DNA of 39,366 bases from an uncultured Methanobrevibacter sp. (GTDB lineage: Archaea; Methanobacteriota; Methanobacteria; Methanobacteriales; Methanobacteriaceae). How positions within the stretch are numbered: the first letter of the stretch is position 1; the number at the start of each line of letters is the position of its first letter. Positions 1 through 39,366 of the stretch are shown piece by piece. The DNA lies in assembly GCA_902771225.1 (NCBI GenBank), contig CACXWH010000043.1:1-39366 (forward strand), written 5' to 3'. The position numbers were made by a program, and so were the translations under genes. Under the pieces are notes generated by a model, which saw only the letters and a program-made list of their open reading frames with translations, was not told the origin of the DNA and did no database searches.

Positions 1-218
1 TCATTATCCGTATTTGAAGCACTTAAAGTGGTGTTATCTTCAGATAATGATAAAATTTCATTGTTTTGAATTTCATTATTCAACATTTCTTGTACATTAT
101 TATTTTGATTTAACACTGTTAAATTTTCACTCTTTGAAACATCCATCGCCGAAGCACTGGATATTGAAACAAAAAGAGTAATAATTACACAGAATATTAT
201 TAATTTTTTAAAAGTGAT
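1..218 (-). CDS. N-terminus of a secreted adhesin-like protein (partial, no canonical start)
   Basis: The gene reads leftward off the window edge, so only about 72 residues are visible. They form a clear signal peptide: a Lys-Lys pair, then a hydrophobic run (LIIFCVIITLFVSIS) and an Ala-Ser-Ala cleavage site, followed by an Asn/Ser/Glu-rich low-complexity stretch typical of the start of large surface proteins in Methanobrevibacter. The reading frame is open back to a stop (TAA) just upstream, but there is no ATG, GTG or TTG before the signal peptide. A GGGGGT ribosome-binding site lies at 225-230, and the codon 7 bases after its GGGGG core is ATC (216-218), one base away from ATG. The first ATG lies after the signal peptide and would give a cytoplasmic product. 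Either ATC is used, or the start has been lost. The function of the rest cannot be seen. Confidence 0.6.
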   Translation of the reverse strand, partial: MTFKKLIIFCVIITLFVSISSASAMDVSKSENLTVLNQNNNVQEMLNNEIQNNEILSLSEDNTTLSASNTDN

Positions 219-528
219 AAATAAACCCCCAGTTTAAAATTATTCTATTTTCCCAATAAGAAAAATTTTAGAAATTTTAATTATTAAGTATTAATAATAT
301 TAATTTAATCAAATATATATGTTTTTGTAAAAACGAACAAAAAACTAAAAAAGTGTACAAATAAAAAAAAAAATAAAAAAAATTAAAGTTTAAATGAAAC
401 AATTTTTTAAAAAAAAATTTAACAATATATGTCAAAAAATATTAAAAATATAATTTATAGTTAAAAAAATAAACCTTTGTTCAAAATTGTTATTTAAATT
501 TCATTAAAAATAAAAAAAAATAAAAAAA
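219..528. other. Intergenic stretch between the edge ALP gene and the hdr operon
   Basis: About 310 very A+T-rich bases with no coding signal. For the leftward edge gene, the GGGGGT ribosome-binding site is at 225-230 and a TATA-like CATATATATTTG is at about 308-319 on the minus strand, giving a 5' leader of roughly 70 bases. The right end holds the presumed terminator of the hdr operon. An AGTATTAAT string at about 287-295 resembles the AGTATTACT element of the 30-39 kb region but is imperfect and on the other side of the TATA box, so I do not count it. Confidence 0.4.
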
Positions 529-542
529 TTAAAGATTTAATT
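510..542 (-). terminator. Probable terminator of the hdrCBA operon
   Basis: On the minus strand the last codons and stop of hdrA form AATTAAA-TC-TTTAATT (527-542), followed by a long T-rich tract (510-528). The stem contains only A-T pairs and the loop is tiny, so the T-tract is probably the main signal. Confidence 0.4.
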
Positions 543-2829
543 CTTCAATTTTTTTGTCAAAATCAGTTAGTTTGCGAGCAAGTCCTGTGAAATATGGAAT
601 GTAAACTTTTGAAAACATTATTCTTTCAGGATTTTCATTTAAATCATTTAAATCTTGTTTAATCTGTCCAACTTTACGTTCCACTTCATCATACATTAAA
701 TCACCGGGAAACTCACCAATAAAGATTCCATCAGCCCCATTGTCTAAAGCATATTTAATATGATTTGGCCTTACACGATTTACTGAAATTACTTTAATTA
801 TATGGATAGATTCCGGGTAGGATAAACGATTTACACCAACATTATCTGCTGCAGTATAACCAATATTATCTAAAAAGACCAATATCATACGTTCATCTTC
901 ATTTTTATTGCTGAGGACTCCTTTAATGGTAGCCATGATTTTTTCATCAATATTTCCATTAACATGAATTGCCTTTTGCATACAACCAACAAGACATTTT
1001 CCACAACCATTACAAGCCATTGGATCAATATAAACTTCATCATTCTGTATACTCATTGACTTATATTTACATCTACTAATACAGTCTCCACAGAGTATAC
1101 ATTTTTCTTTATCAATTTCAGCAATGAACGGTTCAATTTCTACTCCACCATAATTGTATTCTGAAACTTTTGATGCAGATGCTGTTGCCTGCATGATTGA
1201 TTCAGTAATATCCTTCGGGTCTTGTGCTGTTCCGCAAACAAATACTCCCTGAATATCAGTTGCAACAGGTTTGATTTTAGGATGAGATTCTTTAATAAAA
1301 CCATCTTCTGTTGTACCGATATTTAAAATTTCAGCAATTTCACGGGTACCGTCTGAAGGTTCCATTGCAGTAGATAACACAACCATATCTGCTTCAATTT
1401 CAATGAAATCTCCTTTAAGTGTATCTTCTGTTCTTACTATAAAACTATCTCCTTTTTTAACAACCTCACCAGGTCTTCCTCTAATAAATCTTACTTCATT
1501 TTCCTGAGTGTGTTTATAATATTTTTCAAACATACCCGGTGTTCTAACATCAGTATAACAGACTACAACATCAGTATCCGGATTTTTATGTTTAATAATA
1601 TTAGCATTTTTTAAAGCTACTGTACAACATATTTTAGAACAGTACTTATGACCATCCGGCTTTTCATCTCTTGAACCTACACATTGAATCATAACAACTC
1701 TTTTTGGAACTTCACCATTAGATTTTAAGAGTTTTCCTTTGGTTGGACCGTTTACACCAGTTATACGGCCTAATTCTGATTGAGTTATTACATCATCATA
1801 ACGGGTATATCCATATTCCGGTCTTTTTTCCATGTCAAATAACTTATGACCTGTTGCAACAATAATTGAACCAACCTGAAGAGGAATTCTTTCTGATTTA
1901 CCTCTAAGCTTAATAGCTTTCATATTACAAACTTTTACACAGTTACTGCATTTCGTACAGTTATCCATATCTATTACATAACTTTCAGGATAAGATTGTC
2001 CAAAAGGTCTGTATATTGCTTTTCGTGTTGAGAGACCGTCGTTCCAGTCATCAGGCACTTCTACTTCACAGACTTCCTTACATTTACCGCATGCAATACA
2101 TCTTTCAGTATCGACATATCTAGGTTCTTTTTCAATGATTAAATTATATGTACCGGCTCGTCTTTCAGCTTCGATGACTTTAGAATTGGTTAATACATTA
2201 ATATTTTCATTCCAGACAAGCTCATTTAAAATCGGATTTAAAAGACACATTCCACATTCTTCAGCTATTTTAACTGGAGAGAAAACCTTACCGATTTTCG
2301 CCATATGTCCTCCTATAGAAGGAGATTGTTCTATTAATGTTACTTTAGTTCCCTGTTTTGCAAGAGACAATGCTGCATTCATACCGGCAATTCCGCCACC
2401 AATCACTGCCACCTCATCAGGTGTTTGGCAGAAAATAGGATCAACTGCATCGGATTGTTTTACCTTTTCAATAGAAGCATTAATTAAGGTAATAGCTTTA
2501 TGAGTTGCTTTTTCTTTATCTGAGTGAACCCAGGAGCATTGTTCACGAATATTGGCCATATCCATTAAATAAGGATTTAAAGGCTTTACATAATCCTGAA
2601 ATGTTTTTTCATGACTTATGGGTGAGCAAGCTGCAATAACAACCCTATCCAAATCATGCTCAAAAATTGCATCACGAATTATTTTACGTCCATTGAGAGA
2701 ACATAAATTTTCAAACTGTCCAATAAACTCAACATTCAAGGAAGCTCTAACTTCATCCAGATTTATAATATCTGAAATATTTCCACCACATTCACATAAA
2801 AACACGCCAACTTTTAAATCATCCCTCAT
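529..2829 (-). CDS. hdrA: HdrA-like iron-sulfur flavoprotein fused to a cysteine-less MvhD-like domain
   Basis: Heterodisulfide reductase subunit A family: the flavin- and Fe-S-bearing, electron-bifurcating hub that passes electrons to HdrBC. Visible parts are an N-terminal cluster domain (CECGGNI at 12-18, C43, C68, C98), an FAD site (GGGIAG 144-149), two inserted [4Fe-4S] motifs (C244-C254 and C291-C301), the KYCSKICC motif (C397, C401, C402), and a C-terminal 2[4Fe-4S] ferredoxin (C577-C587 and C606-C616). The protein is 766 residues against about 650 for a stand-alone HdrA. The extra tail (648-766) matches the MvhD/FrhD fold (GYTAADNVG, GADGIFIGE, PGD-x-MY). All five cysteines expected there are gone: L653, I656, S682, E706 and L711 occupy those sites. 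It is the last gene of the operon, overlaps hdrB by 4 bases and has an AGGAGGT ribosome-binding site. It is probably a paralogue of the methanogenic HdrA; its electron donor is unknown. Confidence 0.88.
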   Translation of the reverse strand: MRDDLKVGVFLCECGGNISDIINLDEVRASLNVEFIGQFENLCSLNGRKIIRDAIFEHDLDRVVIAACSPISHEKTFQDYVKPLNPYLMDMANIREQCSWVHSDKEKATHKAITLINASIEKVKQSDAVDPIFCQTPDEVAVIGGGIAGMNAALSLAKQGTKVTLIEQSPSIGGHMAKIGKVFSPVKIAEECGMCLLNPILNELVWNENINVLTNSKVIEAERRAGTYNLIIEKEPRYVDTERCIACGKCKEVCEVEVPDDWNDGLSTRKAIYRPFGQSYPESYVIDMDNCTKCSNCVKVCNMKAIKLRGKSERIPLQVGSIIVATGHKLFDMEKRPEYGYTRYDDVITQSELGRITGVNGPTKGKLLKSNGEVPKRVVMIQCVGSRDEKPDGHKYCSKICCTVALKNANIIKHKNPDTDVVVCYTDVRTPGMFEKYYKHTQENEVRFIRGRPGEVVKKGDSFIVRTEDTLKGDFIEIEADMVVLSTAMEPSDGTREIAEILNIGTTEDGFIKESHPKIKPVATDIQGVFVCGTAQDPKDITESIMQATASASKVSEYNYGGVEIEPFIAEIDKEKCILCGDCISRCKYKSMSIQNDEVYIDPMACNGCGKCLVGCMQKAIHVNGNIDEKIMATIKGVLSNKNEDERMILVFLDNIGYTAADNVGVNRLSYPESIHIIKVISVNRVRPNHIKYALDNGADGIFIGEFPGDLMYDEVERKVGQIKQDLNDLNENPERIMFSKVYIPYFTGLARKLTDFDKKIEELNL

Positions 2830-3767
2830 TTTTCAACCTCCTTTAATTTCTTAATCACTGAATCAACTGGTGTTGTATGAGCCTTAACACCAATTACCTT
2901 ATCGAAATCACCGCCCATTGCAATTGCGATAAACTGAGTTATATTTAAATGAATTGCCTTAAATTCTCTTCCTTCTCTTTTTGATATTAATGGTTGATAT
3001 CTGTCAAATTGAATATGGCAATTAGGACATAAGTGAATCACAATTTCAACTTCTTCATCACATAAAGCATTCATTTTATCAGCAGTTGCAGTAAATGACA
3101 AATCAGGATTTGAATATCTTTGTCTAAAACCTGTTCCACAGGTAGCACGTTTAAAATCATACCAGCCTATACTTTTACATCCGCATGCTTCAACCAGCTC
3201 ATCTAGAATATTTGGGTCTCTAAAACCTGCAATTGTATCTTCATAGTGAACTTTACAGTAATGGCATCCATGGTGAGTAGCTATTTTATATTCGCTTAAA
3301 TCATATTTTATATGTTTTGGAATTTCAGAAATCTTATTATATAATATATCAACAACATGAAAAATATTTTCTGTTGGAAGCAAATCATCTTTTTCATATT
3401 TTAAATGACTTAAATCATTTTCTTCAAACAATTGATTAATATGGTTTCTCAAATCATCTTTCTTATTTAATAATTTGACTGATTTTTTATTTATTGCATA
3501 ACATGTTGCACACATCATCACAAGATTTGGCCTGCCCATATCCTTTGCTATTTTAAAATTACGGGCACCAATAGCTGACGTGTCAATTTGATTAAATACA
3601 TCAGAATAATGGCCTAAACCAGTACAACAAGTTTGTTTTTCAGATATTGCATAATCAATGCCCAATTTATCAAAAACGAATTTTGTTGATGATTCAACAC
3701 CAGGATATTCTACACTAACAAGACAACTTCTAAATAAAAGTATTTCTTTATCAGGAATTTGTTTCAT
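2826..3767 (-). CDS. hdrB: HdrB-like subunit with an altered second CCG motif
   Basis: HdrB is the catalytic subunit of heterodisulfide reductase and holds two noncubane [4Fe-4S] clusters, each bound by a CCG motif (Cys, Cys-Cys, Cys-x-x-Cys). The first motif is complete: C15, C47-C48, C86 and C89. The second is C168, T209-C210, C247 and C250, so the first cysteine of the expected pair is threonine. Nearby C171, C195 and C197 could replace it. The length (313) is close to normal for HdrB. The start is an ATG behind AGGAGG, and its first base is the last base of the hdrC stop codon, so translation is probably coupled. The substrate may not be CoM-S-S-CoB. Family membership is certain, exact role not. 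Confidence 0.85.
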   Translation of the reverse strand: MKQIPDKEILLFRSCLVSVEYPGVESSTKFVFDKLGIDYAISEKQTCCTGLGHYSDVFNQIDTSAIGARNFKIAKDMGRPNLVMMCATCYAINKKSVKLLNKKDDLRNHINQLFEENDLSHLKYEKDDLLPTENIFHVVDILYNKISEIPKHIKYDLSEYKIATHHGCHYCKVHYEDTIAGFRDPNILDELVEACGCKSIGWYDFKRATCGTGFRQRYSNPDLSFTATADKMNALCDEEVEIVIHLCPNCHIQFDRYQPLISKREGREFKAIHLNITQFIAIAMGGDFDKVIGVKAHTTPVDSVIKKLKEVEK

Positions 3768-4366
3768 TATTTTTCCTCCTGAGAATCTCTTATTTTTTCA
3801 ATTTTTTCTTTAAAACCTGTTATTGTTAATATTAAACTTACTTCATCAATAACATCTTGAGGTGGCATTAAAGGTGGATTTAAATCTAATTCTTTACGTA
3901 TTTGATCTAAATTTTGTCTAAAGTCCCACCATCCAGGAACATCACGGTCAATATCCTCAAAAAATATTTCAGGAATTGCTCCGATAGCTGCTGTGAAATA
4001 TGAATCTGCAAAACCCATATATTCATATAATTTATCATATCCTATTTCTTTTGAAATTGCAAATTGTTTGAGTATTTGATTTACTTCACATACACTATTA
4101 CCAACAGGACATACACTATGACATGTATAACAATAAAAACAATTCCAAATTAAATCATCTTCTAAAATTGATTCATCACCGTCTAAAACTCTTTCGATGA
4201 TTTCTCGAGGATTATAATCAGAGTGCTGTGCTGCAGGACAAGTGGATGTGCACATCCCACATTGCACACATTTTAATACCCCTTCATCTTTGGAGTTTTT
4301 TACATCATTAATGATTTGCTCTGCAAAATCAATTGGTGAATCTTCAATATTCTGTTTTGAAGTCAT
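3767..4366 (-). CDS. hdrC: HdrC-like ferredoxin subunit
   Basis: HdrC relays electrons from HdrA to HdrB through two [4Fe-4S] clusters. Both motifs are intact: KCVQCGMCTSTCP (C33, C36, C39, C43) and NCFYCYTCHSVCP (C76, C79, C82, C86), followed by an all-helical C-terminal half with a Trp-Trp pair, as usual for the family. Its 199 residues are slightly longer than typical HdrC. The ATG has a GAGGT site upstream. It lies 9 bases after the marker-16 gene and overlaps hdrB by one base, so the order of transcription is marker 16, hdrC, hdrB, hdrA. It is the least altered member of this Hdr set. Confidence 0.88.
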   Translation of the reverse strand: MTSKQNIEDSPIDFAEQIINDVKNSKDEGVLKCVQCGMCTSTCPAAQHSDYNPREIIERVLDGDESILEDDLIWNCFYCYTCHSVCPVGNSVCEVNQILKQFAISKEIGYDKLYEYMGFADSYFTAAIGAIPEIFFEDIDRDVPGWWDFRQNLDQIRKELDLNPPLMPPQDVIDEVSLILTITGFKEKIEKIRDSQEEK

Positions 4367-4375
4367 TAAATTACC

Positions 4376-5626
4376 TCATAATTTAAATTCGCCATCTTTA
4401 ATCATTTTCTTTAGTTTAAGTGATAATTTATTAGCTCTTAACCTATCTGATTGTCTGCATATAATAGGAATATTAACACCTTTACCGTTTATTTCTAAAT
4501 CAGCACTTCCCGTATTCATGTCAAAGGAATTATGTGAGCAGAAATTAGCACACATCCCACAACCAAAACAGCGACTTAAATCCAGGTTCTGATTTGAAAA
4601 TGCATTTGTTGGACAGATTTTTTCGACTTCACATGAATTACAGTTTGAACAATTATCCTTATTATATTTAGGTCTTAAATCATAATCTTTCCATAATTCA
4701 TAGTAATTGGTTTCGGTTAATGGTAAATGACGACCTTTAATATCTGCAACAGGTAAATTAACATCACTATCTTTAATAAGTAAATTATTATAAATTTCTT
4801 CTGTCAATACTGGAATTGGTATAGCTACAGTATTATATATTTCTCCGCCTTCACCGGTTTTAAATCCTCCAAAGTAATAAGGATTCATTTGAGTTAAATC
4901 CCCGGAAAGCATTAAATTTGGTTTCTGTGGATTTGACCTTGTACCGTCACCTAAAATAAAGGCTTCAGCATCATTTAACAATACCTTTTTGCCTGTTTTA
5001 ATGACATTATGCGGTATATCATTTTCTAAAGGATTTATCTCTCCACATCCGGAAAATGTCAATCCAGAAAGGTTGCCTTCAAGAGGTGTTGCGGCAAATA
5101 TTGATGATATTGCTTCACTACCCGGATTTGTAAATGCAGTATAGTTTTTAAATGCCATACGGGATCCTACAATTTGAGCCCTATTGATATCCTCACGTGT
5201 AATTGTGTTTTCTATAGTTTTACCATCTACACTTTCAACTCTTACATCAATAGGTTTACCTTCCATTATCTCTTTTAATAAAAATCCTCCACCATAGTTT
5301 TTATCGTTTATAGAGTGTGTTGTTCCATGCAATATTACATCGACTTCACCTAACCATTCATTGGGACAAGGTCCTGCAAAAGCAGGAACATCATTTAAAT
5401 AAACTTTATCTGCCCTTATGAATTCACCAGGTTCACTTACAATAAAATTAAGAATTGCTGCTGTTCCGCTCATTACCCCGCAGGTTCCGGTTGTAACAAC
5501 ATCAACTTCTTCAAAACTTGGGGCGTTATCTTCTTTTATGAGCTTTTTAAACTCTTCAGCAGTGAAAATGTTAGCTTCACCATTATCAATCTTTTCATTG
5601 ATTTGATTTATATCTCTCTTTTTCAA
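4376..5626 (-). CDS. Methanogenesis marker 16 metalloprotein (DUF39 plus 2[4Fe-4S] ferredoxin)
   Basis: A DUF39 (HcyBio, COG1900) domain covers about 320 residues, with TGTCGVMSGTAA near the N-terminus and a conserved-looking Cys in FSGCGEINPL. It is followed by two ferredoxin motifs (CSNCNSC...CP and CFGCGMCANFC). This architecture matches methanogenesis marker 16. DUF39 relatives such as MA1821 of Methanosarcina acetivorans are linked to sulfide insertion into aspartate semialdehyde to make homocysteine. Beside comA, the analogous inferred step is converting an aldehyde to a thiol in coenzyme M synthesis. I place the start at the TTG at 5624-5626, with TAGAAGGT seven bases upstream. An in-frame ATG at 5705-5707 would lie inside the TATA box. 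First gene of a unit with hdrCBA. Confidence 0.85.
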   Translation of the reverse strand: MKKRDINQINEKIDNGEANIFTAEEFKKLIKEDNAPSFEEVDVVTTGTCGVMSGTAAILNFIVSEPGEFIRADKVYLNDVPAFAGPCPNEWLGEVDVILHGTTHSINDKNYGGGFLLKEIMEGKPIDVRVESVDGKTIENTITREDINRAQIVGSRMAFKNYTAFTNPGSEAISSIFAATPLEGNLSGLTFSGCGEINPLENDIPHNVIKTGKKVLLNDAEAFILGDGTRSNPQKPNLMLSGDLTQMNPYYFGGFKTGEGGEIYNTVAIPIPVLTEEIYNNLLIKDSDVNLPVADIKGRHLPLTETNYYELWKDYDLRPKYNKDNCSNCNSCEVEKICPTNAFSNQNLDLSRCFGCGMCANFCSHNSFDMNTGSADLEINGKGVNIPIICRQSDRLRANKLSLKLKKMIKDGEFKL

Positions 5627-5703
5627 TGTAAAACCTTCTAATAAATTATTATAGAAAAAAATCTTAGGCATATATAAAGGGTTAATATAACAATAGTTAT
5701 TTT

Positions 5704-5716
5704 TCATATATAAATA
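5704..5716 (-). promoter_or_regulatory. TATA box of the marker-16/hdrCBA operon
   Basis: The minus strand reads ATATTTATATATG here, within the 99-base gap after comA. Transcription would begin about 25 bases downstream, near 5685, leaving a leader of about 60 bases before the TTG start. The unit can therefore be expressed separately from comA. Confidence 0.5.
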
Positions 5717-5725
5717 TTTCTTTTA

Positions 5726-6499
5726 CTAATTAATTTTTCCTACAGTATCTCCCCTTAAACCCTGTCTTAAAGTTTCAAGAGAAGTTATATCATCACTAGA
5801 AACATTTCCTAAATTAACAGTATTTCCAAGCTTTAAAATAAAAAAGACCTGCTGGTCTTTATTAGGAGCTTCCCACAATATTTTATCTCCATCAAAATTA
5901 TCTAAAATATAATCGATTTCATCCTCTTTAGCATTACCTGATGCATCAAAAATTCCGATGTTTTTTCCACCTTCCCTTGCCTCAACAATAATTAGAGATG
6001 AACCTGCATCGAGTTCTGATTGCATATGTTCAATTCTTTCATCTAATGAAAGTTCCTTATCCAAAGTCGGATCTTTTTTACCAACTTCAGAAAGAACAAT
6101 GAAACCTTCTTCTTTAGCCTTTCTAATTGATTCGAGTTTATCCTCATGAGCCAAATTAATGGAACCGTCTGATATTTCAATAGCCGGAAAACCTAATTCA
6201 TGAGCTCTTTTAAAGAATTCATCTAATTTATCATTCATATAAGCTAATTCAAACAAAGTCCCTCCGGTATATGGAATAATATCATGAGCTTTATACATTT
6301 CCACTTTTGCTTTAATAATATCCCCATCATGAATTATGGATGTTCCCCAACCAAATTTTAAATAATCAACATACTCTCCGGAAATATCCATTAAACTTTC
6401 AGCAGTTTCAAGGCCTAAACCTTTATCCAAAACCATGGTAATGCCTTTACTTCTTGGCTTTTCCTCTCTCATATTTAATAAAAAATCAAATGCTTTCAA
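5726..6499 (-). CDS. comA: Phosphosulfolactate synthase (ComA)
   Basis: ComA adds sulfite to phosphoenolpyruvate to give (2R)-phospho-3-sulfolactate, the first step of PEP-dependent coenzyme M synthesis. The sequence follows the family closely: a (beta/alpha)8-barrel enzyme with GITMVLDKGLGL near the N-terminus, LKFGWGTS at about 48-55, the YTGGTLFE segment, the AIEISDGS strand and LIIVEAREGGKN. Its 257 residues are the usual length. The start is TTG at 6497-6499 with only a weak GTGAT upstream. It points away from the UPF0280 gene, with a 117-base A+T-rich shared promoter region between them. Confidence 0.93.
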   Translation of the reverse strand: MKAFDFLLNMREEKPRSKGITMVLDKGLGLETAESLMDISGEYVDYLKFGWGTSIIHDGDIIKAKVEMYKAHDIIPYTGGTLFELAYMNDKLDEFFKRAHELGFPAIEISDGSINLAHEDKLESIRKAKEEGFIVLSEVGKKDPTLDKELSLDERIEHMQSELDAGSSLIIVEAREGGKNIGIFDASGNAKEDEIDYILDNFDGDKILWEAPNKDQQVFFILKLGNTVNLGNVSSDDITSLETLRQGLRGDTVGKIN

Positions 6500-6616
6500 A
6501 CTATCACAGTCTTTTGTAATGTATTTTAAATAATAATATATAATAAATATGTTATAAAATTATTTGATTTTAATATTGGAAAAAATATTTTAAAAATAAT
6601 AATAATATAATATTAT

Positions 6617-7333
6617 ATGCATTTTGAAGAAATAAATATTGACCAAACACATATCCGATTAAAAAGTGATTTGGATAATATTAATTTAAAACAATATATT
6701 TTTAGAATTAGAAATGAATTAAAAACACATATTGCTCGAAACCCTGATTTTTTAATATCAATTGAGCCTTTAAAGTACAAAACTGAAAATTTAAGTCCAA
6801 TCGTTTTAAAAATGTATGAATCCTCTGCAAAAGCAGATGTTGGACCTATGGCATGTGTCGCAGGAACAATATCTGAAATGAGTCTGGATTATTTAATTGA
6901 AAATGGAAGTAAATGTTCCATTGTTGAAAATGGTGGAGACATAGCCATTATTAATGATCAAGAAGTTTTATGCGGAATTTATTCAAACAATGAAATTTTA
7001 GGAAATAAAATTGCATTTAAAATAAAAGCCAGAAAAAAACCCTTAGGCATATGTACATCTTCCGGAAAAATTGGTCATTCAATAAGCTTCGGGTCATCCG
7101 ACAGTGTCAGCGTCATTTCTAAAAGCCCTTCAATAGCCGATGGACTTGCAACAAGAATAGCTAATGAGGTTAGAGGTGATGACAGTGAAAGTAAAGTTTC
7201 AAATGCATTGGAATGTGCGGAAAATTACAGGGAATTTTACGACGGGGTTTTAATTATATCAGATGAAAATGTTGGAACTGTAGGCAAACTGCCAAAAATC
7301 GTTGAAAGTGATGAATTTACAGTTAAACATTAA
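6617..7333 (+). CDS. UPF0280 family protein (ApbE-like fold group)
   Basis: This matches the UPF0280 family, which is common in methanogens and related in fold to ApbE-like proteins. Recognisable stretches are [15 protein letters not shown] (about 75-89), [21 protein letters not shown] and the [12 protein letters not shown] segment. The length (238) is normal. The ATG has no Shine-Dalgarno sequence and follows a long A/T run, so the message may be leaderless or nearly so. It diverges from comA and shares its promoter region. Together with the neighbouring DUF39 protein this suggests, but does not show, a part in coenzyme M assembly. Confidence 0.8.
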
Positions 7334-7355
7334 AAAAAAGTTTTAAAAAAGAAAA

Positions 7356-7643
7356 TTAAGCCATGTTAATTTCTTTTTCTGAACGTGTAACTAAATCTGC
7401 TAAAGAATTGCATACATTATCAGGTATTGAATTTTGGTCTTTATCTGCAATTACTTCTGAAATAATTTTACACAGAACAAAAATCGCATGTTTATGCTCT
7501 GCTTTAGTTTTATGAATATGGTGTGGACTTATTTTAAGTGATATGTATTCGCTACAATCATTAGTTATTTGATTATCCTCTGCTAAGTATTTTAAAACGT
7601 AAACCAAAAATTGATGTAATTGTATCATTTCATCCTTATACAT
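7356..7643 (-). CDS. UPF0058 family protein
   Basis: A 95-residue protein with the characteristic UPF0058 beginning (MYKDEMIQLHQFLVYVLKY) and a His-rich middle (PHHIHKTKAEHKHAIF). The family is largely archaeal, small, predicted helical and uncharacterised. There is an AGGTCA ribosome-binding site ahead of the ATG. The gene converges with UPF0280, leaving only 22 bases between the two stops. I can assign no function. Confidence 0.8.
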   Translation of the reverse strand: MYKDEMIQLHQFLVYVLKYLAEDNQITNDCSEYISLKISPHHIHKTKAEHKHAIFVLCKIISEVIADKDQNSIPDNVCNSLADLVTRSEKEINMA

Positions 7644-8128
7644 ATTATCTGACCTATAATAAGTAAATTAATCCTATAATTATTAGAATTAATAATAATT
7701 ATTTCTTCTTTTTTTATGTAATACTATAATATTATTTTTAATCATATTTAAATATTAAGTTATTTTTTAAAAATTAGAAATATAATATACCCAAATTTAG
7801 AAAAGATAACAACTTATTTGATTTAAAAAATTTTACAGATTAAAATTATTTTATTTTTTGTTATTAAAACATACCAAAGAGAATTTTATCTGTTTTTTTC
7901 CTAAAAATACTCAAATTTAAAAATATGGGATAATTATTAATTCTTTATCTTTAAAATACAAGAATACTGCGAAAAAATAAGTTCATATTTTATTTGTAGA
8001 ATTTTTAAAAATTTCCAAAAAAAGACAATAATCATCTTCACGTGTGAAATTCTCATATATTTTCTCTACACAATATTATAACTTAACCTAAAATGAGTAA
8101 ATTGAAAAAAAAGGAAAGATAAAAGAAT
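7644..8128. other. A+T-rich intergenic stretch without visible genes
   Basis: About 485 bases, mostly A and T. No open frame with a plausible start and ribosome-binding site, no tRNA-like fold and no strong hairpin stood out. The left part must hold the promoter of the UPF0058 gene. The right end (8090-8128) holds a T-rich tract on the minus strand that may end the rubrerythrin message. Confidence 0.4.
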
Positions 8129-8674
8129 TTATATATAACTTTCATCTTTTTTTCTAAAGTGTGCTTGCGGGTGGTCACATAATGGACAAACTTCTGGAGC
8201 TTCTTTTCCATAATGGATGTATCCGCAATTATTACATTTCCATGCGATTTCTTCGTCTTTTACAAAGACTTTACCTGCAGCAATTTTATCGGACAATGCA
8301 TTGTATCTGTCTTCATGAGCTTTTTCAGTAGCTGCAGCAGCATCGAATAAATCAGCTATATCATTTAAGCCTTCTTCACGAGCAGTTTCAGCAAATTCTT
8401 TATACATTACAGTCCATTCTTCATGTTCACCAGCTGCAGCATCAGCAAGGTTATCGGTTGTAGGAGGTACTTTACCGCCATTCAATAATTTAAACCAAAC
8501 TTTTGCATGTTCTTTTTCATTATCTGATGATTCTTGAAAAATTTCTTTAATTTCAACATAACCGTCTTTTTTAGCTTGAGAAGCATAAAATTCGTATTTA
8601 ACACGTGCTTGAGATTCTCCTGCAAGTGCAGTTCTTAAATTTTCTTCAGTTTTTGTTCCTTTTAAATCTGCCAT
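8129..8674 (-). CDS. rbr: Rubrerythrin
   Basis: A non-haem di-iron peroxidase that detoxifies hydrogen peroxide in anaerobes, using electrons from rubredoxin or similar carriers. The N-terminal ferritin-like domain shows both E-x-x-x-H type halves (ESQARVKYEFYASQAK with EKEHAKVWFKLL, and ETAREEGLNDIADLF with TEKAHEDRYNAL). The C-terminal rubredoxin domain has both Cys pairs (WKCNNCGYIHYG and PEVCPLCDHP). The length (181) is close to the typical 190. GGAGATGAT precedes the ATG. It lies next to a nitroreductase but as a separate unit, and fits oxidative-stress defence of a strict anaerobe. Confidence 0.95.
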   Translation of the reverse strand: MADLKGTKTEENLRTALAGESQARVKYEFYASQAKKDGYVEIKEIFQESSDNEKEHAKVWFKLLNGGKVPPTTDNLADAAAGEHEEWTVMYKEFAETAREEGLNDIADLFDAAAATEKAHEDRYNALSDKIAAGKVFVKDEEIAWKCNNCGYIHYGKEAPEVCPLCDHPQAHFRKKDESYI

Positions 8675-8737
8675 TTTATCATCTCCAAAATTTAGATGAG
8701 TATATTATTAATTAACTTTCTAGTAATATATACTTTT

Positions 8738-9238
8738 TCAATATCTGTCAAAATGAACCTTGGATTCATCATACCTGAGGGTTGTTTTGCCTTCACCTAA
8801 AGGGTTTCCAATGCAAATCACAGCAAATGGAATACAATAATCCGGAATATTCAAATATTCCTTTAACTTTAATGATCTATCTTCAATAGGATGAAATCCT
8901 AACCAGACTGCACCCAAACCCTCCCAGGTTGCCTGAAGCAGAATATTTTCACAGCATGCTCCCAAATCCTGTTGAATCATTGATGTGATTTTTGCATCAT
9001 TCAGATTTCCCAATACTACTATTAATTTTGATGCAAGTCTTGCGGGTTTTGCAAACTTGTGCATCTGTGAAATGGCTTTTTTATCCTCTTCATTTTCAAT
9101 GACAATAAATTCCCAAGCCTGCTGGTTGCATGCGGATGGTGCCTGCATACCTGCCTTTAAAATATTTTCAATCTGACTGTCTGTTACTTCAACATCTGAA
9201 TATCTTCTAACGGAATATCTTTCAAAAATAGGATTCAT
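8738..9238 (-). CDS. Nitroreductase family FMN protein
   Basis: A 166-residue member of the small nitroreductase family (FMN-dependent NAD(P)H oxidoreductases). It has the N-terminal FMN-phosphate motif RYSVRRY, the APSACNQQAWEFIVI segment, a mid-protein DLGACCENILLQATWEGLG helix near the flavin, and a GNPLGEGK end. The natural substrate of such proteins is seldom known; candidates are quinones, nitro compounds or flavins. A TATATATTA string lies close to the start and no good Shine-Dalgarno sequence is seen. It sits just upstream of rubrerythrin in the same direction, 63 bases apart. Confidence 0.88.
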   Translation of the reverse strand: MNPIFERYSVRRYSDVEVTDSQIENILKAGMQAPSACNQQAWEFIVIENEEDKKAISQMHKFAKPARLASKLIVVLGNLNDAKITSMIQQDLGACCENILLQATWEGLGAVWLGFHPIEDRSLKLKEYLNIPDYCIPFAVICIGNPLGEGKTTLRYDESKVHFDRY

Positions 9239-9409
9239 GTTAATATATAAGGCATCACTCCATTAAGTCAATTTCCATCAATTAAATCAAATACCCAATT
9301 AATAATCTTAATATCTATTGACAAATATTAAATTTAGTGAAAGAAAAAGTCAATATTTTTAATATTATGTGAAATTTGCATGAATTGGGGTAGGGCAGTC
9401 TACATCAAA

Positions 9410-10978
9410 TCACTGTTTTTTGTCATAAATGATTTGTTCTATTTCACGGTTGGCATAAGGAAAATCATTGACATCAGTCAAGATATGAATCTGATCTCCA
9501 TAGTTAATTTTGAAATCTTCACGGGCAATAACATAACTGCCGTTTCTAATGACAGACACTACAATAGAATTTTTAGGAAACGGAATGTTTTCAATTTCAA
9601 CTCCAATGTATTTGCACTCCAGAGGAACCACATACTCTGATAAAACATGCTTTGAAGGTTCAGGAGTGTATTCATGCTGACGCTTGTTCAACAGTCTTTC
9701 CAAAAGGCTCTCGTAAATCGGTTCATTGCCAAGTAAAGTCGGTACAATATAAGCTATTAAACAGACCACAAGCATTGCAACCAAAGATTCTGTAGAACCG
9801 CTCATTTCGGATAAAAGAACTATTCCTGTAATAGGAGATCGGATAGTTGCTGTGAAAAATCCCGCCATTGAGATAATGATAAATCTATAGATTAATACAT
9901 TGTCAAGACCACATATTGGAATAAAAATAGATGCAAAAATAGCTCCAATATAAGCCCCTAAAACCAAAATAGGTAAAAATATACCACCAGGAGCACCTGA
10001 AGAAAATGAAAATATGGAAAAAACATATTTACCGACAAAATAAATTAAAAGCAAGGTTAAAGATGGAACAGCAACATCAAATAATCCCAACATATAATGT
10101 CCGCCGCAACTTATTTCAGGCATTAGTAAAGCTATTACACCAGAAACTAAAAATACACTTACGAATTTAACTTCCAAACTCAAATTAGGTATTTTAGCCC
10201 ATAAATCTTCTGCCTTTATCATGCCCACATTATAGGCATAACCTAAAAATCCTAAAATCAAACCAAGCACAATCAACAGCCAGTAAGAAGAAAGAGGAAT
10301 ATTGGATATTGGAAATGTAAGTGCAGTAGACTGACCAAAAATCATTTTAGAAATGAAATCAGAAACAATAGCTGACACTAAAGCTATGAAAACCAAAGTC
10401 TTATCAAAGCCATGGTTGATTTCTTCAAGAATAAATATAACTCCAGCCAATGGAGCATTAAAAGCAGCCGTAATACCAACAGCAGAACCGACAAGAATCA
10501 GTCTAAGCTCATCAGTTTTTGATTCATTAAATAATTTAGAAACTCCTTTTCCTGCCATAGCACCGATTTGAACAGATGGACCTTCAGGCCCAAGAGACAA
10601 ACCGCCGAGAGCTGTAAAAACACCACCGACAATTTTAGCAAACAAGGTCTTATACCAGTTTACATCCAAAAATCCTTTAGTCTCGGCATTGACATGAGGA
10701 ATACCGCTTCCCATAGCATCCCTTTCCCATCGCATCAGATAAGCTGTCAGTAAACCTAAAATAATTAAAAATACAAAAAATAATACAATATAGAAAATAT
10801 TTCCATTAATGATGGTTAAATAATGTCTTAAAATGTCTTCAGAGCCATTTAAAAGAAACCTATATAAACACACCATCAAACCGGAAAAAATACCAACTAA
10901 TATGCCCTGTATTGTTAGTTTAAAAATATGTCTTGGGTTTTCAACAATTGACCTAAAGGTTTTTTGTACTTCTTTCAT
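9410..10978 (-). CDS. ClC-type chloride transporter with C-terminal TrkA-C-like domain
   Basis: A polytopic membrane protein of the ClC family. It has the selectivity-filter motifs GSGIP and GPEGP (the Glu is the gating glutamate of exchangers), FILEEINHGF (its Glu pair aligns with the internal proton glutamate of E. coli ClC-ec1), a GAPGGIFLPIL filter segment and the NEPIY tyrosine region. Keeping both glutamates argues for Cl-/H+ exchange rather than a passive channel. The last 80 or so residues (LECKYIGVEIENIPF...DFKINYGDQIHIL) look like a TrkA-C regulatory domain. The 522-residue length fits that architecture. It is a single-gene unit with no visible Shine-Dalgarno sequence before the ATG. 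Confidence 0.92.
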   Translation of the reverse strand: MKEVQKTFRSIVENPRHIFKLTIQGILVGIFSGLMVCLYRFLLNGSEDILRHYLTIINGNIFYIVLFFVFLIILGLLTAYLMRWERDAMGSGIPHVNAETKGFLDVNWYKTLFAKIVGGVFTALGGLSLGPEGPSVQIGAMAGKGVSKLFNESKTDELRLILVGSAVGITAAFNAPLAGVIFILEEINHGFDKTLVFIALVSAIVSDFISKMIFGQSTALTFPISNIPLSSYWLLIVLGLILGFLGYAYNVGMIKAEDLWAKIPNLSLEVKFVSVFLVSGVIALLMPEISCGGHYMLGLFDVAVPSLTLLLIYFVGKYVFSIFSFSSGAPGGIFLPILVLGAYIGAIFASIFIPICGLDNVLIYRFIIISMAGFFTATIRSPITGIVLLSEMSGSTESLVAMLVVCLIAYIVPTLLGNEPIYESLLERLLNKRQHEYTPEPSKHVLSEYVVPLECKYIGVEIENIPFPKNSIVVSVIRNGSYVIAREDFKINYGDQIHILTDVNDFPYANREIEQIIYDKKQ

Positions 10979-11060
10979 TAATTATACTTTTTAATCATCA
11001 TGAATTAAATAATTTATTTTTTTATATTATTTTTCCCTAATTGAAAAAAAACCTCAACAA

Positions 11061-13805
11061 TTACTTTCTTCTAAATAACGGCAACGCAAGTAAAACTAAC
11101 AGCAAAACAAACACAGGGTTTCCGGAGGCATTTTTTGAAAAGCTTGGATTGAATTTTCCATGAAGATTTTCTTTTGAGCCATTGCTGTTGTCTGAGTATG
11201 TTAGATTAATATTTGAAGATAAATAATAGCTACCCTCCAAAAATTCAATAGTTACATTATTGGAATTAATAATAAAGCTAAAATATGAATTATTCAATTC
11301 AACAATATGGGTTTCACCAAATATGCTGTATGCAACCTGACCGGATAACACGGGATTACTGTTTTCATCAAAAACATAACCTTCAACCAAATAACAAGCA
11401 TCATCCAATTTTGATATTTCTGCAACAATATGTGTTTTTAAAGGAATTATAGTTAATTTAGTGGCATTATTTGATTTAGCATATTTTCTATTTCCTTCAA
11501 ATGAGAATAAAACATCATAAGTACCAGGATAGAATTTAGACACATCAATATAAACGTTTCCTTCAGAATCTGTCGTTAAATTATACTTATTGAGAAGTAA
11601 GTTATCTGATTTAACGATATTTACATATACATTTTCATCACTGACGGGACTGCCATCAGCGCCAGCTAAATTAATAGCTATTGAATGATTTTCCAGTGCT
11701 TTGAATGTTAAATTATCAGATGTAATGACTGTATCCAAAATGTTTGCTGTGAATGCCTTTAAACAGACATGAGCATTTGAAAGATTATAATAAACCAATG
11801 CAGATGCAAAACCCTTATACAAAACAGTGTTGTTTGAATGTAAATCATACCAGACTACCCCATCAGGACTTACGAAAGACTGATTGAAATCAGTTGAGAC
11901 ATTAGCTATCCATTCATCAACATCACATTCAATAGCAATAGGATACAATAAATTAGGTGTAGTCAGCTTGACAACAACCTTAAAAATATCATTTGCATTT
12001 AAATCCACCAATTCATCCAGTTTAATGGTATTATAACCCGGATTGTGGATAGTGCCCTTTTGAGTATAAGCTAAATTGTCATTAACATAAATGAATGATT
12101 CGTAAAGAGAATCCGGTGAAAAAGTATACAAACTAAAAGCTGCCAATGGATTACTATTATTTGATTTGAATTGATTTGCAAACCATGCAGTCTCATTATT
12201 GAAACCTAAATTAACAAGAGAACCCTTATAATCATAAAAATAGTTTTCCCTGTAATTATCCACATCCTCAAGATTAACTACGGCAAAAGGAATGTTTTCT
12301 TTTGAAAGAGTCATGTCATAATAGGAGATGTAATTATAACCGCCCGCTTCCTCATAAACAGTTGCATTTAATTTTTTAACATAAGCACTTTCACCATAAC
12401 TATTTTTTAATATGAATGCACCATCGGGAATATTTTCACCAAATTTAGATCCCAGATAATTATCATCCCATCCAACTAATGCAACGGCATGTGAAGAAAA
12501 TGTCGGCAGTGAATTGAATGGTGAAATTTCACTGTAATAGTAGGTTCCATTAATCATATATATTTCGGAATCATGCATCTTATATCCGATAACAACGCTA
12601 CCGTATTCCAAAATTGCACGTTTCAACTGATCATTATCCATTACAGGCAGAAATACTACATCCTGAACATGTTTAACAACAGGCAAATCAGTTGGAGATA
12701 TGATAGAGGCAGGATTAAACGGATCATCACTGTCATTAACCGGACCTGACCAGCGAGACCAGTATGCAAGGGTTTTTTCAGTCCCACCTCCAAAATTAGG
12801 AACCAATACCCATCCATGTTCAGCATATTTGCCCATAATATTTTTCTGATTATTTTCAGAAAAGTTGTACAATTTATTTTCATGGATTAATAAATAAGTC
12901 TCCAAAGCTGAAACTGAAGCGAAAGCCCAGCAGGTACCTGTATTCAATTGATTTTTAACAGGCGAAACATAAGATACATTAGTTCCGTTTTCTAAAGTAA
13001 CATTTCTTGAATCATAAGTGGCAGGAAGCTCATAACTGTCATCCAATACCTTATCAAAAACCATCGGCCAAAAAGTAGTATAAATTATATCCTCATCACC
13101 CATACATGTATTATTTTCGAAACCATATTCTCCGCTAATTGAGTTATTAATGAATTTAGAATTACTTATATAATGTTCATATTGGATAAATGCTATTGCA
13201 CCTCCAAAAGGTGTTTTGGCATTAACGGAATTATTTATAAATCCACATCCATCAATTGAATTTACAGCACACAGGCTATAAATAGCACCTGAAGCATTAA
13301 ACACATTATTATTAATAAAAAGAGAATCTTTAAAATCGGTTACTGAATATTCAACAAAAACAGCCCCTGCTACTTGCGCAGCATTATTTATAAAGGAACA
13401 GTTAACAAATTGAACATTTGAATAATCTAAAAAAACGGCTCCTCCACAAGTAGCTGAATTATTAATAAAAGTACAATCAACAAAAGAAATATTCGTTGAT
13501 TTGGTTAAATATACTGCACCCCCGTTTCCGCTTGAAAATCCATTTTTGAAAGTTATATTGTGCAGTACAATATCATGAGCAGATGTAAAATTTAAAATCC
13601 TTGATTCGATTAATGCATCTAAATAATGGCCATTACCTTCAATAGCTATTGATTTATTAATTTTAATTTCTGAAGTGGAATTATCGGAGAAATAATTTTC
13701 AGTTAAGGATATGGATTGACCAACCTCGACATTATCAATCTGATTTTGTAAATCAGAAAAGGTCGCCATATCTGATGTATCATTATTAGCGGATACACAT
13801 GACAA
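11061..13805 (-). CDS. Surface adhesin-like protein with papain-family (C1A) peptidase domain; signal peptide frameshifted off
   Basis: The long open frame begins at TTG 13803-13805, after the natural signal peptide. The N-terminal 250 residues are a right-handed beta-helix with repeats of the form FINNSA-x-x-GGAVF. A papain-like peptidase follows, with the active-site set visible: Q in VKNQLNTGTCWAFA, C292, H439 (SSHAVALVGW) and N468 (KNSYGES). Ig-like domains come next, then a C-terminal hydrophobic anchor ending in FRRK. It would be a wall-facing membrane-anchored protease or adhesin. An ATG at 13897-13899 opens the true signal peptide, but a 31-bp tandem duplication puts it out of frame. 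With one copy the frame is continuous and starts MVRIFLKTHFLLLIIFLLF. The gene is therefore off or unsecreted in this copy. Known C1A-bearing ALPs occur in Methanobrevibacter. Confidence 0.88.
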   Translation of the reverse strand: MSCVSANNDTSDMATFSDLQNQIDNVEVGQSISLTENYFSDNSTSEIKINKSIAIEGNGHYLDALIESRILNFTSAHDIVLHNITFKNGFSSGNGGAVYLTKSTNISFVDCTFINNSATCGGAVFLDYSNVQFVNCSFINNAAQVAGAVFVEYSVTDFKDSLFINNNVFNASGAIYSLCAVNSIDGCGFINNSVNAKTPFGGAIAFIQYEHYISNSKFINNSISGEYGFENNTCMGDEDIIYTTFWPMVFDKVLDDSYELPATYDSRNVTLENGTNVSYVSPVKNQLNTGTCWAFASVSALETYLLIHENKLYNFSENNQKNIMGKYAEHGWVLVPNFGGGTEKTLAYWSRWSGPVNDSDDPFNPASIISPTDLPVVKHVQDVVFLPVMDNDQLKRAILEYGSVVIGYKMHDSEIYMINGTYYYSEISPFNSLPTFSSHAVALVGWDDNYLGSKFGENIPDGAFILKNSYGESAYVKKLNATVYEEAGGYNYISYYDMTLSKENIPFAVVNLEDVDNYRENYFYDYKGSLVNLGFNNETAWFANQFKSNNSNPLAAFSLYTFSPDSLYESFIYVNDNLAYTQKGTIHNPGYNTIKLDELVDLNANDIFKVVVKLTTPNLLYPIAIECDVDEWIANVSTDFNQSFVSPDGVVWYDLHSNNTVLYKGFASALVYYNLSNAHVCLKAFTANILDTVITSDNLTFKALENHSIAINLAGADGSPVSDENVYVNIVKSDNLLLNKYNLTTDSEGNVYIDVSKFYPGTYDVLFSFEGNRKYAKSNNATKLTIIPLKTHIVAEISKLDDACYLVEGYVFDENSNPVLSGQVAYSIFGETHIVELNNSYFSFIINSNNVTIEFLEGSYYLSSNINLTYSDNSNGSKENLHGKFNPSFSKNASGNPVFVLLLVLLALPLFRRK

Positions 13806-13899
13806 AGAAACGAATAAAAGAAATATGACATGACAAAGAAACGAATAAAAGAAATATGATTAATAATAAAAAATGTGTTTTTAAAAATATTCTCACCAT
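13786..13899 (-). pseudogene. Severed signal-peptide leader of the papain-like surface protein
   Basis: From the ATG at 13897-13899 the frame encodes a hydrophobic leader of 37 residues and stops at TAA 13786-13788. The first 24 residues are the expected signal peptide. The rest is the second copy of the 31-bp repeat read in another frame. Removing one copy joins the leader in frame to SCVSANNDT of the downstream protein. A GGTGA string overlaps the start and A+T-rich TATA-like sequence lies at about 13901-13925. Confidence 0.8.
13797..13858. repeat. Exact 31-bp tandem direct duplication (two copies)
   Basis: Copies at 13797-13827 and 13828-13858 are identical. The unit length is not a multiple of three, so gain or loss of a copy shifts the frame of the surface-protein gene. 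The flanking sequence shows no transposon ends, which points to slippage or local duplication. Confidence 0.97.
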
Positions 13900-14009
13900 A
13901 TTATAATATATTATATATTTACAATATAAATAATTAAATGAATTTATATCTATCACATTCACAATTAAAAAATTGAAGCATACAATAAACTTTAAGAATA
14001 TCTGTGAAA

Positions 14010-14039
14010 AATAACCCTAAAATCAGAAATCGGGTTATT
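14010..14039. repeat. Inverted repeats downstream of the PEP-synthase-like gene
   Basis: AATAACCC (14010-14017) pairs with GGGTTATT (14032-14039) around a 14-base loop. A second hairpin, AATGGAA-TACT-TTCCATT, lies at 14134-14151, just past the stop of the leftward gene at 14175. Either may help end that transcript, but neither is followed by a strong T-tract on the minus strand. Confidence 0.45.
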
Positions 14040-14174
14040 AATCACATGAAATATTTTGTCATACATTTCTTTTTTGTGCAAAAAGAATTATTGCAAATAA
14101 AAAAGGCATATGTCCCACCCTGCCTCCCTTGATAATGGAATACTTTCCATTAACTGTTTTGACCATATACCTGA

Positions 14175-16817
14175 TTATTTGAAAATACACATCGTTTCAT
14201 CCTTATTCATATCGTGATACAATTCTGCTGAGGTATCTTCATCGAAGTCTATGACCTGTATCATATCATATATCTCATCATTTAACTTGGGATTTATATC
14301 TTTTAGAATATTTGGATAGTCATACAGCATTTCACGGTTGAATTCCAGTTTTTTATCATTTTCAAATAACGCACCATAGTATATTTCTGCTTCAACTAAA
14401 TCCTGAAACATATGGCTTCCAAAAGACAATTCCGGCATATAACCAACTTCGCTATATGACTCCTCAAGAATTGCTGTAAAATGGCTGATATCTGCAAATA
14501 CTACGGGAATGCCTAATTCCGGAGAAGACGTACCAATTCTTCCAGGAACTATTAAAATAGCTGTTTTGTCATTGTTTTTGCAATATGTATTGACATCACT
14601 GATTATTCTAGGGATTGAGCTTTTTTTAGCATATGGATATTCATAATACTTATGCGGATCAACATAACAGATTGTATCGATTTTGTTCTTTCTTGACATT
14701 CCCATTGAGGATTCCTTAATATGGAAGAAAACATTTTTATCTTCAGGCATTTCAATAGCTTCGTTATTTACTGAAACCTGAAGCGGACGGCATTGCAGCA
14801 GATTTATATTGAAAGAATTGTCCTCCCCAACATTGACTGTATATTCAATGTCAACAGGATAATCATATGCAGTTTCCAATGTATTTAAGATTTCCTTCAT
14901 GTTATCAATGAATTTCTGGTTTTTAACAATTCCTTCACAATTGACAAAGACTATTTCACGGCGTTGGCCGCGTTCACGAAACATTCTTTCCGCTTCGCGG
15001 TCATGTTCAACCAAAACTTTCTTTGAATATCTTGGAATTACATCCAAACCGTCACCGACAGGAATATCATGCAAACTATTGGCTTTAAAATCTATTACAT
15101 CCAGATAATGTTGAGAATATCTATGTTTTTCTTTTATGTCCTTCATTAGAGTTATTTCAGGCTTATCAAGATTGATGATTCTGGGATAATCTTTTTTTGT
15201 CCTGTCAACAGCTTTTGTACCAAGACCCATAACAAGTCTCAACATACCTTTGGTATTGTCCATATCCGGAAGCGGTGAATATGGACTGTATGAAAACCCT
15301 ACGCCTGCGGCAGTTGGGAATAAATAGTCTCCATGATAGGAACCTGAAACCCTTTGAACCAGAAGAGCCATCTGTTCATCTGTATCATCCAAACCGTTCA
15401 ATTTCCGGTATTCCAATGCAGAAATATTCATTGTACTTGAATAAACTACTTTTACCGCTTCTTCAAAGGCAGCTAAACGCTCTTCAAGAGTACCTCTGTT
15501 TACACAGAATACTGATTCATATTTTCCTGCAAATGCATTTCCGAAACCGTCTTCAAGAAAACTGCTTGACCTGACAATAATAGGGTTCTGTCCAAAATAA
15601 TCAAGAATATGTATAAATTCCTTTTTAATCTGGTCTGAAAAAGTACCGTTTTTAAGAGCTTCTTCCAACTCTTTTCCATATTTATAATATCCATCTTTGG
15701 TTCTCTGTTTTACCCGAAGATCCCATAAGTCATTTGAAACAATGTATGTATAAAATAAATCGGAACCGATGTAAAATGAATCATCAGGTTCAAAATTACT
15801 GTATATCTCCGGACGGTCTTTTTCAATAATTTTTCTTGCAAGCAGCATTCCGCATGTTTTACCACCTACCAATCCGCTGCCTACTCGGCGATTGTAAATC
15901 GTGATATAATCTTCAAAAGTAAAGTATTCCCTGATTTTAGAAAGCATCTTTTCGTCCTTCGTCATCATTAACTCACATATTTTATTACACTCATCATCGA
16001 TGTTTTTGCCTTCTTCATGCTCTCTTTTTACTTGAAGCATATATCTTTCCCAACTGTCTAAAGTCTGTTCATTTTGATATTTATCAGAATTGATAGTCTT
16101 ATAATATTTACTAACTTCCTGACCGTCCTGCAGAACTTTAACAAAACCTGTTGTCGGATTGAATTTATGTCCTAAAAACATTGTTTGAGAGTATCTGTTC
16201 CATACTTTTAACGGAGTGACATAAACTTCTTCTGCAGAATTAGAGTATACATTTAAGAGCAATTGTGTCGTTTCACGAATTTTAGCAATAGCTTCATATG
16301 AATGTCTTCCACGAAGAATAGGGAAATATGCTACAGTATCCAACTGGAATAAAAATGGACAGGTAACTTTAAAGAAATTACCCATCATTAAATCTGTTGA
16401 CCAAACCGCCTGAAGGTCACTTAAACAGTCGAAAACATAAAATGCGTCAAAACCCTCTTTTTCTATTATCCTGTGGACTTCCAAAGTAAATGTTTCAAAT
16501 TGCTTATATGGATCTACCTGATATATTTTAATCCCATCGCGTTCTATCATACAAAACTCTGTGTCAGGATTATTCTGTTCAATTTCAAGCAATTTAAAAT
16601 CTTTTTCAGTCATTTCTATTAACGGATGATGATTAGCAAAGCGAATGTATATTAAATTTCTATTGTCTTCTTTTGCCTGTTTTACATAAGGATTAACAAA
16701 GTAAGAAAACTCATTTAAATTTGTAACATTCCATACTACATTATCTCCTAAACGAATATTATCTAAAGCTTTATCAAGCCCGGGAATTCCTGATTTAATT
16801 CTATCGAATGCGGCCAT
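14175..16817 (-). CDS. PEP synthase/PPDK-related ATP-grasp protein with degenerate KaiC-like domain
   Basis: The N-terminal part begins like a RecA/KaiC-type domain (RIKSGIPGLDKAL), but the Walker A loop is replaced (NIRLGDNVVWNV has no GKT), so it should not hydrolyse ATP there. From about residue 310 a PEP/pyruvate-binding ATP-grasp domain follows: VGSGLVGGKTCGMLLA near 316 and IIVRSSSFLEDGFGNAFAGK near 415. A C-terminal block with PGRIGTSSPELGIPV lies near 756. The swivelling phospho-histidine domain and the PEP-binding barrel of true PpsA are not apparent, so it is unlikely to be a complete PEP synthase. It starts 25 bases after gltB2 behind GGAGATA, so it is probably the last gene of the glutamate synthase operon. 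Function unknown. Confidence 0.75.
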   Translation of the reverse strand: MAAFDRIKSGIPGLDKALDNIRLGDNVVWNVTNLNEFSYFVNPYVKQAKEDNRNLIYIRFANHHPLIEMTEKDFKLLEIEQNNPDTEFCMIERDGIKIYQVDPYKQFETFTLEVHRIIEKEGFDAFYVFDCLSDLQAVWSTDLMMGNFFKVTCPFLFQLDTVAYFPILRGRHSYEAIAKIRETTQLLLNVYSNSAEEVYVTPLKVWNRYSQTMFLGHKFNPTTGFVKVLQDGQEVSKYYKTINSDKYQNEQTLDSWERYMLQVKREHEEGKNIDDECNKICELMMTKDEKMLSKIREYFTFEDYITIYNRRVGSGLVGGKTCGMLLARKIIEKDRPEIYSNFEPDDSFYIGSDLFYTYIVSNDLWDLRVKQRTKDGYYKYGKELEEALKNGTFSDQIKKEFIHILDYFGQNPIIVRSSSFLEDGFGNAFAGKYESVFCVNRGTLEERLAAFEEAVKVVYSSTMNISALEYRKLNGLDDTDEQMALLVQRVSGSYHGDYLFPTAAGVGFSYSPYSPLPDMDNTKGMLRLVMGLGTKAVDRTKKDYPRIINLDKPEITLMKDIKEKHRYSQHYLDVIDFKANSLHDIPVGDGLDVIPRYSKKVLVEHDREAERMFRERGQRREIVFVNCEGIVKNQKFIDNMKEILNTLETAYDYPVDIEYTVNVGEDNSFNINLLQCRPLQVSVNNEAIEMPEDKNVFFHIKESSMGMSRKNKIDTICYVDPHKYYEYPYAKKSSIPRIISDVNTYCKNNDKTAILIVPGRIGTSSPELGIPVVFADISHFTAILEESYSEVGYMPELSFGSHMFQDLVEAEIYYGALFENDKKLEFNREMLYDYPNILKDINPKLNDEIYDMIQVIDFDEDTSAELYHDMNKDETMCIFK

Positions 16818-16842
16818 AATAATATCTCCTTAAAATTGATTT

Positions 16843-18324
16843 TTAATTCCTCACCATCGGTACTCCAGTTAATTGTGAAGCTTCCATCGTTAATGCAACA
16901 AGGTCTTGACGTTCAAGATTTTCTATATCCGTATTTCCTGCCTGCTGGGTTAAAGACGTTACTTCCTGGGTCATTGCTTCAATATAATTTGCAACTTGCT
17001 GACCTTTTCTTACAGGATCCAATCTTCTTCTAAGTACCCTGTCCTGTGTTGCAATTCCTTTCGGACAAATACCTTCAGAACAAGACTGGCAAACTTTACA
17101 GCCTACAGATATCAGCGCGGATGTGGCAATATACACTGCATCTGCACCTAAGGCTATTGCTTTTGCCACATCTGCTCCAGATCTTATTCCGCCTGCAGCT
17201 ATAAGACTTACTTCATTTCTTAAATTAATGTCTTTAAGAGCATCATCAGCTTTTACTATTGCTTCTATTGTAGGAATACCTGCATGTTCTGTAACCACTT
17301 CAGGTCCAGCACCGGTTCCTCCTTGCATACCATCAACTACAATTATGTCTGCACCGGCTTTTGCTGCAATTTTTACATCCTGCTCTACTCTACCGGATGC
17401 GAATTTTACAATAATCGGTATTTTCCAATCCGTGATTTCCCTTAATTGATTAATTTTCATACCCAAATCTTCTGGTCCTACAATATCCATGTGTCTTGCA
17501 GGACTTAATGCTGAGGTTCCTTCGGGGATATTACGAACTTTAGCCACTTCTGCAGTTACTTTATGAGAAAGCAGATGTCCTCCCATACCTGATTTTGCAC
17601 CTTGACCAATTTTTATTTCAACAGCTTCAGCATTGTTTAAATAGCTGGCTGAGACTCCAAAACGACCTGATGCATATTGAGCAATTAATTTATCAGCATA
17701 ATGCCTTTCTTCAGGAAGCATTCCTCCTTCACCTGTATTGGATATTGAACCTACTTTACTGCTTCCAATAGCTAATGCAATTTTTGCTTCCTTACTTAAT
17801 GCACCGAATGACATTGCCCCAATCATGATAGGAGTATCTATTTCAATCGGATTTTCTGCAAATCTATCTCCAAGCACTACTGAAGTTTTGCATGCTTCTC
17901 TGTATGAATCTATTGGAGGTCTTGATACCTGAGCAGGCAATATGCTTAAATCATCAAATGTTGGGATTTTTCTGGTTAATCCGCAACCACGTACTTTATA
18001 TGAACCTGTTTGGCTTTTACGTTTAATTTCCACCATTGTTGAATTTGACCATACTCCTCTACCTTCATCAACAAGAGGCCTGACATATATCGCATGTGTT
18101 GGACACATTTCTTCACAGATTTTACATCCTACACAATTTTCCTGATGTATTGGCAGTGGTTCATCGTTAATTACTTCATATACATCATGCGGACAATTTG
18201 AATAGCAGCTATAACAGTTTTTACATGAGGATTTTTTAGGATTGTCACATAAATACCAGCAGCAGCCCGGTCTATCATTATTCTGCCTACATATTTCTAT
18301 TTTTCGCTCAACAGTAAATGACAT
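16843..18324 (-). CDS. gltB: Archaeal glutamate synthase, central FMN domain with ferredoxin (GltB2)
   Basis: This is the synthase subunit that combines 2-oxoglutarate, ammonia from the amidotransferase and electrons to make glutamate. An N-terminal 2[4Fe-4S] ferredoxin region (CKNCYSCYSNCPHD and CVGCKICEEMCPTHAI, within residues 30-80) precedes the FMN-binding barrel. The barrel shows PIMIGAMSFGALS, ISNTGEGGMLPEE, IKIGQGAKSGMGGHL, VDGMQGGTGAGPE and AAGGIRSGADVAKA. The Cys cluster CKVCQSCSEGICPKGI (about 410-425) is the expected [3Fe-4S] site. It has 493 residues. Its ATG directly follows the stop of the FrhB-like gene, so translation is coupled. Glutamine hydrolysis and the GXGXG helix are on separate genes upstream in the same operon. 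Confidence 0.93.
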   Translation of the reverse strand: MSFTVERKIEICRQNNDRPGCCWYLCDNPKKSSCKNCYSCYSNCPHDVYEVINDEPLPIHQENCVGCKICEEMCPTHAIYVRPLVDEGRGVWSNSTMVEIKRKSQTGSYKVRGCGLTRKIPTFDDLSILPAQVSRPPIDSYREACKTSVVLGDRFAENPIEIDTPIMIGAMSFGALSKEAKIALAIGSSKVGSISNTGEGGMLPEERHYADKLIAQYASGRFGVSASYLNNAEAVEIKIGQGAKSGMGGHLLSHKVTAEVAKVRNIPEGTSALSPARHMDIVGPEDLGMKINQLREITDWKIPIIVKFASGRVEQDVKIAAKAGADIIVVDGMQGGTGAGPEVVTEHAGIPTIEAIVKADDALKDINLRNEVSLIAAGGIRSGADVAKAIALGADAVYIATSALISVGCKVCQSCSEGICPKGIATQDRVLRRRLDPVRKGQQVANYIEAMTQEVTSLTQQAGNTDIENLERQDLVALTMEASQLTGVPMVRN

Positions 18325-19398
18325 TTAATCCACCCCCTCTCCGATATTTTTTAACGGTTTAAATACAGGACAAACTGAATATTTTGTTCCGCCTGATTTA
18401 ATAACCTCATCAATATCACTTGTTATCTTTGCATAAGGTTTCCAAGCCAAATAATCTTCTTTATCAACAATAAGTGCATCAGTTACAATGTCATTAGTTA
18501 ATAAATAGTCCAATAATGTTGTTACAATGGAACCGTCTTGACCTTGACTATGCTTTAAAGATTTAACAGAGAATACTTTTATAAAGTTACCTATTGCTTT
18601 GGAATTGTCGTTTCGTAAATTTTCAGGAATAAAAGTCCTTGGACAAACTGCAAAGCACACATGACAATCCTCAGGGCATTCTCCTTTCATTATTGGTTTT
18701 GTATCATCAATTGTTATTAAATCGTCAGGACATGCATATTCACATGCTCCACACAGCACACATGCTCCAATATCGATAACATTTGATTTTAAATCCAAGA
18801 ATGAAGATTGGGAGATTTCTTTTGCGATTGAATCATCGGATTTAGTCCTTTGGTATAATACAGGGCGAGCCAAAAATTCTCTTTTTTCTATCTCTTCAAG
18901 ATTTTTGTTTATTTTAGTTTCTGCAATTTTATTCAGTAAACTGAATTGTGATTGTGAAAACTCTTTAGCTTCAATGAAATTCTGTTCTAATGCCCCCTCA
19001 AAAATTTCCTCTCCTTTTTCAGTTCGGATTATTAATGTTGACCAGCCATCTTGTGATCCTATAGAACCTATTGAAATATCTGATGTTTCTGATGTCAGTT
19101 CAACACATATATTACAATTTTTCCTGATAATTGTTTTTGCTACTGACAAAGGTATTTTTACAGTTTCTCTGGTTTTTAATAATAAAAATACAAAGCCTTT
19201 TTCAATTTGAAATTTTTCAATATCCTCCATTTTTAAATCATACTCTTTTAAGAGATTTTCAAAGTATTTATATGAAAAATTCTCCATACAAAATAAGCCC
19301 AGTTTAACATCAATAGGGCTATCAGTATAATGCTGGAGTTTGGATGCTGCCATAATTTCACATGGTGTTCCAACCATGGCTATTCTATGTTCACTCAT
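18325..19398 (-). CDS. FrhB-like F420/ferredoxin oxidoreductase subunit, domains circularly permuted
   Basis: FrhB-family proteins carry FAD and Fe-S clusters and exchange electrons with coenzyme F420. The usual order is ferredoxin motifs, then QDGG-VT, then GSKYS, then VGTPC, GLFC, C-x-x-C and GS-x-G. Here the protein begins at RIAMVGTPCEI (5-15), continues with GLFC (34-37), NCNIC (C95, C98) and GSIGSQDGWS (111-120), and only then has the Fe-S motifs (C213, C216, C219, C223; C241, C245, C248, C252), GQDGSIVT (286-293) and TKYSVCPVFKPL (338-349) at its end. Joining the C-terminus to the N-terminus recreates the normal order. Between gltB3 and gltB2, it is probably the electron input of glutamate synthase, perhaps F420H2-dependent (inferred), replacing GltD. 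Confidence 0.82.
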   Translation of the reverse strand: MSEHRIAMVGTPCEIMAASKLQHYTDSPIDVKLGLFCMENFSYKYFENLLKEYDLKMEDIEKFQIEKGFVFLLLKTRETVKIPLSVAKTIIRKNCNICVELTSETSDISIGSIGSQDGWSTLIIRTEKGEEIFEGALEQNFIEAKEFSQSQFSLLNKIAETKINKNLEEIEKREFLARPVLYQRTKSDDSIAKEISQSSFLDLKSNVIDIGACVLCGACEYACPDDLITIDDTKPIMKGECPEDCHVCFAVCPRTFIPENLRNDNSKAIGNFIKVFSVKSLKHSQGQDGSIVTTLLDYLLTNDIVTDALIVDKEDYLAWKPYAKITSDIDEVIKSGGTKYSVCPVFKPLKNIGEGVD

Positions 19399-19409
19399 TT
19401 TTTTAGCTC

Positions 19410-20063
19410 CTATTGTATATTAACAATTTTTTTAAAATTTGCATAATCTTTATCGGTTAGTTGAAAACCGTATTCTGTTAAAGTTTCTTTTAGCTCACTT
19501 ATGTCTTCAGGAGTGGTTTTTTCCATAGTAGCATTTTTTCCTAAACTTTTCACGTCCCCCAGAACAAATATGCTTCCTCTCATAATTGATTCACCAACGT
19601 CATCGGTTACATCACCAAGTATTATGAGTTTACCTCCCATCATAAGCAGACCAGTCATAAATCCGCTGTTTCCACCGATGATTACAGTTCCGCCTTTCAT
19701 GATTTCTCCAGTTCTTGATCCAGTATTTCCTTTTACTATTACTGTTCCACCATAGATTCCCTGTCCTGCACCATCACCTGCCGTACCTTCTATGATTAAC
19801 TCTCCTTTAGTCATATTGTCTCCAGCAAACCATCCTGCATTTCCGTTGATATGTATTTTTGCTCCGTTAACCATCGTTCCAACAAAATAACCTGCAGAAC
19901 CATTAATTTCTATATCAACTTCCTCGGTTAAACCCGCACAGATATTGTGTTTGGATTCCGGATTATCAATAAGTAGTTTATCATGATGTTGGGCCTGTTC
20001 TTTTATGGTACGATTCAATTCTTTTTCAGCCATATAATTTGCATCAATAACGTATTCTTTCAT
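19410..20063 (-). CDS. Glutamate synthase GXGXG (alpha-subunit C-terminal) protein, GltB3
   Basis: A single right-handed beta-helix domain with the repeated G-x-x-G-x-x-x-G pattern (GNAGWFAGD, GTAGDGAGQG, GNTGSRTGE, GNSGFMTGL, GDVTDDVGES). It equals the C-terminal structural domain of bacterial GltB, which links the amidotransferase to the synthase. I place the start at ATG 20061-20063, with GGGGGT six bases upstream; a longer reading from 20102 would overlap the amidotransferase gene. It lies 13 bases after gltB1 and 11 bases before the FrhB-like gene, within the operon. Confidence 0.9.
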   Translation of the reverse strand: MKEYVIDANYMAEKELNRTIKEQAQHHDKLLIDNPESKHNICAGLTEEVDIEINGSAGYFVGTMVNGAKIHINGNAGWFAGDNMTKGELIIEGTAGDGAGQGIYGGTVIVKGNTGSRTGEIMKGGTVIIGGNSGFMTGLLMMGGKLIILGDVTDDVGESIMRGSIFVLGDVKSLGKNATMEKTTPEDISELKETLTEYGFQLTDKDYANFKKIVNIQ

Positions 20064-20076
20064 AGATAAACCCCCA

Positions 20077-20994
20077 TTAAATGGTGTAAGCTCTTGTTTC
20101 ACCAGGATATATTTGTTCTATTTGATTAGAATCTGTGACATCATGCAATGCCATTTCTTCTGAAGCTATTGCAAAAATTTCATCAGTTTCTACCATTACA
20201 CCAGGCCTGAGACCAAGTTTATCCTTTGCAATACCAATACCATTAGGTGTTCCCACCAATATTGAAAAAGGACCGTCCAAATCAATTACTGCCTGATCAA
20301 GTGCTTCTTCTAATTTATATCCTTGATTAAGTTTATCGGCCATATAATGAACGATGCATTCAGTATCATTAAATGACTCAAAAATATGGCCTTTTCTTTC
20401 CAATGGATCCCTTATTTTCCAGTAATTGGTGATTTGACCATTATGCACTACAGTTATATCCGGTATGATGTAACTTTGATACGGATGTGCATGATAGCGG
20501 TCTACACCACTTTCAGTTGCAAAACGGGTATGGCCGATACCATGTGTTCCCATTCGATTTGGAACATCAAATCTATCAGCAATGTCTTTTACTTTTCCGG
20601 TGTCTTTTATCATTTCAAAAGAATGTGAACCATTGATAACCCTTATATTTTCCAAATCATCTATTTCCCTTATACAAGGCTGTAAAAGAGAGAATTCATC
20701 CAATGCGATTTTACATTTGTAAATATCTGAACCGCCTACAGATTCAATTAACTGTTCTTCATATATAGGACTAATTTGATTTAATAATGATTTTAAATTA
20801 TCTAAAGTTCCTCTTTTCCTTCCTACTTCAATATTTAATTGATAATAATTTTCAGGAAAGTCTAAACTACCATAGATTGCATAACCTGCTGAATCAGGAC
20901 CTCTGTGCTGAAGAGATTCCAACATTGATGTTAATGCTTCTCCTACATGGTGAGTTTTTTTATCTTTGTATATTACACCTGCTATTCCACACAT
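20077..20994 (-). CDS. Glutamate synthase class-II glutamine amidotransferase subunit (GltB1)
   Basis: An Ntn-type glutaminase: after removal of Met1 the protein begins with the catalytic cysteine (MCGIAGVIYK). Typical class-II motifs follow, including LQHRGPDSAGYA, THGIGHTRFATESGVD, HAHPYQS, VVHNGQITNYW and NDTECIVHYM. At 305 residues it carries only the amidotransferase domain. It releases ammonia from glutamine for GltB2. A GGAGGT ribosome-binding site precedes the ATG. It is the first gene of the operon, downstream of glnA in the same direction, so the GS-GOGAT pair is adjacent. Confidence 0.93.
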   Translation of the reverse strand: MCGIAGVIYKDKKTHHVGEALTSMLESLQHRGPDSAGYAIYGSLDFPENYYQLNIEVGRKRGTLDNLKSLLNQISPIYEEQLIESVGGSDIYKCKIALDEFSLLQPCIREIDDLENIRVINGSHSFEMIKDTGKVKDIADRFDVPNRMGTHGIGHTRFATESGVDRYHAHPYQSYIIPDITVVHNGQITNYWKIRDPLERKGHIFESFNDTECIVHYMADKLNQGYKLEEALDQAVIDLDGPFSILVGTPNGIGIAKDKLGLRPGVMVETDEIFAIASEEMALHDVTDSNQIEQIYPGETRAYTI

Positions 20995-21085
20995 TTTTCT
21001 ACCTCCAAAAAAACAAGCGGCGAATACACGTATTTTAAGTTAGTTAAACAAATCCCAATCAATAACTTAAGTTGATTTTATTCAT

Positions 21086-21210
21086 CATATGCCTAATAAA
21101 TAACATCCTAAAATTACCATATGCCTTAAAATAGTAATAATCATAAATTTTGATTCCAAATATGCCTTAATATAATTCCAATAATTCTAAAATTACCCAT
21201 ATGCCTTAAT
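21086..21210. repeat. Four-copy ATATGCC repeat cluster in the glnA-gltB1 gap
   Basis: The 367-base gap 20995-21361 has no gene but contains ATATGCC at 21087, 21119, 21160 and 21199, three of them followed by TTAA and two preceded by CTAAAATTACC. Copies are 32, 41 and 39 bases apart. Read on the transcribed strand they are TTAAGGCATAT. They lie upstream of gltB1 and after the glnA terminator, so they could be regulator sites or leader structure for the glutamate synthase operon. The rest of the gap holds two short palindromes (AACTTAAGTT near 21063 and a GTAT-rich one near 21025). Confidence 0.6.
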
Positions 21211-21314
21211 AAAAAAATAATTCTAAAATCTCAAAAACTACTTAACTCCAATATACATATATTCATCACTTTTAGTTCAATTTTTTAATTTTTAAACCTC
21301 CATATAATTTAAAA

Positions 21315-21347
21315 TTAATTGGTGGACAAAATTTGGCCACCAATTAA
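21315..21347 (-). terminator. Terminator of glnA
   Basis: An 11-bp perfect stem, TTAATTGGTGG with CCACCAATTAA, around an 11-base loop, begins 15 bases past the glnA stop. It is followed on the minus strand by an A/T run containing short T-tracts. Confidence 0.65.
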
Positions 21348-21361
21348 AGAAAGGAATAATT

Positions 21362-22699
21362 TTATACGTTTAAATACTCATCTCTTTCATAATCAAATAC
21401 CTGTATTCTGTAAGCATCCCATTCAGCTCTTTTAATCTTATAGAATTGATTAAATACGTTTTCTCCCAATGCATTTTTAACTACTTCATCTTCTTCTAAT
21501 GAATGATATGCTTCCCATAAACTAGTTGGTAGACTGCTGATTCCTTTTTCGATGATTTCTTCTTCAGTATATGCGAATAAGTTTTCTTCAGTAGGTTCAC
21601 CAGGGTCAATTTTATTATCCATACCGTCTAAACCTGCTTCAAGCAATACTGCAAATGCTAAGTATGGATTACATGATGGGTCAGCTGATCTGCATTCAAT
21701 CCTTGTACCTAATCCTCGGGATGCAGGAATTCTCAATAATGTTGATCTGTTTTTAAATCCATAAGCTATGTAACATGGCGCTTCATAACCAGGCACTAAA
21801 CGTTTATATGAGTTAACGGTCGGAGATAAGATTGATGATAAAGCTGGTGCATGTTTTAATAATCCACCAATGAAGTACAAAGCCTCTTGAGATATTTGAT
21901 TTTCACCATCAGGGTCATAGAAAATGTTTTTCCCATCTTTGAATAAACTTTGATTACAATGCATTCCACTACCGTTAATTCCCAAGAATGGTTTTGGCAT
22001 GAATGTTGCTTTATAACCTAAGTTATTTACTAAAGCTTTAACAGCTTCTTTAAATGTTATAACAGCATCAGCTGTTTTTAAAGCATCTGCATATTTAAAG
22101 TCAACTTCGTGCTGACCTGCTGCAACTTCGTGGTGACTTACTTCCACATTGAAATCCAATTTTTCTAAACCTAATACGATTTCTCTTCTAATATCAGTTC
22201 CCTGATCCAATGGTTCTACATCAAAGTACTCAGCTTCATCTGCAGGAATGTAATTTCCTTCCTCATCTTTTTTAATAATGAAAAATTCTGGTTCAGGACC
22301 CATATTAAATTGGTATCCTCTTTTTTCTGCTACCTGTAATGATTTTTTAAGTACTCCTCTTGGATCTCCGTCATATGGTTTTCCGTCTGTAGTAAAAATA
22401 TCACATATAAATCTAGCTGTACCTTTTGACTCTGGCCTCCATGGAATTGTTGAGAAGGTGTCAATATCAGGTTTTGCAAGTAAATCACTATCATTAATTG
22501 AAGCTAATCCTGCTATTGATGATCCATCAAATAATAATCCGTCTTTTACAATATCTTCAACATCATCAGCTTTCTTAAGAGGTACTGCCATACTTTTTGG
22601 CAATCCATGTATATCTGAGAGTTCTAATTTTAAAAATTTTATATCATTTACTTCAATCGTCTTTATAATTTGATCTAATTTATTATCCTTTGCTGACAT
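21362..22699 (-). CDS. glnA: Glutamine synthetase type I
   Basis: It makes glutamine from glutamate, ammonia and ATP. The 445-residue sequence carries the GSI signature blocks: [11 protein letters not shown], the metal-site region [20 protein letters not shown], the [10 protein letters not shown] loop, [15 protein letters not shown] and [13 protein letters not shown]. The adenylylation loop of GSI-beta enzymes is not seen (the region reads [10 protein letters not shown]), so control by adenylylation is unlikely, as usual in archaea. The ribosome-binding site is weak (GTGA). A TATA box and a GGAA-N6-TTCC palindrome lie about 100-145 bases upstream, pointing to nitrogen control by an NrpR-type repressor. 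It is followed by the glutamate synthase operon. Confidence 0.96.
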
Positions 22700-22796
22700 T
22701 TTTTCACATCATATTTTGAGTATATTCCCCATTTTGTTTAATAAATGGAAAGTGGAAAACCCTTTTGACTAAATGAATTTAATTAAATACATAGTC

Positions 22797-22814
22797 GGAA
22801 GGAAGTTTCCTTCC
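22797..22814. promoter_or_regulatory. NrpR-like operator of glnA
   Basis: GGAAGGAA-GT-TTCCTTCC is a perfect 18-base palindrome. It contains two overlapping GGAA-N6-TTCC sites (22797-22810 and 22801-22814), the operator form described for NrpR in Methanococcus. It sits at the expected transcription start of glnA, where a bound repressor would block initiation. Confidence 0.7.
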
Positions 22815-22835
22815 TACTAATAATATGCATTAAAT

Positions 22836-22845
22836 AATATATAAA
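22836..22845 (-). promoter_or_regulatory. TATA box of glnA
   Basis: The minus strand reads TTTATATATT, preceded by AAAACA. The predicted transcription start is about 25 bases downstream, next to the palindrome. Confidence 0.6.
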
Positions 22846-23217
22846 TGTTTTGAAAAAATCAAAAAATAAAAAGTAAAATAAAGATTGTTCATGAATAATA
22901 TTATAATATTAAATAAATGGATATTGAAGCTGAAACAGTGAAATAATGAGTATAACAAGAGAATATTGTTAAAACTGTAAATTATAGCCTAATTCTTAAA
23001 ATTTGAATCTTTAATAAATCATACTAATAAATAAGGCTAGCCTTTACAATAAATAATGCACAATACATTCTAACTTCAATAGAATGTAATAACATTTTAG
23101 GCATTGAAATAATTATCAAAAAAAATTAGAGAATTCATAAAAAAAATGAATAAAAAAACTTTTCAAAAACTGTGAAACTTTAAGTTGGACACCGCTCCAT
23201 AATAACAAAGAAACAGT

Positions 23218-23535
23218 TTAGTTAGAGCTTCTCCAAGTATTTCCACATTTTGCACATCTTATAAAATTAGTGGGAGCCTCATCAGCTGAACGTGTTTGTA
23301 CTGTCCACCAGTAGCCTTTTGTTCCACCACATTTATAACAGGTTATTCTAGTTGTTGGCAGAGCCACATTATTATTATCAGTTACGATGACTTCTAAATC
23401 TTTATTTTTTTCTCCTTCAAATTTATATTGTTCTTCCAAGTCATTTTCAGTTAATGATTTTTCATAACCGCAACTGCATTTGATTAATCCATTTTCAGGC
23501 ATCAGCATAGATCCGCAATTAGGACAGAATTCCAT
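23218..23535 (-). CDS. tfs: Transcription elongation factor TFS (archaeal TFIIS-like)
   Basis: TFS stimulates transcript cleavage by RNA polymerase so that stalled complexes restart. Both zinc ribbons are visible: FCPNCGSM...CSCGY at the N-terminus and CYKCGG...CAKCGNTW at the C-terminus. The second carries the acidic pair of the TFIIS hairpin in QTRSADEAPT, which enters the polymerase active site. The 105 residues match the family. A GGTGAA site precedes the ATG. The gene is a separate unit between the DUF2149 terminator and the glnA region. Confidence 0.93.
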   Translation of the reverse strand: MEFCPNCGSMLMPENGLIKCSCGYEKSLTENDLEEQYKFEGEKNKDLEVIVTDNNNVALPTTRITCYKCGGTKGYWWTVQTRSADEAPTNFIRCAKCGNTWRSSN

Positions 23536-23596
23536 AAAATATTCACCAGTAGAATAGTAAGTAATTAAAAATATTTAAAGGTTATTATAAAAAAAG

Positions 23597-23634
23597 TAGA
23601 AAAAAAGTTTTAAAGTAGAGGCTTAACCCTCTAC
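23597..23634 (-). terminator. Intrinsic terminator after the DUF2149 gene
   Basis: On the minus strand GTAGAGG-GTTAAG-CCTCTAC (23615-23634) is followed by two T-runs. The loop contains the stop codon of the DUF2149 gene, so stem and coding end overlap. Confidence 0.75.
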
Positions 23635-23961
23635 CATTATCAGCTTACCGGTCGACGGATCTTTATATACTTTACCCATTTCAGTATATCCTTGACCTGA
23701 ACTATTAGAGGAATCTGGAGTTTCATTTAATTGTTGACCTTGATTTACTTCAGAAACACTTTTAATAGTTTGCATCACTTGCTGTTTTTCCTGTTGTGTC
23801 ATATCTTCATTGAAAACTATGGACTGCATATTCCAACTGATAATTACAAAAACAAGAAAACCAACAGCAATAACAAGCATAGCATCAACCAAGTTAGCTG
23901 TACCTGCCATTGGATCTTCTTCAACACGACGAGATCGTCTTCTTTGTTTTTTACGAACCAT
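23623..23961 (-). CDS. DUF2149 protein, ExbD-like single-span membrane protein
   Basis: A small protein with a basic N-terminus (RKKQRRRSRR), one transmembrane helix (about residues 24-45) and a Gln/Ser-rich outer tail ending DPSTGKLIMVEG, the usual DUF2149 layout. The helix begins ANLVDAMLVIAVGFLV, with Asp26 placed as the proton-carrying Asp of ExbD/TolR (IDVMLV), so it is likely the partner of the ExbB-like channel upstream. I use ATG 23959-23961 with a GTGAT site; a GTG at 23968-23970 overlapping the previous stop would add three residues. Last gene of the DUF2162, ExbB, DUF2149 unit. Confidence 0.82.
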   Translation of the reverse strand: MVRKKQRRRSRRVEEDPMAGTANLVDAMLVIAVGFLVFVIISWNMQSIVFNEDMTQQEKQQVMQTIKSVSEVNQGQQLNETPDSSNSSGQGYTEMGKVYKDPSTGKLIMVEG

Positions 23962-23966
23962 TTGAA

Positions 23967-24614
23967 TCACTGTTTATTCATATAATCTAAAACAGCATCA
24001 GACAAAGCATCTAAATCAGATAAGTAACGGTCATACCAACCGCTTCTAATCTTACCAATGACATAACATAATGCACCAGAACCAATACCAACAATTGTTG
24101 TGTTAAATGCAAGGGTTAATGATTCTGCAAGAGTATTAACATCACCAGCACCTAATGCTGCAAGACCCGGACCCATAGGAATTAAAGTACCCATTAACCC
24201 TAATGTAGGACCTACACGAGTAATAATGTCTGTTTTTTGCAATGTCTTATCAATTTTTTCTTCTTCATATTCGACTAATTTACGAGCCAATGCTTCTCTT
24301 GAATTTACATCCAAAGCAGAAGAACTGGCAATTTCGGATAAAACTTTTCTCTGAGATTTAGGGATTTCTGCACTTTCAATAACACTTTTAAGAGCATCAA
24401 CAGAAGGAGCAGCGTTAATTTCATAAATTAAATCCCTAATGCTTCCAACAGGAACCTTTCTTCTAGAGGTATATTCTGATATTAATCCACCTAAAGTAAT
24501 GATTGATATGATAACTATAATTAAAAGAATAACCAATACAGGAATGGTTAAACTTTGTGAAATAACATCTAAAGAACCTGTTAAAAATTCCCCACCAGGT
24601 ATACTAACACTCAT
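23967..24614 (-). CDS. MotA/TolQ/ExbB-type proton channel protein
   Basis: It has 215 residues with an N-terminal transmembrane helix (about 24-46), a cytoplasmic helical region, and two C-terminal helices in the family motif (TRVGPTLGLMGTLIPMGPGL, then ...LTLAFNTTIVGIGSG). The Thr and Pro/Gly pattern follows ExbB and TolQ, whose pentamers surround an ExbD/TolR dimer and use the proton gradient to drive a periplasmic partner. A GGTGAT site precedes the ATG. It is flanked by DUF2162 upstream and the ExbD-like DUF2149 protein downstream. In an archaeon with no outer membrane, the driven partner is unknown; the CobN-like protein next door is the obvious candidate. Confidence 0.9.
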   Translation of the reverse strand: MSVSIPGGEFLTGSLDVISQSLTIPVLVILLIIVIISIITLGGLISEYTSRRKVPVGSIRDLIYEINAAPSVDALKSVIESAEIPKSQRKVLSEIASSSALDVNSREALARKLVEYEEEKIDKTLQKTDIITRVGPTLGLMGTLIPMGPGLAALGAGDVNTLAESLTLAFNTTIVGIGSGALCYVIGKIRSGWYDRYLSDLDALSDAVLDYMNKQ

Positions 24615-24631
24615 AATTTATCACCAATATA

Positions 24632-25342
24632 TTATTCTAAAAGACTTTTACTTTTCTTACTTAAAAATACGCCAATAATCACTAAAACAACAATCATGAA
24701 AATTACTGCAATAATAGATTCAGGTGAATTCATTGTTAGATCTTTAAAATCTTTACTTAATGAACCTGCAATGTTCGGAATTACAATAGCTGAAAGCAGG
24801 AAATAAGCACCTAAAAGCAACATAAAATTACCTAAAATAATAGGATAAGGCTTACTTGTTAATTTAACTATAATATTAGATGCAAAATAAGTAATTATAA
24901 TTACTGCCACCAATGCGGCTGCTGCAAACCAACTTAAATAGAAAGCACCAACACCAATAGTTGGAGCGACAATCAAAATACTGGCAACGATTGAACCAAA
25001 ACAACATGGACACGGTGCAATGACCGCAAGAGACGTTGCAGTACTGGTATTGTGATCATGTACTTTCCACTCCCTGATTGTAATTAAACCTGCAATAATC
25101 ATTATTAATGCCATGATTATATAGAATACAGAATTATAACTATAAATAGCCTGAGTGAGTTGTTCTGCATATAAAGATGCGACAGCGGAAATAATTAAAA
25201 CTCCACCACCATATCCAACACAAATAATCGCTAATAATTTTTTTGACAAATTCGCTAAACCTGAAGCTAAACCCACTTTTATTCCAAAAACAAGAATAGC
25301 GGCAAGAATACCAAATTGCCATAAAACACTCATCATATCCAT
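24632..25342 (-). CDS. DUF2162 multi-pass membrane protein (putative transporter)
   Basis: About six hydrophobic segments fill this 236-residue protein. An unusual VIAPCPCCFGSI segment lies between helices 3 and 4; the Cys-rich turn recalls the CcdA/DsbD and LysE-like transporters to which DUF2162 seems related, and could bind a metal or act in thiol chemistry. It ends with a short basic tail (SKKSKSL). GAGAGGAT precedes the ATG. First gene of its unit, 17 bases from the ExbB-like gene, with its own TATA box. Transport of a metal or a tetrapyrrole is an inference from the CobN-like neighbour. Confidence 0.8.
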   Translation of the reverse strand: MDMMSVLWQFGILAAILVFGIKVGLASGLANLSKKLLAIICVGYGGGVLIISAVASLYAEQLTQAIYSYNSVFYIIMALIMIIAGLITIREWKVHDHNTSTATSLAVIAPCPCCFGSIVASILIVAPTIGVGAFYLSWFAAAALVAVIIITYFASNIIVKLTSKPYPIILGNFMLLLGAYFLLSAIVIPNIAGSLSKDFKDLTMNSPESIIAVIFMIVVLVIIGVFLSKKSKSLLE

Positions 25343-25405
25343 ATTAAAATCCTCTCTTTATAATTAATTAAAAATCAATTACATTTTATTATTTTATTTT
25401 TCTAA

Positions 25406-25418
25406 CTATATATATTTT
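25406..25418 (-). promoter_or_regulatory. TATA box of the DUF2162-ExbB-DUF2149 unit
   Basis: The minus strand reads AAAATATATATAG. It lies just past the terminator of the CobN-like gene, so the three membrane genes can be transcribed on their own. No AGTATTACT element accompanies it. Confidence 0.45.
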
Positions 25419-25424
25419 CATTTC

Positions 25425-25459
25425 AAAAAAAATTAAAAGAATAACAAAATGTTATTCTT
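25425..25459 (-). terminator. Intrinsic terminator of the CobN-like gene
   Basis: AAGAATAAC-ATTTT-GTTATTCTT on the minus strand (25437-25459), a perfect 9-bp stem, runs straight into a T-rich tract (25425-25436). Confidence 0.8.
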
Positions 25460-25462
25460 GAG

Positions 25463-28400
25463 TTAAAATTCATCTTCTTTACTTTTATTTCTAAAGTATC
25501 CTATAGCAAATATTCCTACTAAAACAATCACACATATCAACAATTGTATTGACATAGATTTTTCAGTTGTTGTACTACTGCTTGAAATTGATTTTTCAAC
25601 TTCATAACTTTTTGATGCTGCATCTTCACCACTTTCTCCAGTATTATCTAAAGCATTTACTTCAGATGAACTGGAAGCAGTAGCAGAATGAGATGCAGAT
25701 TCACCGACACTAGCTGCATTTTGACCGGTGCTTCTACCGGAAGTTGAACTGTCAGATTTTAAAGTTGATGAAGAAGAGTTTGATGCCACATTTGCATTGC
25801 TGGCATTAGCACCTGAATTCTGACTTGCATCTGAATCTGAAGAATGCGGATCCGGGTTGTCCTGGAAATTAATTGGGTTGAAGAAGTTATTATGAGTTGC
25901 TTGGAAAAGCTGGTCTGCAAATTTGGCAAGTAAATCAGGATTAATAAAATCTACTGCCCATTGCATCATAGCAATATTTCCACAACTACAGTCACAGCAT
26001 GCAACACCATTAGCAATTACGGCTTCAGCCCATTGATTAGCAATATTAGATAATGTAGCTGAATCAGTTTTCCAGTAACCCTCATAAGCAGCGGTCAACA
26101 TTGTACCTGCAGAAGATATGAATGCATAATTGTTATTTCCAGTTTTTAACCAATCACTAACACCAATTCCATATTTGTCATTGAAATAGACATTGTAAGC
26201 GTCATCCCACATGTAATTTGAAACCGCTTCAGGTCTTGTTACGGACCATCCAAGCAAATCAGTTAAGAATTTGTTTGAAATATATCTTGCACCGCTGTAA
26301 CCTTCCTGCATCATTCCACTAATCCAATCAGGGTTTGAATATCTGGTAAGTATTTCTTTTGCAATAGCCTGTTCAATGGATGTAGTATATGGAGTGTTTT
26401 TATTACCATACATCAATACATTCATTTTAGGAGTATTTCCATTAACGTGAGCCATTGTCATTGAAAGACCTCCCCAGTAATCAAAGAAATCATCATTATC
26501 CAAAACACCATAAACATTGGTGTTACGGCTGACTATTAAATCATTAGTATTGTTTAATGCTCTTAAGAATACTAAAGGATTGGTTTCTCCCCAATAGAAT
26601 TTGGAGTACATGTTACCCATTCTTCCTAAGTAAAATTCAGCCAGTTCATCAGTATTATTCCAAGTCCAACTTAAAGATACTGATTTTGCTATTCCCGCAC
26701 CATAATCACCGTTAGGCGGTGCAAAAATACGGGTGATTGCATATTCAGCAGCATAAGTAGTATTATAACCTAATTGTTTATAATAAATGAAATCATTTAC
26801 CCAATGTTTTGCAACACTGTTTTCTTCAAATGTTTCTTTACCTACACCATAATAATCAATACTAGCTACAATATGCTCCAATCCCTCTTTCATATCATTA
26901 TAATAAGGATTTGTCTTTAAAGCCCCATCATTCAATATTGTAAAGTAGGATCTTGCCAATGCAACTCTAAATGCATTATCCATTAAAATAGCTTGTGTTG
27001 AATATAAATCTCTAAAGTTACCACTTGTAATGACAGTTACGTCAATTCTTTTCTTAGCCCATCCATCAGGACGAGTCAAATCATTTAATTTAATGTAACT
27101 TGGCATTAAGTTTGTTTTTGTCCCAACACTTACTTCTTCATCGTGTTCGTGGTCATCATGATCTTCATCATTGCCCACCTGGACATATCCACCAGCACTT
27201 GGTGATGATGAATAAACAGGTTCCATACCAAGTAAATATAAAACAACTGAAATTAATGCTCCATCATCTCTTGCAGTTTCAACACACCAAATTCCCATTA
27301 CTAGCTTTTCAGTATCATCAGTTAAGCCTTCTAATGCGAGCAATGTTAAAACTCTTCCATATTCATAAGCTTCTTTAGTTGGAAGTTCTTGAGATTGATC
27401 ATGGAAAAAGTTACCCCCGGTTTCAAGTGAATTTATATCTAAGACATCACCTGCAGAACCTGGAGAAATATATTTTCCATTTAATGCTTTGATGAATGAA
27501 TTCATTTCCTGTTCAACAGATGATTGGATTAATGAAATATATAATTTTGCATAATCAAATGTCGCAAGCAAAGATTGTGAATTAACACCTAATACTTGAG
27601 CTACTTCTTCACTTGAATAATATATTAAAGATATTACAACATTTGCTGACAAATTCATCACAACATCTCTTTGAAGGGAATTGAGTTCATCATAGTTTTT
27701 AGAGTATTTTATTTTAGCAATCTCATCATATAGAGAAGTGGTAATTCCATTATAAGTGAATTTTTGTGATAAAGCTGTTGATACTGACAATCCTATATCC
27801 TTATCAGTCCAATTTTGTCCAAGGGCATGTAACCCCCAGGTATAGAGTTCATTTTGAACTGATTTAATGAAAGAATCAACACTTGAAATCAACTCATCTG
27901 ATGTTAAGTTATTGAATGTTTCATTGTTAATGCCCATAGAATGAACATAGTTATTAGTATTAACAAGATACTTGATTTCGGATATAAGTGCATCCTTAGA
28001 ACTTTGATTTAATGCATTTTCATATTCATTTATCAGACCAGCTATTTGTGTCAAATTACCATAAAGTTGAGTATAAGCTAAAGGAGAAGTTAAATGAGAA
28101 ATCATTACAGCAAATCCTCTTCTTTTAGCTTGGATACCTTCTCCAAGACCATCAGAAATATAGAAATAAATTTGTGGAGTTTTACCCACAACAATTGATC
28201 CATAATCTGTTGAAGACAATAAAACCTCTTTACCAGGTAACCATTCGTGAGTAGCGTGTCTTCCAACAAATACCATAGCAGACGGATAATATTCCTGGAA
28301 ATAATAATATGCTGCTAGATATTGATGTGTTGGAGCAACAGCGGTACTGTGGTATAATGCATCAGAATCTGCTTCCCATCCTCTTTGAGGTTCAGGAGCA

Positions 28401-30481
28401 ATGAAAACATTACCAAAAGTCAAACCGGGAATTACAAAGTATTGTGTTCCGTTTCTCCAAACAGTCATAATATTACCTGGAGCTTCACCCCAACCATTTA
28501 AACCAGGAACATTCAAATCAGACCATTGCTGTTTGTATTTTAAGAAAACATTATAATCTGAATCTGATCCGGTAATTAAATACTTTCTTAGAGATGAAAC
28601 AATATTGTCTAAAATAGGAATTGCACGGGATGTGTAATTATCCGGTAATAATGCTACAATTTCACTGTACCAATCAGATAATCTCTCATCCATTGGAGAA
28701 GTATAATCAATGGCTATAGCCCTTCTTGACAATTCTCCAATATATGCAACAGGTCCTTCAACAACTTGCAGTTTAGAAATATCCTCTAAACTTTCAAACC
28801 ATTCCAAATATTCAGAAACAGGAAGTAAAACTACATTTGACCTGTTAGCTAATTTTTCCAATTCACCTGGAGCCCATGTAGCTACATTAATACCGCATTT
28901 AATAATCATGTCTTCCAATTGGCTTGTATTATCCGGTAATTGGCCAACATCATAACCTTCTGATTTTAAAGTCAATAAAAGATTATAAATACTGGTTATA
29001 GAGTCCAAATAACTTGAACCTATATTTTGTTTTCCAGGAGGATAATTATAATAAACCAATGAAACTTTCTTATCTTTATTATTCACATGATTTAAGTCAA
29101 TCCATGAAATAATCCTATCGGTGAATAAGTCAATATTGGTTCCATGAGATTTATATCCTGTTATCTTAGCACCTGTGGTGGCTGAGACTGCATTAGTAAC
29201 ACCACCTACAAAGGTAGCTTCAATAATACCTTGTGCTTCACCAATAGCAACATGCCACCATTTGTCACTCCTGTTTCCAGGAAGACCTGTAGTGCTTAAC
29301 TCCCATTCTTCATTACTTACATAATCAGAATGAACAGCTCTAAATACAGGTACCCCTGATGTTTCGAAATACTCAGTTACTTTATCAAATAATGTTCCTC
29401 CAATACCATAAGCAGGCATTGAAATAATAGCATCAACATAACTCTGGTAATTTGATGAATTTTCTAAAAATGATTCATAATCCGGAGCATTAGTAAAGTA
29501 TTCAACCATAACTTTTAGTTGATCATCGGACCCTCCTGCTGCAACTACAGGAATAACATTAACGCCTTTAGATTCTAAAGATTCAATTAATGCATAATAT
29601 GGCTCCAAAGCTGCACTGGACACATACATATTACTTTCAAGTAAACCAACAGTATAATTTCTTGAAGAATCGAAATATAAATTCATATATTCCTTTAAAG
29701 TCATGTATCTGTCCCTATATAACCCATATTGATAAGATTCATGAAATACTGGAGCATTATAGTTACAATAATAACCGCAAGCATTTAATGCCCACAATAT
29801 TTGGTTAACTGAATTTTCCTTATCGTTGCAATCTTTATATAAAACTGCTTGGTTAAATAAAGAGTTTACTTTATTGCCTTTTCCATTGGTCAGATAATCA
29901 CTAACAGTTGTATATGCTTGACCTCTTTTTGTTGTTTGGAAATATTCATTTAGATAATCACTTGTGAATATTTCATCATTGAAGATTTTATGATAATTTA
30001 TAGTAGAATTTTTAACTAAATTAAATGTTTTAATCTGTGAAGATGAAGAACTTTCCAATACAAGAAACATCTCTTTATTTGAAAGATTAGGATATTTAAC
30101 TAACAGGTTTGTAAATACTGAATCTGCATCAGTTGTCAACCAATTAGCTATTACAATATCACTTGTATTAACTAAATTAAACAATTCTTCTTCTTTCATT
30201 GTAGAAATTTGAGCCGAACTTCTGACTTGTATATTAACATCAGAATAGTTCTTTAATACTTCATTTGCTGCAGAATCAAGAATATTTGTTCCACTATTAT
30301 CACTAATAAGGAGCATTGTTTTATTATATGCTTGATTTTGAGAGCTTAGGCTATCTGTTTGGACAGTTGTATTTTCATCCAAAGCAAATGTAGCATTAAT
30401 ACAACTCAAAAATAAAACAAATAAAATAATTAAAATTGCTATATTTTTTAAATTAAAAGCAACAATTTTACTCTTAATTAT
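25463..30481 (-). CDS. Secreted, membrane-anchored CobN/magnesium-chelatase-H-like protein
   Basis: CobN/BchH-type proteins are the large, tetrapyrrole-binding subunits of ATP-dependent chelatases and normally act in the cytoplasm. The core is clear: HEWLPGK (H745), IYFYISDGLGEGIQAKRRG, WAKKRIDVTVITSGNFRDLY and NPDWISGMMQEGYSGA, followed by a GWSVTRPEAVSNYMWDDAYN block. It has 1672 residues against about 1200-1300, and secreted-protein features: an N-terminal signal peptide, a Ser/Thr-rich linker and a C-terminal transmembrane helix with a KSKEDEF tail. A His/Asp-rich insert (H1108, H1111, H1113) and CCDCSC (1495-1500) may bind metal. Numbering uses ATA 30479-30481, six bases after GGAGGT; the first standard start, TTG 30407-30409, would cut the signal peptide. 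The ATP-hydrolysing chelatase subunits are not in the window. Role inferred: surface capture or metal handling of a tetrapyrrole. Confidence 0.85.
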   Translation of the reverse strand: MIKSKIVAFNLKNIAILIILFVLFLSCINATFALDENTTVQTDSLSSQNQAYNKTMLLISDNSGTNILDSAANEVLKNYSDVNIQVRSSAQISTMKEEELFNLVNTSDIVIANWLTTDADSVFTNLLVKYPNLSNKEMFLVLESSSSSQIKTFNLVKNSTINYHKIFNDEIFTSDYLNEYFQTTKRGQAYTTVSDYLTNGKGNKVNSLFNQAVLYKDCNDKENSVNQILWALNACGYYCNYNAPVFHESYQYGLYRDRYMTLKEYMNLYFDSSRNYTVGLLESNMYVSSAALEPYYALIESLESKGVNVIPVVAAGGSDDQLKVMVEYFTNAPDYESFLENSSNYQSYVDAIISMPAYGIGGTLFDKVTEYFETSGVPVFRAVHSDYVSNEEWELSTTGLPGNRSDKWWHVAIGEAQGIIEATFVGGVTNAVSATTGAKITGYKSHGTNIDLFTDRIISWIDLNHVNNKDKKVSLVYYNYPPGKQNIGSSYLDSITSIYNLLLTLKSEGYDVGQLPDNTSQLEDMIIKCGINVATWAPGELEKLANRSNVVLLPVSEYLEWFESLEDISKLQVVEGPVAYIGELSRRAIAIDYTSPMDERLSDWYSEIVALLPDNYTSRAIPILDNIVSSLRKYLITGSDSDYNVFLKYKQQWSDLNVPGLNGWGEAPGNIMTVWRNGTQYFVIPGLTFGNVFIAPEPQRGWEADSDALYHSTAVAPTHQYLAAYYYFQEYYPSAMVFVGRHATHEWLPGKEVLLSSTDYGSIVVGKTPQIYFYISDGLGEGIQAKRRGFAVMISHLTSPLAYTQLYGNLTQIAGLINEYENALNQSSKDALISEIKYLVNTNNYVHSMGINNETFNNLTSDELISSVDSFIKSVQNELYTWGLHALGQNWTDKDIGLSVSTALSQKFTYNGITTSLYDEIAKIKYSKNYDELNSLQRDVVMNLSANVVISLIYYSSEEVAQVLGVNSQSLLATFDYAKLYISLIQSSVEQEMNSFIKALNGKYISPGSAGDVLDINSLETGGNFFHDQSQELPTKEAYEYGRVLTLLALEGLTDDTEKLVMGIWCVETARDDGALISVVLYLLGMEPVYSSSPSAGGYVQVGNDEDHDDHEHDEEVSVGTKTNLMPSYIKLNDLTRPDGWAKKRIDVTVITSGNFRDLYSTQAILMDNAFRVALARSYFTILNDGALKTNPYYNDMKEGLEHIVASIDYYGVGKETFEENSVAKHWVNDFIYYKQLGYNTTYAAEYAITRIFAPPNGDYGAGIAKSVSLSWTWNNTDELAEFYLGRMGNMYSKFYWGETNPLVFLRALNNTNDLIVSRNTNVYGVLDNDDFFDYWGGLSMTMAHVNGNTPKMNVLMYGNKNTPYTTSIEQAIAKEILTRYSNPDWISGMMQEGYSGARYISNKFLTDLLGWSVTRPEAVSNYMWDDAYNVYFNDKYGIGVSDWLKTGNNNYAFISSAGTMLTAAYEGYWKTDSATLSNIANQWAEAVIANGVACCDCSCGNIAMMQWAVDFINPDLLAKFADQLFQATHNNFFNPINFQDNPDPHSSDSDASQNSGANASNANVASNSSSSTLKSDSSTSGRSTGQNAASVGESASHSATASSSSEVNALDNTGESGEDAASKSYEVEKSISSSSTTTEKSMSIQLLICVIVLVGIFAIGYFRNKSKEDEF

Positions 30482-30556
30482 ATTAAAACCTCCATAGAAA
30501 AGAACTTTATTTAATTCTTTTCATGATTAATATTATTTTTATTATTAATATAATTA

Positions 30557-30602
30557 ATTAAAGTATTACTAATCATATAAAAAATAGTTAAAAAGTATTA
30601 CT
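30557..30602 (-). promoter_or_regulatory. Paired AGTATTACT element before the CobN-like gene
   Basis: The 15-mer ATTAAAGTATTACTA (plus strand, 30557-30571) is followed by a second AGTATTACT at 30594-30602, exactly 32 bases on. The near-palindromic core AGTA-T-TACT sits next to the TATA-like element (30546-30556). The same 15-mer precedes the two DUF3344-like genes. Confidence 0.65.
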
Positions 30603-30603
30603 T

Positions 30604-30633
30604 AAAAAAAGAAGATGGATGATAAAATCATCC
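30604..30633 (-). terminator. Intrinsic terminator of the 980-residue surface protein gene
   Basis: GGATGA-TTTTA-TCATCC (30617-30633) on the minus strand contains the TGA stop codon in its first arm and is followed by TTTTTTT at 30604-30610. Confidence 0.8.
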
Positions 30634-33570
30634 AGTAATTGTTATTTTGTTTGCAATATTGGATCCATCATAACTGGAGGTTATAACGTATTCACCTGCA
30701 GGCAAGTTAATTTTTAATGCAGCTTGTCCATTATCGTCTGTCTTTTTATTATAAAATACTCCGTTGATGTTGAATTGTACAATAGCATTAGCCAAAGGTT
30801 TTCCTTGACCATCAACTAAAACAGCTTTAAATTGGGATCCATCTTTGTACTTCATTGAAAGGTCTGAAGCCTTTAAAACTGGTAAGACAGTAATATCGTT
30901 TGATACACTGCATCCCTCATACATTGCAGTAATAATGTATTGTTCTGGTTGTAAGTTAATATTTAATCTGGCAATTCCTGATTCGTTGGTTTTCCTTTCA
31001 TACATTACACCGTTAATGTTGAAAGTAACAGTTTTTCCTGCACCTACAGGATTGCCGTCATCGCCTAATATTTTTACATAGTATTGGGAAGCATTTTTGT
31101 AGTATTTAACCAAATCCTTATTCTCAACAATTTTTGAGATAACTTTAATATTATTAGCCGCCTTTTCTCCAGTTACAGGATTAATTGCAGTTATAACATA
31201 GTCTTTTGCAGGCAGATTAAGATTTAATTTAGCCAAACCTTTATCACCAGATACTTTACGCTCGTAAAATACACCATTGATGTTGAAGTTAACTACAGTT
31301 CCATCAGACAAATATTTACCTTCGCTGTTGCGGAATGTTGCATAGTATTGGGTTGCGTTTCGATAGATTTTAACAACATCAGTACCGTTTACTGTCGGTA
31401 AAATTGTTACAAGAGATTTGACTGTAGTATTGGCAACCGTGGTAGTTACATTATACTTTCCGCTGATAATTCCAAGAGCAATGCTTGCAGTACCTTTTTC
31501 ATCAGTGGTTTTGGTATAAGTTTTACCATTAATATTAATATTTACTGATTGATTAAATACCGGACTGCCCGCATAATCAGTTACTGTTACAACAAATCTT
31601 TCAGGCCCATTATAATATTTTTTTACATCAGGTGCATCAACCACTAAAGAATCGCCGTGTTCAACAACAACCATTTGGTGTAGGCCTAAAATTGTTGAAC
31701 CCGTTGCTTCAAAGTAAACATAAGTATTATTTGAGTTCAAATCAGCATTGAATGTATCAAATGAATTAGCGGTTCCATTCCAAACATTGCTGTAAAGTCT
31801 ATCGTTGATAATTAAGTTACCTTCACCATTTTGAGCACTGGCAGCAAATACATATAAAATAGCCTTTCCGTCAACTGTTTCAAAGTTTCTATCAAAACCG
31901 GCAGGTAAATTCTTATTATTTGTTTTAGACAATAAATCAGCTTCCTCTAAAATATAAACTGTTTTTTTAACAATATTTTTATCATTATTTGTTAAAATTA
32001 TTAAGTTACTTGGATAAACTGCAGCATTACCTGAATTTTTATTGAATTCAAAAGTATTTACGCCATCAACGACAAAATCAGTAACATTATAAACAACCAA
32101 ACCGTATCCATATGTACCATAAATACCTAAGTTGGACTGGTCACGGTAAGAAGCTACAGGAACAATAGTTTTACCGTTGAATGTGGTGTTCCAAGTGTTA
32201 AAATCACCATCGATAGCTTTATCCCAATTATATGGAACATATAACAATGCTTTGCCAACTTTTCCATCAGCCAAATCAACATCATATACATCGGCCCTGT
32301 TAGTAGCACTACCTGCACTATATTCAGTACTATTTAAAACAATGACATTTCCAGTGACATTAAATTCTCTGAAAGTAGGATTAGCTTTAGGGTATTCAAA
32401 GTCTTTACCCAAATTACCATTATATAAAACAACAAATGAAACATTTGTTGAGTTTAAAATATTTCCTTCCATATCTTCTACAACAAGAGAATAGTTTTCA
32501 TATTTATTTCTATTTCCACCAGTCAAATGAATATTTTCTGAATAAAATGGAATTTTATTATTATATAATTTTACTATAGCATTGATGTCTTTTTTAGATA
32601 AGATTTCCATTGTTAAATTATTTGAAACACCAGCATATAATGTATCTTTATATTCCGGTGTTAATGTGGCAATCACTTCATTATAAGATTTATCTATTTT
32701 TAATAATTGAACAACAGATTTAAAAGAACCATAACCGCTTGATGATGGAGTATATGAGTAATTTGTATCAACACCCATTTCAAAACTATCGGTTATATTC
32801 CATTTATCATATATGAAATAATTTCCCTGATTTTCATAAATTGGGTCATATAACAATTCATCATTAATCTTAGATACTGCATTATATGAAGACAATGCAA
32901 TATTTTCAAAAGTCACTTCATCATATTCTCCTTTGAAACCTTTTGTATTGATTAAATTTGAACGCATAGATTGTGTCCAGGATTGTCCAACATTTAACCA
33001 ATATGTTATTTCATCTTTATCTGCATCATCATAAGCCAATACTAAAGCTATTAATTTAATTCTGCCATCAAAATTATAACCTTCTTTTTTAGTATTTTCA
33101 ACAGATATTTTAATAGTATCTCCTGAAGATAAGTTTTTCACATTATCTGTAATGTCAAAGGTAGATTGATAGTCAGAAAACTGTTTTGTAGTATGGTTAT
33201 TAATCCTATAAACCATAGGATCGTTCGCCATATCCTTATCACAATATAAATCTTCATAGCCCAATATTTTCAATCCGTTAACTGTATTCAATGTAATGTT
33301 AGAATATAATGCATAAGTGGGAGCACCACTTCCAGAATAAGTGCTAACAATTACATCAGCAGATTGAATTTGTTCAACATCCTCAGGGATAGTATATTCC
33401 AAACTTCCGGATTCTTTAAATGGATTTGAAGAATAAATAACTACATCCCCGGAGACTGTTCCGTTTTCAACTTGAGTCATAGCAGGCATTTCATCAGCAA
33501 AAACTGCGCCCGAAGTTATTATAATTAAAAATAAAACAAAAAAACATAACATGAAAATTTTAAAATTCAT
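30628..33570 (-). CDS. Secreted DUF3344-like surface protein with Ig-like repeats
   Basis: A 980-residue secreted protein. The signal peptide (MNFKIFMLCFFVLFLIIIT, cleavage after VFA) is followed by an N-terminal domain with NVGQSWT, then one large module (FNTWNTTFNG, SYRDQSNLG, YGYGLVVYNVTD, EGNLIIND) that I assign to the DUF3344 group. Four Ig-like repeats of about 90 residues end the protein, three sharing F-N-I-N-G-V-x-Y with K-N-x-x-P-x-x-Y-x-I-T-type strand ends. There is no C-terminal membrane helix or pseudomurein-binding repeat, so attachment is unclear. The ATG at 33568-33570 lies six bases after GGGGG; a TTG two codons earlier overlaps that spacer. It shares repeats and promoter element with the next, larger gene. 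Function unknown. Confidence 0.78.
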   Translation of the reverse strand: MNFKIFMLCFFVLFLIIITSGAVFADEMPAMTQVENGTVSGDVVIYSSNPFKESGSLEYTIPEDVEQIQSADVIVSTYSGSGAPTYALYSNITLNTVNGLKILGYEDLYCDKDMANDPMVYRINNHTTKQFSDYQSTFDITDNVKNLSSGDTIKISVENTKKEGYNFDGRIKLIALVLAYDDADKDEITYWLNVGQSWTQSMRSNLINTKGFKGEYDEVTFENIALSSYNAVSKINDELLYDPIYENQGNYFIYDKWNITDSFEMGVDTNYSYTPSSSGYGSFKSVVQLLKIDKSYNEVIATLTPEYKDTLYAGVSNNLTMEILSKKDINAIVKLYNNKIPFYSENIHLTGGNRNKYENYSLVVEDMEGNILNSTNVSFVVLYNGNLGKDFEYPKANPTFREFNVTGNVIVLNSTEYSAGSATNRADVYDVDLADGKVGKALLYVPYNWDKAIDGDFNTWNTTFNGKTIVPVASYRDQSNLGIYGTYGYGLVVYNVTDFVVDGVNTFEFNKNSGNAAVYPSNLIILTNNDKNIVKKTVYILEEADLLSKTNNKNLPAGFDRNFETVDGKAILYVFAASAQNGEGNLIINDRLYSNVWNGTANSFDTFNADLNSNNTYVYFEATGSTILGLHQMVVVEHGDSLVVDAPDVKKYYNGPERFVVTVTDYAGSPVFNQSVNININGKTYTKTTDEKGTASIALGIISGKYNVTTTVANTTVKSLVTILPTVNGTDVVKIYRNATQYYATFRNSEGKYLSDGTVVNFNINGVFYERKVSGDKGLAKLNLNLPAKDYVITAINPVTGEKAANNIKVISKIVENKDLVKYYKNASQYYVKILGDDGNPVGAGKTVTFNINGVMYERKTNESGIARLNINLQPEQYIITAMYEGCSVSNDITVLPVLKASDLSMKYKDGSQFKAVLVDGQGKPLANAIVQFNINGVFYNKKTDDNGQAALKINLPAGEYVITSSYDGSNIANKITITG

Positions 33571-33628
33571 TTTCAACCCCCATTAATATTTACAATAAAA
33601 ATTTTTTAAAAAATAATATATAAATATA

Positions 33629-33674
33629 ATTAAAGTATTACTAAAATTGTAAAAATGCTAAAAAAAGTATTACA
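33629..33674 (-). promoter_or_regulatory. Paired AGTATTAC element before the 980-residue gene
   Basis: ATTAAAGTATTACTA lies at 33629-33643 (plus strand) and a second core, AGTATTACA, at 33666-33674, again 32 bases apart. The TATA box (minus strand ATTTATATATT, 33615-33625) is immediately downstream. Confidence 0.65.
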
Positions 33675-33680
33675 AAAAAT

Positions 33681-33712
33681 AAAAAAAAGAAGAGAAGTTT
33701 AAATAACTTCCC
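33681..33712 (-). terminator. Intrinsic terminator of the 1752-residue surface protein gene
   Basis: GGGAAGTT-ATTTA-AACTTCTC (33692-33712, minus strand; one G-T pair) begins directly after the stop codon and is followed by TTCTTTTTTTT. Confidence 0.75.
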
Positions 33713-36700
33713 TTAGGCAGTTATTGTAATTTTGTTTGCGGTATTCAATCCATTATAACTTGAGGTTATAATGTATTCGCCAGGCAATAAATTAATGTTT
33801 AATTTTGCTTGACCAAAACTGTCAGTTACCTTGTTGTAGAATACACCATTGATGTTAAATCTAATGGTTTGCTGTGCATAAGGTTTTCCTTGGCCATCAA
33901 CAAGTGTTGCAACGAATTGAGTTCCATCTTGATATTTCATTGAAATATCATCTGCAGTTAAAACATTGAGAACTTTAATATCATTTGATACTTTACATTC
34001 TTTGTATTCTGCAGTGATTACATAATCACCCGGAGGTAAATTAATATTCAATTTTGCAATACCAAATTCGTCAGTTTCACGAGTGTAGAATACTCCATTG
34101 ACATTGAATGTAACAAGTTCACCAGCACCAACAACATTACCATCCTCACCTATTATTTTAACAGTGTATTGGGTTGCGTTTTTATAGAATTTGGTAATGT
34201 CATTGTTTTCAGTAATGATGGATAAGACCGTAATATTATTTGCTGCCTTTTCTCCAGTTACTGGGTTCATTGCAGTAATTACATATTCGCCTGCAGGCAA
34301 GTTAATATTTAATTTTGCCAAACCTTTATTGCCAGATACTTTACGTTCATACATTACACCATTAATGTTGAATTTGACAACTGTTCCGTCAGCCAAGTAT
34401 TTGCCTTCGCTGTCAAGGAATGTTGCATAGTATTGAGTAGCGTTTCCATACATTTTTACAACATCAGTACCATTAACAGTTGATAAAATAGTTACAACAG
34501 AATCTACAAATGTATTATTATCAATAGCAGTAGTTACATTATATACTCCACTGTTTAATCCTAATGCGATACTTGCTGTACCGTTTTCATCAGTATTTTT
34601 AGTGTAAGTTCTACCATTAATAGTAATGTTTACGGATTGATTAACTACAGGATTTCCTTGGAAATTTGTAACAGTTACAACAAATCTTTCAGTTCCGTTG
34701 TAGTATTTTTCCACATCCGGTGCCTGAATTAGAAGAATGTTTTCTTGTTCAACAATAACCATTTGGTGTAGGCCTAAAATAGTAGCGCCGGTTGCTTCAA
34801 AGTAAACGGCAATGTCAGTTCCGTTTACATCTGCCACAAACATTTCTAATGAACTACTAGTTCCGTTCCAAACATCAGTATAGTTTTCACCGTTGATATA
34901 CAAGTTACCTTCACCGCTTTGAGCACTTGCAGCAAATATAAATAAAGTAGCATTACCGTCAACCACAATAAAAGATGTGTTGAATCCAGCATCTAAATTC
35001 TTATTATAAGATTTAGATAATAAATCAGCTTCTTCATAAATATAAACTGTTTTTAAAGTAGTTGCATCGTCTTTATCAGTTAAAACAATTAAGTTACTTG
35101 GATAAACAGCAGAATTACCTGCAGTTTTATTCAATTCAAAGGTATTTAAACCGTCAACAACCAAAGCAGTGACATCATAAACAACTAAACCGTATCCGTA
35201 TTTTGCATAGGTAGTTCCTAAATTGGATTGGTCACGGTAAGAAGCGATAGGAGCAATAGTTTGACCGTTGAATGTTGTATTCCAGCTATTATAGTCACTA
35301 TCGAGAACTTTATCCCAATTATATGAAACATACAATAAAGCTGTATTAACAGTTCCGTTTTCTAAATCAACTTCAAATACATCGGTTCTGTTAGTAGCAC
35401 TACCAGCACTATACTCTTCAGTAGTTAAGACAATAACATCACCAGTGACAGTGATTTCTCTTAAATTTGGTTCAGCTTTAGGATATTCAAAGTCTTTACC
35501 TAAATAACCGTTATATAAAACAACAAAAGTATAATCAGTGTGATCAATTACATTACCCTCAGCATCTTTAATAATTACAGTATAATTAACTTTTTCATTG
35601 TCATTTCCATTTACTGTCTGTGCAGTGACTGGTCTTATAGTAGGATCAACTACAAGAGTAACATTACTTTCACCCATAGCCAATGAATCAATAACAAAAC
35701 TGCTTAATTCGTCTTCATTAAGATAAACTATAACACTAACATTTTCAAGAGGTGCAGCTTCATTTGTAACTGTTAAGGTTAAATTATTTTCTACACCAGC
35801 ATAAATAGTGTCAGCATATTCAGGTTTTAAATTATTGCGCACTAAGTAAATAGGGTCTTCTACAACCACTAGTTGGTGTAGACCTAAAATGGTAGCACCG
35901 GTTGCTTCAAAGTAAATGTTAACATCAGGTCCATTGACAGTAGTATTATACATTTCTAATGAATTACTAGTTCCATTCCAAATGTCAGTATAGTTTTCAC
36001 CATTGATAATCAAGTTTCCTTCACCGCTTTGAGCACTTGCAGCAAATACAAATAAAGTAGCATTACCGTCAACCACATTAAAAGATGTGTTGAATCCAGC
36101 ATCTAAATTCTTATTATAAGATTTAGATAATAAATCAGCTTCTTCATAAATATAAGCTGCTTTTAAAGTAGTTGAATTATTTTTATCAGTTAAAACAATT
36201 AAGTTACTTGGATAAACAGCAGAATTACCTGCGGTTTTATTCAATTCAAAGGTATTTAAACCATCAACAACATAATCAGTTACGTTATAAACAACTAAAC
36301 CGTATCCGTATTTTGCATAGGTAGTTCCTAAATTAGATTGGTCACGGTAAGAAGCGATAGGAGCAATAGTTTGACCATTGAATGTTGTATTCCAACTGTT
36401 GAAGTCACTATCGAGAACTTTATCCCAATTATATGAAACATACAATAAAGCTGTATTAACAGTTCCGTTTTCTAAATCAACTTCAAATTCATCAGTCCTA
36501 TTGGTAGCACCACCAGCACTATACTCTTCAGTAGTTAAAACAATAACATCACCAGTGATAGAAAATTGTCTTAAATTTGGTTCAGCTTTAGGATACTCAA
36601 AGTCTTTACCTAAATAACCGTTATATAAAACAACGAAAGTATAATTAGTTTCATCAATTATATTGCCATCAGCATCTTTAATAATTACAGTGTAATTAAC

Positions 36701-38971
36701 TTTTTCATTGTCATTTCCATTTACTGTCTGTGCAGTAACTGGTCTGATAGTAGGATCAATTACAGCAATTATTTTACTTTCAGCGGTAGCTAATGAATCA
36801 ATGTCGTAACTTTCTAACTTGTCACCATCAACTAAAACATCAACAGTAGCATTTTCGAGTTTTGAAGCCTCATTTGTAACTGTTAAGGTTAAATTATTTT
36901 CTACACCAGCATAGACTGTGCCGGAATATTCAGGTTTTAAATCGTTAATTACTGAAACAAAGTCAGATTCAACAACAACCATTTGGTGTAGGCCTAAAAT
37001 AGTTGAACCGGTTGCTTCGAAGTAAACATTAATTTCATCTGAAATTACATCTGCATCTGTCATGAACATTTCAAGTGATTGACTGGTTCCATTCCAAACG
37101 TCAGTATATTCTTTATCGTTAACCATTAAGTTACCTTCACCGCTTTGAGCACTTGCAGCAAATACATATAATGTAGCATTGCCGTCAACCACATTAAAAG
37201 GAGTGTTAAAAGAAGGAGCTACATTTTTGTTATAATCTGTAGATAATAAGTCTGCTTCTTCTGAAATATATGCTGTTTTAAAAGTACTTTCATCATTATT
37301 TGTAAAAATAATTAAGTTAGTTGGATAAACAGCAGCATTGCCAGCAGTTTTATTAAATTCAAAGGTGTTTATACCATCAACAACCAAATCACTTACATCA
37401 TAAACAACCAAACCATAACCGTATTTAGCAGAACTTCCTAAGTTAGACTGATCACGGTAGGAAGCGATAGGAGAGATAATTTGATTATTGAATGTAGTGT
37501 TCCAAGTGTTAAAATCACCAATTATATTTTTATCCCAGTTATATGGAACATATAACAATGCAGTGTTAACGGTTCCATCCATTAAATCAACATCATATTC
37601 ATCAGTTCTATTGGTAGCACCACCAGCACTATAAGCATCGGTTATTAAATAGAAATAATCACCAGTGAATGAAATTTCTCTTAATCCTACATTTGGACCA
37701 GGATATTCCTTATCTTTAGCCAAATAACCATCATATAAAACTTTATATGAAACATTGGTAGAATTTAAAACACCACCATCAGCGTCTACAATGTTTAAAA
37801 TATAATCTACAAGAGTATTATTAGCTCCATTGACAGTAGTTTCATTAATAGGTCTAATAGTAGTATCGATTAATTCAATTCCAGCAGATTCTCCAGCACC
37901 AATAGATAAATCACTTGAAGCAATTTCTTCATCTTCAATAAATAATTTAACACTACCATTAAAGTCTCGGTTACCATTGTTAACAGTGATTTTTAAGGTG
38001 TTTTCAACACCGGCATATACTGCAGTGTCATATTTATATTCCGGAGCAATAGTAGCTGATATGGAATATTTTTCTGGAGTGTTTATTTTTAATAATTGAA
38101 TTACACTTTTATATGAAGCATAAGTGGATGCATTTGATGAAGTGTATGTGAAGTTTGTATCTTCTCCTGGTTCAAAATTGTCAGTTATATTCCAAACATC
38201 ATGAATATAATATTTTCCTGTTTCTTGAATAGGATCAGCCAATTCTTTTCCATTTAATTCATATGATTTTGCATCACTGCTTGAAAGAGAAATGGCTTCT
38301 AAGGTGACATCATCACAATAATCATCGAAATCTTTTGTATTAAAGATTGTACTTAATGTTCCTTTTGTCCATGCCTGACCAATATTAAGCCAATAGGATA
38401 TTTTATCATTATCATAGTCATCATAAGCAAAGATTAAAGCAATTAGTTTTATTTTTCCATCAAATATATAGTCTGTCAATTCAGTGTTATTTACTGAAAT
38501 TGTAATGCTATCTCCAGCAGATAAACCTTTTATATTATCGGTTATATCAACTAAAGTTTGATAGTCAGAATATTGTTTAGAAGTAAAATCTGTTATCTGA
38601 TAAACAGCAGGGTCATTTGCAGTATTATTTTCGAATGTTAAATTCGCATATTCCAATACTTCAGTGGTATTGCCCACTGTTAAAGAAATATTTGTTGTTA
38701 ATCCATAATTTGGATTTCCACTTCCAGAATAACTATTTACAACTGCATATGCAGATTTTATCTCACTTACGTTTTCAGGAATTTCATAAACAAGCTCACC
38801 ATCAGTTACACCATCAGCGAAAGGATTTTCCGATACGATTTCAATATCACCAGAAACCTCCCCCGTTGCAACTGAAGGCAAAGCGGAATCTTCAGCAAAA
38901 ACAATTCCTGAAGAAATCATTATTAAGAATACAAATATTGTCAAAAATAAAAAATTATTCCTAAGTTTCAT
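33713..38971 (-). CDS. Giant secreted DUF3344-like surface protein with three tandem 370-residue modules
   Basis: A 1752-residue paralogue of the neighbouring surface protein. Order: signal peptide (FLFLTIFVFLIMISSGIVFA), an N-terminal domain with NIGQAWT, three successive modules of 370 residues (each with a CARDB-like strand segment YAGVEN-L-T-V, then LGKDFEYPKAEP or a variant, SYRDQSNLG, YGYGLVVY, SGEGNL and FEATGATILGLHQ), then four C-terminal Ig-like repeats (FNINGV-x-Y). N-x-S/T sites are frequent. The ATG at 38969-38971 follows GGGGG by six bases. No transmembrane anchor is visible. Its place beside the CobN-like gene and their shared promoter element suggest joint action at the cell surface, such as scaffold, ligand binding or adhesion; none is shown. 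Confidence 0.8.
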   Translation of the reverse strand: MKLRNNFLFLTIFVFLIMISSGIVFAEDSALPSVATGEVSGDIEIVSENPFADGVTDGELVYEIPENVSEIKSAYAVVNSYSGSGNPNYGLTTNISLTVGNTTEVLEYANLTFENNTANDPAVYQITDFTSKQYSDYQTLVDITDNIKGLSAGDSITISVNNTELTDYIFDGKIKLIALIFAYDDYDNDKISYWLNIGQAWTKGTLSTIFNTKDFDDYCDDVTLEAISLSSSDAKSYELNGKELADPIQETGKYYIHDVWNITDNFEPGEDTNFTYTSSNASTYASYKSVIQLLKINTPEKYSISATIAPEYKYDTAVYAGVENTLKITVNNGNRDFNGSVKLFIEDEEIASSDLSIGAGESAGIELIDTTIRPINETTVNGANNTLVDYILNIVDADGGVLNSTNVSYKVLYDGYLAKDKEYPGPNVGLREISFTGDYFYLITDAYSAGGATNRTDEYDVDLMDGTVNTALLYVPYNWDKNIIGDFNTWNTTFNNQIISPIASYRDQSNLGSSAKYGYGLVVYDVSDLVVDGINTFEFNKTAGNAAVYPTNLIIFTNNDESTFKTAYISEEADLLSTDYNKNVAPSFNTPFNVVDGNATLYVFAASAQSGEGNLMVNDKEYTDVWNGTSQSLEMFMTDADVISDEINVYFEATGSTILGLHQMVVVESDFVSVINDLKPEYSGTVYAGVENNLTLTVTNEASKLENATVDVLVDGDKLESYDIDSLATAESKIIAVIDPTIRPVTAQTVNGNDNEKVNYTVIIKDADGNIIDETNYTFVVLYNGYLGKDFEYPKAEPNLRQFSITGDVIVLTTEEYSAGGATNRTDEFEVDLENGTVNTALLYVSYNWDKVLDSDFNSWNTTFNGQTIAPIASYRDQSNLGTTYAKYGYGLVVYNVTDYVVDGLNTFELNKTAGNSAVYPSNLIVLTDKNNSTTLKAAYIYEEADLLSKSYNKNLDAGFNTSFNVVDGNATLFVFAASAQSGEGNLIINGENYTDIWNGTSNSLEMYNTTVNGPDVNIYFEATGATILGLHQLVVVEDPIYLVRNNLKPEYADTIYAGVENNLTLTVTNEAAPLENVSVIVYLNEDELSSFVIDSLAMGESNVTLVVDPTIRPVTAQTVNGNDNEKVNYTVIIKDAEGNVIDHTDYTFVVLYNGYLGKDFEYPKAEPNLREITVTGDVIVLTTEEYSAGSATNRTDVFEVDLENGTVNTALLYVSYNWDKVLDSDYNSWNTTFNGQTIAPIASYRDQSNLGTTYAKYGYGLVVYDVTALVVDGLNTFELNKTAGNSAVYPSNLIVLTDKDDATTLKTVYIYEEADLLSKSYNKNLDAGFNTSFIVVDGNATLFIFAASAQSGEGNLYINGENYTDVWNGTSSSLEMFVADVNGTDIAVYFEATGATILGLHQMVIVEQENILLIQAPDVEKYYNGTERFVVTVTNFQGNPVVNQSVNITINGRTYTKNTDENGTASIALGLNSGVYNVTTAIDNNTFVDSVVTILSTVNGTDVVKMYGNATQYYATFLDSEGKYLADGTVVKFNINGVMYERKVSGNKGLAKLNINLPAGEYVITAMNPVTGEKAANNITVLSIITENNDITKFYKNATQYTVKIIGEDGNVVGAGELVTFNVNGVFYTRETDEFGIAKLNINLPPGDYVITAEYKECKVSNDIKVLNVLTADDISMKYQDGTQFVATLVDGQGKPYAQQTIRFNINGVFYNKVTDSFGQAKLNINLLPGEYIITSSYNGLNTANKITITA
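34735..38050 (-). repeat. Three tandem 1110-bp coding modules
   Basis: Anchor strings recur at exactly 1110 bases: the (G/A)TCACGGTA(A/G) block at 35231, 36341 and 37451, and TTATTATAAG at 35001 and 36111. The two left copies are nearly identical over long stretches; the right one is more diverged. The boundaries are approximate. Confidence 0.9.
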
Positions 38972-39033
38972 TATTTACCCCCATTAAATTAAACATACCT
39001 TCAAATAGGTATAATTTAAATTAAATATTTTGT

Positions 39034-39079
39034 AATATATAAATATAATTAAAGTATTACTATAAAAAAAAATAATACT
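39034..39079 (-). promoter_or_regulatory. TATA box and AGTATTACT element before the 1752-residue gene
   Basis: The minus-strand TATA box (39034-39044) abuts ATTAAAGTATTACTA (39048-39062, plus strand). The TATA-plus-element block is the same as at 33614-33643 over about 30 bases. Here the partner core is inverted (TAATACT, 39073-39079) rather than a direct copy 32 bases away. The region also serves the divergent plus-strand gene. Confidence 0.65.
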
Positions 39080-39142
39080 CATAATAAAATTTAAACTAAA
39101 ATAAAACAAATATATTTATTAAAGAAAAAATGAGGCTAATCC

Positions 39143-39366
39143 ATGATGTGGAATGAAAAAATAGAAACAATGTCAAGGCAAGACCTTGAAGAATTACAAC
39201 TAAAAAAACTTCAAAAAACTGTAAAAAAAGCATTTGATAAGATTCCTTATTATAACAAGAAATACAATAATGCAGAAGTTTTTCCTGAAGATATAGAATG
39301 TTTAAAGGATATTGAAAAACTACCTTTTATTACAAAAGATGACCTGCGTGAAAGTTATCCCTACGG
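39143..39366 (+). CDS. Phenylacetate-CoA ligase-like protein, N-terminus (partial)
   Basis: The visible 74 residues run MMWNEKIETMSRQDLEEL, then LKKTVKKAF-type helix, IPYYNKKY, LKDIEKLPFITKDDLR and SYPY, which is the standard opening of PaaK-type adenylate-forming ligases (the IPYY-x-x-x and LP-x-x-x-K-x-D-L-R motifs). These enzymes activate aryl acids such as phenylacetate or indoleacetate to CoA thioesters with ATP. The ATG has GAGG seven bases upstream (39132-39135), and a second ATG follows at once. A TATA-like AAATATATTT lies at about 39109-39118. The gene runs off the window edge and diverges from the surface-protein genes. Confidence 0.85.
   Translation, partial: MMWNEKIETMSRQDLEELQLKKLQKTVKKAFDKIPYYNKKYNNAEVFPEDIECLKDIEKLPFITKDDLRESYPY

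Follow-up and report, generated by a model that had tools for sequence, protein, structure and literature searches.

Bacteroides hmuSTUV encodes a CobN-like protein, a membrane protein, an ExbB homolog, and a DUF2149 protein, as described in passages of PMC10434189 and PMC12583661. The operon of Bacteroides and Porphyromonas is hmuYRSTUV, and HmuS is a heme de-chelatase. A passage of the EMBO J paper says that complete hmu operons are lacking in Archaea and calls the use of the homologs there unclear. BtuS, an exported CobN-like family, has been suggested to salvage metalloporphyrins (Rodionov 2003, cited in a passage of PMC6460266). Here we compare with these systems a block of six genes in an archaeal window (the whole stretch of DNA analysed, 39,366 nucleotides; Table 1).

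Table 1. Features of the gene block and its promoters in the window
Feature	Position	Strand	Remarks
DUF3344 surface protein A, 1752 aa	33713..38971	-	Four DUF3344 stretches and an Ig-like (Big_1) C-terminal part
DUF3344 surface protein B, 982 aa	30628..33576	-	Pfam DUF3344
CobN/BtuS-type protein, predicted-exported	25463..30481	-	Signal peptide, C-terminal anchor; PF02514
DUF2162 membrane protein, 236 aa	24632..25342	-	APCPCCFG motif
ExbB/MotA-type channel, 215 aa	23967..24614	-	PF01618
DUF2149 protein, 115 aa	23623..23970	-	One helix with conserved Asp29; C-terminal hairpin VYKDPSTGKLIMV
Operator GTAATACT-N24-GTAATACT, upstream of cobN-like gene	30562..30601	-	
Operator GTAATACT-N24-GTAATACT, upstream of DUF3344 B	33634..33673	-	
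Single AGTAATACTTTAAT, upstream of DUF3344 A	39048..39061	-	Same promoter element; second intact half-site absent
C-terminal transmembrane stretch of CobN-like protein	25493..25549	-	Hydropathy scan
YEV box K-S-Y-E-V-E-K of CobN-like protein	25592..25612	-	Predicted just outside the membrane

The six open reading frames are contiguous and all on the minus strand, and an ORF check found each of them where an earlier note on this DNA had placed it. Pfam assigned them to DUF2149 (E-value 3.9e-23), MotA_ExbB (5.5e-10; 39.5 bits against a PF01618 cut-off of 22.9, in agreement with the ExbB/MotA-type channel named earlier), DUF2162 (7.9e-69), CobN-Mg_chel (2.6e-212), and, for the two surface proteins, DUF3344 (2.6e-50 and 7.9e-119). 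The DUF2149 gene and exbB overlap by 4 nt. No HmuY or TonB-type receptor was found by Pfam among the six genes scanned, and the window contained no match to Rfam elements and no tRNA genes.

The start of the CobN-like gene resembles a signal peptide. Its listed start codon is TTG at 30409, and the Shine-Dalgarno sequence points to a spot without ATG, GTG, or TTG. Since the frame reaches back to an ATA at 30481, which is preceded by GGAGG, this ATA is probably the true start and the protein probably has about 1672 residues, not the listed 1648. At the C-terminus, a hydropathy scan found a hydrophobic stretch followed by a short charged tail. The protein thus combines a PF02514 core with a predicted signal peptide and a predicted membrane anchor, which are features of the BtuS type, and it is predicted to be exported and membrane-anchored, as had been suggested for the chelatase-like protein. 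A second CobN paralog with the same kind of tail is encoded on another contig of the genome.

The profile of the ExbB-type channel matched MotA structures (9luc/9lu9) at 3e-5. Its DUF2149 partner contains NLVDAMLV, which includes the LVDAMLV helix motif pointed out before, and Asp29 was invariant in 45 sequences. The DUF2149 model has a helix at residues 20-52 and a C-terminal hairpin, with low confidence (pLDDT 63). By sequence and model, DUF2149 fits the ExbD/TolR feature of a single N-terminal helix with an Asp. As for ExbD membership, Pfam gave DUF2149 only, and neither the PDB profile search nor Foldseek returned ExbD or any other useful solved structure. The CPCC claimed for DUF2162 is there in the sequence. 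DUF2162 had no match in plasmid records; in a search of named genomes, the titles of the best 80 of 105 loci were Methanobacteriaceae, Methanobrevibacter, Methanosphaera, and unplaced archaea. For one DUF3344 unit of protein B, AlphaFold gave two beta-sandwiches (pLDDT 82, pTM 0.85). Foldseek returned low TM-scores for this model (0.2-0.3), while the two best Z-scores from VIA-align (12.4 and 12.1) were both to one GH86 protein and the others were 7-9; the tentative beta-sandwich reading draws on the model together with the VIA-align matches, which are weak when taken by themselves.

Judged by sequence, the core set recurs in other genera beyond chance. At 15 of 61 loci (9 genera), CobN preceded DUF2162 in the same orientation by no more than 500 nt, a count that leaves out one locus (L043) with a gap of 1.8 kb. 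Both exbB and DUF2149 were labeled at 12 of these 15 junctions, and one of the two at the other three. DUF2149 was present in 135 of 151 genomes. Among 40 chosen genomes, 39 have DUF2162 and 35 have CobN, and the five without PF02514 all have DUF2149. CobN without detected DUF2149 was seen in three incomplete genomes and in G009. DUF3344 is close to CobN or DUF2149 in 11 of the 12 genomes that bear it, and in two it lies within the CobN open frame. The earlier note had named a lack of co-occurrence in other genomes as what would refute it; the opposite was found, and the arrangement it described, in which an ExbB-type channel and a partner with one helix and an Asp stand beside a predicted-exported enzyme of the metal-tetrapyrrole type, is conserved. 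Some proteins of about 170 and about 1000 aa had also been labeled "CobN", which was rejected as profile drift through the common tail and a Ser-rich stretch; Pfam gave FmdE in the large one tested.

A promoter element common to the cobN-like gene and both DUF3344 genes had also been noticed, and AGTAATACTTTAAT indeed occurs three times in the window (shuffle mean 0.01), each time upstream of one of these genes. The pattern GTAATACT-N24-GTAATACT occurs twice (0 in shuffles). A search for this operator in 10 genomes gave 67 matches, versus 2 for a reversed control pattern. The matches were merged by hand into 48 sites, one of them known from the window, and sorted by neighbor: nine at cbiM operons, three between an FmdE client and cbiM, two at nikR operons, one at hmd/hmdC, eight at NikA-like binding proteins, three at a NikD/Opp-like ATPase, eight at cobN and/or DUF3344, one at a P-type ATPase, and one at a FecB-like gene, while the other 12 of the 48 adjoin genes without an evident nickel role. 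Thus, among the 40 sites besides cobN/DUF3344, 15 are at cbiM, nikR, or hmd and 11 are at nickel/peptide ABC transporters. The four merged sites in the window's own genome are at NikA-like, cbiM, cobN, and DUF3344 genes. CbiM, CbiQ, NikR, Hmd, and HmdC exceeded the NCBIfam cut-offs, CbiN and NikA-like were best matches below the cut-off, and the operator-linked ATPases matched OppD first and NikD second or third. Because of these matches under the cut-off, the NikA-like and NikD-like genes could be peptide transporters instead; cobalt could be the alternative metal, since CbiM models carry a cobalt name. NikR was found in all 27 of 27 genomes, including the window's. In two Methanothermobacter-like genomes, a GTATTAC-type repeat with a 32-bp period was also seen, by eye, ahead of the operon that encodes FmdE and CobN. 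An operator common to nickel uptake genes and nikR, which is the feature of a NikR regulon, is present, and we regard it as a candidate operator with predicted NikR binding.

Published data on nickel limitation bear on the metal. Passages of PMC12350162 report that Hmd, HcgG, NikR1, and CobN1 rise in Ni-limited M. marburgensis, that CobN1 (with no paralog specified there) and NikR1 are high only under this limitation, and that the "Transporter" MTBMA_c10530 is up. The CobN-like genes of M. marburgensis are c10550-10570 (a passage of PMC3087415), and because of this numbering and the gene order at locus L026, we infer that c10530 is the exbB of the matching operon. In M. ruminantium treated with lauric acid, nik, cbiM, and another ExbB gene were slightly up (as mentioned in PMC5816558), to which we gave no weight. 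The operator shared with nickel-type genes and the rise of the "Transporter" under Ni limitation make nickel, rather than heme or B12, the likely metal of the device, and nickel is very probably its cargo. The earlier note had proposed cobalamin, nickel, or a porphyrin. Its motor beside a predicted-exported enzyme stands, and so does nickel, on the common operator and on proteomics of a probably orthologous operon, matched by gene number; cobalamin is not supported as a target. The TonB-like action, the uptake or remodeling of a tetrapyrrole, and the contact with the pseudomurein wall that the note also proposed are hypothetical.

The juxtamembrane motif K-x-Y-E-V (YEV box) ends proteins with unrelated ectodomains, namely CobN, FmdE, and beta-helix proteins. 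A tail-bearing gene was found within 12 kb of 23 of 43 DUF2149 sites (2.5 expected) and not at the other 20, a figure that is partly circular because neighbors of the motor supplied the sequences for the tail profile. The tail was lacking in 15 of 16 genomes without DUF2149. Clustering the ectodomains of 96 tail proteins of at least 240 aa gave 39 CobN, 27 FmdE-type (labeled from a Pfam run on three relatives), groups of 10, 9, 6, and 2, and three singletons. Ten other tail proteins were scanned: eight matched beta-helix, NosD, or Chlam_PMP, and two matched nothing. L116 and L117 matched the membrane part of the tail only. Since motor genes also adjoin FmdE and beta-helix protein genes, the motor probably does more than serve a chelatase. 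By analogy with the TonB box, the YEV tail may be a docking peptide; docking of clients to the motor through it is a tentative suggestion. The earlier note mentioned neither the parallel to hmuSTUV nor the C-terminal motif, and it had no FmdE-type clients and no nickel-type operator; the operator link and the YEV tail are two findings that go beyond it.

We propose that the block encodes a nickel-regulated, surface-anchored metal-scavenging device, with a probability of roughly 0.55 for the full proposal. It starts from the gene set, its conservation, the common operator with its other targets, and the common tail, and from there we infer the identity of the regulator, the nickel cargo, dechelation, and docking through the YEV box. 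Under nickel shortage, a NikR-type regulator would free the cobN and DUF3344 promoters and, at the same time, the genes for nickel uptake by ABC and ECF systems. Both DUF3344 proteins, with beta-sandwich repeats and a Big_1-type end, would be exported to the wall. The exported CobN/BtuS-type protein, held by its C-terminal helix, would bind nickel in complexed form and strip it from the complex; the simplest candidate is a tetrapyrrole of nickel, for instance F430 debris of lysed methanogens. Such dechelation has, in our estimate, slightly less than an even chance of being right. Class I chelatases of the cytoplasm employ an AAA+ ATPase. As no such ATPase can function extracellularly, stripping would be powered by the proton-driven motor of ExbB and DUF2149, together with DUF2162. 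The motor would reach its client via the extracellular YEV box, which might pair as an extra strand with the beta-hairpin at the end of DUF2149, and the freed nickel would enter via Nik/CbiMNQO.

The tail might instead be a sorting or anchoring signal, with ExbB-DUF2149 placing, pulling, or remodeling wall proteins as in Tol-Pal or gliding and nickel control as only one use. Tails are also on beta-helix adhesin-like proteins without a metal domain, 74 of 102 tails have no DUF2149 gene within 12 kb on the same contig, and the DUF3344 models resemble carbohydrate-binding-type beta-sandwich modules. However, CobN and FmdE-type proteins are 66 of the 96 clustered tail proteins, and some of both share nickel-uptake operators. 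Moreover, another type of C-terminal anchor (A6, 4 rows) occurs in nine of 16 genomes without DUF2149, and ordinary anchoring is therefore independent of the motor. We consider such a wall-protein motor unlikely. The names CbiM, CbiN, and CbiQ, and CobN as a family name, would fit a cobalt or cobalamin device, in which CobN outside the cytoplasm would act on corrinoids by inserting or removing cobalt and the cbiM beside FmdE clients would be a cobalt importer. Methanogens also need B12. Such a device is improbable, as the operator also stands ahead of NikA-like genes, nikR operons, and hmd/hmdC, the published induction is by nickel limitation (PMC12350162), and archaeal Nik/CbiMNQO systems are listed for nickel as well as cobalt in a passage of PMC2667541.

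Heme-iron acquisition as by Bacteroides HmuSTUV would explain the same gene set (passages of PMC10434189 and PMC12583661). HmuS (9d26) was the best PDB match of the CobN-like protein, and the two align over a Cys-bearing C-terminal extension not reached by CobN and ChlH. His538 of HmuS, which stands in HFG(T/A)HG (a passage of PMC12583661), aligns to the His in VGRHATHE and is kept. His1209 (LSLDHxxEFMGG) is not: the window protein has LDNDDFFDYWGG, with Asp as in CobN (9fpc, LDSDDYYQFEGG). In one local alignment, the head/neck heme ligand His254-Gly-Arg faces Gly-Gly-Thr after a four-residue insertion, and the Met-rich domain IV insertion is absent, with 44 window residues versus 194 HmuS residues between the aligned blocks; the phmmer alignment leaves out the head domain (Met79). 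Because His254, His1209, and the Met-rich insertion are not kept, HmuS chemistry is not simply transferable. With the operator linked to nickel-type genes and neither HmuY nor a TonB-type receptor encoded in the six-gene block, heme-iron acquisition is highly improbable. The best NCBIfam matches of the protein were CobN models, as expected of an ordinary cytoplasmic cobaltochelatase next to unrelated membrane genes. We give this explanation almost no credence, since the scores were far under the CobN equivalog cut-offs, a signal peptide and anchor are predicted, and the architecture is conserved, with the operon in 9 genera.

A nickel-scavenging device of this kind would matter beyond this locus. 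Nickel is required by methyl-coenzyme M reductase and most methanogen hydrogenases, and methane formation depends on it; an energised nickel-scavenging surface device would explain the widespread gene set of gut methanogens and answer the published question on the role of archaeal HmuS/CobN homologs. The YEV box would be a handle, a short motif predicting proton-motor clients in outer-membrane-free cells, where motors had no obvious job. To our knowledge, the host group has no outer membrane. A bolder generalization, which we hold to be doubtful, is that monoderm archaea have an outer-membrane-free counterpart of TonB, in which ExbB-DUF2149 drives anchored CobN-type dechelatases, FmdE, and beta-helix proteins via the YEV box, chiefly mining extracellular nickel tetrapyrroles under NikR control, with the motor replacing the AAA+ ATPase. 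If true, the HmuTUV motor of Bacteroides would serve HmuS, not HmuR.

Similar to TonB-ExbB-ExbD, the block has an ExbB/MotA-family channel and a single-helix partner with an Asp at the helix head, and the short juxtamembrane client motif is comparable, by analogy, to the TonB box. Unlike in that system, the partner falls in a Pfam family of its own, DUF2149, for which the profile and fold searches detected no match to ExbD, and there is no TonB and no outer membrane. With BtuS, the window protein shares PF02514 and predicted export and membrane attachment; BtuS in Bacteroides is linked to iron, whereas here there is a nickel-type operator and a conserved proton-motor operon. In the Ni-limitation stimulon or NikR regulon of methanogens, cbiMNQ, NikA-like genes, nikR, and hmd/hmdC carry the operator seen here. 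The exported CobN, DUF3344, and FmdE clients would be added members, which in the literature searched were not found as part of the stimulon except for one sentence on CobN1. As in HmuSTUV, the gene for a CobN-like protein, here predicted to be extracytoplasmic and membrane-held, precedes those for a membrane protein, an ExbB homolog, and DUF2149. Unlike in Bacteroides, there is no HmuY, HmuR, or outer membrane, and the hmuYRSTUV set is incomplete. As seen from the archaeal side, the nickel-type operator, the DUF3344 partners, and the YEV tail are features of the archaeal set.

The genome containing the window (contig C43) is 2.36 Mb. On the minus strand, in transcription order, the window encodes DUF3344 A, DUF3344 B, a CobN-type protein, and the triad of DUF2162, an ExbB-type channel and DUF2149. 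The ExbB-type and DUF2149 genes overlap by 4 nt, 120 nt separate the CobN gene from the downstream triad, and one promoter element is common to the upstream regions of CobN and both DUF3344 genes. A hydrophobic stretch is present at the C-terminus of the CobN-type protein, whose signal peptide appears when the frame is read from its ATA behind GGAGG (see table).

Coordinates of features in the window and in related loci
Feature	Stretch	Position	Strand	Remark
CobN-type gene	window	25463-30481	-	PF02514; ATA at 30481
DUF2162 gene	window	24632-25342	-	CPCC motif
Peptidase_C1 (papain-type) and lectin-like surface protein	window	11061-13805		914 aa; different anchor type, in control set A6
Operator site	C43	33634		neighbors known from the window
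Small Ser-rich anchored protein	L067	7533-8051		FmdE-client operon; adjoins CbiM
Small Ser-rich anchored protein	L079	10194-10754		FmdE-client operon

DUF2149 was found in 135 of 151 genomes and 19 of 20 genera by a scan at phylum scope, with all 151 genomes belonging to one class. Among chosen genomes, DUF2162 was present in 39/40 and PF02514 in 35/40. We mapped 61 loci, namely 60 stretches at DUF2162 or DUF2149 matches plus the window. In 15 of them, from 9 genera, a same-strand CobN gene precedes DUF2162 by at most 500 nt; a further locus, L043, has a gap of 1.8 kb and is outside this count. ExbB and DUF2149 were both labeled in 12 of the 15, and one of the two in the other three, where ORF picking retained an overlapping ORF. 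In many other loci, the triad is accompanied by other exported proteins in place of CobN. DUF3344 occurs in 12/27 genomes and adjoins CobN or DUF2149 in 11 of these 12; in G003 and G118 a single open frame holds both CobN and a DUF3344 match. The CPCC motif of DUF2162 is kept in 36/57 copies (window and L025-L081): it persists in the CobN-type operons and in some of the beta-helix type, and has been lost from the FmdE-type and some other operons. Locus L084 has two DUF2149-ExbB pairs about 3.4 kb apart with no DUF2162 labeled, and they adjoin a 2019-aa protein with PKD and beta-propeller matches and the tail described below.

The ExbB assignment of the channel protein is clear. Across 45 DUF2149 sequences, Asp19-Pro20, Asn26, Asp29, Met31, and Val33 are invariant at the head of the single helix, as are three positions of the tail G-x-G-Y-x-E-x-G-x-V-Y-x-D. 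AlphaFold predicted helices at 20-52 and 59-76 and a terminal hairpin (100-103/110-113) at low confidence (pLDDT 63, pTM 0.25). No relationship between DUF2149 and ExbD was found by a profile search of PDB or by Foldseek.

Exported proteins adjoining triads share a C-terminal tail: a Ser/Gly-rich linker leads into K-x-Y-E-V-S-K (the YEV box), and about 10-20 residues later comes a transmembrane helix, which closes with G-Y and is followed by a short charged terminus. The ectodomains carrying it are mutually unrelated, including CobN, FmdE-domain proteins of about 1000 aa beside a CbiM gene, and beta-helix proteins. A profile built from 30 tails, accepted at E up to about 5e-4 (a few weaker matches being the membrane part only), identified 102 tails across 20 DUF2149-bearing genomes, with at least one in 19/20 and none at that level in G113. 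A tail gene lies within 12 kb of 23/43 DUF2149 sites (2.5 expected) and 28/102 tails lie within 12 kb of a DUF2149 (2.6 expected), counts that are inflated since the profile was derived from motor neighbors. Among 16 genomes without DUF2149, three had a tail match at E 1e-3; two were the membrane part only, and the third, in G009, was a CobN tail at the extreme contig edge, where the triad would come next. CobN occurs in four of the 16: G009, two incomplete genomes (85%, 72%), and G065 (77%; weak partial match).

YEV-type tails also occur in the window's own genome (G000) on a second CobN (1570 aa, contig C39) and a 565-aa repeat protein (C9), both distant from the single DUF2149 gene detected there. 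The small Ser-rich proteins of L067, L079, and relatives have HPGHG near the mature start, which looks like a metal-binding N-terminus. Of 60 YEV-tail genes examined, 23 had no candidate and 2 were unclear; among the 35 whose signal peptide was clear, 14 apparently start with AUU, AUC or AUA about 7 bases behind GGAGG (triad neighbors have ATG/GTG/TTG starts by construction of calling). Examples come from L039, L045, L073, L128, L130, L132, L141, L146, L147, and L155, and the window gene, which was analyzed separately, is another. Signal peptides of such genes will be cut off by gene callers.

CobN and DUF3344 B each have a pair of GTAATACT octamers upstream, spaced at exactly 32 bp, and DUF3344 A has a single octamer there. 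With one mismatch allowed, the pair gave 67 matches in 10 genomes versus 2 for the reversed control pattern. Sites at most 250 bp apart were merged by hand into 48, and neighbors were labeled by BLAST (1e-8) against NCBIfam-typed proteins, with nikR positions from a separate NikR scan. The sites lie at cbiM (12, including three that also serve a divergently oriented FmdE client, with the FmdE domain checked in two), NikA-like genes (8), CobN and/or DUF3344 (8), a NikD/Opp-like ATPase (3), nikR-containing operons (2), a heavy-metal P-type ATPase (1), a FecB-like gene (1), and other genes (12). The remaining site, a one-mismatch match in one genome (L256), falls between hmd and hmdC and suggests that nickel directly controls the iron-only hydrogenase switch. 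Excluding CobN/DUF3344 sites, 15/40 are at cbiM, nikR or hmd and 11 further at nickel/peptide-type ABC transporters. CbiM, CbiQ, NikR, Hmd, and HmdC scored above the NCBIfam cut-off, while CbiN and NikA-like were best matches below it; Pfam places the NikA-like protein in SBP_bac_5, which also includes peptide binders. NikR was present in 27/27 genomes tested, and a similar 32-bp-period repeat precedes an FmdE-CobN-triad operon in two Methanothermobacter-like genomes. Excerpts of a chemostat study of M. marburgensis report CobN1 and NikR1 as high only under nickel limitation, with the 'Transporter' MTBMA_c10530 also up (PMC12350162). By gene numbering, c10530 is probably exbB, because DUF2162 and ExbB come before three CobN ORFs in L026 and the CobN-like genes are numbered c10550-10570 (PMC3087415).

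We favor a nickel-scavenging device energized by ExbB-DUF2149. The exported CobN would be a dechelatase or receptor for a nickel complex, and DUF3344 would bind the wall or a ligand. Class I chelatases ordinarily depend on an AAA+ ATPase, for which a proton motor could stand in outside the cell. In the strongest rival reading, the tail acts as a signal for sorting or anchoring, and surface proteins in general are handled by the motor. Given the FmdE and beta-helix clients, chelatases are probably not the only proteins that the motor serves. A different C-terminal anchor type was found in 9/16 genomes without DUF2149 (E 0.01), and therefore membrane anchoring as such proceeds without the motor.

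In L027, whose genome we take to be M. ruminantium, CobN is followed by a DUF3344 protein. The M. ruminantium genome paper (PMC2812497) gives mru2047 (called BchH) N- and C-terminal helices and lists it as a peptide target with the adhesin-like mru2048 and mru2049; cells were bound by sera raised with peptides from four adhesin-like proteins, these two among them per the methods.

In the literature searched, a nickel link of exported archaeal CobN was found only as one proteomic sentence, and neither the operator nor the tail was found described. The nearest solved relative of the CobN-type protein is HmuS 9d26 (E 1.8e-88), the Bacteroides heme de-chelatase, followed by ChlH (4.9e-73) and CobN (3.2e-69). 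In hmuYRSTUV, HmuS is encoded alongside an ExbB homolog and a DUF2149 protein, according to excerpts of PMC10434189 and PMC12583661. The EMBO J paper reports complete hmu operons as missing from Archaea and calls archaeal use of the homologs unclear, and excerpts of PMC10846266 give the operon as absent for M. barkeri BtuS. Like HmuS, the window protein retains the His typical of the superfamily (His538 in HmuS), and the alignment spans the Cys-bearing C-terminal extension, whereas those with CobN and ChlH stop short of it. Unlike HmuS, it has Asp at the His1209 position and lacks His-Gly-Arg at 254-256 and the methionine-rich insertion. By the criteria that define the HmuS family, it is therefore not a member, and exported CobN/BtuS-type protein is the most suitable name, export being predicted. 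The HmuSTUV-like kind of system is already known; this variant is new.
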